Source: Propionispira raffinosivorans DSM 20765 (GTDB lineage: Bacteria > Bacillota > Negativicutes > Selenomonadales > Selenomonadaceae). From it: DNA of 64,000 nucleotides. The stretch spans positions 1 through 64,000 of the forward strand of contig NZ_KB905859.1 of the NCBI RefSeq assembly GCF_000381065.1, given 5' to 3'. Each line of letters begins with the position of its first letter. Within the stretch, counting starts at the first letter, position 1. Below the pieces are notes generated by a model. It worked only from the letters and a program-made list of their open reading frames with translations, had not been told where the DNA came from and searched no databases. Below are positions 1 through 64,000 of this stretch, piece after piece. The translations under genes were made by a program, and so were the position numbers.

Positions 1-218
1 TCTTTACGGAGTTTGATCATTTCAGCTTCATCGGGAGAACGGTTATCTTTTTCTTTGAAGGAACCTGATGTTTGATTTTGTTTCACCCATTTATCAAAGG
101 TAGAAGGTGTCAATTCGTACTCGCGAATGATGTCCTGTCGGGGTTTATTATTTAAATATAACTGGACAATTTGGTTTTTGAATTCTTCTGTATAAGTTCT
201 GCGTTCACGTTTGCTCAT
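1..218 (-). CDS. IS3-family transposase OrfA, N-terminal part (cut by window edge)
   Basis: The minus strand opens with ATG at 218, preceded by an AGGAG ribosome site at 225-229. It reads MSKRERRTYTEEFKNQIVQL and continues in frame to base 1. This is the helix-turn-helix start of an IS3-type OrfA (TYTEEFK, YELTPSTFDKWVKQ), the DNA-binding half of an OrfA-OrfB transposase that is normally completed by frameshifting. The rest, including the DDE catalytic OrfB, would lie to the left, so completeness cannot be judged. The element abuts the 3' end of the PTS IIC gene and may have separated this operon from further genes such as its regulator. Confidence 0.85.
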   Translation of the reverse strand, partial: MSKRERRTYTEEFKNQIVQLYLNNKPRQDIIREYELTPSTFDKWVKQNQTSGSFKEKDNRSPDEAEMIKLRK

Positions 219-290
219 TGTAAATCTCCTCATCTTATATTGAGTTTAAGTGTACTTGACCTTATTTTATCTGTCCAGTTTAGTGTAACC
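219..290 (-). mobile_element. Right-hand end of the IS3-family element
   Basis: Between the orfA start and the PTS gene, the minus strand contains CACTAAACTGGACAGATAAA (about 264-283), typical of the terminal inverted repeat region of IS3-family elements upstream of orfA. The exact end and any target duplication cannot be fixed because the other end is outside the window. The remaining bases to 375 show nothing else. Confidence 0.5.
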
Positions 291-375
291 TATCCACCCC
301 TTATGTTTTACATTTATGTTGTTGATATTCAGATTATAGCGTTGATTATGCTTATAGTCTGAACGGTTCGATTGT

Positions 376-1674
376 TTAGAACATATATTGTGCTAAACCA
401 AGGAGGTTTCCAATCCAACCTACCACTGTACAGACAACCATTTGGTCCCATTCAGCTGTCGTTTGCGCAAAAGCAACCATTGGACCAAGCATTGGGAAGA
501 AAAGAGATCTTCCCAATGTTGCAGTAAAACCGAAGAACATTGCACCGACTATAGCAGCTTTTTTACCACCGAATTTATTGGCAAAAATAGCTACAACACC
601 GCCGCCAAAGAAATTTTCATAGGTTACCATTAATATTGGAACAGTCATATCAAATCTCATTAAAATGGCCATACTAATAACAGAACAAATCTGAGCAATA
701 ACAAAACCAATCAGCAAAGAGTTGGCACCGTATTGGAAAAAAACGGGGCAGTCAAAAGCTGGTATAGCACCGGGAACTAGTTTTGTGGAAATACCTTGGA
801 AAGCCGGGGTGATTTCAGCAATAAACATACGAATTCCGTAAAGAAGAGCCATAAGACCAGCGGAGAAACCAAACCCAGAAAATATAGAAAACATTATCCA
901 ATTCTTTCCACCACTCAATGTCATAACAAAATCTTTACCTACGATTAGTGACAAGCCCACATACATAACTGACATAGTGAGAGCCACTGTGATAACAACT
1001 TCTTTTAGGAAAGATAAACGTCCGCTCAATTCGATATCTTCAAAGCTGTTATTGGGGTCCCCTATTTTGCTTCCGATCCAACTACCGATTAAGGCACAGG
1101 AACTGACACCATGTCCGAAGGCTATGGGAGCCCCTCCCGTTAGTACTTTGGTATAGGGTTGAAGCATATAGGGGAACACGACTTGGTATGTCCCAACAAT
1201 AACGCCGCCGATTAAGATAGCCGTAGTACTTGCAATACCCAGGTAGTTCATCAGCACTGCACAAACACAGATGCATGTCCAATGTGACCAATGACCGGTC
1301 AGGTAGATAATTTTCATCCTTGTAAATCGCGCAATTAAGATATTTACGACATACGCTAAACCGAGCGTTAATGCCGCCGCGCTCATAACATTATCATATG
1401 AGGCAATGATAGGAACCCTGGTTGCACCCTCCAATACGTTCGAAGCACCTACAATTTGCAAAGACATTTTTGTGAAAATGTCAACTTGAGCACAAATTGC
1501 ATTAAGCCCGAGGGTGAAAATGGTCATCCCTACATAAATCTTAATAACACCTGTCATAACTCTTTCAATGGGTTTCTTTTGGAGAACTAAACCAATAAGA
1601 CCAACTAATGCCATGACCACTGCAGCCTGAGTTAAAACCTCGTTAGCTAAAAATTCCATGATTGCACTAACCAT
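376..1674 (-). CDS. PTS IIC component, ascorbate (Ula/SgaT) type
   Basis: A 432-residue polytopic inner-membrane permease. It resembles UlaA/SgaT: an opening KKPIERVMTGVIKI followed by YVGMTIFTLG, the LTGH motif at residues 125-128, a conserved QPYTKVLTG loop and FGHGVSS. Members of this family carry the sugar across the membrane while the IIB partner phosphorylates it, and known substrates are L-ascorbate and related acids or lactones. A GAGGAGG ribosome site lies about 12 bases before the ATG. It is the last gene of the operon (ADH, RLP, IIA, IIB, IIC) but is separated from IIB by 366 bases holding a decayed transposase and an inverted repeat, so it may be expressed partly on its own. The true substrate is unknown; the RuBisCO-like neighbour suggests a sugar acid rather than ascorbate. 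Confidence 0.85.
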   Translation of the reverse strand: MVSAIMEFLANEVLTQAAVVMALVGLIGLVLQKKPIERVMTGVIKIYVGMTIFTLGLNAICAQVDIFTKMSLQIVGASNVLEGATRVPIIASYDNVMSAAALTLGLAYVVNILIARFTRMKIIYLTGHWSHWTCICVCAVLMNYLGIASTTAILIGGVIVGTYQVVFPYMLQPYTKVLTGGAPIAFGHGVSSCALIGSWIGSKIGDPNNSFEDIELSGRLSFLKEVVITVALTMSVMYVGLSLIVGKDFVMTLSGGKNWIMFSIFSGFGFSAGLMALLYGIRMFIAEITPAFQGISTKLVPGAIPAFDCPVFFQYGANSLLIGFVIAQICSVISMAILMRFDMTVPILMVTYENFFGGGVVAIFANKFGGKKAAIVGAMFFGFTATLGRSLFFPMLGPMVAFAQTTAEWDQMVVCTVVGWIGNLLGLAQYMF

Positions 1675-1769
1675 AGTTTTCTTCGACCTCCTCTTTTTAT
1701 GGGTATCGTAGATTTGTAGTGTTTCTTCTTTAACACTGTACCTGCTTTAATCATTAGAATATTCTGATA

Positions 1770-1850
1770 TTTATATAAAGTTTTATGGTTATTTTTGAGA
1801 GCCACTATGTAATCCGCCTTCCTTTGTGTATTCAGCGCAGCTACCATAAC
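1770..1850 (-). pseudogene. Fossil of an ISAs1-family transposase
   Basis: The minus strand encodes AALNTQRKADYIVALKNNHK followed by TLY. This matches the conserved DAxxTQ...GDYVLALKxNQxxLY core of ISAs1-family DDE transposases, with several residues missing after TQ. Only about 27 codons are recognisable, inside the 366-base gap between the PTS IIB and IIC genes. It is a dead remnant of an insertion inside the operon. It overlaps a spurious open frame running from 1907 to 1647. Confidence 0.6.
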
Positions 1851-1860
1851 TCTCAGTACT

Positions 1861-1970
1861 TCTAGTGTACTAACACATTGATATTTAGTTTTGTATTTTT
1901 GGCTCACTTTATATGCTGCCAGTATATTAAAATTTAATTTATTTAAAAGTCAATGTGTCAGTACACTAGA
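1861..1970. repeat. 21-bp inverted repeat pair with GTGT-N4-ACAC cores
   Basis: Bases 1861-1881 (TCTAGTGTACTAACACATTG plus A) and 1950-1970 are reverse complements with a single mismatch, separated by 68 bases. Each arm also contains its own small dyad of the form GTGT-N4-ACAC, the kind of half-site spacing seen in GntR-type operators. The pair could be two operator sites in opposite orientation, the ends of a vanished small mobile element (the transposase fossil ends next to the left arm), or a long-range hairpin in the IIB-IIC transcript. Confidence 0.55.
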
Positions 1971-2040
1971 GATTTTCCGGGTTTTCAAAACATTCTCTTC
2001 ATGCTTTTTGCCGTGATATCACCCTGTCAAGACAAGATTT

Positions 2041-2334
2041 TTAATCAATAACACCAATATCTCTAAGTTTTGATTCAAGTTCCCCTTTTCCGTAAAAATC
2101 TTTTATTGCTATAACCGGAATTTTTCCTTCAAACCTGTCGTTCATTTCTTTTTCAAAAGCGCTAGAAGTCACCACTAAAGTAAGACCGTTGGGAACACTC
2201 CCCGAATCAACGCATTCGATATTGGAAGATATTTTTTCCTCTTCAAGGATACTTTCCAGAAGAATCTTCAGGAGCAGGGAACTTCCCATTCCGCATCCAC
2301 AAATACAAGCACCGTTTACTTTTTTCCAAGCCAT
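2041..2334 (-). CDS. PTS IIB component, ascorbate (UlaB/SgaB) type
   Basis: A 97-residue soluble phosphocarrier. The N-terminal beta strand is followed by the P-loop CGCGMGSS, whose first Cys (residue 12) is the expected phosphorylated residue, as in UlaB (CGNGxGSS). It would take phosphate from the IIA protein encoded upstream and pass it to the sugar held by the IIC protein. An AGGAGG ribosome site precedes the ATG. It lies between two unusually long gaps (354 bases from IIA and 366 to IIC), uncommon for a PTS operon. Family assignment is firm; the substrate is unknown. Confidence 0.88.
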   Translation of the reverse strand: MAWKKVNGACICGCGMGSSLLLKILLESILEEEKISSNIECVDSGSVPNGLTLVVTSSAFEKEMNDRFEGKIPVIAIKDFYGKGELESKLRDIGVID

Positions 2335-2688
2335 GATTTTTTCCTCCTTATTTAATGTTATTTCTTAAATGCTCAACTTTCATTACGTGCTGGATTTCAA
2401 AAATTGAATATGCTTAAGCATCTCATAAAATCAGAAATCGTCAAGAATATGGATTTTCCCTCTTCCTTGTTTATAAAAGTGCTATTCCGTCTAATTTTCC
2501 AACACCGCAATTAAGTTGAGCTTATATGTTTTTTGCGTTGTTCAATGAAGTTGCTGACCTAGATTGGACAATTGCTTTAAAACAATTATTGAATATCTTT
2601 AACGATGTCAATAAAAATGTTTACAAGACGGTTTCGTCTTTTTATCGAAAAAAACTATACAGACGATTGTCTGCTTTTCCTAGTTATA
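2335..2688. other. 354-base gap between PTS IIA and IIB genes
   Basis: No gene is supported here. Two small hairpins are visible: AAGACG-GTTT-CGTCTT near 2624-2640, followed by Ts on the plus strand, and CAGAC-GATT-GTCTG near 2659-2672. A plus-strand open frame across this stretch and into the IIA gene has no recognisable product. The gap may be the scar of a lost insertion, like the transposase fossil in the next gap. Confidence 0.4.
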
Positions 2689-3177
2689 TCAAGATGGGGC
2701 TATTTCTTGCTGTGAAAGTAAAGTTTCGTCAGAGTTAAATATTTTCATGATATCATTTGCAGTCTGGGCACACTTGATCACTTCCAGAATTTTTTCTTCC
2801 TTTAAAATATTACAAATATCAGCAAGAGCTTCAACATGTCTTTCTTTAGCTGGTGCACTTAAACCCATTACCACATAAACGGGATCATAATTCTCATGAC
2901 CAAACTTAACAGGGGTTTTCAGGGTGATCATACACATGGCTACTTTCTTAGCACCGTCTTCTGGTCGAGCATGGGCCAAGGCAAAACCTGGCATCAATAC
3001 TATATATGGACCATACTTTTTAACGTATTTTATCATCCCGTCAATGTAGGAGCTTTCGACATCACCGTTCTCAAATAGTATATTTCCCACTTTCCTGACC
3101 GCTTCTTCCCAGTCCTGGCACTCAATTTGTGTACGAATAGTCTTTTCATTTAGATACTTCGTCAAGTTCCCTAACAA
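2689..3177 (-). CDS. PTS IIA component (mannitol/fructose/ascorbate superfamily)
   Basis: A 162-residue cytoplasmic EIIA of the PTS_EIIA_2 type. The motif PGFALAHARPE places the phosphorylated histidine at residue 69, matching UlaC/SgaA-type proteins (PGIAIPHARP and similar). It accepts phosphate from HPr and donates it to the IIB protein. It is third in the operon, 105 bases after the RuBisCO-like gene, with a GC-rich hairpin between them. Together with the Ula-like IIB and IIC it makes a complete split transporter. Confidence 0.85.
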   Translation of the reverse strand: MLGNLTKYLNEKTIRTQIECQDWEEAVRKVGNILFENGDVESSYIDGMIKYVKKYGPYIVLMPGFALAHARPEDGAKKVAMCMITLKTPVKFGHENYDPVYVVMGLSAPAKERHVEALADICNILKEEKILEVIKCAQTANDIMKIFNSDETLLSQQEIAPS

Positions 3178-3227
3178 AACAAATCCACCTCTTTTCTATG
3201 TCTATTAGAATATATTTTGAAGGCTAG

Positions 3228-3263
3228 TACCCCCGGAGACCCAATTCGCGGCACTCCGGGGTA
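3228..3263 (-). other. GC-rich intercistronic hairpin
   Basis: TACCCCCGGAG (3228-3238) pairs with CTCCGGGGTA (3254-3263) except for one extra C. It is markedly more GC-rich than its surroundings and lies between the RuBisCO-like and PTS IIA genes. No T-run follows on either strand, so an RNA stability or processing element is more likely than a terminator. Confidence 0.5.
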
Positions 3264-3282
3264 GTAGCCAATCCAAACTTAG

Positions 3283-4620
3283 TTAAATAGCATAGAGGTT
3301 TTTCAGATTTTCTTCTCCATAAATGCCCCATTTATTAACAGCAGCCTCTAATTCTTTATGATCTTTAGCGGCTTCTCTCAGGCTTACACCTTCCATACAA
3401 GCATCAATAGCCTGACGTAGCGCTTTAGCACCATCTACAGGTCCAGTTGGGAAACCATGCACGGAAGCACCAGCTCCTAACAATACATCATAACCCGTAT
3501 CTTGCATAATAGTTGGAATCAATCCTGGTATTACTCCACCACCAATAAATGGTAATGAAGCTTTTAGATCATAGAACTTGCCTTGACAAATTTGAATACT
3601 ACGTATATATTTACTCTGAATATTATCAAATTTACCATAAGGACACTCGATAAGAATAATATCAGCTCCGCACATACGCAATAGCTTGAATAATACATTT
3701 GAACTTACTCCCTGATATGGGGAAGTTTTCAGAGCTCCGCCGTAGCAGGTATGAGCCAGGATGGGAACATTAACATCCGGATCTTCTGCCAATGATCTCA
3801 GTGCTGATAAACCAATGCCAAAAACGTCTACCATAATCGCATTAGCACCAGCTTTAATAGCTCGCATGGCATTGTCTTTTAATTTATGAACTTCATCAGT
3901 GATATTTACGGTATACATAGTAGTTTCGCCTTTAATCTTATCAGCTTTGGCTGCAGCCGCCATGTTCAGCTTCACACGATCTTCAAGTTTGTTGAAAGCT
4001 CTGTCTCCCGAAATCAGTTCGTCATCCTTAATAATATCCACACCGCCTATTGCTGCGTCATAAAAGAGTTTTGCCCCTACCTCTGGTGTATATCCTGTGC
4101 AAGGTTTGATCATATTATTTAACAGTGGTCTGTCTTTAACACCTAAGATCTTCCTGATACCCGCTATACCAAATTTAGGTCCTTTGAACTTAGCAACAAA
4201 CTTAGCTGGAAAATCGATATCCAATAGCCGTAAATATGGCATAGATGTGATATTGCCAGTAATTGTGGCAAATAAAAGAGGCATATTGTCTTCGATATTT
4301 ATTTGAGGAAAAGCGATTCTGATTACATAGAAGCGCATATCACGATCAGCTAAGTCCTTTTTCATATAGGTAAAATTTTCATAATCAGGTACTTCAAAAA
4401 CAGAGAGAGTTTTAGCAGCATATTTTGCTCTAACCTCGTCTGTCTCTGCTTCTACATCAGTCCAAGACCCCGTGGTTTGCTCTATGCCAATGCTGGCTGC
4501 TTTAATAATCGGGTCCTCGTCCTTTTCAGCGCCAATCAGATATGTGGCAACACAGTAATCATCTAAATTAATTCCTTCAGTCATTGGGTTTAATAGTGGG
4601 CTATACAACCTGTTCATCAT
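3283..4620 (-). CDS. RuBisCO-like protein (form IV-type large chain)
   Basis: A 445-residue protein with the RuBisCO large-chain layout: an N-terminal alpha/beta domain (EQTTGSW near 47-53, TGN at 121-123), then a TIM barrel. The metal-site motif GGVDIIKDDE gives K198 (carbamylatable Lys), D200 and E201. K172 in MIKP matches catalytic K175 of spinach RuBisCO, H290 matches H294, and K330 (YGK) may match loop-6 K334. C174 replaces K177, the H327 equivalent is absent, and GGG (360-362) replaces the SGG phosphate-site motif. So it should form the Mg-enolate but not fix CO2. Such proteins act as enolases or isomerases in methionine salvage, or as decarboxylases/transcarboxylases on 3-oxo-isoapionate 4-phosphate. 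Its PTS and dehydrogenase neighbours fit the sugar-acid role better (inference). AGGAGG precedes ATG-ATG. Confidence 0.88.
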   Translation of the reverse strand: MMNRLYSPLLNPMTEGINLDDYCVATYLIGAEKDEDPIIKAASIGIEQTTGSWTDVEAETDEVRAKYAAKTLSVFEVPDYENFTYMKKDLADRDMRFYVIRIAFPQINIEDNMPLLFATITGNITSMPYLRLLDIDFPAKFVAKFKGPKFGIAGIRKILGVKDRPLLNNMIKPCTGYTPEVGAKLFYDAAIGGVDIIKDDELISGDRAFNKLEDRVKLNMAAAAKADKIKGETTMYTVNITDEVHKLKDNAMRAIKAGANAIMVDVFGIGLSALRSLAEDPDVNVPILAHTCYGGALKTSPYQGVSSNVLFKLLRMCGADIILIECPYGKFDNIQSKYIRSIQICQGKFYDLKASLPFIGGGVIPGLIPTIMQDTGYDVLLGAGASVHGFPTGPVDGAKALRQAIDACMEGVSLREAAKDHKELEAAVNKWGIYGEENLKNLYAI

Positions 4621-4698
4621 AATTTTTTCCTCCTAATTTTTATTTATTTATTTATTAAAACCATAAGCAAATAAAAGATGGCCATTTCCCATATTCAC

Positions 4699-5751
4699 TT
4701 ACGGATTTATAACAACCTTCAATACTTTTCCCGATTCGGCCAGAGCCATGGCTTGATCGAAATCATCCATTTTCATTTTTGTTACAAGTTTCGATAAATC
4801 AATTTTATTTTGAGTAATGAGCTCAATAGCCTTAAAAAAGTGATGCGGACGAGAAATATAAGTGCCATGTAAGGTAAGCTGGCTGTAATGCAAAACATTA
4901 CTGTCCAGTTGAATCATACGATTTTGGTCAGGGAGCCCGCCAAAGAAAATCACATGTCCTCCTTTGCGAACATAGCTGAATGCCTGTTCCTGTACAGCTT
5001 TTACTGAACATGCTACGATCACAATATCCGCGCCTCTTCCATGTGTAACCTTTTTGATAACATCTACCAGGTTTTCCTTCTTTACGTTGACTACAATGTC
5101 CGGCGAAGCTGCCGCTGCGACTAATGCCAGCCTTTCTTCAAACACATCAGCAATAATTGTAGTTCCAATACCATTTAGTTTCAGGTTAGCGATATGGAGG
5201 GCACCAATTGGTCCTGCTCCGATTATTACGGCTGTATCATTGGAATCGAATGTAATGTTATCATGTGAATTCATTACCGTTGTCAGAGGCTCAGCTAAAG
5301 CCGCTACATCAATATCAACATTATTGGTAAGCTTTTTAACCGGACCTTTTTCAATAAACATATGAGGTACTGCAACATACTCTGCGAAACCGCCGGGAAA
5401 ATCTACAGGTCCATTACCTAGACACTTAATATCAGAGCAAAGATTTTCCTGTCCTTTTTTACAGAAATAACATTCACCACACGATGCAGTTGACCCCACA
5501 GCAACCTTATCGCCGACCTTATAGTCTGCGTGTAAAGTACTGCCAACTTCCGCAACGACTCCGGTAATTTCGTGCCCCATAATGACGGGGTATTGCTTTA
5601 TTTTGCCACTACCATTGCGGATAGTCCTGATATCAGAGCCGCAGAGACCACATGCACTCACTTTTAATAAAAATCCATCAGATGGACATTTTGGTACAGC
5701 AATCTCGCCAACTCTTACTTTATTTGGTCCTTCTAATAAAACTGCCTTCAT
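4699..5751 (-). CDS. Zinc-dependent medium-chain dehydrogenase (GatD/sorbitol type)
   Basis: A 350-residue MDR-family alcohol dehydrogenase. Catalytic zinc ligands are C37 (CGLCGSD) and H60-E61 (MGHE). The structural zinc lobe has four cysteines at 91, 94, 97 and 105 (CGECYFCKKGQENLC). The Rossmann motif GAGPIG follows. It resembles galactitol-1-phosphate 5-dehydrogenase and other polyol-phosphate dehydrogenases, oxidising a secondary alcohol to a ketone with NAD(P). It is the first gene after the sigma54-type promoter, 78 bases before the RuBisCO-like gene, so it probably oxidises the PTS-phosphorylated substrate into the keto compound used by that protein (inference). Confidence 0.87.
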   Translation of the reverse strand: MKAVLLEGPNKVRVGEIAVPKCPSDGFLLKVSACGLCGSDIRTIRNGSGKIKQYPVIMGHEITGVVAEVGSTLHADYKVGDKVAVGSTASCGECYFCKKGQENLCSDIKCLGNGPVDFPGGFAEYVAVPHMFIEKGPVKKLTNNVDIDVAALAEPLTTVMNSHDNITFDSNDTAVIIGAGPIGALHIANLKLNGIGTTIIADVFEERLALVAAAASPDIVVNVKKENLVDVIKKVTHGRGADIVIVACSVKAVQEQAFSYVRKGGHVIFFGGLPDQNRMIQLDSNVLHYSQLTLHGTYISRPHHFFKAIELITQNKIDLSKLVTKMKMDDFDQAMALAESGKVLKVVINP

Positions 5752-5806
5752 ATTGAACCCTCTCCTAATCGAAATAATTTTTTCTTAATGTTCTGCATAT
5801 TTATAT

Positions 5807-5823
5807 ATGCAATTTCAATGCCA
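5807..5823 (-). promoter_or_regulatory. Candidate sigma54 (-24/-12) promoter of the RuBisCO-like/PTS operon
   Basis: The minus strand reads TTGGCATTGAAATTGCAT, with GG of the -24 element and GC of the -12 element exactly 10 bases apart (consensus TGGCAC-N5-TTGCA). It lies about 56 bases upstream of the dehydrogenase ATG, giving a predicted start near 5797. Sigma54 promoters need an AAA+ activator, and gut-type PTS operons in Firmicutes are often of this class. No activator gene lies next to the operon in this window. Confidence 0.72.
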
Positions 5824-5890
5824 AAAAATGCGATAAAATGTGATGTCCGTTTTTAACTGGCTGATATTGCGGAAAAAAACAAAAAAAATA

Positions 5891-5953
5891 TCTGTTCCCC
5901 TTTTATAGAATGTCTTATGGAAACAGAATATTTCATGCTATTTTCTGTTTTTC
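5891..5953. promoter_or_regulatory. Candidate upstream activator sites for the sigma54 promoter
   Basis: Three copies of a CTGTT..CC motif cluster 80-145 bases upstream of the -12 element: CTGTTCCCC at 5892-5900, its inverse GGAAACAG at 5919-5926, and CTGTTTTTCC at 5944-5953. The second and third form an imperfect palindrome (GGAAACAGAA...TTCTGTTTTTCC). The distance is typical of enhancer sites for sigma54 activators. Assignment is inference. The rest of 5954-6197 shows no gene. Confidence 0.4.
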
Positions 5954-6197
5954 CGAATACCAATACTATTTCTCGCACTTTTTTATCAGATCAATATGAG
6001 GTTCTGTACACGTATAGTTTAAAATTCCGGTAGAAATTCAGACTACCAAATTAAGTAAGCGTCAAAATACATTATGCACCAGTAAATGCTAAACTATCAT
6101 AATAATCGTGTTCAGAAAATGTCTTGATTTATGGTACCATTATAGGATTGGATTGCCACTCAGACCAGATTTATGCACCAATTTATGCTGGTAAATA

Positions 6198-6252
6198 TCA
6201 GTAAACTATAATTTAAAAACAGGTTGACAATTAAAGTGTAAAAGCGTATTCT
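6198..6252 (+). promoter_or_regulatory. bioY promoter overlapping a BirA-type operator
   Basis: A strong vegetative promoter, TTGACA (6224-6229), 17 bases, TATTCT (6247-6252), lies 28 bases before the bioY ATG. Its -35 is embedded in the right half of a BirA-like operator: GTAAAC (6201-6206), 16 bases, GTTGAC (6223-6228), matching the GTTAAC-N14/16-GTTAAC pattern of biotin repressor boxes. Biotin-bound BirA would block the -35 box and shut off biotin uptake. Confidence 0.65.
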
Positions 6253-6280
6253 TATAAAGTAATTTTGTGGAGGCGATAAA

Positions 6281-6877
6281 ATGAAAAATTTAAAACTTAA
6301 AGAAATGACACTCTGCGCACTTTTTATAGCGCTCGTGGCTATAGGTGCATTTATCAAGATTCCCGTTGGGACGGATATATTTACCCTGCAGTTTCTCTTC
6401 ACCCTGCTTGCAGGTTTATTACTCGGCGGTAAACTTGGCGCAACAGCCGTTGGCGTCTATGTGCTTTTAGGGCTCATTGGTGTACCTGTTTTCGCCGAGG
6501 GTGGTGGTCCTGGCTATATCCTGCAACCGACCTTTGGCTACCTGGTCGGTTTTATACTGCAGGCATGGTTTACTGGTGTCATGGCACGTCGCGATCAGAA
6601 TATCACACTATATAATATGCTTGCCGTAAATCTCGGTGGCATGATCATTGTCTACATATTCGGACTCATTTACTTTTATATCAGCTCAAACTATATAATC
6701 GATGCGCCAATTGCCTTTTGGCCGCTTATACTGTATAGTGGTATTTTGCAAATTCCAGGAGATTTTTGTCTGTGCTATCTCGCCGCATTTTTGAGTGTAC
6801 GTTGTTATAAAGCAAGCCTCTGGCTGGATATACAAAAAAATAACGAACCTATAAAAATCGAAGTAAAGGAAGTATAA
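6281..6877 (+). CDS. bioY: BioY, substrate-binding subunit of the biotin ECF transporter
   Basis: A 198-residue membrane protein with the BioY pattern: IALVAIGAFIKIPVG in the first helix, FTLQFLFTLLAGLLLGGKLG, then VPVFAEGGGPGYILQPTFGY, the conserved biotin-pocket loop. About six membrane segments follow. It binds biotin and works alone or with a shared EcfA/A'/T energising module, which is not in this window. GGAGG precedes the ATG by eight bases. The bioD remnant four bases downstream shows this was once a two-gene biotin operon, and the cell now probably relies on uptake, unless bio genes lie elsewhere. Confidence 0.93.
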   Translation: MKNLKLKEMTLCALFIALVAIGAFIKIPVGTDIFTLQFLFTLLAGLLLGGKLGATAVGVYVLLGLIGVPVFAEGGGPGYILQPTFGYLVGFILQAWFTGVMARRDQNITLYNMLAVNLGGMIIVYIFGLIYFYISSNYIIDAPIAFWPLILYSGILQIPGDFCLCYLAAFLSVRCYKASLWLDIQKNNEPIKIEVKEV

Positions 6878-6880
6878 AAC

Positions 6881-7213
6881 ATGGGGAAATGTATCACTGT
6901 CACAGAACCCGATATTGGAAAAACATATGAACAGGTCTTCTCGTAAAAAAGTTCAAGCTACGCGTACTCACACCATCGTTGATGTCGGTCTGGGCACAAT
7001 CAATACTGCTGTACTCACCATAGAACATCTTCACACACGTAAAATTTCTGTGCAGGGAATCATTCTGAACAATTTTCATTTGGGCGACCTATGGAAGAAG
7101 ACAACCTCAAAATGATTGAAGCAATCGCCAGCATAAAAATTGTAGCAACCGTCAAAAAAGGTGATACAGAACTTGCTATGGATACAGATAACTTAGCAGC
7201 ACTTTATGCATAA
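6881..7213 (+). pseudogene. bioD: Broken dethiobiotin synthetase (bioD) remnant
   Basis: Three pieces of BioD are recognisable. The ATG at 6881 gives MGKCITVTEPDIGKTYEQVF then a stop, matching the N-terminal VTGTDTxxGKT P-loop region with the TG lost. A second frame (about 6970-7085) gives DVGLGTINTAVLTIEHL, matching the GLGTINHTLLTVEAL segment. A third frame from 7092 gives KIVATVKKGDTELAMDT to the stop at 7213, the BioD C-terminus. A functional protein has about 220-240 residues; here the middle is deleted and there are frameshifts. It follows bioY by three bases, so it is a decayed operon partner. Confidence 0.85.
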
Positions 7214-7217
7214 AAAA

Positions 7218-7253
7218 TCACCATTGTAGATTTTACCGAATATACAATGGTGA
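7218..7253. terminator. Bidirectional intrinsic terminator
   Basis: TCACCATTGTA (7218-7228) and TACAATGGTGA (7243-7253) form a perfect 11-bp stem with CTTTTTATTT after it on the plus strand and a run of A before it (T-run for the minus strand). It ends the bioY/bioD transcript and the multicopper oxidase transcript coming from the right. Confidence 0.9.
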
Positions 7254-7261
7254 CTTTTTAT

Positions 7262-8710
7262 TTATTTAGCTTCAATCATTGTCATCATTCCACCATCTTC
7301 ATGATCTAAAATATGGCAATGCAGCATCCAAGTCCCTGGCTCTTCCATTTTAAATGCAACATCTACATATTGTCCTGCTGGAACATTGATCGTATCTTTC
7401 CAAGTTTCCCGTTCCGGAGGTGCTCCATTCAAAGAGACAACTTGAAAATAGGTTCCATGCAAATGTATTGGATGATCCATTGGATGCATACCCTGGGTAT
7501 CTTTATTCCAAAAACGAATTTTTACGACTTTTCCAACAGTTACTTGCAACGGGTCTGTCTCTGGGAAAACCTTTCCATTAATCGTCCACTGCATCCCAGA
7601 CATCGACATATTCATTGGCATGTCTTTAGATTGCATGCCGTTCGTAACCATTCCAGATTCGCTGTTCATCATATGATTCATGCCCGCCATATCGTGCATT
7701 GCACCTGTCGTTCCTGTATGATCTGACATCTTGGTCATCATCGTTGAGCCCAGTTCCAAAACATAATCTGGTGTTTTTTCTGCTATACCTGGAAAGCTTT
7801 TGCTTGCTGGAGATATAAAGGGGGAAACCACCTGATGGACTGCTTTCCCTTTATATTCTATCGGAATATTGATTCCAAGCGCTGGTCTATCACTAGTCAA
7901 ATGATATACTTGCCCTTCTTTTCCATCTGCTGCAACTTCAATATCAAGTCTTTCTCCAGGTGCCAAGGTAACTTTATCCGTCATATATGGTTCTACTAAC
8001 GGATGTCCATCCGTATGTGTTACCCGAAAACTATGCCCATCTAATTGCAAGGTATGATAAGCGGCTGTTGAAGCATTAATAAATCTTAATTTATGCAATT
8101 CACCTGGTTTAAATACTAATGGTTCAATTGCTTCGCCCGTTTTGCCGTTTACCGTTTCAATATTTCCATAGCGCTCCATAGTTCCACGGGCTGTTCCTGT
8201 CAAACGATTACCATTTTCGTCTAAATACCAATCATCAAGTACCAAAATATGATCTCCACTATATTTATCATCCGCATTTGTTTTTACAATAAACGGAGCA
8301 TACAAGCCCATATCAACCTGTGTTAATACAGGCCGATAATGTGAATGATACCAATACGTTCCAGCTTCTTTTGCGGTAAATTCATAACGAAAAGAAGCTC
8401 CTGGTTCTATAACGCGGTTAGGACCATCCTGATCGTTCGGTACAACTAAACCATGCCAATGAATATTTGTCGTTACTGGCAAATGATTTACACCTTCAAC
8501 AATAACATTTTCGCCTTCATGAACCACAATCGGGGTACCCGGAATCGTCCCATTATAGGTCCATACAGTTGTCGACAGACCCGGTTTCAATTCCCAGACA
8601 CTTTCTTTGATATCTAATTTAATATCCGCTGCCTGTGCCGTTGCACTTAATGTAAATACTACTAGAGCAGCCGTGGCTAGACAGCTCCACCATTTTTTAC
8701 CATACACCAT
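7262..8710 (-). CDS. Multicopper oxidase, secreted
   Basis: A 482-residue protein with a signal peptide (hydrophobic 8-26, cleavage likely after AQA) and three cupredoxin domains. Copper ligands are visible: HWHG at 84-87, YWYHSH at 119-124, HPMDHPIHLHG in the C-terminal third, and the HCHILDHEDGGMM type 1/trinuclear motif at the end. A Met/His-rich insert before the last domain (MHDMAGMNHMM, MPMNMSMSGM) resembles the copper-sensing segment of CueO/CopA-type cuprous oxidases. It would oxidise Cu(I) or other substrates in the cell envelope using O2, which is unusual if the host is the strict anaerobe its relatives suggest. The gene stands alone, with no copper pump beside it. Confidence 0.92.
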   Translation of the reverse strand: MVYGKKWWSCLATAALVVFTLSATAQAADIKLDIKESVWELKPGLSTTVWTYNGTIPGTPIVVHEGENVIVEGVNHLPVTTNIHWHGLVVPNDQDGPNRVIEPGASFRYEFTAKEAGTYWYHSHYRPVLTQVDMGLYAPFIVKTNADDKYSGDHILVLDDWYLDENGNRLTGTARGTMERYGNIETVNGKTGEAIEPLVFKPGELHKLRFINASTAAYHTLQLDGHSFRVTHTDGHPLVEPYMTDKVTLAPGERLDIEVAADGKEGQVYHLTSDRPALGINIPIEYKGKAVHQVVSPFISPASKSFPGIAEKTPDYVLELGSTMMTKMSDHTGTTGAMHDMAGMNHMMNSESGMVTNGMQSKDMPMNMSMSGMQWTINGKVFPETDPLQVTVGKVVKIRFWNKDTQGMHPMDHPIHLHGTYFQVVSLNGAPPERETWKDTINVPAGQYVDVAFKMEEPGTWMLHCHILDHEDGGMMTMIEAK

Positions 8711-8836
8711 ACATGCACCCCTTTTTTCTGTTTATACTTTTAATTTAAGTCTTATTCACGTATATTCGCTATTTATAAATAAACCCCTGCGTCTTTTACT
8801 TTGCTACCATATTCTTGATAATCCCCATTGTATTTT

Positions 8837-8902
8837 GGTTCTATAATAAATGTTGGGGTAAGCAAAAAACAAATTACTTACCTCAACATCTATTATAGAA
8901 CC
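8837..8902. mobile_element. 66-bp MITE-like palindrome, copy 1
   Basis: A 26-base arm GGTTCTATAATAAATGTTGG... (8837-8862) is inverted at 8877-8902 with two mismatches around a 14-base centre. A near-identical half (24 of 24 bases of the inner arm plus the centre) recurs at 39879-39916. This looks like the two terminal inverted repeats of an insertion sequence with its interior deleted, a miniature element. The stretch from 8711 to 8836 holds only the presumed promoter region of the oxidase gene. Confidence 0.6.
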
Positions 8903-8993
8903 CGATTGAGCCCTTAAGTACATCTTTGCTTCTCCAACATATAATGCAGAAAAAAAATAAACCTGGTTTTACATGTTTCATTTGATATGAATA

Positions 8994-9270
8994 TTACTTT
9001 TTTGAACTAAAAAATTGTATGGATTGTTGTAAGGTATCGGCAATTATAGACAAAGCATGACTATTTTTAGCTATTTTATGAACAGTTGTATTTCCGTTAC
9101 GGATAGCATCTGATACATTACCATTCACGCTAGTCACAATATGGTTAATCCACCCTTTAGACAGCCAAGACGAGCGAAGTCCTCTTTTTCCTCATAAAGC
9201 CGACTTGCATGCACCGCCAATTGATGTAAACGTTCTGCGGATGGGCGGACTGATTGGAAAATGTTTGTCA
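8994..9270 (-). pseudogene. Decayed C-terminal remnant of a chemoreceptor-like protein
   Basis: On the minus strand a frame ending at 8994 reads VTSVNGNVSDAIRNGNTTVH, KIAKNSHALSIIADTLQQSI and a short charged tail. This is the heptad-rich pattern of the last part of a methyl-accepting chemotaxis protein. Upstream in another frame is RLHQLAVHASRLYEEKEDFA. Stops and frame changes separate the pieces and no start or signalling hairpin tip is present. The identification rests on pattern rather than a strong motif. Confidence 0.35.
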
Positions 9271-9281
9271 ACATAAATTAA

Positions 9282-9325
9282 GGCACAATAGAGATTAAGC
9301 TGCTCCGCTTAGTCTCTATTGTGCC
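9282..9325. terminator. Strong hairpin, probable terminator
   Basis: GGCACAATAGAGATTAAGC (9282-9300) pairs with 9307-9325 over 19 bp with one mismatch and a six-base loop. No good T-run follows on either strand. It sits between the tRNA-Ala gene (minus strand) and the chemoreceptor remnant, so it may end the tRNA transcript or be a remnant repeat. Confidence 0.5.
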
Positions 9326-9388
9326 CATATGTGCCATATCCATGACCACTTGACGGTGTGCTGCATACCGCACAACCCTTGATTTCAT

Positions 9389-9464
9389 TGGTGGAGATGA
9401 GGGGGTTCGAACCCCTGACCCCTTGAATGCCATTCAAGTACTCTCCCAGCTGAGCTACATCCCC
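9389..9464 (-). tRNA. tRNA-Ala (anticodon GGC)
   Basis: The minus strand folds into a complete 76-base cloverleaf: acceptor stem GGGGATG/CATCTCC, D arm with AGCTCAGCTGGGAGAG, anticodon stem CTTGA/TCAAG around loop ATGGCAT (anticodon GGC at 9429-9431), T arm GGGGTTCGAACCCC, and an encoded ACCA end (9389-9392). GGC reads GCC and GCU alanine codons. The stretch from 9465 to 9744 downstream shows no gene. Confidence 0.95.
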
Positions 9465-9744
9465 AATAAAACTATAAAATATTCTAAGCCCAGTGCTATA
9501 AGGCTTACAACGATTTTCATTATACATTATATGGCTATAGAACACAATACCCCCTATATAATTAGTTCTTTTTTTCAGCGCTCAAGCAAGGTCATCCATG
9601 AATTGAATGACCTTACTCTCCTAAAATATTGCATTTTTTTCGGTGTACGATGTTTCTATACTTTTCTCATTTAGGATACTTATTATTTAGCAAACTATTT
9701 GCTTCTTTGCGCCATCCATGGGATGTCTCTATTGGCCGTTTTGT

Positions 9745-10641
9745 TCAGCGGCCAATCTTATCATAAATTGCCAAAGATAAAGATGACATATCATATAATA
9801 CATGCGGTTCATCTTTCACATTTTCAGCCATAATACAGAGAATATAGTCACTACTATGACCATATATAATGCCGCAATCATAATACATGCCATCTAATTC
9901 CCCTGTTTTATGGGCTATCTTCAAATCATGAGGTATTTGCGCCGGAATTACTGTATTATCTTCTTGTCGAAGCATAATAGCAAGCATAGCCTTATCACTG
10001 GCTGGATCAAGACATTTTGAAGTATAGAGTTTTCCCAATATATTCGCCATATCTGTTACCGAAGTATAATTTTGCCGACCTTGCTTAACAGCTTCAAAGT
10101 CCATCATTTTCCTTTGCAAAATTGTATCTTGACAGCCTAATTTTTGAATCATGGCGTTGATATTTTCCATTTTTAATTTATCAATTAAAATATTAGCTGC
10201 AGTGTTATCACTCTGAACAATCATCAAATCCAAAATTTGCCCTATTGTCAGCACCGTGCCATCTGGCAGATTGTAAACAGATCCACCCTCAACTGCTTGT
10301 GCATGTTTAATAACGATTTGTTCATTAAAATTGAGTTTTCCCTGATTTTTTTGATTAAATGCTTCAATCATGATCGGAATTTTAATTAAACTCGCCGAAG
10401 CCATTTTATGAGAATTTAATACGACTGCCTTATCATCAACTTTTAAATTTTTTATATAGACCGCATATTTTACATTTTTCTCTATTGGTATCGTTGACAC
10501 CTGTTTACTTAACCATTTTTCAGACATTGGCTCTGCTGCACCAGCTACTTCGGGCAAACTCAACCCGATCAAATATATAAATATGAAACATGTGAATATT
10601 GACAGTATTACGTTTTTACCTACCAGAAACTTCTTCATCAT
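9745..10641 (-). CDS. Class A beta-lactamase-like serine hydrolase
   Basis: A 298-residue protein with an N-terminal membrane/signal segment (residues 12-32). It has the serine penicillin-recognising motifs: SLIK (SxxK nucleophile), SDN in VQSDNTAAN, an omega-loop Glu in DFEAVKQGRQNYTS, and KTG in AHKTGEL. The fold is PF13354-like. It could hydrolyse beta-lactams or act as a peptidoglycan peptidase; the omega loop differs from the classical RxExxLN motif, so resistance function is not certain. It stands alone, acting outside the cytoplasmic membrane. Confidence 0.85.
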   Translation of the reverse strand: MMKKFLVGKNVILSIFTCFIFIYLIGLSLPEVAGAAEPMSEKWLSKQVSTIPIEKNVKYAVYIKNLKVDDKAVVLNSHKMASASLIKIPIMIEAFNQKNQGKLNFNEQIVIKHAQAVEGGSVYNLPDGTVLTIGQILDLMIVQSDNTAANILIDKLKMENINAMIQKLGCQDTILQRKMMDFEAVKQGRQNYTSVTDMANILGKLYTSKCLDPASDKAMLAIMLRQEDNTVIPAQIPHDLKIAHKTGELDGMYYDCGIIYGHSSDYILCIMAENVKDEPHVLYDMSSLSLAIYDKIGR

Positions 10642-10763
10642 AATTTTCTCCTCATATAATATATATTTAAGTTCAACTATTGAACTCAGTGATTATGTGA
10701 AACGACTGAATTAAACCCAATCCTAACGTTACTCACTCAAATATAAATCAAGATATCACTTAT

Positions 10764-12071
10764 TTACGAAAATAGATTGGCATAAATAATAAGAAATACA
10801 ATTTGCATGGATGCCACGATAACGCCATTTTTAATCATAGATTTAATATCCTTCGATTCGGCAAATCCCATCGAACTAAACATATTAGAACCTGGATATA
10901 CGAAATTCGCCACCCGAGTAGCTACCACCAGCCCCACTGACCAAGCAGCCATCGATACACCATATTGCGTTACCAATGTACCAAACATGTCATTGAGCAT
11001 TTTCATTACGGCAACCGTAGCCCCCGTTAAACCAAAAGCACCCGTCAAGCCTCCAATAATCGCAACAAAAGGTTTACCACCCATATTAACTAAAGGTTGC
11101 AAAATAAGCCCCAAAGCTTTAAATCCTCCAGCCTGTTCAATAAAATTCATAAATGGTTCCAAAAAAAGAAATAGAATAAATAGCCCTACATTACCAGCCA
11201 TACCTTTGACAACCAGCTTGAAAATTTTATCAATGTTTAACCCACCGACCAGACCTGTAATGATTGATAAGCCAAGCATAACGACAATAACGTAGGCCGT
11301 ACCCGCTTTCATTATAATGCCATATACAACAGCCGCAATAAATGCAAGTATAAAAATAAGACTTGAATAATTTTGTCTCTTCGTAGGCGTAAATTGCTCA
11401 ACATTTTGCGGAATATCATAATCATTTTTTCCTTTTGTTGTTTTTTGAATGCGATGCACCACAATCCAAGTCGTGACTAACGTTACAAGTGCAATTGGCA
11501 ACGCAACCTTTAAAAGCATTTCACCATAACTTGTATGTGTTAACCCTAGTAATGCAATAACCGGTGGTGTAAAAGGTCCTAAAATGAGTGCTTCTTCGCC
11601 ACAGGCTTGAAACAGTACACCCACCGTACTACGAGTCAAACCCGCCGCTGCAGCAATAGGCAATATAATCGGTGCTAAAATAGCATTGCCACCAGCCATA
11701 GTACCAAGAAGTCCGACAACCACAAGACAAGCCAGCATCATACCCAGCATTGCTTTGTTTTCGGTATCAACACCTATACTATAAATGATTTTGTGTACGA
11801 GTGTATGACTGACCTTTGTCTCTGTCAGAACTTCTCCCAGTCCACGTCCCAGCATGATAATCAATCCAACTAAAGCCAAGAAAGATCCCATGGCATTGGA
11901 CATAACAGTTGCGAAGGACACGAGGGTTTGACTGGTAAGAATGGCCCCGATAATAACACATAAAACCGTAACTGGCAAAGGATCCATATCACGAAAAACC
12001 AGAACAACATATACTAAAAGTGGCAATAACCCAAGTAGTCCCCACAAAATACTAAATTCTTCAACTCCCAT
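10764..12071 (-). CDS. Membrane transporter of the NhaC/citrate-type ion transporter superfamily
   Basis: A 435-residue protein with about 11 membrane segments in two halves, each with a re-entrant-like loop: LLGTMAGGNAILAPI in the first, AFGLTGATVAVMK in the second. This matches ion-coupled transporters often annotated as Na+/H+ antiporter family. It starts 18 bases after the stop of the dipeptide epimerase gene and is clearly co-transcribed. A more specific guess is uptake of the epimerase substrate, a small peptide or acid (inference). The exact substrate and coupling ion cannot be read from sequence. Confidence 0.75.
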   Translation of the reverse strand: MGVEEFSILWGLLGLLPLLVYVVLVFRDMDPLPVTVLCVIIGAILTSQTLVSFATVMSNAMGSFLALVGLIIMLGRGLGEVLTETKVSHTLVHKIIYSIGVDTENKAMLGMMLACLVVVGLLGTMAGGNAILAPIILPIAAAAGLTRSTVGVLFQACGEEALILGPFTPPVIALLGLTHTSYGEMLLKVALPIALVTLVTTWIVVHRIQKTTKGKNDYDIPQNVEQFTPTKRQNYSSLIFILAFIAAVVYGIIMKAGTAYVIVVMLGLSIITGLVGGLNIDKIFKLVVKGMAGNVGLFILFLFLEPFMNFIEQAGGFKALGLILQPLVNMGGKPFVAIIGGLTGAFGLTGATVAVMKMLNDMFGTLVTQYGVSMAAWSVGLVVATRVANFVYPGSNMFSSMGFAESKDIKSMIKNGVIVASMQIVFLIIYANLFS

Positions 12072-12089
12072 AAAAGCATTCAGTCCTTT

Positions 12090-13196
12090 CTATTTTATAT
12101 TTTTATTATCAATTTCTTGCCAGTCTTCGATCGCTGTTATCCCCAGCCCAGGAGTATTGGACATTAAAATCTGATTTTTGCAGAAAGCTACCCCCCCTAC
12201 TACTGGATCTGAGGCTAATAATACTGCTGCATCCAGATCTGCCTTTGTGATGATTTTTTTCCCAGCTGCTATACTTGCTGCTGCGCTAATGCCAACCTTA
12301 CTTTCAAGCATACAGCCCATCATACACTGCACCCCCATAGTTTCAGCCATGTCCGCAATTTTAATGGCATTATGCAGACCACCTGCTTTCATTAATTTGA
12401 TATTAATCAAGTCACAAGCTCGCATCGACAAAAGTCTAAATACCTCATAAGGACCAAAGGCTGCTTCATCTGCCATAATATTGGTTTCCACATGATCTGT
12501 TACATATTTTAGACCTTCAAAATCATGAGCTTTAACTGGTTGTTCAATGAATTCAATATCCAGCCCAAGATCTTCAAATTTGTGAATCGTTCGAACCGCT
12601 TCTTTTGGATTCCAGCCTTGATTTGCATCCAGTCGAATTTTAACAGCATTGCCTACTGCTTCGCGTATGGCCTTTACTCTTTTAATATCTAAATCTGCAT
12701 TGGTGCCAACTTTCAGTTTTAGTTCGGTATAACCTTCTGCCAATGCTTCTAAGGAATCTGTCACCATTTCTTCGGGAGCATTTACACTGATCGTCAAATC
12801 CGTTGTCATACTACTACTGTATCCCCCAAATAGTTTATACAAAGGAATTTTATGCAGTTTGCCAAACAGATCATAAATAGCAATATCAATAGCCGCTTTA
12901 GCGGAATTGTTATGCAGCATGGATGCATCTAGATCCGTCATGATTTTTTCAATATTTTCTATATCCATGCCAATGAGTTTCGGACCTATCGTATCACGAA
13001 TAGCTGCTACTACTGAGTCTTGGCTGTCACCGGTAATAACTGCCGTAGGTGGTGCATTACCAAACCCGATATCATCAGTATCAGTCATTATTTTAATAAT
13101 GATATCTTCCGCTGAATCCACCTGTCGTAAGGCCGTTTTAAATGTTTTTTTTAAGGGAATACTTACTTTGCCAATTTTAATTTCAGTAATTTTCAT
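12090..13196 (-). CDS. Dipeptide epimerase of the enolase superfamily (L-Ala-D/L-Glu type)
   Basis: A 368-residue enolase-superfamily protein of the muconate-lactonising subgroup. The general base pair KLKVG (KxK), metal ligands in RLDANQGW, EFIEQPV and MADEAAF, and the second lysine in NIKLMKAGG are all present. A DLDAAVLL motif near the C-terminus is typical of dipeptide epimerases, which bind the substrate alpha-amino group. It would interconvert L-Ala-D-Glu and L-Ala-L-Glu or a similar dipeptide, in murein peptide recycling. Substrate specificity in this family varies widely. It is the first gene of a two-gene operon with the transporter. Confidence 0.82.
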   Translation of the reverse strand: MKITEIKIGKVSIPLKKTFKTALRQVDSAEDIIIKIMTDTDDIGFGNAPPTAVITGDSQDSVVAAIRDTIGPKLIGMDIENIEKIMTDLDASMLHNNSAKAAIDIAIYDLFGKLHKIPLYKLFGGYSSSMTTDLTISVNAPEEMVTDSLEALAEGYTELKLKVGTNADLDIKRVKAIREAVGNAVKIRLDANQGWNPKEAVRTIHKFEDLGLDIEFIEQPVKAHDFEGLKYVTDHVETNIMADEAAFGPYEVFRLLSMRACDLINIKLMKAGGLHNAIKIADMAETMGVQCMMGCMLESKVGISAAASIAAGKKIITKADLDAAVLLASDPVVGGVAFCKNQILMSNTPGLGITAIEDWQEIDNKNIK

Positions 13197-13279
13197 AATA
13201 CAACCTTCTTCTCTTTTATCATTTTACTTAACCACATTTAATAATGCCAACGGATAATTACACCTGCCATAAACGAGAA

Positions 13280-13328
13280 AAATCCAGCAAGACAGTTCTC
13301 TCATAAGAGAACATATCTTGCTGGATTT
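13280..13328 (-). terminator. Intrinsic terminator with nested stem
   Basis: AAATCCAGCAAGA (13280-13292) pairs with TCTTGCTGGATTT (13316-13328). Inside, GTTCTCT/AGAGAAC forms a second stem. On the minus strand it is followed by TTTTTCTCGTTT. It lies between the DUF3870 gene and the epimerase gene and ends transcription of the former. No other feature is seen from 13329 to 13473. Confidence 0.85.
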
Positions 13329-13473
13329 CATTTAAGTCTACACCTGTTTATAAGCAAGCATATATGTAAATAAAGCAGCATAAATGTACAATATTCAAAA
13401 AATATATGGTATTCATTAAAACAAGGAAACATCTTTTAGCACGATAATGATTTTATCATAAAATTCAAACATA

Positions 13474-13848
13474 TTATGATAAATCGATTTGTATTCCTTT
13501 TTGAATGCAGCTAAACTTTTTTTGTGCATCCTTATATGCTACAAAAATAGCTTTTTGTGATGATGCAAAATAGCGACTTTCAATTTCTTGTTTAACTATT
13601 TCTGCATTATCTTTTATATTTTTACCAATAAATAGGCTGCGAATAAACTTCGTTGTCGTCTGAAGTGTTGCTGAAACATCACATTGAATAATCAAACCCG
13701 TTTCCCTATCAATAACAAACCCAATAAAAAATTGTCCAAATTGAATAGTAATGGGATTATTTTGTTGTGTTTTTGCATTACCAACTACATATATTGTATT
13801 CTCACCATAACAAAATGGTAAATCAATATCTTGTTGCATAAAATTCAT
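13474..13848 (-). CDS. DUF3870 domain protein
   Basis: A 124-residue cytoplasmic protein that matches the DUF3870 pattern along its length: YVVGNAKTQQNNPIT, FIGFVIDRETGLIIQCDVSA and the end SSQKAIFVAYKDAQKKF. The molecular function of the family is not known. Two in-frame ATGs (13848 and 13839) are possible; AAGGTGAGG lies close before the first and about 10 bases before the second. The gene is alone, with a promoter and a terminator-like hairpin in its leader. Confidence 0.8.
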   Translation of the reverse strand: MNFMQQDIDLPFCYGENTIYVVGNAKTQQNNPITIQFGQFFIGFVIDRETGLIIQCDVSATLQTTTKFIRSLFIGKNIKDNAEIVKQEIESRYFASSQKAIFVAYKDAQKKFSCIQKGIQIDLS

Positions 13849-13865
13849 TCCTCACCTTAATGTTT

Positions 13866-13969
13866 GTTTTTCCCTAAAAAAACAAAGAAACCTCCCTTTA
13901 AAAGGTGAGGCTCCATTGCCAAACAATAATTTATAAAGTCATCGTACCAGAAATCAAAGTATTCGTCAA
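13866..13969 (-). promoter_or_regulatory. Promoter and terminator-like leader of the DUF3870 gene
   Basis: On the minus strand TTGACG (13964-13969), 17 bases, TACGAT (13941-13946) makes a good promoter. About 25 bases into the transcript lies a hairpin, CCTCACCTTT (13901-13910 region) with AAAGGGAGG (13891-13899), followed by TTTCTTTGTTTTTT. This is an intrinsic terminator in the 5' leader, 40 bases before the start codon, suggesting attenuation by an unknown signal. No known riboswitch could be matched with confidence. Confidence 0.5.
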
Positions 13970-13989
13970 TATAATATCTGCCTTAAACT

Positions 13990-14268
13990 ATATTTCAACA
14001 AAAAAATACCTTTATTGAAGGCGGATGCTATACAAACAGTGAATACCCTCCGCTTCCAATAAAAATCATAAAATATTCTTTATAAAATAAATATGATAAA
14101 CTAAAAGGAACGCCTACTAATCAAGCCGTTTACGCTTACCCGCAACCAATAGTTGCGGCACATGAAAAGTAGAATATATAGTGCAACTACACGTGTTTTT
14201 ATATAATGAATGCGAGATATGGCTTGTCAAAGTTCATATTCTATTATAGATAAAAGGAGCAATGTCCC
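13990..14268. other. Structured intergenic region between DUF3870 and XRE genes
   Basis: Two hairpins are visible. TTATTGAAGGCGGA (14012-14025) pairs with TCCGCTTCCAATAA (14049-14062) with two mismatches and is followed on the minus strand by GTATTTTTTT. CCGCAAC (14140-14146) and GTTGCGG (14152-14158) form a perfect 7-bp stem with a five-base loop. No open frame is convincing. A short minus-strand RNA ending at the first hairpin is possible. Confidence 0.35.
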
Positions 14269-15045
14269 ATGAATATTGAAATTGCCAATCGATTGGTTAC
14301 TTTTCGAAAAAAAAATAATTTATCACAAGAATCCTTAGCAGAAAAGCTTGGCATTAGTCGCCAAGCTGTAAGTAAATGGGAGCGAGCCGAATCTTCTCCT
14401 GATACAGATAATCTCATATTACTAGCGAAAATTTATCAGGTCTCCCTCGATGAATTGCTATCTACCGAAGAGGAAATTTTTGAACACACGAACTCTAAAT
14501 CAACTACCTCAGCAGAATCAACAATTGAAGAAACCACTCGTCAAAAATTCACGGGTATTCACCTAAAAAGTGATGATGGTGAAATCTATATTGGTCGAGA
14601 TGGAATTTATGCTGCTGATGGTCAGCAAGATGACAACGTGCATATGAAAGATACGGCTCATGTTATGATTGACGGCGAAAAGTATACCTTTAAAGAAGCT
14701 CGCAAAAAATGGGGCTATAAACACCATCATTCTGCATCCTTTCCTATCATTATGTTATCTATCATTGTTTTTTTATCCATCGGCATATTTTTTAATATCT
14801 GGCATCCTACCTGGCTTATCTTTTTACTGATTCCGCTCAGTCGTGGCCTAAAAACTGCCTGGCAAAGAAAAAGCTGGTCTTTGCTGCCTTATCCTATCAT
14901 GGTTACTACGCTTTACCTTATTCTCGGGTTCTCATATAATATATGGCATCCAGCTTGGATTTTATTTCTAACAATCCCACTATATTATTCACTAATTCAT
15001 TATTTCCAACATAAAAAAGAGGACGTTAATAAAGTAGATCTGTGA
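14269..15045 (+). CDS. XRE-family regulator with C-terminal membrane domain
   Basis: A 258-residue protein. Residues 1-65 form a Cro/C1-type helix-turn-helix (FRKKNNLSQESLAEKLGIS, RQAVSKWERAESSPD). A middle stretch (about 95-145) has short beta-like repeats, and the last 100 residues hold four membrane segments in two similar halves (NIWHPTWLIFLLIPLS and NIWHPAWILFLTIPLY). This is a membrane-bound transcription regulator that may sense envelope state. AAGGAG precedes the ATG at good spacing. Its targets are unknown; the next gene downstream is a candidate. Confidence 0.8.
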   Translation: MNIEIANRLVTFRKKNNLSQESLAEKLGISRQAVSKWERAESSPDTDNLILLAKIYQVSLDELLSTEEEIFEHTNSKSTTSAESTIEETTRQKFTGIHLKSDDGEIYIGRDGIYAADGQQDDNVHMKDTAHVMIDGEKYTFKEARKKWGYKHHHSASFPIIMLSIIVFLSIGIFFNIWHPTWLIFLLIPLSRGLKTAWQRKSWSLLPYPIMVTTLYLILGFSYNIWHPAWILFLTIPLYYSLIHYFQHKKEDVNKVDL

Positions 15046-15154
15046 TCTACTACCCAGTCTTTCTAACTGCCATAATATCGACTTCTTATATACAAGCGGA
15101 TACGAAACAGATATACTAATGGGTATCACTCAATAGATTAGGGAGAATTACTGC

Positions 15155-15607
15155 ATGGTATTTTTAAAGAAAAAAACTTTTGAAGATGTTTATAAGTGGC
15201 GTCGCCATAATAATGGCAGTTGCTTTTATTGTTACGAAGATAAACCTGTCGCCTATGCTTTTGTTGGTGAAAAAGGCATTTGTCAAGAATGTTTAGATCA
15301 ATTCAAAATTGGTCATGCTGCTACAGATCGACATGTAATCGCCTACCTCACAAAAAGTCTCAAAACGCATGAGGAAACGGTTGAATGGCTAAAAAAGAAC
15401 GGCTTAAAATTGATGCCAAATGGAAGAAAAAATGATGTTCACCATTATATTGGCATCAACAATCTGGGAATTTTCAATAGTTATTGTTCCATCATTTATG
15501 ATCAGGTTGCTATCTCAACCGTAGGTCCGAACACGGCAAAAAATATATTGGATAGTTATAATGATATTGAAATCTTTAACGATGGCAGCATCCGTATTCT
15601 TTATTAA
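15155..15607 (+). CDS. Hypothetical small protein with paired cysteine motifs
   Basis: A 150-residue soluble protein not recognised. Near the N-terminus CFYCYED and, 20 residues on, CQEC form a CxxC...CxxC pair that could bind zinc. The rest is mixed alpha/beta without membrane segments. A GGGAG ribosome site lies about 10 bases before the ATG. It follows the XRE gene by 109 bases on the same strand and may be co-transcribed with it; a strong terminator follows directly. Confidence 0.6.
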   Translation: MVFLKKKTFEDVYKWRRHNNGSCFYCYEDKPVAYAFVGEKGICQECLDQFKIGHAATDRHVIAYLTKSLKTHEETVEWLKKNGLKLMPNGRKNDVHHYIGINNLGIFNSYCSIIYDQVAISTVGPNTAKNILDSYNDIEIFNDGSIRILY

Positions 15608-15617
15608 AAATCTTCAT

Positions 15618-15672
15618 AAAAACAAAAAAAGCATGTCTTGTAAAATTTTACAAAGCATGCTTTTTTTGTTTT
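15618..15672. terminator. Bidirectional intrinsic terminator
   Basis: AAAACAAAAAAAGCATG (15618-15634) pairs perfectly with 15656-15672, and the inner TTGTAAAATTTTACAA continues the stem. A/T runs on both flanks suit both the plus-strand gene on the left and the M18 peptidase on the right. The stop codon of the latter is at 15674. Confidence 0.9.
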
Positions 15673-15673
15673 T

Positions 15674-16960
15674 TCAAGAGAAAAATGCTTTTATCATATC
15701 CTCAAGCGCTTTTTGATCTTTTATACCCATCAATTCACGCACAGAATGCATCGCAAGAATCGGCACCCCAATATCCATCGTACGCATTGGTAGAAGTGAC
15801 GAAACGATAGAACCAAGCGTAGAACCGCCTTTCGCGTCAGAACGATTAACAAAATGCTGATATAAAATATGAGCTTGATTACAAAGTTCTGCGGCAACAG
15901 CTATCGCTTCCGTATCACCGGCATAAGATTGATTTGCAGCCATTTTAAGAACAACTCCACCATTTAATATGGGTTTATTTGTTACGTCATTTTTTTCTGG
16001 CACGTTAGGATGCATCGCATGAGCAACATCTGCTGACAACATAAAGCCCTTGGCTACATCGGAAAAATACGCACTGCGGGAATACCCCAGTGTTTCATAA
16101 ATGCGTTCGATGGTTTGCGGCAAAACAACCGATCCAGCCCCCTGCTTCGTATGACTGCCAACTTCTTCATTATCAAACAAAGCAATGATGTCTATTCCCT
16201 GATTACGTTTTCCTTCTATAATTCCGGTCAGGCAAGCCTGAACTGAAGTCAAGTTATCGAGTCTTGGTGATGAAATAAACTCATCCTTAAATCCCATAAT
16301 GCATCCCATTTCGGTGGGGTATAACGTAAGTTCATAGGAAAGAATGTCTTCTTTATTACAGCCGATTTCTTTTGCGAGAAAGCCATCAAAGAAATTTTTG
16401 TCTTTCCCATCTTTTTTCAGCATTGTTGCCAATGGCAGCATATCTTTTTGTTGATTCAAGGCAACACCTTCATTGACGTTACGATTCATATGAATTGCAA
16501 GATTAGGAATGGTAAGCAAGGGGCGTTTCAGATCAACCAACTTGATCTCTGGCGAAAAAGCGTTACTGCCCTTTATTGCTACCTTACCTGCTATAGAAAG
16601 CGGCCGATCCAGCCATGTATTCAAGATAAGTCCACCGTATGTTTCTACATTGAGTTTGCCATAGGTATTTTCACCAATTGAAGCAGCAGGTTTAATACGC
16701 AAACAGGGAAAATCCGTATGTGCTGCTGCTACCCGCAATCCGTCGCGCGCCTTTTCGCCAATACGAAAAGCAATAAGCGTTGAACCATAGACAGACGTGT
16801 AATATTTTTTGCCTAATTCTAATTCCCAAACTTCGGTTGGAAGCAGTTTTATAAAACCAGCTTTTTCTAGTATATGTATGCTAGTTTCAACCGTATGAAA
16901 CGGTGATGGACATGTCTTTATCAATCGTAGTAATTTATCGGCAGTTTGTTTTGTGTCCAT
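15674..16960 (-). CDS. M18-family metalloaminopeptidase
   Basis: A 428-residue cytosolic aminopeptidase. The co-catalytic zinc motifs are AAHTDFPCL, RLDNLTSVQ, FDNEEVGSHT and SADVAHAMHPN, all in family order. M18 enzymes (aspartyl-aminopeptidase/ApeB type) remove N-terminal residues from peptides and assemble as dodecamers. The start was moved to the ATG at 16960 because AAGGAG sits eight bases before it; an ATG pair at 16984 has no ribosome site. It follows the chemoreceptor gene by 37 bases and may be read through from it. Confidence 0.92.
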   Translation of the reverse strand: MDTKQTADKLLRLIKTCPSPFHTVETSIHILEKAGFIKLLPTEVWELELGKKYYTSVYGSTLIAFRIGEKARDGLRVAAAHTDFPCLRIKPAASIGENTYGKLNVETYGGLILNTWLDRPLSIAGKVAIKGSNAFSPEIKLVDLKRPLLTIPNLAIHMNRNVNEGVALNQQKDMLPLATMLKKDGKDKNFFDGFLAKEIGCNKEDILSYELTLYPTEMGCIMGFKDEFISSPRLDNLTSVQACLTGIIEGKRNQGIDIIALFDNEEVGSHTKQGAGSVVLPQTIERIYETLGYSRSAYFSDVAKGFMLSADVAHAMHPNVPEKNDVTNKPILNGGVVLKMAANQSYAGDTEAIAVAAELCNQAHILYQHFVNRSDAKGGSTLGSIVSSLLPMRTMDIGVPILAMHSVRELMGIKDQKALEDMIKAFFS

Positions 16961-16997
16961 TTGATCGGCTCCTTTTTGCATCATTCTTGAAAAAGAA

Positions 16998-18269
16998 TTA
17001 TAGCTTAAAATGGTGGATACTATTTTTCAATGTACTGGACATTGCAGCTGTTTCTTCCGCACAGCTTGAAACATTCTGCATCGCTGCTGTTTGCTGCTGG
17101 GTGGCAGCTGAAATTGATTCCGTATGTTTTTCTACTGCTTCAATAATACTGGCAAGGTTATCAATCAATTGAACAATCTGATCCGAATTCGCAACTTCTT
17201 CTGCTGCAATATTCGTAATGGCATTAATTTCTGCTGCAGTGTGCTTTACTGCCTGCAAAATCATATCCAATGCTGTTCCCGTTTGTGTAACCGCCGTTAC
17301 GCCAGCTTCTACCTGTGTACTATTTTCCGCCATAGCAGTGACTACCTGAGCTGTTTTTTGCGATACGTTTTCAATTAAATGAGTAATTTCTTGTGTACCT
17401 TGGTTGGATTGTTCCGCCAATTTCCGAACCTCTTCCGCAACGACAGAAAAGCCCCTGCCATGTTCACCTGCACGAGCGGCTTCAATCGCAGCATTTAAAG
17501 CCAGCAGATTCGTCTGATTCGAAATTGATGTAATCGTATCAATAATCTGACTGATTTGCTGCGAATATTCATCTAAATCATGAATCATATCCGATGTTAT
17601 TTGCGTTTGGTTTTTGATTTCATTCATCGTCTGAATTGTTTCATGCACATTATTTAAACCTTCTTGTGCCGAATTTTGCGTAGCCACGGAATCTTTCTCT
17701 GTCGTGCTAGCTTTAAGCTTGGCCATTTGAATCAGCGATGATAACTGTACCAAAGACTGTGATGCTTCCAGTACCGCTTTATTACCTTTTTCGGTTTCCC
17801 CCGACAAAGATTCCATGCTACTGGCAATTTCTTCAAATGAAGCAGTTACTTCCTGTGAGGAAGCTGACATTTCTTCCGAAGCCGCTGATAATTGGTCGCT
17901 GGCAGTTGATACCTGCCGAACGATCCGATCCTGACTATCAATCATCGTATTAAAAGAACCCGCTAATTCACCGAATTCGTCCTTTGTCTGCATGTCACTA
18001 TGTGCGGTTAGATCACCTTCTCCAGCACGTTTCATCGTGTGGCGTAATGTGTCAATCGATCTTAAAATGGATCTTTCCAAAAGAAAAACGATACCAATAG
18101 CAACTGCCATTTCGATAATAAGTAAAATTATATTTTCGCTAAGTAATTGCCCAAGCAAGCTGGCATAATTTTGTCCAAGATTATTCAACATGACGGTTTG
18201 ACCAACCAAGGTCAACACGATCAGCGAAAAAAAACCAATCAAAAGTTTCATACGTAAAGTAAGTTTCAT
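16998..18269 (-). CDS. Methyl-accepting chemotaxis protein with minimal sensor region
   Basis: A 423-residue receptor. Two membrane helices (9-26 and 43-64) are separated by only about 17 residues, so there is no periplasmic ligand domain. A HAMP domain (about 65-118) leads into the signalling coiled coil, whose tip [20 protein letters not shown] and [18 protein letters not shown] is intact. It lies 26 bases after the PAS-PP2C phosphatase gene and is probably in the same operon. It may therefore signal membrane or energy state, or respond to the partner-switching proteins. It signals through CheA/CheW located elsewhere. Confidence 0.92.
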
Positions 18270-18295
18270 GTATCATCATCCAATCTATAAAGGGC

Positions 18296-19357
18296 TTATT
18301 TTATATATAAACATAATGCAGAAATATCATCACGACACGCCGGATTGCGCATAGCTTTACAAAGCCAGCGATAACTTGCCGTGCAACCGCTCGGGCAGTG
18401 TTGTTCAGGTGCCGGAAGCAACTCAAATAATCCATCGGTCATAAAATAAAAGATATCGCCTGAAAAAAACGACATGGTATGTTGTTCATAAACAGCGTTT
18501 TTATCTAATCCGGCAAAAATCCCCGGCTCTTTGACCACCAGCGGCTGCTTTTGATTAATGGCTAAAAACTGGTTGATACCAGCCATACTGTAGGTCAGTT
18601 GTTTTGTAGTAAAGTCAAATGAAAAGCCAAGAACAGCCACAAATGAATCATTCTCTATAAACGAAATAGCCTGCTGGTTAAACCAAGCCAATTTTTCATT
18701 CAATGGAATGTGCTGTCCGAAAGCCTGCGACAATAAAACTCGAATAGCTGACATATTGAATGCTGTCGCCAAACCATGCCCCATAATATCAAAAATATAG
18801 CCATGTAAAATGTGATTATTTTCCCATTTAAAATCAAAAAAATCACCACTTACATAATTATAAGGTCGATAAATAGAGCGTATTTCAATAAGCGGATTTT
18901 TATAATTGGCGGGCAGCATATTTTTTTGCATTTGGCTAATAAGCTCAAATTCTTGTTTAAGCTGTTTTTCTACTGAAATATCCTTTATCACCAAAGCAAA
19001 AATGCTTTTATCGTGCACTGTAATATAACGGGCATGAATTTGTATAGGTACAAGTTCGTTACTCTTTTTTTTATGAGTAGATAAGAAAATATAACCTGCA
19101 TCGCCAGATTTACGAATCATATGCAAGTATTGGGCAGAAACGGTTATTTTTAAATCAAGTTGCGCTATATGAAGCTGTTTCGCCTCTTCTAGTGAGTGTC
19201 CATAAAAAGTGCGTGCTTTATCATTCATGAATAAAATCATACCAAACTCATCAAGTAATAATAAAGGGTCATTAAGCATATCAAATATCCAATAACTACA
19301 ATCAGGAAAGAAATGAGTAATATTCGTGACGAGTTCTTCTAGTGGCAAGTCGTTCAT
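18296..19357 (-). CDS. PAS domain PP2C-type (SpoIIE/RsbU) phosphatase
   Basis: A 353-residue protein. A PAS domain covers about 20-130 (LLLDEFGMILFMNDKARTFY), a short coiled linker follows, and a SpoIIE-type PP2C phosphatase domain fills 150-350, with metal-binding motifs SGDFFDF, IFDIMGHGLATAF and FYFMTDGLFEL plus the final RDDISALCL. Such proteins dephosphorylate STAS antagonists. The STAS and HATPase genes are directly upstream in the same operon, giving a complete partner switch in which PAS ligand binding would control the output. Confidence 0.9.
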   Translation of the reverse strand: MNDLPLEELVTNITHFFPDCSYWIFDMLNDPLLLLDEFGMILFMNDKARTFYGHSLEEAKQLHIAQLDLKITVSAQYLHMIRKSGDAGYIFLSTHKKKSNELVPIQIHARYITVHDKSIFALVIKDISVEKQLKQEFELISQMQKNMLPANYKNPLIEIRSIYRPYNYVSGDFFDFKWENNHILHGYIFDIMGHGLATAFNMSAIRVLLSQAFGQHIPLNEKLAWFNQQAISFIENDSFVAVLGFSFDFTTKQLTYSMAGINQFLAINQKQPLVVKEPGIFAGLDKNAVYEQHTMSFFSGDIFYFMTDGLFELLPAPEQHCPSGCTASYRWLCKAMRNPACRDDISALCLYIK

Positions 19358-19458
19358 TATTAAGATCTCCCAATGGTTCTTTTCGTATTTTAAATATACA
19401 AAAACAAGACTAGCAACCTTTCATTATGTAAGGTTCCTAGCAAAATACTAAAAAAACA

Positions 19459-19761
19459 TTATACAATTTCAAAAATTTTATTTAAGCGAGTAAGCTCAAA
19501 TAACTCTTTTACAACACCATTTAATCCACGCAGCTGAAGTGCGCCATGATGTTCTAAAGCCCGTTTTTGCAGAGCAACTAAGACTCCGAGTCCTGAACTG
19601 TCAATATAATCTACTTGTGTTAAATCAATGAGAAAATTATTGTGCCCGTCTTGGAAATAAGACAATGCTTTTGTTCTAATCAAAAGCGCATCTTCAACAT
19701 AAAGGCTGCCTTCTAATGTAATTACTACTTTATTATTGATCATTTTAATGTCTGCTTTCAT
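19459..19761 (-). CDS. STAS-domain anti-sigma factor antagonist
   Basis: A 100-residue single STAS domain. The motif DYIDSSGLGVLVAL contains the conserved serine pair that is phosphorylated in RsbV/SpoIIAA proteins. Unphosphorylated protein binds the HATPase partner and frees its target. The start ATG overlaps the stop of the HATPase gene by four bases (ATGA), showing translational coupling. The phosphatase gene follows after 101 bases. Confidence 0.92.
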   Translation of the reverse strand: MKADIKMINNKVVITLEGSLYVEDALLIRTKALSYFQDGHNNFLIDLTQVDYIDSSGLGVLVALQKRALEHHGALQLRGLNGVVKELFELTRLNKIFEIV

Positions 19762-20177
19762 GAAATAACTCCTCCCATAGATGAAATGCTTAATTGTTTA
19801 TGCATAATAACCTCACAACCTGAGGCACTGAATTCCAATGAATCCACATAATGTTTAATAATATCAATCCCACGCCCGCTTTCATTATACATCTCACTGT
19901 TGGTGGTACAGTCAATGTATTCAGGGGTAAATCCTTCACCATTATGCTTTACTATCATACATAAATCTTGTTGATTTCGCTGAATATCAAGTGTTACGTG
20001 AGTACCTTTATGATCATTTATACCATGGAAAAAGGCGTTATTTACTGCTTCATTGATAACTACAAATAATTGCATCGAATATTCAGGACAAATTGTACAA
20101 AGATTTTTTCGTATAGACTCCCTTGCCATACGAAAATCTTCAAGCGAAGCGCAGGTACAGTTAAATTTTGTTATCAG
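19758..20177 (-). CDS. HATPase_c_2 serine-protein kinase (RsbW-like)
   Basis: A GHKL ATPase/kinase of about 139 residues. N-box residues INEAVNNAFFHG and the ATP lid ESGRGIDIIKHYVDSL are intact. It is expected to phosphorylate the STAS protein and sequester a sigma factor or another effector. The start is unusual: an ATG at 20219 has no ribosome site, while a perfect AAGGAGGG lies seven bases before CTG at 20177, where family homology begins. The short leader peptide from 20219 is therefore doubtful. No sigma factor gene is adjacent, so the output is unknown. Confidence 0.8.
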   Translation of the reverse strand: MITKFNCTCASLEDFRMARESIRKNLCTICPEYSMQLFVVINEAVNNAFFHGINDHKGTHVTLDIQRNQQDLCMIVKHNGEGFTPEYIDCTTNSEMYNESGRGIDIIKHYVDSLEFSASGCEVIMHKQLSISSMGGVIS

Positions 20178-20283
20178 AAATAATCCCTCCTTATTGTGAA
20201 ATGGCAAAAGCCCAAACATATAAGCATTCTCGATAATTCAGAAAAAACCTTTTTTATTACAAATTTTTTCAAAATTTATAATA

Positions 20284-20318
20284 AAAAAGCGTTCCAGTAT
20301 TGAACCAGAACGCTTTTT
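20284..20318 (-). terminator. Intrinsic terminator after pdp
   Basis: AAAAAGCGTTC (20284-20294) and GAACGCTTTTT (20308-20318) form an 11-bp stem with A/T flanks. It lies six bases past the pdp stop codon, ending the nucleoside operon or, in reverse, shielding the partner-switch promoter. Confidence 0.85.
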
Positions 20319-20323
20319 GCTAT

Positions 20324-21625
20324 TTATTCGATAATGATTTTATGAATCAAAACTGGTTTTTGAGCCTCGCTGGCAATAAAAATATTTTCATATATTTTCG
20401 TTTTTACAGCGTCTACATCTTCACAATTTGTATAAATCGTTACAAGTGAATCCCCTTTCGTTACTGGATCTCCTACTTTTTTACGCAACATCAATCCAAC
20501 TGCCAAATCGATAACATCATCTTTCGCTGCTCTACCTGCCCCCAAGAGCATCGCCGCAATCCCAATTTCATCAGCCACCATTTTTGCTACGAATCCACTT
20601 TCTTTCGCTCGAACTTCAATTTTATATTTTGCCTGTGGCAATTTTTCAGGATGATCCACCACAGAAACATCCCCACCCTGATTTTTGATAAAATCTTTAA
20701 ATTTTGCTAAAGCCTTGCCGCTTTTAATAGATTCCTGCAGCTTTATTCTTGCTTCTTTTAAAGTTGAAGCTTTGTGTGCCAAAACAACCATTTGGCTGCC
20801 CAAAGTTAAAACCAATTCAGTTAAATCATCCGGACCTTCACCTTTCAAAGTATCAATTGCTTCTTGTACTTCAAGTGCATTTCCGATTGCAAACCCGAGT
20901 GGTTGAGACATATCCGAAATAATTGCCATCGTTTTTCGCCCAACATGATTGCCGATTTGCACCATGGCATGTGCCAAATTTTCAGCATCTTCTTCCGTTT
21001 TCATGAAAGCTCCTGCACCAGTTTTCACATCAAGCACAATCGCATCTGCACCAGCAGCAATTTTCTTACTCATAATCGAACTCGCAATCAACGGAATAGA
21101 ATTGACTGTACCCGTGACATCTCTAAGCGCATAAAGTTTTTTATCAGCCGGAGTTAAGTTACCGCTTTGACCAATTACCGCTACTTTATCACGATTTACC
21201 AAATCAATGAATTTTTCTTTTGTCAGCTCTACATGAAACCCGCTGATCGATTCAAGTTTATCAATCGTTCCACCTGTATGTCCAAGCCCACGGCCGGACA
21301 TTTTGGCAACTGGAATACCAAGTGAGGCAACCAATGGCGCCAAAACCAGCGTTGTCGTATCACCTACCCCGCCCGTTGAATGCTTATCCACTTTTATACC
21401 TTCAATCGCTGATAAATCAATCGTTTCCCCTGAATTCACCATAGATCTTGTAAGGTCCGCTCTTTCGCGATCATTCATATCTTTAAAATAAATCGCCATG
21501 GCCATGGCACTGGCCTGATAGTCAGGAATCGTTCCATTGGTATATCCGTCAATGAAAAAGCTGATTTCTTCTGTCGTTAATTCGTGTCCATCACGTTTTT
21601 TCGAGATTAAATCTACCATTCTCAT
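20324..21625 (-). CDS. pdp: Pyrimidine-nucleoside phosphorylase
   Basis: A 433-residue enzyme that cleaves thymidine, deoxyuridine or uridine with phosphate to the base and (deoxy)ribose 1-phosphate. The family signature [18 protein letters not shown] is present, with phosphate- and base-binding residues ([29 protein letters not shown]) and the C-terminal swivel domain. It is last in the cdd-nupC-deoB-pdp operon, 15 bases after deoB. The ribose 1-phosphate product feeds DeoB. A deoC aldolase is not in this window. Confidence 0.96.
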
Positions 21626-21640
21626 GGTTATTTACCACCT

Positions 21641-22822
21641 TTATTTTAATTTTCCTAAAAAGCTTTCTCCATATGCTGGCATTTTCACGCCAAAATTATC
21701 GGCTACCGTTGCCCCCAGATCCGAAAAGCTCTGGCGAATTTCTAAATCTTTACCTGCAGAAAATCGCTTAGAATATACAATAAGCGGAACGAATTCTCTG
21801 GTGTGATCTGTTCCTTTATAAGTTGGATCATTGCCATGATCCGCCGTCAATATTAATAAATCTTCGTCCGTCATTTTAGCAAATACTTCAGTAAGCCGAG
21901 CATCAAATTCTTCCAGCGCATTCCCATACCCGATTGGATCGCGTCTATGTCCATAGGCTGCATCAAAATCAACTAAGTTCGTAAAGCTGAGCCCATGAAA
22001 CTTTTCATCGAGCAAAACAATGAATTGATCCATTCCATCCATATTTGATTTTGTCCGTATTGTTCTTGTAACACCTTGACCATCAAATATATCCGCTATT
22101 TTACCAATTGCTATCGAATCAAGTCCGGCTTCCTGTAAAGAATCTAGCACTGTTTTGCCAAAAGGTTTCAGTGCATAATCGTGTCGGTTCGGTGTCCGCT
22201 TAAAAGTATCTGCCGTATCTCCAACAAAAGGTCTGGCAATAATCCGTCCCAAGGCATACGGATCTTCGCGTGTTATATCCCTGCAATACTGGCAAATTTT
22301 ATACAATTCAGCCAATGGTATAACCTCTTCATTGGCAGCGATTTGCAGTACTGAATCCGCTGATGTATAGACAATAAGTTCTCCCGTCTTAAGCTGTCTT
22401 TCACCCAGTTCTTCAATGATTTCGGTTCCGCTGGCTGGTTTATTACCAATAATTTTTCTACCAGAGAACGTTTCGATTTTCTCAATTAATTCTGGAGGAA
22501 ATCCATCAGGAAACACACGAAATGAACTAGCAATATAGAGTCCCATCATTTCCCAATGCCCCGTCATCGTATCTTTTCCATTTGATGATTCCTGCATTTT
22601 ACCAAAATATGCTTTTGGCGATACTTCTTTTTTTATTCCTTGTATTTCACAAATATTAGATAAGCCCAATTGTTGCAGATTTGGCATATATAAGCCCTGT
22701 TTCTTTTCTGCAATATGCACAAGTGTATTAACACCAACATCACCAAATAATTTTGAATCAGGAGATTCACCGATTCCAACTGAATCCATAACTATAATAT
22801 GTATTCGTTTAAATTTTTTCAT
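21641..22822 (-). CDS. deoB: Phosphopentomutase
   Basis: A 393-residue alkaline-phosphatase-superfamily mutase that converts (deoxy)ribose 1-phosphate to the 5-phosphate. Metal ligands and the phosphorylated Thr region are visible: [11 protein letters not shown] at the start, [16 protein letters not shown] (active-site Thr), and [14 protein letters not shown] near the end. Length is standard. It sits between nupC and pdp with short spacers, typical of deoxynucleoside catabolism. Confidence 0.96.
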
Positions 22823-22845
22823 TTTAAACCACTCCCTCTTCTCTA

Positions 22846-24027
22846 TTATACAATTAATCCGACCACTGTGGCAGTAAGAACACTGACTAACGTAGCTCCA
22901 TACAATAATTTCAGACCAAAACGAGCCACGACATTGCCTTTTTCTGCATTCAAGCCTTTAACTGCTCCCGAAATAATTCCAATTGAAGAAAAATTGGCAA
23001 ACGAAACTAAAAATACAGATACAATTGCCAGTGTTTTATCCGAAAAATTAAAATCACCTGATGAAAGTGACATCATAGCAACAAATTCATTCGATACCAA
23101 TTTGGTTGCCATAACACTGGCCGCTTTGATTGCTTCATCCCAAGGCACTCCCATCAAAAAGGCAAATGGTGAAAAAATATACCCTAACGTATCTTGGAAA
23201 GAAATCCCGATGATCCACGTAAATATGCCATTAATCATCGCAATTAATGCGACAAAACCAATCAACATCGCCCCAACAATCATAGCCACTTTAAATCCAT
23301 CCATAATATATTCACCCAGCATTTCAAAAAAAGACTGTTTTTTCTCAAGCTGAACTTCTAAAACATCATCTTCGGGTTTCACCGTATATGGATTAATAAT
23401 GGAGGATATGATAAACCCGCCAAACAAATTCAAAACAATCGCGGTCACAACATATTCTGGCTTGATCATAAGCATATATGCACCCACGATCGACATCGAT
23501 ACGGTGGACATAGCTGAAGCACAAAGCGTATACATACGGTGATCCGGTAAAAAAGCAAGTTGTTTTTTTACCGATATAAAAACTTCCGATTGCCCTAAAA
23601 TAACCGATGCAACCGCATTGTAAGATTCCAACTGCCCCATGCCATTTATTTTACTTAAAACAAGCCCAACATATTTAATAATAAACGGTAGAATTTTCCA
23701 ATGTTGTAAAATTCCAATTAAAGCTGAAATAAAAACAATCGGCAGCAATACACTGATAAAAAAGGTGTATTTATTATCATTCACCATGTTGCCAAATACA
23801 AAATTGACGCCCTCACCAGCACATTTCAATAGCAGACCAAATCCCGTTGCTATATTAGCTATTAAAAAATTACCAGCATCTGTGTTAAGTAAAATAAACC
23901 CAAAAACAAACTGCAAAATAATCATCATGAGCACTGGTCGATATTTAATATGTTTCTTATCATTGCTTGCGACCCAAGCCAGAGCTAATACAACAAATAG
24001 TCCAACTATTCCAATAATATATTTCAC
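22846..24027 (-). CDS. Concentrative nucleoside transporter, NupC family
   Basis: A 393-residue inner-membrane transporter with about ten membrane segments. Motifs are [15 protein letters not shown] and [15 protein letters not shown] of the nucleoside-binding core, and [11 protein letters not shown] with [12 protein letters not shown] in the second repeat. It imports nucleosides with H+ or Na+. The start was placed at a GTG (24027) preceded by GGGGG at correct spacing; the upstream ATG at 24054 has no ribosome site. Nucleosides delivered here feed the neighbouring Cdd, Pdp and DeoB enzymes. Confidence 0.92.
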
Positions 24028-24094
24028 TTGGTTAATCCCCCTAAATTTTATCAAAATATGCTAACAGTGACGAATTGTATAGTCTATAAAATAT

Positions 24095-24493
24095 TTATTT
24101 TCCTAAGTCTTTTTTAGTAAATGCACCTGGTAAGATTTCTTCGAGAGTTTTAACAATATATTCTTTTTTATTTTTCCCTAAAATAATTTGGATATCGGCT
24201 GCCGCAAATTCTGCTATCACCTGTCGGCAAATCCCGCAAGGATACGTGTAATCATTCTCTACGCCAACAATAACAATTGCCTTGATGCTTGTATGTCCTT
24301 CGGAAACAGCTTTGAATATAGCTGTCCGTTCCGCACAATTTGTCGCACCATAGGATGCATTTTCAATATTACAGCCCGTATAGATACTGTCATCTTCCAT
24401 AACCACAGCAGCACCAACATAAAAATTGGAATAAGGTGCATAGGCCCGCGATCTTCCTTCAAAAGCTTTGTTTAGTAATGTTTCATAATCCAT
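24095..24493 (-). CDS. cdd: Cytidine deaminase
   Basis: A 132-residue zinc enzyme that converts cytidine and deoxycytidine to uridine and deoxyuridine. Catalytic motifs are NIENASYGATNCAERTAI (zinc Cys and catalytic Glu) and PCGICRQVIAEF (the other two Cys). The length is that of the homotetrameric bacterial class. It is the first gene of the nucleoside operon, 67 bases before nupC. Confidence 0.95.
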   Translation of the reverse strand: MDYETLLNKAFEGRSRAYAPYSNFYVGAAVVMEDDSIYTGCNIENASYGATNCAERTAIFKAVSEGHTSIKAIVIVGVENDYTYPCGICRQVIAEFAAADIQIILGKNKKEYIVKTLEEILPGAFTKKDLGK

Positions 24494-24615
24494 ATCAAAC
24501 TTCGCCTCTTTTCATTTTTATAACTTTATAGTAGACCTTTTTTGAACATTTGTAAATATCAAACTGAACTTTTGTTTATTGTTTTCTATTAAAAAAAATT
24601 GGTTTTATCATAAAT

Positions 24616-24641
24616 AAAAGAGCCGATATTACGGCTCTTTT
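24616..24641 (-). terminator. Intrinsic terminator after the nitroreductase gene
   Basis: AAAAGAGCCG (24616-24625) pairs with CGGCTCTTTT (24632-24641) around a six-base loop. It lies 38 bases past the nitroreductase stop and upstream of cdd. Confidence 0.88.
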
Positions 24642-24678
24642 GGAGACTGTTATTATAATTTTTGTAAAATCACAGTTT

Positions 24679-25254
24679 TTATTCCACAGCATTCATCTGA
24701 TATGTTTCATTTTGCATAAATGCATTGAGAGGAACTCTTGGCTTTTGTTTTGTTTGACCAGCAGGATAGCCTACGACAAGTCCAGCACCGAGAAATGTAA
24801 ACTTTGCTAATTTAAGTAGCTTAGCGGCCTCAGGATGCATAATAAGAGATTCCAACGGCACTACACCAAGCCCCATAGATTCCGCTGCCACAACAGCTGC
24901 GCCCATTGCCATACCGCATTCAAAAGTTCCATGCATTATTTGTGTTAAATCCTCATTTCTGATTTCAGCCATATCTTCTTTAATGCTAAGATTCGCAGAT
25001 TTAGATACATCAACCACAAACATCAAAAACAAAGGTGCCTGCGCCAGCCAGTTATTATCACCAGACAAAGATGCCAAAAACAACTTCATTGCATCATCTT
25101 TAATAACAAGGACGGATAACTCCTGACCAGCTCGGGGTGTCGGCATTGCCATTGCAGCTTCAATAATGGAGTCAACCATTTCCACGGGTACTTCTTTTTT
25201 TAAATAATTCCAAATAGATCTATGATTTATGATGGATTTTGTTGTATAATTCAT
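24679..25254 (-). CDS. Nitroreductase-family FMN oxidoreductase
   Basis: A 191-residue protein of the nitroreductase fold. The N-terminal RSIWNYLKKEVP is the FMN-phosphate binding RS(I/V)R.Y motif with the second Arg replaced by Trp-Asn. Later segments are AMAMPTPRAGQELSVLVIKD and ESMGLGVVPLESLI with the C-terminal VVGYPAG. It would use NAD(P)H to reduce nitro compounds, quinones or flavins; the physiological substrate is unknown. The gene is monocistronic. Confidence 0.85.
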   Translation of the reverse strand: MNYTTKSIINHRSIWNYLKKEVPVEMVDSIIEAAMAMPTPRAGQELSVLVIKDDAMKLFLASLSGDNNWLAQAPLFLMFVVDVSKSANLSIKEDMAEIRNEDLTQIMHGTFECGMAMGAAVVAAESMGLGVVPLESLIMHPEAAKLLKLAKFTFLGAGLVVGYPAGQTKQKPRVPLNAFMQNETYQMNAVE

Positions 25255-25578
25255 ATGTGCCCTCCACAGTACCTTTATCAGGCTAGCATTTAGTTGATGT
25301 TTTGCTAAACTTTTAAAGCTGTATTCACAATAAATACGATCTCAAACACTATTTATTGTACTCAGCTCATTTTCATTGATAAGAATTTAAATTTTTTATA
25401 CTGTTATGCAGATTTTCTATTCATTTTCCGATAATTTCCCACTAGGATCATTTTACTGTATCCACAAAATGCAGAATTCAAGTTAAGTTTTTAGTGTAAT
25501 TTGCCGATATAAATAATGAATGTAATAATTTAAGTTAACCAAGGATGCGTTAATTTATTAGACAAGGATGACAAGACC
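25255..25578. other. 324-base intergenic region
   Basis: This AT-rich stretch lies between divergent genes and should hold the promoters of both. No RNA gene, repeat or open frame is supported. Confidence 0.4.
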
Positions 25579-26052
25579 ATGAAAATAAGAGCAACCCCTG
25601 AAGAATTAGCGGCTATTAAATTCGCTATGGAAAAAGAAGAAATGCCGCGAGTTTATAAAAGATACCAAGCCCTTTATTTGTTTCTTTCGGGCAAAACCTG
25701 CAAAGAGGTTTCCAGCCTCATTGGACTGACAGATATCACCGTTTGTAATATTCACAGAGCTTATAAAAAAAGCGGCCTTGCCGTGATTCCGGATAAATCA
25801 ATTCCAGGACGGCCCTCCAGACTAACGCCACAACAACTCAACGAACTAAAGCAGGTCATTTTAAACAATATGCCATCTGATGTTGGCCTTGTAACAAATT
25901 TACCATGGACAGCCAACTTGATTGCTGAATATATCAAACGCAAATACGACTATACCTATTCTATTCGGGGAATCACCGGAATGTTAGAACGACTTGGTTT
26001 CATTTACGTTCGCCCAACTTATGTACTTGCCCCAGCCAATCAAATCAAATAA
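25579..26052 (+). CDS. IS630-type helix-turn-helix protein without DDE domain
   Basis: A 157-residue protein equal to the N-terminal half of IS630/Tc1-mariner transposases. A first helix-turn-helix (CKEVSSLIGLTDITVCNIHR) is followed by a GRPSRL linker and a winged helix (IAEYIKRKYDYTYSIRGITG, MLERLGF). The DDE catalytic half is missing, and the frame closes cleanly with a stop and terminator, without a decayed remainder. It is either a truncated element or a transposase DNA-binding domain now used as a regulator. No terminal repeats were found at its borders. Confidence 0.75.
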   Translation: MKIRATPEELAAIKFAMEKEEMPRVYKRYQALYLFLSGKTCKEVSSLIGLTDITVCNIHRAYKKSGLAVIPDKSIPGRPSRLTPQQLNELKQVILNNMPSDVGLVTNLPWTANLIAEYIKRKYDYTYSIRGITGMLERLGFIYVRPTYVLAPANQIK

Positions 26053-26114
26053 TATCTTTTTTTCTAAAATCATTGAGGAAAATCATTTTAGATCTGAAGA
26101 AATAAAACAAGTTC

Positions 26115-26139
26115 AAGCTATTGGCATTGCCAATAGCTT
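26115..26139. terminator. Intrinsic terminator
   Basis: AAGCTATTGGC (26115-26125) and GCCAATAGCTT (26129-26139) form a perfect 11-bp stem followed by TTTCTTG. A weaker AT hairpin (TCTAAAAT/ATTTTAGA, about 26063-26092) precedes it. It ends the IS630-type gene and may serve the convergent LPP20-like gene. Confidence 0.85.
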
Positions 26140-26174
26140 TTCTTGTATCTTGTTAATACACGCTTAGTGTGAAG

Positions 26175-27056
26175 TTATTCAATAAAGACAACTGCACATT
26201 TTTTCAAGAAAGCATAGTTTTGGTTTGCCGCTAATATTTTATCGCCGTCCTCTTTAGAAACAACAGGGTTCCTATTGAAATCCATTAAAGAAACTGCTTT
26301 CACAATTAAAGGATTAGCTCCGGCATAATCAATATTAGATGGAGAATCCGACTTAGAATAACTAGCCAAACCATTCTTGATAATAGCACTATCGTCTACG
26401 TTTTTAGAATTATAAATTGTTCTACCAGAATTATCAAGAATATTTGGTGCCATTGCCCGTTCCAGTCCAAGGCCCCGGCAATCAATCACAACACCCGTAA
26501 TAGCACCAGCTGGCATTACCGTTGGTGCTGTTGCTGCGGGAGTAATGACTGCTGCTGGCACAACAGGAGTTTCCGTAACTGCAGGCACAGTGGTCGTTGG
26601 AGCAACCGGATCACTTTGACTTGCAAAATCTGGCATAGCAACCTTATCTTGCCAAAGGGCAGATGCTAAACTGTTTCTCTGACCAAAAATCGGCATACAA
26701 AGTGTAACCTGGTAATTACCATTATCAAGCTGCTCTTCATCTGTAATTCGAGCATTGTTAATAGCACCAGATATTGCCGTTTTAATCGTATCTTTTTTTA
26801 CTGCTAATTGTTGAACCGTCGTATGATTCTCGAGTTCTACGCCATAGACAATGCCTGCTAAATTGCGGTACGCATCTACGATTGCCGCACGCCGCGCAAG
26901 TGCGTCGCCTTGTCCTGCAGTAACGGAAGCGGGTGCTGAACCAATTCCAATTGCTGTAATTGTATTACTGTTCCAATTAATATCCGAAGCGAAACACGTA
27001 GTCGATAAAATCAATGAAAACAAAAGTATATATAGTTTTTTCATAAAAAATCGCAT
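26175..27056 (-). CDS. LPP20/FlgP-like envelope protein
   Basis: A 293-residue secreted protein with a signal peptide (residues 5-23, ending CFASD). The region GIGSAPASVTAGQGDALARR plus the following AAIVDAYRNLAGIVYGV matches LPP20-family proteins, which include Vibrio FlgP. A Pro/Ala/Thr/Val-rich linker (about 145-185) joins it to a second domain with GVVIDCRGLGLERAMAPNI. The Cys at the signal end (TTCFAS) could allow lipidation. It is third in an operon after the FlgT-like and CsgG-like genes. Function is inferred from the family: outer-membrane-associated, possibly flagellar. Confidence 0.75.
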   Translation of the reverse strand: MRFFMKKLYILLFSLILSTTCFASDINWNSNTITAIGIGSAPASVTAGQGDALARRAAIVDAYRNLAGIVYGVELENHTTVQQLAVKKDTIKTAISGAINNARITDEEQLDNGNYQVTLCMPIFGQRNSLASALWQDKVAMPDFASQSDPVAPTTTVPAVTETPVVPAAVITPAATAPTVMPAGAITGVVIDCRGLGLERAMAPNILDNSGRTIYNSKNVDDSAIIKNGLASYSKSDSPSNIDYAGANPLIVKAVSLMDFNRNPVVSKEDGDKILAANQNYAFLKKCAVVFIE

Positions 27057-27073
27057 CCTTTAAAATAAAATTA

Positions 27074-28195
27074 TTATTGCATATTTAAATCAATTGTACT
27101 ATTGGTTATTTTCATAATTTGTGATGGCTGCTCTGTATCTTCTGTTACATAGGATGCGAGTGTTTGATTATCCCCTGTAAAACTAAGATCAATAACAGCT
27201 GCATTATTTCTAAATTCTCTAATGTAAACATCCTGTACACCAGATATATCGGTCAAATAATCTTTTAACAATGAAAGACTATTTTGATCTTTTATATTAT
27301 GAACATATATCGTATAATTTTTCGAAGTACTCGCTGCATAATTTAATAGTTTGTTGGCGATATCATGCCCTGCTTTCTCTCCAGTTTTATATTTCGCATT
27401 ATCAGCAGCTATTTTTTGTGTGATATCAATATTGGTTTCCTGATATGTGCCAAATTGGATTGCTTCACCTGTATCACACTTTGTCGTATTAATAGTAAGT
27501 GTAGCATCATTCGCCTTCATTGGCACTTGTGTATCAAACTTAAGATCAATATCATTTGCCCTTATACTTCCAGTTACGATATAGTCTAGTTGTTCCTGCG
27601 TTCCCAAAAGACCAATGGTATTAAAATCACTCTTCGCTGCAGCAATTTTAAAGCGTTTAGTTTTCGTTGGGTTTAATTGATTCATATTAATAATATGAGA
27701 AAAACCTGATTGATTTAGTACGGAAGCAATTGCCGTTTCCACGGCTACATCAGAGACCTTCATCGCATTATTTTGATTCAATACAACAATCCCAATCCGA
27801 GGATCATTGATGCCAACACGAATTGCTTTGACTTTGTCAAATCCAGACATAAGTTTTGCATTAGGTTCCATGTCAATGACTACTTTTGTTTTCACCATAT
27901 ATTGATCACCATCATTGAGCGTTTGCAATACTTGATAACTTCTTATAAAACCATTGGAATGCGTGTAAATCTGGTCATGTGTCACTCTGGTATTATTAAC
28001 ATGTGTACTGCTGTCAATTGTCATACCCGCAACATTTTCTAATGCATTGCGAAAAGAATCTTGTATTGCTGCTTTACGGGTTGGTCCAGTTCCTTCTGCA
28101 ATATACTCTAATGCATATACCTGTGCATGCAGCGCTAAGAAAAAAATTGTACATAAAATGCAGTAAATTTTTTTACCATGGAGCCATATTATCAT
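27074..28195 (-). CDS. FlgT-like secreted protein
   Basis: A 373-residue exported protein with a hydrophobic N-terminus (residues 9-28). The segment IAEGTGPTRKAAIQDSFRNA followed by LENVAGMTIDSSTHV matches the N-terminal domain of flagellar assembly protein T, which forms the H-ring outside the Vibrio basal body. A central part (VGINDPRIGIVVLN, YIVTGSI) resembles the FlgT middle domain. It lies between the CsgG-like and LPP20-like genes with short spacing, so the three are one operon. Whether it serves a flagellum here is not shown. Confidence 0.65.
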   Translation of the reverse strand: MIIWLHGKKIYCILCTIFFLALHAQVYALEYIAEGTGPTRKAAIQDSFRNALENVAGMTIDSSTHVNNTRVTHDQIYTHSNGFIRSYQVLQTLNDGDQYMVKTKVVIDMEPNAKLMSGFDKVKAIRVGINDPRIGIVVLNQNNAMKVSDVAVETAIASVLNQSGFSHIINMNQLNPTKTKRFKIAAAKSDFNTIGLLGTQEQLDYIVTGSIRANDIDLKFDTQVPMKANDATLTINTTKCDTGEAIQFGTYQETNIDITQKIAADNAKYKTGEKAGHDIANKLLNYAASTSKNYTIYVHNIKDQNSLSLLKDYLTDISGVQDVYIREFRNNAAVIDLSFTGDNQTLASYVTEDTEQPSQIMKITNSTIDLNMQ

Positions 28196-28268
28196 TTTTG
28201 CACCAGCCTTTTTCTAATCTACACCTCCTTGTACATAAAATTCCTTTATCTAATGCAATGCTAAATCC

Positions 28269-29135
28269 CTATTGACTAGCTGCACTATCACCAATTTTTA
28301 AATTCCCTATATCCCCGCTAGTAACTGTACCTATGGACATTTTGTTTTCTACACTGGTTATTGTAATCTGACAGACCAGCTTATGTTGTACACCTAAGAC
28401 CTCTCCTGTCTTAGGATTACAAACTGCTTTACCATCTTTATATACCGTAAAAACCTGTCCCGGTATAACTTGCTTATTTGATCCAGCATCAATATATACG
28501 ATATTACCGTCAATGCTTGCTATATGTACCGGAATTGGCGATTCATTTAGATTCTTATCTAAAATATCACTAATTTTTTGGGACACAGCTTTCGCCGTTT
28601 TCGTATATTCGCTAAACTCTACTTTCCAGATTTTTTTACCTTTCTTATCTTTACCACGTACTTTATTGACAATTCCGTTTGTCGTATCAGCAAAGACAAC
28701 ACTCCCCGAAGTCGTATCAAGGATTTTCCAAAATACAATTATATTGATTTTTGCTTTATCTGCTGCAACATTCGACTGATCTGTAATATGCGAATCAGAA
28801 ATACTACCTGTTACGATATAGTTGATTCCACTAATGCGGCCTAGCTGTGCCGCATTGTCTTTTGCTAGAAGCCCCATACGACTAAGGCCTTGTTCATTGA
28901 GAATTGCCGTTAAATCATCACGGTCAATGACATTTAGCTTGGAATTTTTCGATAATTCTGCTACGAGAGAATCCGTTATGAGCTGTTCCAGTCCACGTTG
29001 TCCCGAAAGGTTTTTAAAGGTAAGAACACCAACTGATTTTGGTTGTGCTGCATAACCAATTGTTGTAAAAAGAAATAAAAACCCTATAAAAAACAGCAAT
29101 CCCACAATTTGTTTGTTTTCTAGAATTTTTTTCAT
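28269..29135 (-). CDS. CsgG/FlgO-type outer-membrane assembly protein
   Basis: A 288-residue protein with a signal segment (residues 9-29). The body follows the CsgG/HfaB pattern: VLTFKNLSGQRGLEQLITDS, VIDRDDLTAILNEQG, LGRISGINYIVTGSI. CsgG forms a secretion pore in the outer membrane; shorter relatives such as FlgO attach to the flagellar base. A C-terminal domain with VYIDAGSNKQVIPGQVFTVY, seen also in FlgT C-terminal regions, follows. No Cys for lipidation is evident at the cleavage site. It is the first gene of the three-gene operon. Confidence 0.75.
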   Translation of the reverse strand: MKKILENKQIVGLLFFIGFLFLFTTIGYAAQPKSVGVLTFKNLSGQRGLEQLITDSLVAELSKNSKLNVIDRDDLTAILNEQGLSRMGLLAKDNAAQLGRISGINYIVTGSISDSHITDQSNVAADKAKINIIVFWKILDTTSGSVVFADTTNGIVNKVRGKDKKGKKIWKVEFSEYTKTAKAVSQKISDILDKNLNESPIPVHIASIDGNIVYIDAGSNKQVIPGQVFTVYKDGKAVCNPKTGEVLGVQHKLVCQITITSVENKMSIGTVTSGDIGNLKIGDSAASQ

Positions 29136-29413
29136 TTGTATTACCCTTCTTTATTTAGTTTGATTTATTATTTATCCAAACAATCTTAAAAATATATGAT
29201 CATCTGAAGTATATATATTAATATTATTTAATGCAATTATTGTTTTTTAGTTCAATTAATATTACTTAATTCAACTTATATATTACAATAATTTCAAAAA
29301 AAGTAAAGTCTTTTTTAGTATTCTTTGCTTTTTTAAGAATAAATGAACCTTTAGTCTGGTTTTTTTGATAAAACTTTTCTGAAATCAAAAAAAAATATAT
29401 ATTTAACAAAAAT

Positions 29414-29442
29414 AAAAAGAGCTCATCTTGTGAGCTCTTTTT
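29414..29442. terminator. Intrinsic terminator
   Basis: AAAAAGAGCTCA (29414-29425) and TGAGCTCTTTTT (29431-29442) form a perfect 12-bp stem with A/T flanks. It lies about 150 bases past the stop of the FUSC-type gene. The remainder of 29136-29595 is AT-rich, holds the presumed promoter of the CsgG-like operon, and shows no gene. Confidence 0.9.
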
Positions 29443-29595
29443 CTAACCATATCTACAATATTTTAAATATCCATTAAATACATAAACGTATTTAAAATAC
29501 AGGATAAACCAAATCATATTTATTTAGATCCAATAAGCAATATTTCCTATATTTTTTATAATTAGTATGATAACAATTCAGATTTATCACAAAGA

Positions 29596-30702
29596 CTACG
29601 TAGTATCATTACCACCAATTTTCAAAAGTTGATTACGAAACAGGACATCTTTTTTATTCAAATCCGGAAACTTGTCTTCAATTTCATCTAAAATACGCCC
29701 TAAATCCGAAAAGATAGCCCCAATTTCTGGAATAGGAAACTGTGTTGCATTTTGAATTGACAGGAAGTATCCCGAAAAATTAACCCTTGTTTCTCTGACT
29801 GCCATCAGCAGTGCATCATTTAACAAAGCTTTATTTTCACCATCAATCGTCCGGGCAAAAACAGTTAAACAAAGCTGGACATCATGGACGACTTGCTGAA
29901 ACTGCTTCCATTCGATATCCAATTCGGCTAAATCAAGTAAGCTCCGGGAAATCCCTCTCACTTGAAGGCTGATATGTTCAAGCCGATTCATAACAAAAGA
30001 AAAATCAACCATTTTGTCACGTTCTTGCCGACGAAACGGCGTATAACGAAAACTTTGCGTAACTTGAATAATCATAAAATGTTCTTTGCGAATTTGCTGA
30101 ACTGCATTCCGGGCCTCATATAATCCAGCAGCTAAATCTTCTTTTGTTTCAGCCTTCCACAAACGTTCTAAATTACTAGTTAAGCACAATATAGATTGCA
30201 TAACTGCTTTTTTAGCTAAAAAACTGGATGACTCCGCTGGACTCAAAATAATATTCAAGAAAACAGCAACCATAGCACCAATGATGGTTTCTTCAATTCG
30301 CCCAATCATATAGCCCTGACTATGCCCATACTCGAGTACCAATAAAGTACTTACACCAATCTGCGAAATAATCTGTGGATGCAAATGAAAAACTCTGCCC
30401 ACGGCAATTCCCAACCCTATAATACAAAAAATGCTCCACGCATTGACAATAAAAAAAGAACTGAATGAACCACCAATCGTTACACCGACAATAACACCTA
30501 ATATCCGATATACACCTTTTTCTACGGAATCAGCAATAGTCACCTGCGTTGTTAAAATAGCTGCTAAAGGTGCAAAAATCGGATATGGATTTTCTGTTAC
30601 ACTGGAAGCAACAAACCAGGATAAACCTGCCGCTAATGCTATTTTAAAAACTTCTAAAGTAATACCTAATCGTCGTAAGATGTGGTTCACATCATACACC
30701 AT
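29596..30702 (-). CDS. FUSC/aromatic acid exporter family membrane protein
   Basis: A 368-residue protein with about five or six membrane segments in the first 165 residues (ALAAGLSWFVASSV, NPYPIFAPLAAILTTQVTIA) and a long helical cytoplasmic part. This is the ArAE/FUSC half-module fold linked to efflux of aromatic acids. The start was set at the ATG at 30702 because AGGAGGAG lies eight bases before it; an open frame reaches further up to 30813 but has no ribosome site. It is monocistronic. Confidence 0.82.
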   Translation of the reverse strand: MVYDVNHILRRLGITLEVFKIALAAGLSWFVASSVTENPYPIFAPLAAILTTQVTIADSVEKGVYRILGVIVGVTIGGSFSSFFIVNAWSIFCIIGLGIAVGRVFHLHPQIISQIGVSTLLVLEYGHSQGYMIGRIEETIIGAMVAVFLNIILSPAESSSFLAKKAVMQSILCLTSNLERLWKAETKEDLAAGLYEARNAVQQIRKEHFMIIQVTQSFRYTPFRRQERDKMVDFSFVMNRLEHISLQVRGISRSLLDLAELDIEWKQFQQVVHDVQLCLTVFARTIDGENKALLNDALLMAVRETRVNFSGYFLSIQNATQFPIPEIGAIFSDLGRILDEIEDKFPDLNKKDVLFRNQLLKIGGNDTT

Positions 30703-31014
30703 AAAAAAACTCCTCCTATAAACCCTATGTGTTAAGCAGTAATGTAACTTTGAAAAATTTAGTAAAAAAACAAAATCATTTTTAATTATACCCCCCGCCG
30801 CGTAATTATTCAATCAAAACACAGATTCGTATCGAACATTCTATTTAGATATCTGACATCCTCATATAAGAGGTTTTACCGTGTCTTTATATTTCAACAG
30901 CAGGATATTGTCTACGCTTTAGAGAAATATAATTAAAGGCTCATCAAAAAACGATGAACCGTATTACTATGAATATGCATGAAATGTTATCGTATAAGGA
31001 GTGGTTCTATTTCT

Positions 31015-31470
31015 ATGTTTATCGATGAATTTAAGAAATTTATCATGCGTGGCAACGTTTTAGATATGGCAATCGGGATTATTATCGGTGCCGCCTTTAA
31101 TAAAATCGTCTCTTCATTTGTCTCAAATATTTTGATGCCGCCACTTGGTTTATTGGTCGGTAAAGTCGATTTTTCAAATTTATTCATCAACCTTTCTGGG
31201 GAAAAAGTACAAACCATCGCCGAAGCACAAGCAGCTAACGTGCCAGTGATTGCCTATGGCTTGTTTCTAAATACAATTATTGATTTTTTAATTGTTTCAT
31301 TTGCTATTTTTATTATGATTAAACAAATTAATCGTTTTGCAACAAAACAAGAAGAACCGCTGCCGAATACTCGAAAGTGTCCTTATTGCTTTTCAGAAAT
31401 TCATGATTTGGCGACACGTTGTCCGCATTGTACCTCATCGTTAAACATGCAAGAATCAAAATCGCTTTAA
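31015..31470 (+). CDS. mscL: Large-conductance mechanosensitive channel MscL with C-terminal zinc ribbon
   Basis: A 151-residue protein. MscL motifs cover residues 1-100: [40 protein letters not shown], and a second helix [14 protein letters not shown]. After that a CPYC...CPHC zinc ribbon replaces the usual C-terminal helix bundle. The pentameric channel opens under membrane tension to release solutes. The start at 31015 gives the canonical MFIDEFK; AAGGAG lies 13 bases upstream, a long spacing. An upstream ATG (30979) would add 12 atypical residues. Confidence 0.93.
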
Positions 31471-31562
31471 GCTTCTTCTAACGCGTTTCGATCTGAACTT
31501 CATTTTTACTTGTAAAAACAAAATAGTCCCTAAAAGATTTTTATAGAAATGGAGAAAAAACC

Positions 31563-32675
31563 ATGCTTACAATTAAGGAACTGTATCAAAAAGCATTAAA
31601 AGAATCTACGGGGAAAGAAGATTTTACGTATGATCCAAGTCAATTAAATTGTCTGTTTGAACCAAAGGAATATCCTATAACCTGGGAATTGAGTGATATC
31701 CTTACACCAGCAGGAATACCTTTATCGGGCACCACAATCACCAAAGACAGCTTGGCCGTTTTAAATGCTTTAGCCAGCCATAAAGGGAAACGTGCTTTTA
31801 TTTTGATTGCACCAGCCTTTTTAGGACAATTTAGTGACCAAGTATCACCTGGAATGATCCGTACCGCTTTTAAGAAAATCGGTTTCAACGGACTGCTCGA
31901 AGTTGCTGTTTTTGCTGATATTCTTACACTACGCGAAGCCTTGGAATTTGACCATAATATCCATTCAAACAATGATTATCAGTTGACAAGCTGCTGCTGC
32001 CCTATGTGGATTGCTATGATCAAAAAATTATATACCGATTTAATGCCGCATGTGCCAGCAACTGTATCTCCCATGATTGCAGCTGGGCGAACCGTCAAGA
32101 TACTGCATCCAGATGCACTTACTGTTTTTGTCGGTCCGTGTATGGCCAAAAAAGCAGAAGCACGAGAAAAAGATATTGCTGGGGCTGTTGATTATGTATT
32201 AACATTTCAAGAAACAAAAGAATTATTTAAACTCTTACATGTAAATCTCACGCAAATGGAAGACAATGTAAAAGAGTTTTCTTCAAAAGCTGGTCGAATT
32301 TATGCTCGAACTGGCGGTGTTAGTGAAGCCGTAAAATCAACATTAGCTCGGCTTAGTCCAAACCGCCATATTGCAATACGGTCCCAGCAAGCTGACGGTG
32401 TCCCAGATTGTAAGAAAATGATTACGGATTTAATTGGAGGAAAAACACAAGCAAACTTTTTTGAAGGTATGGGCTGCATAGGCGGTTGTGTGGGGGGACC
32501 AAAATCATTACTTGAGCCAGATAAAGCACGCGACAAAGTAAATCAATATGGAGATAAAGCTATCTATGAAACACCTCTGGATAATCCTTATGTATTAGAG
32601 TTGTTATACCGCCTCAATTTTACAACACTCGAAAGCCTCATGAGTGATAATGAATTCTTTACACGCAAATTTTAA
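31563..32675 (+). CDS. Stand-alone [FeFe]-hydrogenase-like H-cluster domain protein
   Basis: A 370-residue protein equal to the catalytic domain of [FeFe]-hydrogenase without the usual N-terminal ferredoxin clusters. The three H-cluster motifs are present in altered form: TSCCCPMW (142-149), GPCMAKKAE (191-199, with Gly where Met is usual), and FEGMGCIGGCVGG (300-312). All four cluster cysteines appear conserved. Such divergent stand-alone forms include sensory or non-canonical hydrogenases and relatives of unknown activity. GGAG precedes the ATG. It is separate from any electron-transfer or maturation gene in the window. Confidence 0.8.
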   Translation: MLTIKELYQKALKESTGKEDFTYDPSQLNCLFEPKEYPITWELSDILTPAGIPLSGTTITKDSLAVLNALASHKGKRAFILIAPAFLGQFSDQVSPGMIRTAFKKIGFNGLLEVAVFADILTLREALEFDHNIHSNNDYQLTSCCCPMWIAMIKKLYTDLMPHVPATVSPMIAAGRTVKILHPDALTVFVGPCMAKKAEAREKDIAGAVDYVLTFQETKELFKLLHVNLTQMEDNVKEFSSKAGRIYARTGGVSEAVKSTLARLSPNRHIAIRSQQADGVPDCKKMITDLIGGKTQANFFEGMGCIGGCVGGPKSLLEPDKARDKVNQYGDKAIYETPLDNPYVLELLYRLNFTTLESLMSDNEFFTRKF

Positions 32676-32746
32676 ATATAATTTGCCGAAAGAACTTATA
32701 AGCTGATTATTTTTTAATTCTTCTTCTTTTTTCCATATAATTGAGT

Positions 32747-32836
32747 TATAATATGTATTAAGTCATCGTGCAATTGACTAATTGATTTTTTCTACACTCT
32801 TGATCGTATAGATGCCTTTCTATACGATCTTTTTTT
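32747..32836 (+). ncRNA. Candidate short transcript A (promoter box to terminator)
   Basis: A TATAAT box (32747-32752) is followed, about 50 bases on, by a perfect terminator: GATCGTATAGA (32802-32812) with TCTATACGATC (32819-32829) and seven Ts. The -35 region is weak. It could encode an RNA of roughly 75 bases, or the hairpin may simply end the hydrogenase-like gene transcript, whose stop is 127 bases upstream. Confidence 0.35.
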
Positions 32837-32871
32837 GTTTAAAATTTTATAACAGGAACGAAAAATTCCCA

Positions 32872-32961
32872 TTGCGTCCCCTCACATACACATGGTATAA
32901 TGTATGTAATAAATATTTCTCAATCCTTACCTGCATTGGCTGCCACCAGTGCAGGCTTTTT
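32872..32961 (+). ncRNA. Candidate short transcript B (promoter to terminator)
   Basis: TTGCGT (32872-32877), 18 bases, TATAAT (32896-32901) form a plausible promoter. A hairpin CCTGCATTGG (930-939) with CCAGTGCAGG (946-955 of this kilobase block, i.e. 32930-32955) and CTTTTT follows about 25 bases after the predicted start near 32908. The transcript would be about 54 bases and has no open frame. Confidence 0.4.
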
Positions 32962-32977
32962 ATTATAAAACATACAT

Positions 32978-33022
32978 AAAAACGGACGAAACAAGCCTGA
33001 AATGCTTGTTTCGTCCGTTTTT
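32978..33022 (-). terminator. Perfect 19-bp intrinsic terminator
   Basis: AAAAACGGACGAAACAAGC (32978-32996) pairs without mismatch with 33004-33022, loop CTGAAAT. Flanking A and T runs make it work on both strands. It ends the mutS-mutL-rsmJ-like transcript coming from the right, whose last stop is at 33035. Confidence 0.93.
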
Positions 33023-33034
33023 TAGTTTTCCAAA

Positions 33035-33838
33035 TTACGAATTTGGTTTTATGTCAATGATACCATAATGAACATGGCTGTATTTCCCGCCAACAACCCT
33101 GTTTGCGCCCAAACGCACAAATTCAAGACTTCGACTATTTTCTTTCATGACCACACATTTTCTTGCCACTCGCCTGGCTTCGTTGATTGCCTCTATCGTA
33201 ACAGCACGATGATCAGCAAGGGCACGTAAAGGCAATAGATGCAAACTTTCTTTAAGGGGATGACGAAACATCGGATCAAAGTAAACAACATCAAAACTTT
33301 TATCTGGCAGCAATTTTAAATAGTTTCCATATTCTTGCTGGCTGACCTCAATCCGTTTCATAGCCGCCTGTAAACCGAGTGGTTCTAGCGTTGAAAAATT
33401 TTTCAGACCATCCTGAACAACTGCCGCCATAAGTACCTTGGCTTCAAGACCAACAACTCGCCCCCTTACTCCAACAACAAAGCTTGCGATAATTGCATCG
33501 GAAGCCATCCCCAATGTGCAGTCAAGAACTTCCATTCCGGCTTTCAACTGCATAGCCTCAATCATATTATCCTTCTGCCCCTTGAGCAAATTTTTCAATC
33601 GAAGCTGGGCCATATTCGGATGGAAAAAAAAGTCACCTTCCGGCGTAGCTAAAACAAGCCCTGTTTTCTTAACAACTAAAACAAACGGGGTCTGGTAAGT
33701 CGTTTGAATACTCTCAATTGATAAATTTTCCCGGGCAATAAATAAAAGATTCAATTCGGCTGCTTTTTGTTTTGCAGTTTGCACTACCATTGCATTATAT
33801 TTGTGACCTGTCGTCACAATACATTGTATCGACTGCAT
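33035..33838 (-). CDS. Class I SAM-dependent methyltransferase, RsmJ-like
   Basis: A 267-residue protein. The SAM-binding motif I is GMEVLDCTLGMASDAIIA, a motif-IV equivalent is DVVYFDPMFRHP, close to the DPMFP signature of RsmJ (16S rRNA m2G1516 methyltransferase). The N-terminal part (VTTGHKYNAMVVQTAKQKAA) is an extra domain also seen in Firmicutes members. It lies three bases after mutL on the same strand, so it is part of the mismatch-repair operon, a conserved arrangement. The exact target base is inferred only from homology. Confidence 0.78.
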   Translation of the reverse strand: MQSIQCIVTTGHKYNAMVVQTAKQKAAELNLLFIARENLSIESIQTTYQTPFVLVVKKTGLVLATPEGDFFFHPNMAQLRLKNLLKGQKDNMIEAMQLKAGMEVLDCTLGMASDAIIASFVVGVRGRVVGLEAKVLMAAVVQDGLKNFSTLEPLGLQAAMKRIEVSQQEYGNYLKLLPDKSFDVVYFDPMFRHPLKESLHLLPLRALADHRAVTIEAINEARRVARKCVVMKENSRSLEFVRLGANRVVGGKYSHVHYGIIDIKPNS

Positions 33839-33841
33839 CGA

Positions 33842-35713
33842 CTATGTCCTTTTAAACATTTTGGCAAGTTCAGCAGCACCAAACTTAATAATCGTCGGTC
33901 TGCCATGTGGACACGTATAGGGAAGGGTTGTGTTGGTAAGTTCATCCAATATAATTTGCATTTGCCTTATATTTAGTGTATCACCGGCTTTAATAGCCGC
34001 CCGACAAGCTGTTGTAGCCAGACAGGCATGGCGAATTTCCTGTGCTGTCAGGTTATGCATATTTTGCAGTGATTCTAAAATTTCACGAATGATGGCCTCC
34101 GCCTCACCAACTGGTATATCAGAAGGAATTTCTTTTAAACGCATCTGCTCAGGTCCACTCGCATCCATATCAAACCCCAAACTTTGAAAAAGCTCTTGGT
34201 TATCCAAAATCAAGGTACATTCTTTGTCATCAAAATCAAGCAAAAGATGAACTAATAATTGCTGTGATGGAATCTTATCCGCTAGTGCGGCAAAACGATC
34301 ATAAAGAATGCGTTCATGTGCTGCATGCTGGTCAACAATATAGAGACCCTTTGGATCTTGCGCTACAATATAGCAGTTATCCACCTGTCCCATGGGCGTA
34401 AGGGTTCCTTCATAAATGATTTGCGGTAAATCCGTTGCCGCATGTTCTGCACTTTCCATTATTTCTGGCATTTTTGCAGAAACCGACAAAGATTCACCTT
34501 GCCGATTATCCTGTAACAAGTCTTCTGACTTAGGCAACGATGCATTTAAAATTGCTTGTGCCTGTGAAAAACTCACCGTATTTTCTCGTACGATTGGCGA
34601 TGGCGGTACCAGCGGATTATAGGCTGTAACAGCCGTTTGATGCGGAACAGCAAAATGCATAGGTTCTATCGTATAGTGTCGTTCCAGGTTCGCCACCGGC
34701 GCAGCAACAAAGTCTAAAGACTGTCCAGCCGGACGGATCGCATCGAGTACAGATTTGTAAACTGCTTTAAAGATACGTCCTTCATCTTCAAATTTCATTT
34801 CACTTTTCTGCGGATGCACGTTGACATCAATCGTATTTTGCGGCACTTCAATTTTAAGTACGGCTAAAGGATAACCTGATTTCGGCAAAAGTGAATGATA
34901 TGCATTGTCAATTGCTTTTCCAATGGATCGACTAGATATGATACGCCCATTAACAATAAAGGTCTGCCAAGTCCGACTGCTGCGAATCATCGACGGTTTT
35001 GTCAAAAAGCCAGTAATTTTAATATCTATATCTTCAAATTCCACACCCAAAAGTTCCTCGCTGACTTTAGCGCCATAAATACTTTGAATCGCATCATATT
35101 GTGACCCATTACCCGGTGTAGACAAAACCAGTTTATTATTATTAATAAATTTAAAGGAAATTTCTGGATTAGACAAGGCCAATTTTATGATGAAATCATT
35201 AATTTTTGAGCCTTCTGTCACCGGCGTCTTCATGAATTTTTTGCGAGCAGGTGTATTAAAAAATAAATCTTCTACTTTAATGGTTGTTCCAATATTGCAG
35301 CCTGCTTCACGCAAGTCCTCTACTTTACCACCCTTGATTTCCACCAAGGTGCCAAATTCACTGTCACGCTGTCGCGTCATTAACGAAAAGCGTGAAACAG
35401 AAGCAATCGTCGGCAATGCTTCACCGCGAAACCCTAGTGTACTAATGGTATTCAAATCACTGACTTCCTGAATTTTACTTGTTGCATGACGTAAAATAGC
35501 TAACTTGGCATCGTCAGAGCTCATGCCACGCCCATTATCCGTAACGCGCATAAAACTCGTACCGCCAGCCATAATTTCGACTTCCACTTTATTGCTGCCA
35601 GCATCAATTGAGTTTTCGACTAATTCTTTCACAACCGATGCTGGGCGTTCGACAACCTCCCCTGCAGCAATTTTATTAATTGTGATTTCATCTAAAACAT
35701 GTATAATACTCAT
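33842..35713 (-). CDS. mutL: DNA mismatch repair protein MutL
   Basis: A 623-residue protein. The GHKL ATPase covers about 1-330 ([39 protein letters not shown]), followed by a variable linker and the dimerisation/endonuclease domain with [12 protein letters not shown], the metal-binding motif of MutL proteins that nick the daughter strand. It is activated by MutS. The start ATG overlaps the mutS stop by four bases, giving translational coupling. Confidence 0.97.
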
Positions 35714-38319
35714 TTTTTACCAGCCTCACCTTTTGCCTGTTTTTGCAATTTATATAGCTCATTCATTGCCTCCAAAGGTGTCATTGTCATAATATCAAGG
35801 GCTAATATATCCGCACTGAGCGATGAAGAAAACAGCGAGTCCATCGGATCTACTTCAGGCAAAGCCTGTTCTTTTGCAATAGCATCGTCTTGTAATGGCT
35901 GTAACGACTCTTTCGCATGTTGCGATTCCAATTCTTCCAGAATTTTTTTCGCTCGCTCCGTTACATTTTTCGGCAGTCCCGCGAGTTTTGCCACATGAAT
36001 ACCATAGGATTTATCGGCACTTCCTGCCACAATACGGCGCAAAAATACAACTTGACTGCCACGTTCTTTCACGGCAACACAGTAATTTTTAATGCGCTTA
36101 TCCGATTCTTCTAAGTCGGTAAGTTCATGATAATGTGTCGCAAATAATGTTTTTGCACCAATCTTATCACGCATATGTTCAATCACAGCCCGGGCAATGC
36201 TCATACCATCAAACGTACTCGTACCGCGACCAATTTCATCGAGAATCACTAGGCTGTTTTTTGTCGCATATTTTAATATTTGTGCTACTTCATTCATTTC
36301 AACCATAAATGTACTCTGACCGCTTACGAGATCATCACTGGCCCCGATCCGCGTAAAGATACGATCCACTGGTGAAATATAGGCCTCCCGCGCTGGCAGG
36401 AAGCTTCCCATTTGTGCCATAAGCGTCAAGAGTGCTGTTTGACGCATATACGTTGATTTACCAGCCATATTCGGTCCAGTAATCACGATAATTTCGCTAT
36501 CATGATGATTCAAATTTGTATCATTTGGCACAAATAAATCCCGTGTCAAAATACGCTCTACCAATGGATGACGACCATCTTTAATAACAATTTCTCCATT
36601 GTTCGTCAAATTCGGGCGCGTATAATTATATTGGCTGGCAACCTCAGCAAGGCTTACTAGCGTATCAACAATAGCAATTCGATGTGCCGTTTGTTGAATA
36701 CTGCTGAGTTTTGCTTTGATCTGTTCACGAACAACCGTGAAGAGTTGATATTCAATATTCACGATTTTTTCCTGAGCACCTAAAATCTTTGTTTCAAACT
36801 CTTTCAGCTCTGGTGTAATATAACGTTCTGCATTTGCTAACGTCTGCTTGCGAATAAAATGTGCGGGTACCGAATCCGTGCCACTATGACGAACTTCGAT
36901 ATAGTAACCAAAAACCTTATTGTAACCAATTTTTAAGGATTTGATTCCTGTCGTTTCTTTTTCACGTTCTTCCATATCCTGTAAAAGTTTTTTACTATCC
37001 CGTGAAATCAATCGGTATTCATCGAGTTCTGCGTTATAACCATCCTTAATCAGACCGCCATCACGTAGCGAAATCCCTGGTTCATCAACAATTGCCCGTG
37101 TCAACAAATCCACAACTTCATCATATAATTCAATCGAATTATAACAAGTATTGAGCAGTTTTGACTTGGCAGTTTCCAGTTCATTTTTAATTCCTGGCAA
37201 AGATGCCAGCGAAACCTTTAGCGAAATCAAATCCCTGGCATTTGCTGTTCCGACTTCAATTCTGGTAAGCAAACGCTCAAAGTCATAAATATCACGCAGG
37301 CGCTCAGTCAGTGTATTCCGCATCGCAAAGCCTTCGAGCAACTCGTTCACAGCATCAAGTCGATCATTTATTTTTACAATATTAAGCAATGGGTATTCCA
37401 GCCATTTCTTTAGCAGACGACTGCCCATGGCCGTCTGGGTAAAATCAAGGACAGCCAGCAGTGTATCTTTCTTTCCTCCATCGCGCAAATTACGGGTAAT
37501 TTCCAGATTACGCAGCGTATAGGTATCCACTACCAAATTTTCTGAGGCATCTAAATAACTTAATTTGTTTAAATGCGTCAAATCTGTTTTCACCGTATCA
37601 TGCAGGTAAGCTAGCAAGGTTGCTACCGCTGCTTTTGCTATATCGATGATTGGTCGATTATGGCTGTCGAAATGCTGCACAATAAGATCTTCCACAGCTG
37701 TGGTTACTTGATCAAGTATCGTAAATGTACAACTGGCAAGCCGCAAATCGACAAATTCTTTCAAGTCAGCCTGATACGAAAATGCTCCAACAATAATAAC
37801 TTCTGGCATCATCAAACGATAAAGTTCATCAAAAAGCATTTGTTTGCGGTCAGGACCTTGATAAAGCCCATAAAAACATTCTCCGGTTGATATATCCGCC
37901 CCAGCCAGGGCAATCTGTTCATCTTTTTCATAAAGCAATGCAATATAATTATTTTTCGAATCTGTAAGCACGGATTCTGACAAAACCGTTCCCGGTGTAA
38001 TAATTTTAACTACATCGCGTTTAACAAGACCTTTGGCCTTCGGATCACCAATTTGTTCACAGATAGCCACTTTATAGCCCTTGTTAATCAGCTTTGTAAT
38101 ATAAGTTTCAGCCGCATGATACGGAATCCCGCACATTGGAATACGTTCTGCCATCCCAGCATCGCGGCCAGTTAATGTAATTTCTAATTCTCGTGATGCA
38201 AGTTTCGCATCTTCAAAAAACATTTCATAAAAATCGCCTAACCTAAAAAATAAAATTTCATTAGGGTGACGACTTTTTGTTTCGCGATACTGCTGCATCA
38301 TTGGTGTTAAAGTCGCCAT
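35710..38319 (-). CDS. mutS: DNA mismatch repair protein MutS
   Basis: An 869-residue protein with all MutS domains. The N-terminal mismatch-binding region has [15 protein letters not shown] (the Phe-x-Glu wedge). Connector, core and clamp follow, then the ATPase with Walker [15 protein letters not shown] and Walker [17 protein letters not shown]. It recognises mispairs and recruits MutL. It heads the mutS-mutL-rsmJ-like operon, 80 bases after the miaB stop, so it may be co-transcribed with miaB. Confidence 0.97.
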
Positions 38320-38399
38320 AAAATGCCTCCTGTTTAAATTCTGAGGACAATTTTTCTGTCAACAGCCTCAGCCTAACGTTATCTATACTAAACTCATAT

Positions 38400-39749
38400 C
38401 TAATCAGCTATGAGTTCCCCTTTCAAAATCCAGGTTTGTGCATGGGTCACTTTTACTCGCACAAAATCTCCTATATTTTCCGTACCTTGCTTATTCCAAA
38501 GCACAATTTTATTCGTTCGCGTCCTACCCGATAGAACATTTTCTTCCGTACGACTTGGACCTTCAACCATAACTTCAAGGATCTTACCATCTAGCTGTTG
38601 ATTGATCTCGAGACTAATTTGGTTTTGCACATCCATTAGCATTTGCAGACGTTTCTTTTTGACATCTTGCGGTACCTGATTTTCCATCGTCGCCGCTGGC
38701 GTTCCAGAGCGTTTCGAATAAAGGAATGTATAGGCCATATCATAGCGAATTTCTTTTAAGAAATCGAGCATCTGTTGAAAATCTTCTTCTGTTTCACCCG
38801 GAAAACCAACAATCAAATCCGTCGTAATACTTGCCAGAGGCACAGCATCACGAATTTTTTTCACAAGGTCACGATAATATTCAATTGTGTAACCACGATT
38901 CATGGCTTTTAAGAGTTTATTGCTGCCATATTGAATTGGCAAATGGAATTGTTCACAGATATGTGTACTATTTTTGATCACGGCTATCGCTTTATCGCTT
39001 AAATCACGAGGATGTGAGGTCATATAACGAACTCGTTCAATGCCTTTCACCTCATCGACGGCCTTTAATAGATCAGCAAAATCCGGACCTTGTTGATCTT
39101 TGCCATATGAGTTAACATTTTGTCCAAGCAAAGTCACTTCTTTGAAACCCTTCGCTACAACATCTTTTACTTCGCCCACAACGTCTTCTAAAGCACGACT
39201 GCGTTCCCGACCACGAACATATGGAACAATACAATAGGTACAAAAATTATTGCAGCCATACATAATCGGCACCCAAGCCGAAATTGATCCATTGCGCTTG
39301 GTTGGTATGTTCCGTGGTATATCTGAATCTCCTGCCGATAATTCCACAACATGGCCATTCGATGATTGAACTTCTTTAATTACATTCAGAAGTTCATGAA
39401 CCTTATTGGTTCCTAAAACAAAATCAATATGCGGTGCTTTAATAAATAAAGCATCTCCATCTTTTTGTGCCATACAACCGGTAATACCAAAAATTAAATT
39501 AGGGTTTTCCATTTTAAGACGTTTGATCTCACCGATTTTTCCATGAATTTTATTTTCAGCGCTCTCTCGCACGCAGCATGTATTGAGTATAATCAAATCC
39601 GCTATTTCCATATTATCGGTTTTGTTATAACCCATCGTCTTTAACTGACCTTCCATACGTTCAGAATCACTAGTATTCATCTGGCACCCGTAGGTTGCGA
39701 GATATACAGTTTTTTCATTCATATCTTCTATATTATTATTCACTGTCAT
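38400..39749 (-). CDS. miaB: tRNA-2-methylthio-N6-dimethylallyladenosine synthase
   Basis: A 449-residue radical SAM methylthiotransferase that modifies A37 of tRNAs reading UNN codons. The N-terminal domain (TYGCQMNTSDSERM, NTCCVRESAENK, GITGCMAQ) holds the three Cys for the auxiliary [4Fe-4S] cluster. The radical SAM motif is CNNFCTYC, and a TRAM domain closes the protein. The ATG at 39749 was preferred because GGGGGAA lies 10 bases upstream; a TTG at 39758 would add three residues. A diverged duplicate of its 5' end lies at 42765-42900. Confidence 0.95.
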   Translation of the reverse strand: MTVNNNIEDMNEKTVYLATYGCQMNTSDSERMEGQLKTMGYNKTDNMEIADLIILNTCCVRESAENKIHGKIGEIKRLKMENPNLIFGITGCMAQKDGDALFIKAPHIDFVLGTNKVHELLNVIKEVQSSNGHVVELSAGDSDIPRNIPTKRNGSISAWVPIMYGCNNFCTYCIVPYVRGRERSRALEDVVGEVKDVVAKGFKEVTLLGQNVNSYGKDQQGPDFADLLKAVDEVKGIERVRYMTSHPRDLSDKAIAVIKNSTHICEQFHLPIQYGSNKLLKAMNRGYTIEYYRDLVKKIRDAVPLASITTDLIVGFPGETEEDFQQMLDFLKEIRYDMAYTFLYSKRSGTPAATMENQVPQDVKKKRLQMLMDVQNQISLEINQQLDGKILEVMVEGPSRTEENVLSGRTRTNKIVLWNKQGTENIGDFVRVKVTHAQTWILKGELIAD

Positions 39750-39813
39750 AAAAAACAAATTCCCCCGTGCTTTATTGATATAGTCTAATGTTTAATTTTA
39801 TCATATTTTAATT
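39678..39813. repeat. miaB 5' region, left copy of a 136-bp direct repeat
   Basis: This segment covers the first 24 codons of intact miaB and its upstream region. It aligns without gaps to 42765-42900, in the same orientation, with about 16 mismatches by eye (about 88% identity). The two copies bracket an island of about 3 kb. Confidence 0.85.
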
Positions 39814-39852
39814 GTAAAAACATCTTTAAGAAAAATATTATTATCATTTTTA

Positions 39853-39918
39853 TGCAAAAAAAATATGTTAGAATAAGCAATTTGTTTTTTTGCTTACCCC
39901 AACATTTATTATAGAATC
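39853..39918. mobile_element. MITE-like palindrome, copy 2 (one arm degraded)
   Basis: CTTACCCCAACATTTATTAT plus AGAA (39893-39916) is an exact reverse complement of the inner left arm of the element at 8837-8902, and the AATTTG-T-run centre also matches with one extra T. The opposite arm survives only in part (ATGTT...TAAG). Its presence at two distant sites marks it as a dispersed repeat. Confidence 0.55.
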
Positions 39919-40013
39919 ATTTTTCGATTGTTTAAGACTTGTTCTCCTAAAAAAGAAAAACTTCATCTATAAAATATACTTGTTTGTTTTTGAATTTCGA
40001 GCTTACACTTATC

Positions 40014-40163
40014 TTATAATGAGCGTCTTGCTGTAATGAAGTTAACCAGAAACACCACGATGGCAATTACAAGTAAAATATGGATTAGACCACCCATTGT
40101 ATATGAAGTAACCATACCGAACAGCCACATCACGACTAAGATAAGGAGAATTGTATTTAACAT
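40014..40163 (-). CDS. Lmo0937-family small membrane protein
   Basis: A 49-residue protein starting at ATG 40163, preceded by GAAGGGAG at good spacing, reading MLNTILLILVVMWLFGMVTS followed by YTMGGLIHILLVIAIVVFLV and NFITARRSL. Two hydrophobic helices with the HILLVIAIVVFL signature identify the Lmo0937 family of tiny membrane proteins, often general-stress-associated and of unknown function. It lies beside a CsbD gene, which fits a stress role. Confidence 0.85.
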   Translation of the reverse strand: MLNTILLILVVMWLFGMVTSYTMGGLIHILLVIAIVVFLVNFITARRSL

Positions 40164-40249
40164 AATTTTTCTCCCTTCGTATTTGTATTTACAGTGCAGA
40201 ATATTTCCACACTGTCACATCCATTTTCATTAGATTCTTATTTTCTAAT

Positions 40250-40462
40250 TCAGTGATTATTCTTTTTATAATTATTGATAAACTTACTACATTCCTGTTG
40301 CGCTTTGTCTTTAGAATAACCATATTTAACCTGCAATAGACCTTCTAGTTTTTCTTTTATTCCCTCCACCTCAACAAGATCATCGTCAGTAAGCTTGCCC
40401 CACTGTTCTTTTATACTCCCCTTAATTTCCATCCATTTTCCTTTTAGAATATCTTCATTCAT
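40250..40462 (-). CDS. CsbD-family stress protein
   Basis: A 70-residue hydrophilic protein. It matches CsbD: MNEDILKGKWMEIKGSIKEQ, then WGKLTDDDLVEVEGIKEKLE, and a C-terminal helix. The family is induced by general or envelope stress and has no defined activity. Start choice: GAGGAG lies eight bases before the ATG at 40462; upstream ATG (40468) and GTG (40471) are too close to it. Confidence 0.9.
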   Translation of the reverse strand: MNEDILKGKWMEIKGSIKEQWGKLTDDDLVEVEGIKEKLEGLLQVKYGYSKDKAQQECSKFINNYKKNNH

Positions 40463-40593
40463 GTTCATCACTCCTCTTTTTTATTAAAAAAGCAATAGGG
40501 AAAAACAGATTATGCTGCCATTTTACCTGTAGAGGCCAGGCGCTAAATGCAAATAAACTGACAAAAAATCATACACATCAATAAAAGTTATCC

Positions 40594-41418
40594 TCATTTT
40601 TTAATAAATTCCAGCAAATCAGCGTTGAGCTGGTCTTTATGGGTGTATACGATACCGTGGGGTGCACCTTCATAGATTTTCAAGGTTGCATTTTTGATCA
40701 ACTGCGATGAGTGAAGAGCCGCCGCACCGATCGGCACGACCTGGTCGTCATTGCCGTGAACAATCAGCGTCGGAATATCGAATTCCTTAAGATCTTCTGT
40801 AAAATCCGTCTCAGAAAAAGCCTTGATACAGTCTAAAGTATTCTTGTGACCGGCTTGCATCCCCTGGAGCCAAAATGAGTCCATCATTCCTTGTGATACT
40901 TTAGCGCCGGGTCTATTGGCTCCGAAAAATGGTCCAGCCGCAAGATCTTTATAAAACTGCGAACGATCCGCAATAGATCCCTGGCGAATCTCGTCGAACG
41001 CATCAATCGGCAAACCACCGGGGTTTTTCGCTGTTTTCAGCATTAACGGGGGAACAGCGGAAATAAGAGCCGCCTTCTCCACTCGCTTGGTACCTTGACG
41101 GCCTATATAACGAGCAATTTCGCCACCGCCCGCGGAGAAGCCAATTAGAATAACGTTGTTTAGGTCGAGATTTTCGATTAGTGCCGATAAGTCATCGGCA
41201 TACGTGTTCATTTCATTGCCATCCCAAGGCTGGCTTGAACGTCCATGTCCACGGCGGTCATGAGCAATACAACGATAGCCTTTTGAAGCAAAAAACACCA
41301 TCTGAGCCTCCCAGCTATCTGAATTAAGGGGCCACCCATGGCTAAACACCAAAGGTTGACCTGTACCCCAGTCCTTATAATAAATCTGTGTGCCATCTTT
41401 CATAATAATTGTACTCAT
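40594..41418 (-). CDS. Alpha/beta hydrolase (haloperoxidase/arylesterase type)
   Basis: A 274-residue enzyme with the alpha/beta-hydrolase fold. The oxyanion motif SHGWPLNSD, the nucleophile elbow GFSAGGGE, the acid in [10 protein letters not shown] and the catalytic His in [10 protein letters not shown] are all present. It is close to cofactor-free haloperoxidases and arylesterases; natural substrates are unknown. Its G+C content and codon use look higher than those of its neighbours by eye. This and its place in the duplicated-end island suggest lateral transfer. Confidence 0.88.
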
Positions 41419-41603
41419 TGTTCTTCCTCCTTTTTTCGACGAAGACCGTTATTCTCTCCCTGTTTTTCCTATGTTATAACGTGTGGGTACTATAAAATTA
41501 ATCAAAAAAGAAGGTTGCCGTCAGCATTGAAAAAAGCTTTGCAACAGCCTCATTTTATTTTTTGATTAGACAATTTGGGATAGTGAGAAACAGCCAACAA
41601 AAT

Positions 41604-42362
41604 TTAGTTGATTGTTTCAATCGGAGCTGTTTCGGTGATCGTTTCAATAGATGATACTACACTGCCAGAGAAATTCAACTTTTTGGAACCGTAAATCCAA
41701 GCAGTTGAATTACTTTCAGTCCGATTTGGTTTCCCCCAACTGAGCAGTACCTGATCTTTTGTCATATTTTCGACCACACTGGCCTTTTCAATATTTTCCC
41801 ATACGGCTAACGACCAGCCTAATGTAGTTCTTGGATTTTGTAAAAATAAATCTTCTTGCCAAGCTGGTGTCGTTGTCCAATTTGCTGTTGGTATATTAGT
41901 CCAGCTATAAGCTATCGGTAGAATAGCGTTTTTCCCATTTACAGAGACAACCAATGAAATTGGTTTTTGTGCTTGTGAACTAGCCACTACATCAACTACA
42001 GTAACAGCACTACCGATTAAAATAGGTGTTGTTACATCATCGCTGCCTGACAAATTTCGCGTTTTAGGATAAATTATTTTACCCATGAACTGTTCTTTGG
42101 CATTTATTAAATCAGATGTTAATAACAGGCTGCTTAACTGGCCGTGTCTAGTATGTTCCGCCAATTCTTCCCCCGTATCATTTACTGTTAGATATACTAA
42201 ATATTCTTTTGTAGCCGGGTCTAGGATCACTTTACTCACAGTAGCTTCTTTGGAAAAATGTTCAGAAAAATCAATTGGCGAAGATTGATCTCCTTGTTCT
42301 GCCTGTGCTGGTGTGAAAATTTTATAGCTGACACTTTGTTGATCAGCAGGGCTACAGAGCAA
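41604..42362 (-). pseudogene. 5'-truncated gene for a secreted protein of unknown function
   Basis: The minus strand carries about 252 codons from 42362 to 41604 that read as the body of an exported protein: an early APAQAEQ-like mature-start pattern (FTPAQAEQGDQSS), beta-rich sequence, then a C-terminal block VLLSWGKPNRTESNSTAWIY, reminiscent of SmpA/BamE-like WGKPxR repeats. The only start is a TTG with no ribosome site. A stop codon lies three codons upstream, and no signal peptide precedes it in any frame. It is probably a remnant that has lost its 5' end. Confidence 0.55.
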
Positions 42363-42391
42363 GACATATTATTTTATTTTTGATTAGGATA

Positions 42392-42453
42392 AGAAAAAAA
42401 CCCTACGTTTATGAAGCGTGTCTGTAAAAGATCTACCGCCCATATTCGTAGGG
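42392..42453 (-). terminator. Compound hairpin with poly-U tail
   Basis: On the minus strand CCCTACG and CGTAGGG (42447-42453 and 42401-42407) enclose 39 bases with an inner GCG..GTA/TAC..CGC fold, followed directly by TTTTTTTCTT. It may be a terminator for the chemoreceptor gene to the right, or a structured RNA preceding the truncated gene. No named riboswitch class could be matched. Confidence 0.5.
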
Positions 42454-42764
42454 ATTCAGTATTTTGCTGTAAATGGTCCGATGCATGATAAAATTTTATA
42501 TATCTATTGTACCGCAAAGAAGAATAATTGTCAAATAATCATTTGACTTATAATAAATTAATTATATAATAGTATAACTAATTTATTAATGATTATTAAA
42601 GAAAGGCATTCATTATAATTGATGATGGCTGTGCGACGGGATTTTGGCAGGCTGGTTCATGGACAGATAATGCACCACAAATTAAAGAAATTGCAAAATC
42701 AAGCTGACAGCAAATTGACTAAAATGAGCTTATTTTTTCATTAATACGTTCTTAACACCGTAAA
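42454..42764. other. AT-rich spacer with no supported gene
   Basis: A plus-strand frame (about 42598-42708) reads KAFIIIDDGCATGFWQAGSW then a short tail and a stop. It has no start with ribosome site and no recognised family, and may be a gene fragment left by rearrangement of the island. Confidence 0.3.
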
Positions 42765-42900
42765 CATCTGACACCCATATGTCGCGAGATATACGGTTTT
42801 TCCATTCGTATTTTCTGTATTATTCTTCACTGTCGTAAAAAACAATTTTCCCCGTACTTTATTAATATAGTCTAATGTTTAGTTTTATCATATTTTAATT
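42765..42900 (-). pseudogene. Diverged fragment of the miaB 5' end (right copy of the 136-bp repeat)
   Basis: On the minus strand this segment holds the miaB upstream region and the first 24 codons, with the start changed from ATG to ACG. It reads TTVKNNTENTNGKTVYLATY followed by GCQM, after which homology stops. Compared with the intact gene, the KTVYLATYGCQM stretch differs only by synonymous changes, meaning it diverged while still functional. It looks like the leftover end of an older or foreign miaB. Confidence 0.85.
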
Positions 42901-42948
42901 ATATCTATTGCCCATCATTATAAAGATCCTATTTATCAATAAATAATT

Positions 42949-44946
42949 TTAAATTTTAAATTTCCTCACTTGTTCCTTAAGTTCTTCAGACAGATCTGCT
43001 AAATTCATGCAAGTTTTCGAAATTTCTTCCAAAGCAGCTGATTGCTGTTCTGCGGCTGCCGATACAGTTTGTACAGCTCCCATCGCATTATGACTCTGTT
43101 GATTGACCTCATCTATCGAAACAACAATTGCTTTACTTCCAACTGATAAAGACTGCATCAGACTAGAAATACTTCTCACCTGCTCGCCTACAACTTTTAC
43201 TAACGAAGTAATTCTTTTAAATTCAGCGCCTGCCAAATTCACAATTTGAACCCCTTGATCAACATTATCAATCGACAATTCAATAGAACTAACAACATTG
43301 TTGATTCCCTGATTATGTTCTTGAATCAATATAGCAATTTTTTTTGCCGCCAAATCAGATTGTTCCGCAAGCTTTCTCACCTCATCAGCAACAACAGAAA
43401 AGCCACGTCCTTGCTCACCTGCTCGGGCAGCTTCAATTGCCGCATTAAGTGCCAAAAGATTGGTCTGACCAGCAATATTGGAAATCAATTCTACAATTTG
43501 TACAATCTCCATAGAACTTTGTTCCAGTTTACTAGAAGTTTCTTGTGCGAGCCTGGCTGTCTGAACCATATTATCCATCTGCTCAACAGCTTGATCAATT
43601 AGCCGTTGTCCCGTATTGCTTGTCTTTGTTGCTTTTTCTGCAACATTCCTAATGTCCAAAGCACTAGCAGCAGCACCTTCAATATTTTTTGCGATACCAC
43701 TCACAACAGCAACAATGCTATTTAATGAACTTGCCTGATTTTCTAAGCCTTGGCTAATTAATGTTATCGATTCAGCAACATTCGCAGAAGCCGCCGCCGA
43801 TTGGCTCGAATTAAGCTTGACCTGTTCACTAGATGCCACTACCTGCTCAGCTGAATGATATACTCGCTGAATAAGTTCGCCCAAATTTCGTTTCATCCTA
43901 ACAAAATTACTGATTAAATTATCAATCTCGTCACCAAATCGTATATTAGTCCTAACCTGTCCGATAGACAAATCTCCATTTGCTACTTGTTCAGCCATAA
44001 TTTCTACCATCTTAATTCTGGCTGTAATTTTCATGGTAATACCTATAATTATTCCAGTTAATAAAAAAAGTCCTGCAATGCCAGCCACCAAAAAGTTCTT
44101 GCCTAACACCATTACCTTTTCTAACATTTCTTCCTGCGGTACAAATGTCATAAAAGTCCAGCCCGTGCTTCCGATTGGAGAAGCTGCCATCATAATTTCC
44201 TTGCCATTTATATTCGCCGTTTGTACAGAATTTTCACCATTCATAAAAGTCTGGCTATATTTTGCCAGAACGCCGTCTTCAACTTCGTCTATATTATCGG
44301 TAAGACGAAATTCAGGATGATATACAAAATTCCCCTTCGCATCAAGTATCGCTGCATAACCTGTTTCCGCCAGTTTAAATTCTTGTGCTAACTTACGAAT
44401 AGGATTTATATCCAAAGTAATTCCGGCAACTCCAGCTACTTGGCCATTTCGCATAATTTTCTTCACGACTCCGGCAGAAAGGCTTTTATCTGAAGCCTCA
44501 TAAATCGGCGTATAAGCAGCAGTATCCGATGCCACTGCACTTTTATACCAGTCACGAGTTCGCGGATCATAGCCAGCAGGTTTTTCTTGCTCGGTAACCC
44601 CTTGAGAATCTGCCGCTGTTAAGTTTGCATACCCAATATATGCAGACTGTATCCCAGGACAAGAAGTCTTTACATGCTTTAAAAAATCAATTTCATCCGC
44701 TTTACTTATCTCTTTACCTCCTAAAAAATCAGCTGCCATAGATGCCAAAGCTTCTTTTTCCTTTAAATATGAATACATTTTTACACTATTGCTGTTTACA
44801 ATATAAAGCGCCGTCTGTCTAATCTGATCATTTAATAAATTCCGTGCACCATAGTATGAATACATGCTCACACTACCTAAAATAAAGATCATTGGAATGA
44901 GCAGCAGCACGAGCAGTTTTGTTCTTAACCTTAAATTACCTGCCAT
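42949..44946 (-). CDS. Methyl-accepting chemotaxis protein with Cache sensor
   Basis: A 665-residue receptor. A first membrane helix (13-32) is followed by an extracytoplasmic dCache_1-like domain to about residue 280 ([38 protein letters not shown]). A second helix (286-306), a HAMP region and the signalling coiled coil complete it, with the intact tip [20 protein letters not shown] and [18 protein letters not shown]. Such sensors bind amino acids, organic acids or similar small ligands. The ligand is unknown. It is monocistronic. Confidence 0.94.
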
Positions 44947-44996
44947 AATATTACTTCCCCCTTGAAAAAACTATGTTATTTTCCGCACAAGGCTAA

Positions 44997-45036
44997 ATGG
45001 CTGTACAGAAAATCTATCAATTTCCTATACAGCCAT
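44997..45036 (-). terminator. Hairpin downstream of the beta-barrel gene
   Basis: ATGGCTGTA (44997-45005) and TACAGCCAT (45028-45036) form a 9-bp stem, extended inward by GAAA/TTTC. It lies 118 bases past the beta-barrel protein stop. No T-run follows, so terminator function is uncertain. Confidence 0.45.
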
Positions 45037-45153
45037 CTTATTCAGCTTACTTTTTATGTAAGCTATTTCATATGCCTATAAAATATAGTACTGGCGATCA
45101 TGCTATGTTTCTCATCAAATGATTTCCGCACGCAGTTCTACACTTAGACATTT

Positions 45154-46251
45154 TTAAAACTTCACATACAATATCAATTTTGTAACCGGAATGGATGTCT
45201 GATCCGCTTTATCGCGACCCCACCATCTCTGCAATTGTAGCTGCGAATGTTTGGAAAATTTATTTACTACGGTAATTCCTGGTCCTTTGAATCCTAGTGC
45301 CGGATCACTGATCTGACTATCATAGTCTGTATAACTATTTGTATTCATCAGTTCTTTGCCAACATCCATATAGTCTACGGCAAACGTATAATCCCCGACT
45401 TTTTTCAACTTTCCGAACTTTAATTCAGCAACATAACCGTTTGTATCTGTCTCATTGTTTTTCAGATATTCAAAATTGAAATCTGTATTGGGCAATACAC
45501 GATAATTACCATATAGTCCTAAGAATCGATCCGTACCACCGCCATATTGATCCTGGCGATCCTGTTTTGCTATATACGCACCAATTGAGCCATGCTTGAT
45601 TTTATGAGCAAAATTCAATACCTCTACCAATGTAGTATTGCTTGCTGGCGTAGCCGTAACCTTACCATTTTTTAACTTGATGCCAGTTCCATCTCTATCC
45701 TGATCATCCCGACCAAGAAAAACTTCTGCCGTATTATTTTTATCAAGCTTATAAATTGCCTTGCCGCCAAAGACACCATCCTGATCCATGTAGAGCCCTT
45801 TCGCCACATGATAGGTTTGACGACCAAACTTAAAAGAAAATTCTGGTGATTTTTGATATTCCAACCAGACATTTTCCATTTCCCACTTTTCGGTTTCGCT
45901 TTGTTTGCCATTATCGGTCTTCGTTTCAATATTCAGCCCGACTTCTGCCGTCCACATATCATCAATTTTACCGTCTACATATAATTTTCCTTCATGCTTT
46001 ATTTTAGTAGATGAAGCCGCATCGTTCTTCACTTCTGTCTTTGTTGCGATTTTAACAGACACATCTTTTTCTTTTTTCAGCTCTTGTTTAACAGTCTTAG
46101 CCTTACCGCCATCAACATCTGTAACCTCATCGCCTAATTTCCCAAGCTTTCCATCACCAGGCAGCTGCAGCCCCGCAGCATAAGTTGTAGTCACTCCGTT
46201 CGTCAAAATAAGTGCTCCCAGCAACAATGTTGCCAATAATTTTCTGTTCAT
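45154..46251 (-). CDS. Putative outer-membrane beta-barrel (porin-like) protein
   Basis: A 365-residue protein with a signal peptide (MNRKLLATLLLGALILTNGV...AA). A charged helical stretch follows (about 45-80), then alternating beta strands typical of barrels (WLEYQKSPEFSFKFGRQTYH, TFAVDYMDVGKEL), closing with KLILYVKF, a C-terminal aromatic strand of the type recognised by the BAM machinery. It supports a diderm envelope. The start was set to the ATG at 46251, preceded by GGGGTG. It follows the tandem phytase gene by 52 bases on the same strand, so it may carry phytate or phosphate compounds to the periplasm (inference). Confidence 0.78.
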   Translation of the reverse strand: MNRKLLATLLLGALILTNGVTTTYAAGLQLPGDGKLGKLGDEVTDVDGGKAKTVKQELKKEKDVSVKIATKTEVKNDAASSTKIKHEGKLYVDGKIDDMWTAEVGLNIETKTDNGKQSETEKWEMENVWLEYQKSPEFSFKFGRQTYHVAKGLYMDQDGVFGGKAIYKLDKNNTAEVFLGRDDQDRDGTGIKLKNGKVTATPASNTTLVEVLNFAHKIKHGSIGAYIAKQDRQDQYGGGTDRFLGLYGNYRVLPNTDFNFEYLKNNETDTNGYVAELKFGKLKKVGDYTFAVDYMDVGKELMNTNSYTDYDSQISDPALGFKGPGITVVNKFSKHSQLQLQRWWGRDKADQTSIPVTKLILYVKF

Positions 46252-46303
46252 TTTCGCACACCCCATTTTTGCTAAATTTTTTTGATATAGTTGCTGCCAA
46301 ACA

Positions 46304-48238
46304 TTACTGTATAGCAGACTCCGTATTAGCAGGTTTATTTTCTTTTATCCATTGCGACCATAGAACCTTAAAACCATTAGCCGCATTTTCTTGCACATAC
46401 TGATAAAATTGTGGAATGATTCTGGCTTTTTCAGCATAATAATCATTTTTCCAACTATTTTTACCACTTCCAGTGAACATCGTATATTGGCCACCAATCA
46501 AATATTGACGATATACAATATCTTTCAAGCTTACATCTGGGTTTTTCATCATATCATACATAACCATATATGCGGTTGTACGCCCCTCACCGGCCTGACA
46601 ATGAAAATGCAGCCATGAATTCTGCGGCAAAGTCTTTACAAAATTCATAAAGCGATCGATATTTTCTGGACTCGGCCAAATATGATCTGTTGCTGTAATT
46701 CTAAAATAATTCACTCCAGCATTTTTAACCATTTCTTCTTCCGTCAAAGCGCTTGTAATTTTTTCCAGCTGTGGATCTGCTGCTTTTTTATCATCATCAA
46801 GTACCGATAAAACAGTCTTTTTATTTAACGTAGCCTTCAATCGTGTTTTTTCATCAGCAATGATCTGATCATATGTCTTATTTACATTGCTCCAATCACG
46901 ATCGCCATACCAACTAACCCCATTACCATTGAGCAACCCATGTGATTCTTGTCTTAAATCGACGATATAGACCGGCCCCTTAGCCATCGTCTTAAGCTTT
47001 GTCATCAGTTGGTTAAATTCTAGCTGTGAACACTGAGCACTACCAGAAATATATAATGAATCCAATCCTTTACGCGACGGAATATAAGTTAAATCAACTT
47101 CTTTGTTTAATTTCTCTGGCACTTTAAAAACATCGTTTGAGCTTCGATAATTCCGTGGTAATTGATCAACATTCTTCGTATCAACACGCCATACATAACC
47201 TTCATAATCTGGTGTATAAGTTTCATAGTCATGTTCTTTTGCCCATTGACTCCAAGTTTTCGGCAAATCACGTGGACTGTCTTTGACATAGTCATAGAAA
47301 TGTTTCACGAACTGATAACGTTCAATATACGCTTTACGACCCCAATTTTTCTTATTGTCTGGTATATCGCTTAAGTTTGTATTACCTAAAATACCTTGAC
47401 GATCCACAATATCTTTAAAACTCACATCATGGGCATTCTTCAATATGTCTGCCATGACAGCGAATATTGTCGTTCTTCCCATTCCTGCAAAACAATGATA
47501 ATGCAGCCAGGCATCTTTGGGTAAAGTTTTATAGAAAGCAAGAAATGTATCCACATCACTATCATCTGGACGAAAATGATCAGATAACGCTAACCTAAAG
47601 TAATGGGCACCATGTTCTTTGACCATTTCTTCTTCCGTTCGCACGCGATTTATGGAAAATTCAATCTGATCCAGTAAAACATTTTTATTGTCATCAAAAT
47701 TATAGACTTTTGCTGGAGAATCTTTAAACAGCTGCTGCAATTGATCCTGCTCGATAGCCTTTACTTGTTCTAGTGTCCGACCATCATTGCCCCAATTATT
47801 CGGTGGCGCAAACCAGCTCACACAGGTACCATTTAAATAGCCATGCGACTCACCACGCAGATCAATTACATAGACCTTATCAGGCACTGTCGGCAATTGC
47901 TTTAAAACATTAGCGAACTCAGTTTCAGAAAAAGAGCTGCTCGCTGAATTACCTAATGTATCAAGACCCTTTTTCGAGGGCATTACGCCGTTTTTAGGAT
48001 AACTTTTAAATTCATCCGTAGACATTCGGAAATTTCTCGGCAGTTGATCTATATCATTTCGATCAATTTTAACTGCCAATTTAGGCATTTTTTCAGCACT
48101 AACACTACCATCTTTTGCCAAAACTATCGCTGTCATCTGCAATAATAAAATAAAAGCCAGTAGAATTGACAAAATTCCTTTTTTACTAGTCTTCGTATAC
48201 ACCCATACCACTCCCTCAAAAATTGATTTTTTATTCAA
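46304..48238 (-). CDS. Tandem-domain PTP-like inositol polyphosphatase (phytase)
   Basis: A 644-residue exported enzyme. After an N-terminal hydrophobic segment (22-41) come two homologous catalytic units of about 290 residues, each with LPRNFR/LPRNYR, VIDLRGESHG/IVDLRQESHG, a general-acid DH-P region, and a CX5R P-loop: HCFAGMGR (248-255) and HCQAGEGR (546-553). This is the architecture of Mitsuokella-type tandem cysteine phytases, which strip phosphates from phytate. Both nucleophile Cys and Arg are intact; the first loop has Phe where Glu is usual, so the two sites may differ in preference. It is followed by the beta-barrel gene. Confidence 0.93.
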   Translation of the reverse strand: MNKKSIFEGVVWVYTKTSKKGILSILLAFILLLQMTAIVLAKDGSVSAEKMPKLAVKIDRNDIDQLPRNFRMSTDEFKSYPKNGVMPSKKGLDTLGNSASSSFSETEFANVLKQLPTVPDKVYVIDLRGESHGYLNGTCVSWFAPPNNWGNDGRTLEQVKAIEQDQLQQLFKDSPAKVYNFDDNKNVLLDQIEFSINRVRTEEEMVKEHGAHYFRLALSDHFRPDDSDVDTFLAFYKTLPKDAWLHYHCFAGMGRTTIFAVMADILKNAHDVSFKDIVDRQGILGNTNLSDIPDNKKNWGRKAYIERYQFVKHFYDYVKDSPRDLPKTWSQWAKEHDYETYTPDYEGYVWRVDTKNVDQLPRNYRSSNDVFKVPEKLNKEVDLTYIPSRKGLDSLYISGSAQCSQLEFNQLMTKLKTMAKGPVYIVDLRQESHGLLNGNGVSWYGDRDWSNVNKTYDQIIADEKTRLKATLNKKTVLSVLDDDKKAADPQLEKITSALTEEEMVKNAGVNYFRITATDHIWPSPENIDRFMNFVKTLPQNSWLHFHCQAGEGRTTAYMVMYDMMKNPDVSLKDIVYRQYLIGGQYTMFTGSGKNSWKNDYYAEKARIIPQFYQYVQENAANGFKVLWSQWIKENKPANTESAIQ

Positions 48239-48341
48239 AATACTGTTGTCACAAATGAATTTTTATTTTTTAATAATTATTTTTATTGCAAAAGAACGTC
48301 TTCATTAATTGGTTTTGTATTTTTGTTTATCCCCTGATAGA

Positions 48342-49280
48342 TCAATATCCCTGCTCTTTAGCCCATTGACTCCAACTCTTTACAAAATCCAGATTCGCTT
48401 TTACATAATCATAAAAATGCTTGGTGAACAACGCTCGTCTAAGATACCCTTCCTTTTTTACCGGATCTTTTGATGTTGCTGACCGAAGATCCTGGCCTCC
48501 CAGCAGCACTTGACGGGTCATAATTTCATCATAACTAAGTTTGTCAGCATTATGCAGCATGTCAATCATACTCATAAAGGTAGTGGTTCTCCCTTCACCA
48601 GCTTCACAATGTGTGTGTATCCATGTATTGCCAGCCAGCTTCTTATAAAACTTTAAAAACCGATCAATATTTGCATCACTAGGTGCATCATAGTCAGCAA
48701 CAGGGATGCGATAATATCTCACACCTTGCGATTCAACAAATTCTTTTTCTGTCATGACCTGTTCTACATATAAAGCATCCTCCGAAGCAATCGATTTATC
48801 CTTACTGAGGACGGCAACAGGAACGGTTTTATGTAATACTGCGTTCAGCGCCTCCATTTCTACTGCCTCAATCTGTTTAGCACTCATACCGCGATTGGCG
48901 GCTTTATAAGCAGTGTACCAGCTCACACCGACTTCATTAATATAGCCATGTGATTCCGCTCGCAAGTCCAAAATCACCAAATCAGCTTTTGTCAGCTGCT
49001 TCAACATTTCTCGAAATTCATTTTTAGAAAAATAGCTGCTACCAGAAAGCCGTAAATTTTCTAACCCTTCCCGCGAAGGCATGACTTGATCCGTAGTCAG
49101 CTTTTTAAATTCACTTTGGGCTGTTCGAAAATTCCGCGGTAACTCATTCGTGCTTGCTGGTCGGTCACATTTTAAGATTGAAACACCTACCGGCGGTTCA
49201 GCGGCAAAGACACTACTACAGCTAACCACAGCACTCAAAATCAGGGTAACCAAGACGGTCTTTTGCTTCCATTTATGCAT
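48342..49280 (-). CDS. Single-domain PTP-like phytase
   Basis: A 312-residue secreted enzyme of the Selenomonas ruminantium PhyA type. A signal peptide (1-27, ending VFAAE) precedes one catalytic domain with ELPRNFR, ILDLRAESHGYIN, the acid-loop ADYDAPSD and the P-loop HCEAGEGRTT (224-233). It hydrolyses inositol phosphates in the periplasm or outside the cell. It lies 103 bases upstream of the tandem enzyme on the same strand, so the three genes (phytase, tandem phytase, beta-barrel) likely form one unit. Confidence 0.94.
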   Translation of the reverse strand: MHKWKQKTVLVTLILSAVVSCSSVFAAEPPVGVSILKCDRPASTNELPRNFRTAQSEFKKLTTDQVMPSREGLENLRLSGSSYFSKNEFREMLKQLTKADLVILDLRAESHGYINEVGVSWYTAYKAANRGMSAKQIEAVEMEALNAVLHKTVPVAVLSKDKSIASEDALYVEQVMTEKEFVESQGVRYYRIPVADYDAPSDANIDRFLKFYKKLAGNTWIHTHCEAGEGRTTTFMSMIDMLHNADKLSYDEIMTRQVLLGGQDLRSATSKDPVKKEGYLRRALFTKHFYDYVKANLDFVKSWSQWAKEQGY

Positions 49281-49518
49281 TACTTTAAACTCCTTTACTT
49301 TTATTTTTATATTTTAAAATCTGAACACCCAAGAGATCATAACGAGACTCTCACATAATTGATATGAGTCATACATCTGATCAAATGATTTCGTTACTCA
49401 CATAACAGCACAATTACGATTCACTGCAAAGGGGTTCAGATTACAATATAATTATTTTTATTTAAATCCTTAGAAAAGTACCCTATCTATTACCAATCCG
49501 CATCACCAGTACATAATG

Positions 49519-49547
49519 ATCATATCAAGAATATATTTTGATATGAT
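49519..49547. repeat. Perfect palindrome upstream of the phytase genes
   Basis: ATCATATCAA (49519-49528) and TTGATATGAT (49538-49547) are exact inverse copies around nine bases. It is about 240 bases before the first phytase start and could be a regulator site. The rest of 49281-49768 is AT-rich and contains no supported gene. Confidence 0.45.
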
Positions 49548-49768
49548 TAATCATTATAAAGATAATATTATAGGTATGTTAGTGGCTTCTTGTACTCATT
49601 ATACCGATAATAAACTTCATGTATCTTTGAGATTTTGCTATTTCACTTACTTTTCACGAAAAATACTATAATTTCTTGTCATTTGTAAGAATATTTGCAC
49701 AAAAATATTTTTTAGCTGTTTTCTCCAGACAGGATAAATATTATATGTTTCCTTTTTCTAAGAAATCA

Positions 49769-49823
49769 AAAAGGACCGATATAAAATATGCCCGTAAACG
49801 GGATATTTTATATCGGTCCTTTT
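49769..49823 (-). terminator. Long intrinsic terminator of the sugar-acid operon
   Basis: AAAAGGACCGATATAAAAT...CCCG (49769-49794) pairs with CGGGATATTTTATATCGGTC plus CTTTT (49799-49823) with one small bulge. It is the strongest hairpin in the region, 50 bases past the dehydratase stop. Confidence 0.93.
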
Positions 49824-49874
49824 ATGCGTCTGCCCTAAAACGTTTTAAATATTCCTCTTTAAATTATTGAAAAC

Positions 49875-51020
49875 TTACCATTCCGCATGCGTTCCATCAT
49901 AATTTTTCCATTTTGGATTCGTCCAAACCAAGCCTTCTGCTGAAACTTTCTTAACCAAATCTTCATTGATTTCTAAACCCAAACCAGGTTTATTTGGTAA
50001 ATCAACAAATCCATTTTTATACTGAAAAATTTCTTTATTTTCTATGAAATCCAATAAATCAAAACCTTTATTATAATGAATCCCCAAACTTTGTTCTTGG
50101 ATAAATACATTTGGTGAACATGCATCAATTTGTAAGGTTGCCGCCAACGCAATTGGTCCATACGGAGCATGCGGTGCTGCTGCCATATCGAAAGCTTCTG
50201 CCATAGCAATAATTTTTCTCGTTTCTAAAATACCACCTGCCAAAGCAACATCGGGCTGAATAATATCAATAATCCCTTCTTTAAATAAAGTTTTATATTC
50301 CCATCTCGTACACAATCTCTCACCGGTAGCCAAAGGTGTGGCTGTATATTTAGCAATCTCTTTAAATGCTTCTTCATTTTCCGGCAAAACCACTTCTTCC
50401 ATAAACATCAGTTTATAAGGATCTAAGGCTCTTGCCAAAACTTTTGCCATAGGTTTATGTACTCGCCCATGAAAATCGACGGCAATACCAAAATCAATAC
50501 CCATAGTATCTCGAATCGAAGCAACTCGATCGACAACCGCTTGTACTTTTTCATAAGAATCAATATAATGCAGTTCTTCTGTTGCATTCATTTTCACTGC
50601 CTTAAAGCCTCTGTTTTTACGATCTATCGCTTCTTTGACTACATCATCCGGTCTGTCGCCACCAATCCATGAATAGACCATAATCTTATCGCGCGCTTTG
50701 CCGCCCAAAAGTTCATAAATTGGCAAATTACAAAACTTTCCTTTAATATCCCATAATGCAGTTTCAATGCCAGATACAATCGTAGAATTGATCGGACCAC
50801 CACGAAAAAATGATTTATAAAGCTCCTGCCATAATGATTCAATATCGAAGGGATTACGCCCAATAAGATACTCGCCCATTTCAGTTGCACCAGCCACCAC
50901 AGTTTCTGTTTTGGTTCCAGAAATCATTTCTCCCCAGCCTTCGATCCCTTCGTCTGTGGTAATTTTAATAAAAATCCATCTTGGCTTAACCCTATATATT
51001 TTAATTGCTGAAATTTTCAA
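49875..51020 (-). CDS. Enolase-superfamily sugar-acid dehydratase (DgoD-like)
   Basis: A 381-residue member of the mandelate racemase subgroup close to D-galactonate dehydratase. Active-site elements are VDFHGRV (metal Asp and catalytic His), FMEEVVLPEN (metal Glu), ATGERLCTRW (metal Glu) and AAPHAPYGPIALAA (second catalytic His). It would remove water from an aldonate to give a 2-keto-3-deoxy acid. The start is a TTG at 51020, with AAGGAG nine bases before it and homology beginning there; the frame extends to 51098 without a ribosome site. In this operon the substrate may be phosphorylated already (inference). Confidence 0.88.
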   Translation of the reverse strand: MKISAIKIYRVKPRWIFIKITTDEGIEGWGEMISGTKTETVVAGATEMGEYLIGRNPFDIESLWQELYKSFFRGGPINSTIVSGIETALWDIKGKFCNLPIYELLGGKARDKIMVYSWIGGDRPDDVVKEAIDRKNRGFKAVKMNATEELHYIDSYEKVQAVVDRVASIRDTMGIDFGIAVDFHGRVHKPMAKVLARALDPYKLMFMEEVVLPENEEAFKEIAKYTATPLATGERLCTRWEYKTLFKEGIIDIIQPDVALAGGILETRKIIAMAEAFDMAAAPHAPYGPIALAATLQIDACSPNVFIQEQSLGIHYNKGFDLLDFIENKEIFQYKNGFVDLPNKPGLGLEINEDLVKKVSAEGLVWTNPKWKNYDGTHAEW

Positions 51021-51072
51021 AAATTTTACACTCCTTTTCTTACCATAGCGTATTTCGATAAAATTTATATTT

Positions 51073-52434
51073 TTATAGATCTTCAAGTTTTTCTTCACTC
51101 ATTTTATTACCTTTAAATTTCTCAATATATATCCATGTACCAATAATTCCAGCACCTAATAATGGCAGGCTCAACATTAAATTACTTGTAAATGCTGTAA
51201 ATACCAAATAACTGACAGTTAAACTCGTTGCAGCAAAAGATGAAATCCCGCCACTTGCTGAAATATCAATCCCCACAGAAGTTGCTAATCCAGTTAGCAC
51301 TGGTGAAGTAGCCGTCCCCGCCAATAAAATCAGCACCATACAAACTAGTCCAATTAAAATACTTCTAAATAAATTCCCATTACACAATGCCACAATCAAC
51401 GCTATCCTAAAAGGTATAACCGCTAAATCAGCAAATGGCAAAACTCGATTACCTGGAATAATCGTTGCCATCAAAATCGTTAATGGAATAATGATTAACC
51501 CTGCTGTAATAACCGTTGAATCACCTACAACCACTGCTGCGTCAAGACCAATTAAGAATTTTCTTCCTTTAAATTTTTCTTTGGTTAATTTTTTAGCAGC
51601 TTCAGAAATTGGAATTAACCCTTCCATAAATAATGCTGTCATTTTAGGAATCAAAATCATTACAGCTGCCATATTAACTCCCAACGAAAAGATTGCCGTG
51701 ATCTTATATTCGGCTAATACCCCAATACCACATCCTAAAATCAACCCCATAAAAATTGGTTCTCCAAAAAACCCTAAATATTTTTGCGCATCTTTTGCCG
51801 AAAAATCAATTTTATTAATTACAGGAATTTGATCAATAATTTTATTTAGTGGCGCTGCTATAATAACAGATGATAAGGCGGACATAGTCGGCAATGAAAC
51901 TCCGGGAATACCAAAATACTTTTCAACTGCTGGGGCTGTCCAGTCGGCTAATTTAAAAGAAATAATCGCCATAACAACCGATACCCCTAACCCGATAAAT
52001 ACATTATTTGTAGCAAAATACGCCATAATTCCAACAATAGCCATATGATGATAATTCCAGATATCAACATCTAACGTGTCCGTCAGCTTCAACACAAGCA
52101 TCAAAACATTCGTCAATAAAATACCAAAAATCAGCAATGGAATAATTGGGGATGACCAGGTAACCGCCGCAATTGCGCCCCAACCAACGTCTAAAATATC
52201 CAATTTTATACCAAAATTAGTTACCATCGCCTTCGCAGCAGGACCTAAATTATCCGAAAGTAAATTAACAACTAATTTAATGCCCGCAAAAACAATGGCA
52301 ATAATTAAACCTGAACGAAATGCCTTGAGTACCTTTACTCTAAACAAAAGCCCCACAACCGTAATGATTATTGGTAAAAGTACAATCGGACCGGCTAATA
52401 ATAATGTATTAAATGCACTATAAACTAAATCCAT
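51073..52434 (-). CDS. PTS IIC component, galactitol (GatC) type
   Basis: A 453-residue inner-membrane permease with about ten membrane segments. The sequence follows GatC: FRSGLIIAIVFAGIKLVVNL, YHHMAIVGIMAYFATNNVFI, KYFGIPGVSLPTMSALS and the long cytoplasmic loop KKLTKEKFKGRKFLIGLDAA. It moves the substrate across the membrane for phosphorylation by the IIB protein. It starts 11 bases after the IIB gene. A galactitol substrate itself is unlikely, given the dehydratase and aldolase partners; a sugar acid is more probable. Confidence 0.9.
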   Translation of the reverse strand: MDLVYSAFNTLLLAGPIVLLPIIITVVGLLFRVKVLKAFRSGLIIAIVFAGIKLVVNLLSDNLGPAAKAMVTNFGIKLDILDVGWGAIAAVTWSSPIIPLLIFGILLTNVLMLVLKLTDTLDVDIWNYHHMAIVGIMAYFATNNVFIGLGVSVVMAIISFKLADWTAPAVEKYFGIPGVSLPTMSALSSVIIAAPLNKIIDQIPVINKIDFSAKDAQKYLGFFGEPIFMGLILGCGIGVLAEYKITAIFSLGVNMAAVMILIPKMTALFMEGLIPISEAAKKLTKEKFKGRKFLIGLDAAVVVGDSTVITAGLIIIPLTILMATIIPGNRVLPFADLAVIPFRIALIVALCNGNLFRSILIGLVCMVLILLAGTATSPVLTGLATSVGIDISASGGISSFAATSLTVSYLVFTAFTSNLMLSLPLLGAGIIGTWIYIEKFKGNKMSEEKLEDL

Positions 52435-52445
52435 TTTTCTACCTC

Positions 52446-52724
52446 CTATTGCAGTATCTGAATTATTTTTTCAATGGTTTCGTCTTCACCAACACCAGTT
52501 AATAATGAAATTGCGCCTATTATAGGAACAGTGACACCATCTCCAGTAAATTTTCCAGTCGTTATAACCAAATCAAAATCATTTGCTTTCCCACTAAGTT
52601 CCAAAAGTTTACACTGACTTACTAAAATAGAAAGGCCTTTCTCTTCACAAGCCTCGCGAACCTTTTGTGCCACTACTGTTGATGTAGCAATTCCATTTCC
52701 ACACGCAACTAAAACTCTTTTCAT
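52446..52724 (-). CDS. PTS IIB component, galactitol (GatB) type
   Basis: A 92-residue phosphocarrier. The P-loop VACGNGIATST at the N-terminus carries the phosphorylated Cys at residue 8, as in GatB. It passes phosphate from the IIA protein to the IIC-bound sugar. It overlaps nothing and starts one base after the IIA stop, in a tight operon (aldolase, IIA, IIB, IIC, dehydratase). Confidence 0.92.
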   Translation of the reverse strand: MKRVLVACGNGIATSTVVAQKVREACEEKGLSILVSQCKLLELSGKANDFDLVITTGKFTGDGVTVPIIGAISLLTGVGEDETIEKIIQILQ

Positions 52725-52725
52725 A

Positions 52726-53205
52726 TTACTCGTCTCCTCTAATTAAATATTTTAAACAGATATCATAAATAGTTTTTACATCTTTACAATTGATCATTTG
52801 CTTCAATTGTTCTTGTTCCTTGACCAAAGCTAAAACCTTCTGCAGCATTGCAATTTGTCCATGTGGCTGACTTAAGGCAAGCATAAAAATTATGTTTACA
52901 TCAATTTCTCGTTCCGGATCGTCCATCGCATAAAAGGTAAGCGGTTTCGATAAAATCCCCATAGCAAATGCATCGTATCGAACATGGATACAATCCGTAT
53001 GTGGCACGGCAATATTAATACCACCCGTAAACAATCCTGTCGGATATATTTTTTCTCGCTCTAATATACCTTTTTTATAACCTTCCGTTACATATTTTTT
53101 GGCATATAATTGCTCTGCCAAAAAGCTCAAAGCAATTTCCTTAGAATCAATTTCGTCTGATAATTTAAAAATTAATTTTTCATTAAAACATAACCCATCA
53201 TCCAT
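52726..53205 (-). CDS. PTS IIA component, galactitol/fructose type
   Basis: A 159-residue EIIA of the PTS_EIIA_2 family. The active histidine is residue 69 in NIAVPHTDC. The N-terminal helix and GLFTGG strand match GatA. It takes phosphate from HPr and passes it to the IIB protein. It begins three bases after the aldolase stop. Confidence 0.9.
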   Translation of the reverse strand: MDDGLCFNEKLIFKLSDEIDSKEIALSFLAEQLYAKKYVTEGYKKGILEREKIYPTGLFTGGINIAVPHTDCIHVRYDAFAMGILSKPLTFYAMDDPEREIDVNIIFMLALSQPHGQIAMLQKVLALVKEQEQLKQMINCKDVKTIYDICLKYLIRGDE

Positions 53206-53208
53206 TTT

Positions 53209-53838
53209 TCAATCTCCTTTGACACGACTTTCAAAATATGCTAATGATTTTTCCAGACCAACTTTATCTTGTCTTCTAATATCTTGAGGCTGAAAAATCC
53301 CCGATGCAATCCCGACATATTTTGCTCCAGCCTTTCTGTATTGTGCAACATTTTCTGCATTAACGCCTCCCACTGCCATGAGTGGTAGTTCACCAAACGG
53401 CGCTGCAATATCTTGAAAATATTTTGTCCCTAACCCCCTTGCCGGAAAAACTTTCACAATATCCGCCCCATCTTGAAATGATTGATAGATCTCGGTAGGT
53501 GAATATGCTCCTGGAATACTTATTACCGCATGTTGCTTACATAAATCCAACATTGCCGGGGAAAACATAATCGGTGATAAAACAAAATCAGCACCGATCT
53601 CTATTACCTGTTCAAGCTCTTGTTTTTTTAGAACAGTTCCCGCCCCAATAGCAATAGAATCTCCATATACTTCAACAATTTTACGAATGATCTGCATTGA
53701 ATCTTCTCGATTCAACGTGATTTCTACGGCACGAATCTGACTATCCAGCAAAACTTCCACTACCGTTTTCACTTGCTCATAATCATAACCTCTAAGAATA
53801 GCCGTTACAGGAGAAAATTCTGCTAGGTTTTTTTTCAT
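53209..53838 (-). CDS. KDPG/KDPGal-type aldolase
   Basis: A 209-residue class I aldolase of the Eda/DgoA family. The substrate and Schiff-base residues are in EITLNRED (Glu, Arg), AIGAGTVL and ADIVKVFPARG (Lys). It splits 2-keto-3-deoxy-6-phospho(galacto)nate into pyruvate and glyceraldehyde 3-phosphate. As the first gene after a sigma54-type promoter, it completes a route in which PTS phosphorylation replaces the usual KDG/KDGal kinase. The exact stereochemistry handled cannot be read from sequence. Confidence 0.9.
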   Translation of the reverse strand: MKKNLAEFSPVTAILRGYDYEQVKTVVEVLLDSQIRAVEITLNREDSMQIIRKIVEVYGDSIAIGAGTVLKKQELEQVIEIGADFVLSPIMFSPAMLDLCKQHAVISIPGAYSPTEIYQSFQDGADIVKVFPARGLGTKYFQDIAAPFGELPLMAVGGVNAENVAQYRKAGAKYVGIASGIFQPQDIRRQDKVGLEKSLAYFESRVKGD

Positions 53839-53857
53839 CTGATGACCTCCAAAAAAA

Positions 53858-53890
53858 ATAAGTACGAATCGTCTTTTGATTCATACTTAT
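53858..53890 (-). terminator. Terminator-like hairpin at the start of the sugar-acid operon leader
   Basis: On the minus strand ATAAGTATGAATC (53890-53878) pairs with GATTCGTACTTAT (53870-53858) with one mismatch, then TTTTTTTTGG. It should end the regulator transcript, whose stop is at 53921. The sigma54 start predicted near 53887 falls inside its first arm, so the operon mRNA would carry a slightly shortened hairpin. Confidence 0.65.
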
Positions 53891-53895
53891 CTATT

Positions 53896-53913
53896 ATGCA
53901 AGCCACATGCCAA
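53896..53913 (-). promoter_or_regulatory. Candidate sigma54 (-24/-12) promoter of the sugar-acid PTS operon
   Basis: The minus strand reads TTGGCATGTGGCTTGCAT, with GG and GC ten bases apart as the sigma54 consensus requires. It lies eight bases after the stop codon of a sigma54 activator gene and about 58 bases before the aldolase ATG. The activator is its obvious partner. Confidence 0.82.
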
Positions 53914-53920
53914 TAAATGG

Positions 53921-56875
53921 TTAAAATTGTTTTCCACTCAATATCTGCTGCATTCCCTGAATGGAATTTGCTGATTTTAAGCCTAAAACAGCTTCTTTAT
54001 TCGATATAATTTGATAAAAATAATTTATATACTGTTGATCATTTTCTGTCAATGCAAATAAAAAAACTAAATCTACCATAAAATCATTTTCCCAAGTAAT
54101 TGGCTGAACTAGACTAGCCACAGCCATGGCAGATTTTGTAACATAAGAACCATCACCATGCGGGATACCAATCCCACCATTAAGATAGGTGGCTCCAATA
54201 CTTTCTCTTTTATAGGCACTTAAAACGAACTCCTTAGTTACAGCTCCATAATTTTCAAGCATCTGCGACATATAATCTATGACTTGTATCTTATCTGCTA
54301 AGTCCAATTTACAAACTATCAATTCCTCATGAATTACATCGGTAAAAACCACTCGTTGCTGGGCGTTTATTCCAATCGCTGATTTGATTTGATAAATTCC
54401 CTCACCACTCAAAACTTTTTCTACAGAAATAAATGGTACAGCTTTAATGAATGGATTCATCGTTCCCACAACAGCAATGACATTATACTGCTGCATAATT
54501 GCTTCTATACTTTCCGCCATTTTGGGTGCCTGTAAAACCCCAACTGTAAAAAGTTCTACAGTTTCTTCAATACCAGCAATCGCATCTTGTATATAATCTT
54601 TCATTTTTTTTGCATTACCTTCACCTGTAATGCACGATAAAATAATTGCCTTCTGTTTGGTCTTATCAATACTGCCAGCACTACCTATTTTATTTATATA
54701 ATATGGATCAAGTGATAAAGCTTCAACGATAGTCTCTAATTTCATATCCATCAATGCAGCTCTTCTCACAGCCTCTAATACCATTACAGTGTCCACCCGC
54801 CCAATGCTACAGGTTTGTATACCCGTCTGCTTTGTAATAACCTCCCCAAACTTTGTCAAAGACCCCATATCCACTAATAAAAGACAGCCTTTTCCCTCAT
54901 CAATTTCTTTAACAATTTTTATGGTTCTTTCTAACACATTATCTGGATGTTCATCCAACCCCATTTCTATACCAACAGCATCATTTACATTTAAAAGATG
55001 ATTTACCACCTCTGCCATCCCACTTGCCACGCGTCCATGTGTTAAAACTAAAACTTTTACTTTTCCCGTCGGGTCTATATTTCCTTGTGAAAATGTTTTT
55101 AAATACATCGTCAGCATTGCAACTTCTTCTTTAGGAAATGTCAACTTTAATTCATTTTCAATTTCAAGCATCATTAATTTAGCAACAGCGTACTCCTTTT
55201 TATAATGTTCCTTGATATTAATAAGATCCACTGCCGCCGTTTTATAGATACCACTTTTAATATGATCACAAAGTGTACTTAAATGAATCGACACAAAATA
55301 GTAAATACGATCTTCTAGCAGCGGAATATAACGCTTTGCAATACATACAGCTTGCTTGACAGCTTGAATCATATGCGAATCTATAATTGATTCCAGCTCT
55401 AACATAGCTGTATTTAAATTTTCTTTACCCTCTAAATATTTTTTTATTTCTAAATTGAGACGATTTTGAACAATCAGATTTACCTCTTTTTCTGAAATTT
55501 TACTGTTTCGTAACTCTAAAAAACTCTTCTCAATAATGGTATAAATTTTTTCGAATGAAATTTCCATATTTTCTTCTATTGTTTCATTTAATGGATTCAT
55601 ATCAAACACAATATCGCTGCTTGCATATTGTGTAATTTCTCCATATGTTCTATTCTTTTGTAATAAATCCACTCTATGATAATTTAATAAAGTATCGGGA
55701 GAAATCAGAATTCCATCTGTACCAGCAGATATACAACTTAAAAAACCATTTGCACAAGCAACACGTATATCACTAAGCAGTTGACCTATATTACCCCGAC
55801 ATTCGTATACCAGTAAAAATTTCATAACTTCAGAATTAACTTTTATCGTACGTTGTATCTGCAAAGCTTCTTGTTTGAAAAATTTTTTTATAATAGAAAA
55901 TCGCTCACTTATTGGACGTTCTGATAATGAAGGAATATCTATCACCATCGGTATACGCCGACGAAAGGTAAGTAAAAGTGTTGATTCTAGATTTTCTGTT
56001 GTGGCCGCGATAATTCTGATTGTAATTTTAGTAGCACAAGTCTCACCCAAGCGTCTAAATTCACCCTTATCTAAAATTGAAAATAAAATTTCTTGCCCCT
56101 CACTTGGTAATCTATGTACTTCATCCAAAAACAAAATTCCTTGATTTGCTTTTTCTACTAATCCTGTTTTTGATGTAACCGCTCCACTAAACGCTCCTTT
56201 AACATAACCAAATAATTGCGCCAAAAGAAGCTGTGGATTATCTGCATAATCGGCACAATTAAATACAACAAACGGCGCCTTATCTTCTAATACCCCCTCT
56301 TTAATAGCAAATCTATACATATTTTCAGCTAAATATGATTTTCCGACCCCTGACGGACCCGTTAATAAAGTATTTAACCCATGCGGTGGATATAAAATTG
56401 CAGCTTTGGCTTGATTAATCTGTGTTTTTATGCCTTTTTTATAGCCAATAATATTACTAAATGCAATATCTTCAGCCACCGTTTCCTTACTAACTTGTTT
56501 AGATTCTGTAATCTCAATTGGATCTAATTCAGAATTCACCGGCACCATTTCTTGCCATTTTCCCTGAGCAGCCTCTAACTCAATTTGCTTTCTTAGTTCC
56601 ACTGCTGTATAACGTGAAATATTATATCCCTGCTGATTCAAAAGACCAGTAAATTGCCTGTCAGAAATTTCAGACTTAGCATCTGATAAAATTATCTTTG
56701 CACATCCTGACAGAATTATATTTTTCCTTCTTTCGCGTGAATTAGGAATACCTGCCATTAATCTTAAATGAACTACCTTTACCCTGGACAAAGACATCAT
56801 TTGAGCTAATTTTTCATCCGTAAAAGGATTTTTTTTATCTTCTGTATCAATAATTTTTTTTAAAATTCGTATCAT
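53921..56875 (-). CDS. LevR-type sigma54-dependent PTS operon activator
   Basis: A 984-residue regulator. Residues about 16-100 resemble the sigma54 DNA-binding region (NPFTDEKLAQMMSLSRVKVV...GIPNSRERR, then NISRYTAVELRKQI). The AAA+ domain (140-375) has Walker A GPSGVGKS (173-180), the sigma54 contact loop GAFSGA (228-233) and Walker B ILFLDE (247-252). A PRD with H531/H538, an EIIA-Man-like domain with H613 (THGRVASGM), a IIB-like or linker region (740-830) and a C-terminal EIIA-Fru-like domain with H906 (GIPHGD) follow. These let PTS phosphorylation by HPr and the cognate transporter control activity. It is the presumed activator of the adjacent operon and perhaps also of the operon at 5823. 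Confidence 0.93.
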   Translation of the reverse strand: MIRILKKIIDTEDKKNPFTDEKLAQMMSLSRVKVVHLRLMAGIPNSRERRKNIILSGCAKIILSDAKSEISDRQFTGLLNQQGYNISRYTAVELRKQIELEAAQGKWQEMVPVNSELDPIEITESKQVSKETVAEDIAFSNIIGYKKGIKTQINQAKAAILYPPHGLNTLLTGPSGVGKSYLAENMYRFAIKEGVLEDKAPFVVFNCADYADNPQLLLAQLFGYVKGAFSGAVTSKTGLVEKANQGILFLDEVHRLPSEGQEILFSILDKGEFRRLGETCATKITIRIIAATTENLESTLLLTFRRRIPMVIDIPSLSERPISERFSIIKKFFKQEALQIQRTIKVNSEVMKFLLVYECRGNIGQLLSDIRVACANGFLSCISAGTDGILISPDTLLNYHRVDLLQKNRTYGEITQYASSDIVFDMNPLNETIEENMEISFEKIYTIIEKSFLELRNSKISEKEVNLIVQNRLNLEIKKYLEGKENLNTAMLELESIIDSHMIQAVKQAVCIAKRYIPLLEDRIYYFVSIHLSTLCDHIKSGIYKTAAVDLINIKEHYKKEYAVAKLMMLEIENELKLTFPKEEVAMLTMYLKTFSQGNIDPTGKVKVLVLTHGRVASGMAEVVNHLLNVNDAVGIEMGLDEHPDNVLERTIKIVKEIDEGKGCLLLVDMGSLTKFGEVITKQTGIQTCSIGRVDTVMVLEAVRRAALMDMKLETIVEALSLDPYYINKIGSAGSIDKTKQKAIILSCITGEGNAKKMKDYIQDAIAGIEETVELFTVGVLQAPKMAESIEAIMQQYNVIAVVGTMNPFIKAVPFISVEKVLSGEGIYQIKSAIGINAQQRVVFTDVIHEELIVCKLDLADKIQVIDYMSQMLENYGAVTKEFVLSAYKRESIGATYLNGGIGIPHGDGSYVTKSAMAVASLVQPITWENDFMVDLVFLFALTENDQQYINYFYQIISNKEAVLGLKSANSIQGMQQILSGKQF

Positions 56876-57173
56876 TTACACACCCCAATCAAAAAATAAA
56901 AAATTTTTATAATTCTCTCTACCAACTTTATTGGACAGTACATATTGCACTCGCTTAACACCAAAAACACATATTCGTACGATATGCAGTCTAAATATTT
57001 TGAATTATTATTCTTCTTTATAAGAATAAGCAGACATCTCCCTGTCTAAATGAATTGGTAATAATTCGAATTTCAGAATGAAGATATTACAGTTATATAA
57101 ATACGCTAAAATCCTTTAAATGCCTTCTATGCTTTCAGCTTTGGAACTGTTTATCAGAAATTTATCGAACAAA
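56876..57173. other. 298-base region upstream of the activator gene
   Basis: AT-rich, with the presumed promoter of the activator gene near its left end. No RNA gene, repeat or open frame is supported. Confidence 0.4.
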
Positions 57174-57239
57174 TAAAATAAAAGGATCAATGCATAATAT
57201 CCCCCGGAAAGGAATATCCGCTATCGACCCTTTTATTTC
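57174..57239 (-). terminator. Intrinsic terminator after the hydroxyacid dehydrogenase gene
   Basis: On the minus strand AAATAAAAGGGTCGAT...GGATATTCC pairs with GGATATT...GATCCTTTTATTT around TTTCCGGG, with internal bulges. The U-rich end makes it the terminator of the gene that stops at 57267. Confidence 0.75.
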
Positions 57240-57266
57240 ATAATGATTAAACTATATTATTCCACT

Positions 57267-58214
57267 CTATTTAAAATTAACCAAATTGACTAATTTTTCA
57301 CCTGCCATAAAACGTTTTAAATTTCCCGCACTAATATCGATAATAGCTTCCAGTGTTTCTGGAATATGATAACCCCCTGAGATATGCGGTGTAAGAATTA
57401 TATTTTCTATATCCCACAATCTATGATTGGCAGGCAACGGTTCTGGGTCTGTAACATCCAATCCGGCACCGGATAGGTGCCCACTTTCAACCGCATCACA
57501 CAAAGCCTCCGTATCGACTACATTACCTCGCCCTACATTAAGAAGCACTGCACCTTTTTTCATCCGGTTCAATCGCTCCAGCGAAAACATCTTATAGGTC
57601 TCTTTTGTACTAGGGATTGTAATGGCTACAATATCTGCCAGAGGCAAGAGTTCATCGATTTTATCCTGTACATATAATTCATCAATAAAATCAGGTTTTG
57701 CTGTAAGGGTTCGCTTTACACCAATTGTATAGGCACCAAAGGCTTTGAGTCTTTTGGCAAATTCACCCCCAATATTACCAAGCCCAATAATTAAAACTTT
57801 AGAATGATAAATTGATTTGACTTCACCTTCATCTTGCCAAAGATGATGCTTTTGATTTTTTCTATAAATATGAAGTTTTTTAAGGAGCTGCAACAGCATG
57901 CCTACCATATGCTCCGAAATAGCCAAACCATATGCCCCCGTAGCATTTGTCAGCAATACATCATCTTTTAGTACTCCATTTTTCATATAGGCATCACTAC
58001 CAGCAGAGTTCAGCTGTATCCATTTGAGTTTCGGTACATCACGAAGCATTTCAGGCGGCGGGTTACCTATTATTATATCTGCCGTTTGCAAAGTTTCTAC
58101 ATCCAAAGCGTCTACTCCAGTATAGACATAGTGAGCTGCCAGTGCTTCCTGTTCCAGTAAATGTTTTTGTTCTTCTTTGATTGGCAATAATACGAGAATC
58201 GTCTTAATCTGCAT
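57267..58214 (-). CDS. D-2-hydroxyacid dehydrogenase (NAD-dependent)
   Basis: A 315-residue member of the D-isomer 2-hydroxyacid dehydrogenase family. The Rossmann motif is GLGNIGGEFAKRLKAFG. The catalytic Arg lies in NVGRGNVVD, the Glu in DVTDPEPLP and the His in LTPHISGG. It reduces a 2-keto acid such as glyoxylate, hydroxypyruvate or pyruvate, or works in reverse. The gene is monocistronic. It lies near the sugar-acid operon but is not coupled to it. Confidence 0.9.
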   Translation of the reverse strand: MQIKTILVLLPIKEEQKHLLEQEALAAHYVYTGVDALDVETLQTADIIIGNPPPEMLRDVPKLKWIQLNSAGSDAYMKNGVLKDDVLLTNATGAYGLAISEHMVGMLLQLLKKLHIYRKNQKHHLWQDEGEVKSIYHSKVLIIGLGNIGGEFAKRLKAFGAYTIGVKRTLTAKPDFIDELYVQDKIDELLPLADIVAITIPSTKETYKMFSLERLNRMKKGAVLLNVGRGNVVDTEALCDAVESGHLSGAGLDVTDPEPLPANHRLWDIENIILTPHISGGYHIPETLEAIIDISAGNLKRFMAGEKLVNLVNFK

Positions 58215-58321
58215 AATTTCAATCTCCCATCATTTAATAATTATAAAGCTCATTTTTAAAGTATCAACAAACTACACGTTAAATCTGTGATCTCTTAATC
58301 AATCCAATTATACAACAACAT

Positions 58322-58996
58322 TTAAGCTGTACGTTTTTTATACCATACGTATCCAAAATAAGCTGCCGCTGAAAGGACAATCAGTAAAATCAATCTTGTT
58401 TCATTTTCCCGATACGATGCAAGATCATGTCCCATCGTCACTTCAATCAATGCCGATGGAAACTTACCAATAAAAGTAGCTAATATATAATCTTTTAAAC
58501 GAATATCACTGATTGCTCCCAACGCTGTTATAAGTCCAGAGGGGACAAATGGAATACTACGAGCAATCAACATGATTGTAAAACCATTTTTACCACTAAA
58601 ATCATTTACTTTTTGCAAAGCATTGCTTTTTTCAATTACCACATGGGCATAATCACGAAAAAAATAACGCATCAAGACAAAACTGATAATGACGCCAACG
58701 GATTCAGCTATCCAGGCAATCAGTGTACCCTCCCAAATGCCAAAAATAATGCCGGCAGCTGCTAAAACAAAAATATTTGGTAAAACGGCCACCACGTTAA
58801 TTGCAACAATAATAAAAAAACATATGACTGCCGCATATTGTCCAAAAGAACGGATATAGCTAAGGATAGCTTCGATATCCCCTTGTAAAAGAAATTGTAA
58901 CAACATCGATAAAGTTTTTTGATTCAGCCAGCCAATCAATAAACTAACTGCTAAAAAAAGAACAAACATGATCATTTTATATTTTGATTGATGCAT
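58322..58996 (-). CDS. TVP38/TMEM64 (DedA superfamily) membrane protein
   Basis: A 224-residue protein with about six membrane segments. It carries the family core: FILAAAGIIFGIWEGTLIAW-like segment VLAAAGIIFGIWEGTLIAWI and GFTIMLIARSIPFVPSGLIT with ALGAISDIRLKDYILATFIG. DedA relatives act in lipid scrambling or envelope homeostasis; this member is uncharacterised. It is monocistronic, ending near 58322. Confidence 0.87.
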   Translation of the reverse strand: MHQSKYKMIMFVLFLAVSLLIGWLNQKTLSMLLQFLLQGDIEAILSYIRSFGQYAAVICFFIIVAINVVAVLPNIFVLAAAGIIFGIWEGTLIAWIAESVGVIISFVLMRYFFRDYAHVVIEKSNALQKVNDFSGKNGFTIMLIARSIPFVPSGLITALGAISDIRLKDYILATFIGKFPSALIEVTMGHDLASYRENETRLILLIVLSAAAYFGYVWYKKRTA

Positions 58997-59073
58997 TCTT
59001 CACTCAACCTCATTTTTTATCATTTTACAAATTATATCATGATTTAAGATCTCTGAATATGATTATTTATTTC

Positions 59074-59102
59074 AAAAAAAGCAGCCCCGCCGGGCTGCTT
59101 TT
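59074..59102 (-). terminator. GC-rich intrinsic terminator
   Basis: GCAGCCC (59081-59087) and GGGCTGC (59092-59098) with A7 before and TTTTAT after. The right flank runs into the stop codon of the Asp23-fusion gene (59101), so termination occurs immediately after translation ends. Confidence 0.9.
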
Positions 59103-59952
59103 ATATTCCAACTCTCAAGGTTTGTACTGTTATATTGACTTTATGGACAATCATGCCAGTCATAAATTCAATTGCTTCTTTAATTTTATTTTGCACCATT
59201 CGAATCAATGCGGGAATTTCTTGTCCATATTTCACAGACACTTCACAAGAAATTTCGATACCCTGATCTTCGTCATCGTGCAAAATATGCTTCACTTTTA
59301 TTTTTGATGTTTTTGTAATTGCTTTCTCATCGGCCACAGCAACCTGATTTACAATAGCCGCAATAGCCGAATCATCGATAATAAGTTTTCCATAATAACT
59401 AAACACCGGACGAACGATCGATTTCTCACCGAGACGACGACGATTTCTTCGCGATTTTTTAAAGAAAGACTGCAACGGATCAATTAAGTAACCAGAAAAA
59501 TGTGGTTTTAGTTCAATCGTCGGTACTGGTATAATATGTTTACCTTCTTTGACCCGGCAAGTATAAGCTTTTTCCATATCTTCTTTTGTTGCAATATCTT
59601 CAATATGAATAATCGTGCTAATTGATGGCAATTTTAAAATTTCAGCAATTTTATGGATCATATTTTCTGAAGTACCCAAAATAAGAATTCGCTGCGGTTG
59701 TACTTCCTGAATAACATTCCTAACTTCCTCGGCATGACCTGGTAGAGAAAAAATAGCCCGACGAACGGCCATTATCTTACTACTTTCTCTTTTTGCCGAA
59801 TGACCCGCCATAATTTTCCCATCTTTAATCAATAAACCATCATCAATAATAGCATCGGCTTTATGTTCGTGTGCTACAATTAATGCACGATGGCTTTTTC
59901 CCGTGCCACTTGGCCCTACGAGCGCAATAACATCCACTTTTAATCTCTCCAA
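59101..59952 (-). CDS. P-loop NTPase fused to an Asp23/Gls24 domain
   Basis: A 283-residue protein. The N-terminal part has a Walker A motif ALVGPSGTGKSHRAL (residues 10-24) and features such as IIDDGLLIKDGKIMAGHSAK. After a basic linker (KKSRRNRRRLGEKS, about 175-188) comes an Asp23/Gls24 domain to the end (YYGKLIIDDSAIAAIVNQVA, EISCEVSVKYGQEIPALIR, VHKVNITVQTLRV). Asp23 proteins are envelope-stress factors without enzymatic domains; this fusion may couple nucleotide binding to envelope sensing. It lies 71 bases after the PHP gene in the pepA-PHP transcript. Confidence 0.8.
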   Translation of the reverse strand: MERLKVDVIALVGPSGTGKSHRALIVAHEHKADAIIDDGLLIKDGKIMAGHSAKRESSKIMAVRRAIFSLPGHAEEVRNVIQEVQPQRILILGTSENMIHKIAEILKLPSISTIIHIEDIATKEDMEKAYTCRVKEGKHIIPVPTIELKPHFSGYLIDPLQSFFKKSRRNRRRLGEKSIVRPVFSYYGKLIIDDSAIAAIVNQVAVADEKAITKTSKIKVKHILHDDEDQGIEISCEVSVKYGQEIPALIRMVQNKIKEAIEFMTGMIVHKVNITVQTLRVGI

Positions 59953-60023
59953 TACTTTTTTCTTGCTTCTTTCGATTGACGAAACTGCTGTTTGTAAATC
60001 GCTTTTCCAGGGTCATTCTTTTA

Positions 60024-60860
60024 TCATAAAACCTCTTCTTTTTTTCTTGCATACAATTCTTCTGCATAGGAATCTTCTATTGTAAACTGACCTATTTTTT
60101 GGGGATATCTAGTTTCAATTGCATGAAAATCCGACCCGCCAGTCATAAATAAATGATATTTTTCCGCTAAATTTTTATACAGCTGCGTTTCAATGGCATT
60201 ATGCTGTGGATAAAATACTTCAAGACCATCTATACCTTCTTTAATAAGCCGTTCAATCACGGCATCATCGTGAATAAGCTTCGGGTGTGCTAAAACAACC
60301 AGACCACCGGCATCATGGATTAACTGAATTACATCAATTGAGGACAATCTATAATGAGGTACATGTACCGGTCCATTTTTATATAAGACTTTTTCAAAAG
60401 CATCCCCCATCGTTTTAAAGCAGCCTTTTTTTACCAGAGCACGTGCAATATGGGCTCGCCCAATTGATTTTGTTGCACCAGCAATAGTCAGTACATCTGT
60501 TTCAGAAATCGGATATCCCAAATCTTGTAGTTTTTCAATAATTTGCGAGAATCGGATCCAACGGTGTTCAACCACTTCATCTAATTTTTCTTGTAACTGC
60601 AAGTTAAAGATATCTATATTATAGCCTAAAATATGCACTTCATGTTCCGGGTCCTGTACACTAAACTCGATACCAGGTATAAGTTCAATTCCTTTAGCAG
60701 GATACAAACCATTTTCATACAAATTGCGAATACCACTAACCGTATCATGATCTGTAATCGCCATATAATGAAGCCCTGCTTGTTTTGCTGCCAAAACAAG
60801 CTTTTCTGGCGTTAATCCACCATCGGAAAAGGTTGTATGCATATGTAAATCACTACTCAT
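60024..60860 (-). CDS. PHP-domain metal-dependent phosphoesterase (TrpH/RNase AM type)
   Basis: A 278-residue PHP-fold enzyme. Metal ligands are SDLHMHTTFSDGGLTP (HxH), YMAITDHDT, a central His in GIEFSVQ...EVHILGY, LVVLAHPKL and GGSDFHAIE. Relatives are 5'-3' exonucleases that clean 3',5'-bisnucleotide or short RNA ends. The ATG overlaps the pepA stop by four bases, so the two are translationally coupled. Confidence 0.88.
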   Translation of the reverse strand: MSSDLHMHTTFSDGGLTPEKLVLAAKQAGLHYMAITDHDTVSGIRNLYENGLYPAKGIELIPGIEFSVQDPEHEVHILGYNIDIFNLQLQEKLDEVVEHRWIRFSQIIEKLQDLGYPISETDVLTIAGATKSIGRAHIARALVKKGCFKTMGDAFEKVLYKNGPVHVPHYRLSSIDVIQLIHDAGGLVVLAHPKLIHDDAVIERLIKEGIDGLEVFYPQHNAIETQLYKNLAEKYHLFMTGGSDFHAIETRYPQKIGQFTIEDSYAEELYARKKEEVL

Positions 60861-62350
60861 ATTTGTTCTACCATTGCCAGCTGGACGAGTGTTTTAACAC
60901 CAAACCCAGTGGCACCTTTCGGGTTGATCCCACGTATTTGCTTAAGATAGGCTACGCCAGCAATATCTAAATGAACCCAAGGCAGCTCTTTCACAAAATG
61001 CTGAATAAAACTCCCTGCTTTCATCATTCCGGCCGCTCGGCCTCCGGTATTTTTTATATCGGCAATATCACTGTGCAGACTCTCTTTATATTCTTCATAT
61101 ATAGGCATTCGCCACATTTTTTCACCCGTTTCGCTAGCCGCAGATAAGACTTGTTGGCAAAGTATATCATTATTACTAACTATACCAGCTGCCGTATTTC
61201 CTAAGGCAATGACACAGGCACCAGTAAGCGTTGCAATATCAATAATTTTAGTTGCACCGAATTGAATTGCATAACTTATGGCATCCGCTAAAACGAGTCT
61301 GCCTTCAGCATCCGTATTATCAATTTCAATCGTTGTACCATCCAGACTTTTAACAACGTCACTGGGTCTCACTGCATGTCCTGATGGCATATTTTCACAA
61401 CATGGTAGTACAGCAATGATATTGATTTTCGGCTGCAATTTACCAATAGCCCGCATCGCATACAAAACAGCAGCAGCACCAGCCATGTCCGTTTTCATAT
61501 CGCTCATATTAATACTTGACTTTAAAGAGATACCGCCACTATCAAACGTAATCCCTTTACCAACATAGGCTAACAGGTCTTTACTATCAGGGTTACCCTG
61601 ATAATGAATCGTAATCAATCGCGGCGATTGATCACTACCTTTTGCAACTGCCAAAAACGCATTCATCCCAAATTCCTGAATTGCTGTTTCTTCAAAAATA
61701 TCCACAGCAAACTTTTTGTATTTCCGAAAATTCTGTGCTCGTTCTGCCATAAAAGCAGGCGTTATATAACAAGCCGGATGATTGATTAAATCGCGGCACA
61801 AATTTACACTATCTGTTAAGATTTGCGTCTGATGCAAGGCGGTTTCCATCGTCTCAATGGATTCTGCTTTGACTCCCGCCAAAAAAATCTGATATATTTT
61901 TCCATTTTTTTTACTTTTATAGATATCAAACTTATAACTGCCCAGCACCATGCCTTCTACAATAGTCTGCACTGCTGCTATTTCATTAAAAGTATACGAT
62001 AAATTTGCATATAGTAAAATTGTTTTAACCATAAACTTATGCACAGCCCTTACAGCACTGCCAAATAAAGACCCTAACCTATCACGTGTACAATCTGCGG
62101 ATTTACCAGCCCCAATCAAGAAGACTGCCTTTACATTAAATTCCCCAAACAGGTGAATCAAATTATATTCACCATAATTTACGCACTGAGGATACACTTG
62201 CCTAAAATTTAAAATTTGCTGCTGTATTAATGGGTTTAAACACAAAATTGCCTTATTTTCTTTTATTGATAAAGAACCCTCAAAAATGGTAATAAAAAGT
62301 ATATCGGCTATCACACTATCTACTAAACCAGATACTAAAGTCAATTTCAT
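60857..62350 (-). CDS. pepA: Leucyl aminopeptidase (M17 family)
   Basis: A 497-residue cytosolic aminopeptidase. The catalytic C-terminal domain has VGKGITFDSGGISLK, DMKTDMAGAAAVLY, LPCCENMPSGHA and the family signature NTDAEGRLVL. These bind the two metal ions. The N-terminal macro-like domain is present. It cleaves N-terminal Leu and other residues from peptides as a hexamer. It heads a short operon with the PHP gene and the Asp23 fusion. Confidence 0.95.
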   Translation of the reverse strand: MKLTLVSGLVDSVIADILFITIFEGSLSIKENKAILCLNPLIQQQILNFRQVYPQCVNYGEYNLIHLFGEFNVKAVFLIGAGKSADCTRDRLGSLFGSAVRAVHKFMVKTILLYANLSYTFNEIAAVQTIVEGMVLGSYKFDIYKSKKNGKIYQIFLAGVKAESIETMETALHQTQILTDSVNLCRDLINHPACYITPAFMAERAQNFRKYKKFAVDIFEETAIQEFGMNAFLAVAKGSDQSPRLITIHYQGNPDSKDLLAYVGKGITFDSGGISLKSSINMSDMKTDMAGAAAVLYAMRAIGKLQPKINIIAVLPCCENMPSGHAVRPSDVVKSLDGTTIEIDNTDAEGRLVLADAISYAIQFGATKIIDIATLTGACVIALGNTAAGIVSNNDILCQQVLSAASETGEKMWRMPIYEEYKESLHSDIADIKNTGGRAAGMMKAGSFIQHFVKELPWVHLDIAGVAYLKQIRGINPKGATGFGVKTLVQLAMVEQI

Positions 62351-62521
62351 ATAGCTTCACCTCAAAGCGTACATATACAATGCATTAAAGAAATTACATA
62401 ACCTATTAGTCTGTCAGGAATGAGATATAGGTCATCGATTGCCATATAGAATATTTAATGCAACTTATATAGTTCTATAATATCATACATTTCCACAAAC
62501 AGAAAATGATATTCGCTGCCC

Positions 62522-62562
62522 AAACAATAAACCCTGCTCAAAATGAACAGGGTTTATTGTTT
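62522..62562 (-). terminator. Perfect intrinsic terminator after spoVS
   Basis: AAACAATAAACCCTG (62522-62536) pairs without mismatch with 62548-62562. It lies 15 bases past the spoVS stop and upstream of pepA. Confidence 0.92.
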
Positions 62563-62577
62563 ACTTCAAAGTCTACT

Positions 62578-62838
62578 TTATCTCGGTTCTACAATAAGTT
62601 TAATCGCAGTTCGCTCTTCTCCTTCAATTAAAATGTCGGTAAAAGCTGGAATGCATATCAAGTCAATACCATGTGGTGCGACAAAGCCTCTTGCTATCGC
62701 TACAGCCTTCACAGCTTGGTTTAGTGCACCTGCGCCAACAGCCTGTAGTTCCGCAGTACCTGCCTCACGCAGCACCCCCGCCAAAGCTCCTGCCACTGAA
62801 TTTGGATTTGACTTTGCTGATACTTTTAAAACACCCAT
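62578..62838 (-). CDS. spoVS: Stage V sporulation protein S
   Basis: An 86-residue Alba-fold protein matching SpoVS almost throughout (MGVLKVSAKSNPNSVAGALA, VGAGALNQAVKAVAIARGFV, GIDLICIPAFTDI). In sporulating Firmicutes it affects septation and coat development, but the family is also kept in non-sporulating species, so it does not prove sporulation. It follows ymdB on the same strand after 143 bases, a common order. Confidence 0.97.
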   Translation of the reverse strand: MGVLKVSAKSNPNSVAGALAGVLREAGTAELQAVGAGALNQAVKAVAIARGFVAPHGIDLICIPAFTDILIEGEERTAIKLIVEPR

Positions 62839-62981
62839 GATTAATTAGCACCCTCCTTCAATAATTGAAAAAGACCAACTTTTAACGAAGCGAAAAAAGC
62901 TTATCATCTTATTGTAATGGTATTCTGGTCAAACAAATAAAATCCTGCTCGATCTCTGCAATCTCGCATATTTTTACTATA

Positions 62982-63770
62982 TTATAAAGTTTCACTTTCC
63001 TGAATCATGATTCGCTCAATCTTTTCCGCATTGCCGTTTTCATCCGATACAGTAAGCAGTACTGCAGAAAAAACATTGGGTCCATCTGCTAATTCAAAAC
63101 GCACGGGCATTCCCGTTTGAAATTTATACAAAATACGTTCTGCCTCTACCCCAAGCACGGAATTCCAAGGTCCAACCATCCCCAAATCCGTAATATAGGC
63201 TGTTCCTTGTGGCAGAATGCGCTCATCTGCCGTTTGAATATGGGTATGCGTACCCACTACACAGGTAACCTTACCATCTAAATACCAACCCATTGCCATT
63301 TTTTCCGATGTTGTTTCTGCATGCATATCCAAAATAATGGTATCACATTTACCTTTAAGTTCTCTGAGAATCTCATCAATTTTTTGAAAAGGACAATCAA
63401 GTGGCGGCATAAAAGCACGACCCGATAAATTAATTACACCAATATTTTTCGCTTTAAGCGGATAGATACAATACCCTTTCCCAGGTGCACCTTCGGGATA
63501 GTTTGCTGGACGAATTAAAAAAGGTTCATGGTCGATAAACTGTAATACATCTTTTTTATCCCAAATATGATTACCAGACGTAATAACATCAGCACCGGCT
63601 TGGTAAAGCTCATCGAGTGAATTTTGTGTAATCCCATTACCTCCGGCGGAATTTTCACCATTGACAATGGTTAGATCAACCGCATATTTTTTTTTCATTT
63701 GTGGAATATATTTTTTTGCAGCTTTTCTTCCTGGATTACCACAAACATCACCAACGATTAAAATATTCAA
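62982..63770 (-). CDS. ymdB: YmdB-family metallophosphoesterase
   Basis: A 262-residue dinuclear metal phosphodiesterase. Motifs are MNILIVGDVCGNPGRKA, NGENSAGGNGIT, ITSGNHIWDK, DMHAETTSEKMAMGW and VGTHTHIQTADERIL. In Bacillus it cleaves 2',3'-cAMP and controls biofilm versus motility. It precedes spoVS and follows an unidentified gene, in the usual Firmicutes cluster near rny. Confidence 0.95.
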   Translation of the reverse strand: MNILIVGDVCGNPGRKAAKKYIPQMKKKYAVDLTIVNGENSAGGNGITQNSLDELYQAGADVITSGNHIWDKKDVLQFIDHEPFLIRPANYPEGAPGKGYCIYPLKAKNIGVINLSGRAFMPPLDCPFQKIDEILRELKGKCDTIILDMHAETTSEKMAMGWYLDGKVTCVVGTHTHIQTADERILPQGTAYITDLGMVGPWNSVLGVEAERILYKFQTGMPVRFELADGPNVFSAVLLTVSDENGNAEKIERIMIQESETL

Positions 63771-63792
63771 TTCTAAGCCCCCAAAAAAATTA

Positions 63793-64000
63793 CTATTTAT
63801 TAAATACCATCACTCTGCCATCTTCACGAATACCAACCAACTTTTCACTGGCGTGGTTTATCTTCATGCTGCCTATCATATGATCAATAAATTCATCTTG
63901 AATCATATCTGCCTCCTCGGCATCTTCCTCACTGGCATCACTTACCAAAATTGTGCCAAAATGCTCTTTCATAAGTGTACTGATAAGAGCAATTTCACCT
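63793..64000 (-). CDS. C-terminal end of an unidentified protein (cut by window edge)
   Basis: The minus strand frame ending at TAG 63793 reads, from the window edge, EIALISTLMKEHFGTILVSD and on through DEFIDHMIGSMKINHASEKL to VGIREDGRVMVFNK, about 69 codons without a start. It is acidic and mixed alpha/beta. Its place before ymdB suggests the rny region, but it does not resemble the KH/HD end of RNase Y. The family is not recognised. Confidence 0.6.
   Translation of the reverse strand, partial: GEIALISTLMKEHFGTILVSDASEEDAEEADMIQDEFIDHMIGSMKINHASEKLVGIREDGRVMVFNK

Follow-up and report, generated by a model that had tools for sequence, protein, structure and literature searches.

What does a RuBisCO-like protein (RLP) do in an operon that also encodes a phosphotransferase system (PTS)? 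RLPs, relatives of RuBisCO that do not fix CO2, are presumed to be the stock from which it arose, and for most of them no reaction is known. Reportedly, OiaC, OiaT and OiaX were placed in a D-apiose/apionate pathway by Carter and co-workers in 2018. The question is raised by Propionispira raffinosivorans DSM 20765, in the 64,000-nucleotide stretch of contig NZ_KB905859.1 analysed here (the window).

Organisation and predicted control of the operon

An intact dehydrogenase-RLP-EIIA-EIIB-EIIC operon lies on the minus strand, and all five genes, which score far above their Pfam cut-offs, are where an earlier sequence-only reading had placed them. The first encodes a 350-residue zinc-dependent MDR dehydrogenase (DH1, 4699..5751; ADH_N 95.2 bits against a cut-off of 23.5, ADH_zinc_N 66.4 bits) and the second the 445-residue RLP (3283..4620; RuBisCO_large 167.8 against 30.1 bits). 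EIIA (2689..3177; PTS_EIIA_2 111.9 against 27 bits) carries the motif ALAHARP with a candidate phosphorylated histidine, EIIB (2041..2334; PTS_IIB 39.5 against 23.6 bits) the motif CICGCGMGSS with a candidate phosphorylated cysteine, and EIIC (376..1674; EIIC-GAT, PF03611, 285.9 against 24.2 bits), a member of the EIIC-GAT/UlaA superfamily, aligns with the UlaA structure 4rp8. The three components, each above its cut-off, make this a PTS of the EIIC-GAT family. Within the stretch 376-5823 assigned to the operon by that reading, the gene content is as described, but 5752-5823 is non-coding and contains a sigma-54 promoter.

Two insertion elements have left marks on the locus. A remnant of an ISAs1-family transposase ORF (1647..1907, minus strand; 35 aa matched to NF033564 at E 6e-4) is found between EIIB and EIIC, where about 100 bp have no counterpart in Propionispira arboris. 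At the contig end (1..222, minus strand) an IS3-type transposase ORF is cut: the 5' part is here, and contig C42 begins with the 3' end, beyond which come the genes for a DUF89/ARMT1-like phosphatase and for an activator of the LevR family. P. arboris has the same operon, 94-95% identical and without insertions, running on into an ARMT1-like (DUF89) phosphatase and a LevR-type activator; homology to the window stops at position 7470 of this locus (L013) and homology to C42 begins at 7474. An IS3-type element and the contig end have split the operon from its phosphatase and activator genes in the window genome.

The -24/-12 promoter TGGCAT-TGAAA-TTGCA (5808..5823, minus strand) is an exact sigma-54 match that precedes the start codon of the dehydrogenase by 57 bp, with 0.25 such matches expected per 64-kb window. 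An identical site is found in P. arboris, similar ones precede the first gene of loci L004/L012, L028, L033, L061 and L092, and most PTS-RLP clusters have a sigma-54 site in this position. The activator, which follows the operon in P. arboris and is on C42 here, contains Sigma54_activat, PRD and EIIA domains. With this promoter and the linked activator, the operon is predicted to be under LevR/sigma-54 control. The D-glucosaminate (dga) operon of Salmonella is known to be controlled by LevR (PMC3844500); it likewise combines a LevR-type activator, a -24/-12 promoter, a PTS and catabolic enzymes for an unusual substrate, but its PTS is of the mannose family and it has no RLP. Elsewhere in the window, another LevR/sigma-54 PTS operon encodes a galactonate dehydratase and a KDPG-type aldolase, and from its annotation acid sugars would there be fed through Gat-type PTSs.

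Dehydrogenase and PTS against curated models

The zinc dehydrogenase had been called GatD-like. It is a zinc MDR, but a generic one, with 103.8 bits against the 550 required by the GatD model, and its nearest solved structures in the PDB are threonine dehydrogenases. Similarly, the description of a complete Ula-type PTS holds as regards the three components and their relation to Ula, but by curated cut-offs this is not an ascorbate PTS: EIIC reaches 353.4 bits of the 380 set for the ascorbate equivalog, and the top curated match of EIIA, ascorbate EIIA, is also below cut-off (104.7 against 187 bits). In the alignment of EIIC with UlaA, Q139 is replaced by W and Q195 by G, both of which we take to be pocket residues of UlaA. 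Given these scores and pocket positions, ascorbate is not favoured as the substrate. The EIIA/EIIB/EIIC family is shared with both the Ula (L-ascorbate) and the Gat (galactitol) PTS; the gat operon also includes a zinc dehydrogenase, while the UlaD/UlaG-type enzymes of Ula operons have no counterpart in the Propionispira operon.

The RLP belongs to a separate clade

The AlphaFold model of the RLP (pLDDT 91.5) has the RuBisCO fold (TM 0.80-0.86), and together with the metal site equivalent to K201/D203/E204 this identifies a member of the RuBisCO superfamily; a Foldseek search with the model returned the general fold and no sharper function. Alignment bore out the residues named in the sequence-only reading, i.e. 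the metal/carbamate triad K198-D200-E201, in which every metal-site residue is kept, and C174 where RuBisCO has K177. Also retained are K172 (the equivalent of RuBisCO K175), H290, N123, the E60 equivalent and the loop-6 lysine K330. T291 stands in the place of R295 and H327 is missing, and both are lost across the group of RLPs sharing the pattern MIKPC (the MIKPC clade). In RuBisCO, R295 and H327 hold the distal anion, and the loop-6 lysine, E60 and N123 serve carboxylation. By established RuBisCO numbering, and with kinase-linked RLPs assigned by gene context, R295 and H327 are absent also from MtnW and from the Chlorobium and R. palustris RLPs, and retained in 3nwr and in RLPs adjoining four-carbon-acid kinases.

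A RuBisCO carboxylase was rejected on C174, T291, the missing histidine at 327, G360 in the place of S379 and a form III score of 279.7 against 497.45 bits. It is extremely unlikely that the RLP is the methionine-salvage enolase MtnW. The MtnW enolases are its best sequence matches in the PDB, at about one third identity, and share the fold, the metal site, the K175-equivalent lysine and the lack of an R295-type arginine, but the score against TIGR03332 is 293.7 of 513.6 bits, N123 replaces the base Lys98, and MtnW has lost the loop-6 lysine and the E60 and N123 equivalents that are kept here. The RLP is on a separate branch and, unlike the mtn-linked MtnW genes, has no mtn gene in or beside its operon, mtnA being on another contig (C15); a place in the methionine-salvage clade with mtn genes nearby, which would have spoken against a new pathway, was thus not found. 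In fold, the best or near-best matches, at about 30% identity, are 1ykw/1tel from Chlorobium tepidum and 2qyg from R. palustris, both RLPs. The 3-oxo-isoapionate-4-phosphate decarboxylase OiaX was rejected as well (NF042437, 199.4 against 700 bits; apart on the tree), as was an Oia-type RLP linked to a DUF1537 kinase, considering the lack of a kinase in the operon, T291 and a separate starred branch, the branches here being long. On the tree, the clade lies outside the MtnW branch and outside the RLPs beside four-carbon-acid kinases.

PTS and kinase alternate beside MIKPC RLPs

Linkage of such RLPs to a PTS recurs in other genomes, in several Bacillota lineages and in reshuffled gene order. 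A Clostridia MAG (L028) has RLP-DH-EIIA-EIIB-EIIC-LevR-PtsI, with 62% (RLP), 53% (EIIC) and 45% (dehydrogenase) identity to the window proteins. A second PTS-dehydrogenase-RLP cluster, with a Gat-type PTS, is present in the window genome and in P. arboris, in the latter 20 kb away. Locus L061 has the order PTS-RLP-GlpABC, the PTS standing where GlpK would be; here and in L033 an SDR or GlpABC is found instead of the zinc dehydrogenase. The contig scan used MIKPC as its pattern, and ascertainment bias of C174 was checked by a pattern-free search, in which all 24 RLPs of this kind in 398 randomly drawn Bacillota genomes kept MIKPC; 7 of these 24 loci are beside a PTS. The clade extends over Bacillota, Chloroflexota, Actinomycetota and archaea. 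Order-level and family-level searches returned identical genomes.

Among 85 members of the clade, 46 have a kinase and 11 a PTS, and none has both. The phosphorylation slot is taken either by a PTS or by one of three kinds of kinase (glycerol, FGGY or DUF1537), an interchange that, like the genes, motifs, promoter and their conservation, is directly visible in the sequences; the absence of a kinase from the Propionispira operon, pointed out earlier, fits this pattern. At least 5 changes of the PTS label are needed on the tree of RLPs. That RLP and PTS are chance neighbours in separate pathways appears very unlikely: with 15 EIIC-GAT genes in the genome a single chance PTS neighbour would not be exceptional (about 5% within 7.5 kb), and GlpK-linked relatives do without a PTS, but the same-strand gene order, the shared promoter type and the recurrence across lineages argue for PTS, dehydrogenase and RLP as a single unit. 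A PTS-fed RLP pathway is, on this comparative evidence, a well supported inference.

Substrate and reaction

The sequence-only reading had proposed a sugar acid and its decarboxylation. Neither is well supported, given the lost R295 and H327 and the nearest relatives, which adjoin glycerol kinase and GlpA-type dehydrogenases. From the same two observations, polyol phosphates seem at least as likely as acids, and the loss of R295 and H327 would slightly favour, over sugar-acid decarboxylation, a step of enolase/isomerase type that shifts the ketone of a ketose monophosphate. The acid reading stays alive through three relatives of 62-65% identity (L026, L031, L032) with a DUF1537 kinase and PdxA beside the RLP. 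In it, the PTS would import an aldonate such as tetronate, the dehydrogenase would form a 3-keto-acid phosphate, and the RLP would decarboxylate this, e.g. to DHAP or tetrulose phosphate, in analogy to the 3-oxo-isoapionate-4-phosphate decarboxylases. We regard this as possible but rather doubtful: the retained loop-6 lysine, E60 and N123, the Ula-type PTS, the galactonate dehydratase operon of the window (as annotated) and the Salmonella D-glucosaminate PTS would suit it, but the R295/H327 anion site is gone, the OiaX score is low, and polyol-type and GlpK/GlpA partners outnumber acid-type ones in the clade.

The glycerol-linked neighbours may also suggest DHAP, G3P or some by-product formed in glycerol catabolism as the substrate of the RLP, the PTS compound joining the same C3 pool. 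The RLP-linked GlpK of Sporomusa sp. KB1, which adjoins an aquaglyceroporin and GlpABC, is the sole strong GlpK match in the genome. We consider this improbable, as a PTS and a zinc dehydrogenase do not turn glycerol into DHAP, other clade members have XylB-type kinases, and a RuBisCO-like step after DHAP has no known reason.

For the preferred scheme, phosphorylation followed by oxidation and enolisation, we infer the following order of steps. The PTS would take up a small polyol (or aldonate) and phosphorylate a terminal CH2OH, and the zinc dehydrogenase would oxidise the adjacent carbon to a ketone next to CH2-O-phosphate, an arrangement shared, to our knowledge, by all known substrates of the RuBisCO superfamily. 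With Mg2+ on carbamylated Lys198, the RLP would abstract the proton on the ketone's other side to give an enediolate, which would most likely be reprotonated so that the ketone moves along the chain and a ketose phosphate can enter central metabolism. The DUF89/ARMT1-like protein may act as a clean-up phosphatase. The scheme is supported by the conservation in P. arboris and L028, the second cluster, the sigma-54 sites, the split of PTS and kinase, the order in L061, the repeated changes on the tree, the sampled loci, the kept metal site, the R295/H327 loss, and the occurrence of RpiB and TIM next to two further members of the clade. It is weakened by the acid-fitting partners of three relatives, the carboxylation-type residues that would suit a decarboxylase, the clusters lacking a zinc dehydrogenase and the many EIIC-GAT genes. 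As far as enolisation under LevR/sigma-54 control, it is quite probable; with the isomerisation included, its chances are close to even.

Relation to known RLP pathways

OiaC, OiaT and OiaX are reported as RLPs of the D-apiose/apionate pathway (PMC6302742). As in the scheme proposed here, the RLP of this pathway and of RLP-DUF1537-kinase operons works on a keto compound with a single phosphate, once import, oxidation and phosphorylation have taken place, and an MDR or SDR oxidoreductase often adjoins. These systems differ in using an ABC or TRAP transporter and phosphate from a DUF1537 kinase, and their RLPs keep R295 and H327 and are on a far branch from the Propionispira RLP, which falls below the OiaX cut-off. 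In the part of the literature covered, no report joins an RLP with galactitol or glycerol kinase, co-mentions of the phosphotransferase system are unrelated by title and abstract, and a PTS-fed RLP pathway was not found described.

We lean towards the view that the MIKPC clade is a new functional RLP family whose enolate reaction, on monophosphates of ketoses or keto acids derived from small polyols or aldonates, has no described counterpart; in Propionispira and several other Bacillota the phosphate would come from PEP via a PTS, as the first PTS-fed RLP pathway. The consistent partners for phosphorylation and then oxidation across this large clade, with interchangeable kinase and PTS modules, narrow the range of substrates to one that can be tested directly in cultured Propionispira arboris, Acetobacterium and Sporomusa. 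If true, the feeding of an RLP by a PTS would also add a new design to catabolism.

The operon and its control

The operon (minus strand; zinc MDR dehydrogenase, RuBisCO-like protein (RLP), EIIA, EIIB, EIIC) lies in a window that begins at base 1 of contig C21 in a genome of 4.13 Mb. Propionispira arboris DSM 2179, of the same genus, has the same operon with an RLP 98% identical to that of the window, and the corresponding stretch (94-95% DNA identity) is without the ISAs1 remnant that parts EIIB from EIIC in the window. Downstream, the P. arboris operon goes on to encode a DUF89/ARMT1-like phosphatase and then a LevR-type activator of 963 aa. Since contig C42 of the window's genome carries both genes intact, preceded by the opposite end of an IS3-type element, the window operon is cut by insertion at the contig end. 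Upstream of the operon (6281-8710) there are a BioY-like gene and a multicopper oxidase; the corresponding place in P. arboris has no long ORF.

A perfect sigma-54 promoter match, TGGCATTGAAATTGCA (5823-5808), stands 57 bp ahead of the dehydrogenase start, with 0.25 occurrences of the pattern expected per 64 kb. The same or a similar site precedes the first gene of a second RLP cluster of P. arboris and the window's genome, and of the RLP loci L028 (a Clostridia MAG), L033, L061 and L092, and most of these clusters encode a LevR-type activator; the first-gene upstream regions of L017, L040 and L077 have no such site. Sites and activators thereby tie operon and activator together independently of gene order.

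The second RLP (46% identical) belongs to a cluster of other architecture, EIIA-EIIB-EIIC(Gat)-dehydrogenase-PHP-SorC-RLP, which in P. arboris is followed by another LevR; the two RLP clusters lie ~20 kb apart on one P. arboris contig. A third, distant RLP in the window's genome (L005, contig C12; 384 aa) appears to have His at the E201 position, its neighbours being a cupin and a CoA-binding protein, with another Gat PTS ~9 kb off. The window also holds a second complete LevR/PTS operon (49875-56875, minus strand; LevR-type activator, KDPG-type aldolase, EIIA, EIIB, EIIC-GAT, galactonate dehydratase at 598 vs 311 bits) with a sigma-54 site at 53912-53897, which is probably a PTS-fed acid-sugar pathway.

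Kinase or PTS beside related RLPs

A single scan of 84,980 species genomes, with the MIKPC motif among its patterns, gave 80 RLP loci, and the genes mapped around each RLP were identified with Pfam/NCBIfam-named reference proteins. The closest relatives (62-70% identical) occur in three settings: GlpK/GlpA operons, seen as SorC-GlpK-GlpA-oxidoreductase-DUF1667-RLP in Acetobacterium, Clostridium drakei and others (GlpK 760 bits vs 498); a DUF1537 kinase with PdxA (L026, L031, L032); or a PTS, which adjoins closely related RLPs in P. arboris, L028 and L033. The arrangement in Sporomusa and Desulfosporosinus is GlpA-RLP, with GlpK, GlpB and GlpC close by, and Sporomusa adds an aquaglyceroporin. 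In Sporomusa sp. KB1 (L036) the operon that contains the RLP, the aquaglyceroporin, GlpB and GlpC also carries the one strong GlpK match of that genome. In Chloroflexi and archaeal members the RLP is accompanied by a XylB-type FGGY kinase, often plus a saccharopine-dehydrogenase-like protein.

Among the 85 members of the MIKPC clade, a kinase is found in 46, a PTS in 11, both in none and neither in 28, many of the last being of the PEP_hydrolase/UPF0261 type or on short contigs. Absence of a kinase from 11/11 PTS members has p ~2e-4 under kinase-PTS independence, a figure that ignores kinship. Locus L061 (PtsI-EIIA-EIIB-EIIC-RLP-GlpA-GlpB-GlpC) shows a GlpABC operon with a PTS replacing GlpK.

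Other arrangements were also seen. MIKPC RLPs of L042, L048, L059, L063, others and L144-L157 (Syntrophomonas and others) lie in an RLP-PEP_hydrolase-UPF0261 (Tm-1)-PEP_hydrolase operon, without PTS and mostly without kinase. L017 (genome G178, same family) reads PRD regulator-Gat PTS-divergent RLP (33%)-RpiB-TIM-class II aldolase, with no dehydrogenase, and Caproiciproducens faecalis (L091) has a near-identical RLP gene pair with ~4.5 kb between them.

Because MIKPC was among the patterns of the 80-locus scan, a search that used no pattern was made in 398 Bacillota genomes (E<=1e-100). It matched 23 genomes, and MIKPC was kept in 24/24 loci examined. A Gat/Ula PTS EIIC lay within 7.5 kb of the RLP in 7/24, some genomes overlapping with the earlier scan; the chance baseline for a random gene, taken from the window's genome with its 15 EIIC-GAT genes, is ~5%. 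The RLP-PTS linkage pointed out by the sequence-only reading thus recurs in other genomes in both samples.

In an RLP tree (94 rows, IQ-TREE quick mode, SH-aLRT) the window and P. arboris proteins fall in a starred 19-row clade with 10 GlpK/GlpA, 4 PTS and 3 DUF1537 members. MtnW, the methionine-salvage enolase with which the window RLP might have grouped, lies outside on a separate long branch, and the plasmid-borne DUF1537-kinase RLPs are likewise outside on long branches. The PTS label needs at least 5 changes on starred branches, so PTS linkage was repeatedly gained or lost.

Active site

Alignment to relatives and PDB chains bore out K198, D200, E201 and C174 as read from the sequence. 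In established RuBisCO numbering, the 85 clade members keep the equivalents of E60 (79/85), loop-6 K334 (82/85), N123, K175, K201/D203/E204 and H294, have Cys at K177, and are without R295 and H327, the residues with which RuBisCO binds the distal phosphate of RuBP. RLP 3nwr of B. fungorum retains both, as do the RLPs outside the clade that lie beside DUF1537 kinases, the family which we take, also from the kinase-RLP operons examined, to provide the kinase of known RLP sugar-acid pathways; both are absent from MtnW and the Chlorobium and R. palustris RLPs. The far end of the MtnW substrate is neutral, and this loss common to MtnW and the clade speaks for a substrate with one phosphate and a neutral far end. 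The AlphaFold model of the window RLP is a confident RuBisCO fold (pLDDT 91.5), its closest matches being the Chlorobium RLP and MtnW.

Proposed pathway

Most neighbour modules pair a dehydrogenase with a phosphorylating protein, be it a kinase or a PTS. GlpA and PdxA oxidise the carbon adjoining CH2-O-phosphate, which gives the carbonyl placement used by characterised RuBisCO-superfamily enzymes. From this we infer a three-step scheme in which the PTS would import and phosphorylate the substrate, the zinc dehydrogenase would oxidise it and the RLP would carry out a Mg2+-assisted enolisation. Import with phosphorylation and then oxidation agree with the sequence-only reading, but its last step, decarboxylation or transcarboxylation, is not retained as the preferred one: the enolisation may end in a ketone shift, slightly favoured, or in decarboxylation. 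In the latter case the PTS would import an aldonate, the dehydrogenase make a 3-keto-acid phosphate and the RLP decarboxylate it, for which the retained loop-6 Lys is the best argument. The RpiB and TIM genes adjoining two divergent clade members, L017 and L162, suggest a tetrulose- or triose-phosphate product.

RLP sugar-acid pathways are already known (Carter et al. 2018, as far as reported in PMC6302742), as are LevR/sigma-54-controlled PTS pathways (PMC3844500), and several related RLPs were without known function in 2020 (PMC7325909). The combination of PTS, LevR/sigma-54 and RLP was not found in the literature searched, the coverage of which is incomplete. The window RLP belongs to an uncharacterised RLP clade, and what would be new here is that elements known from separate pathways stand in one combination.
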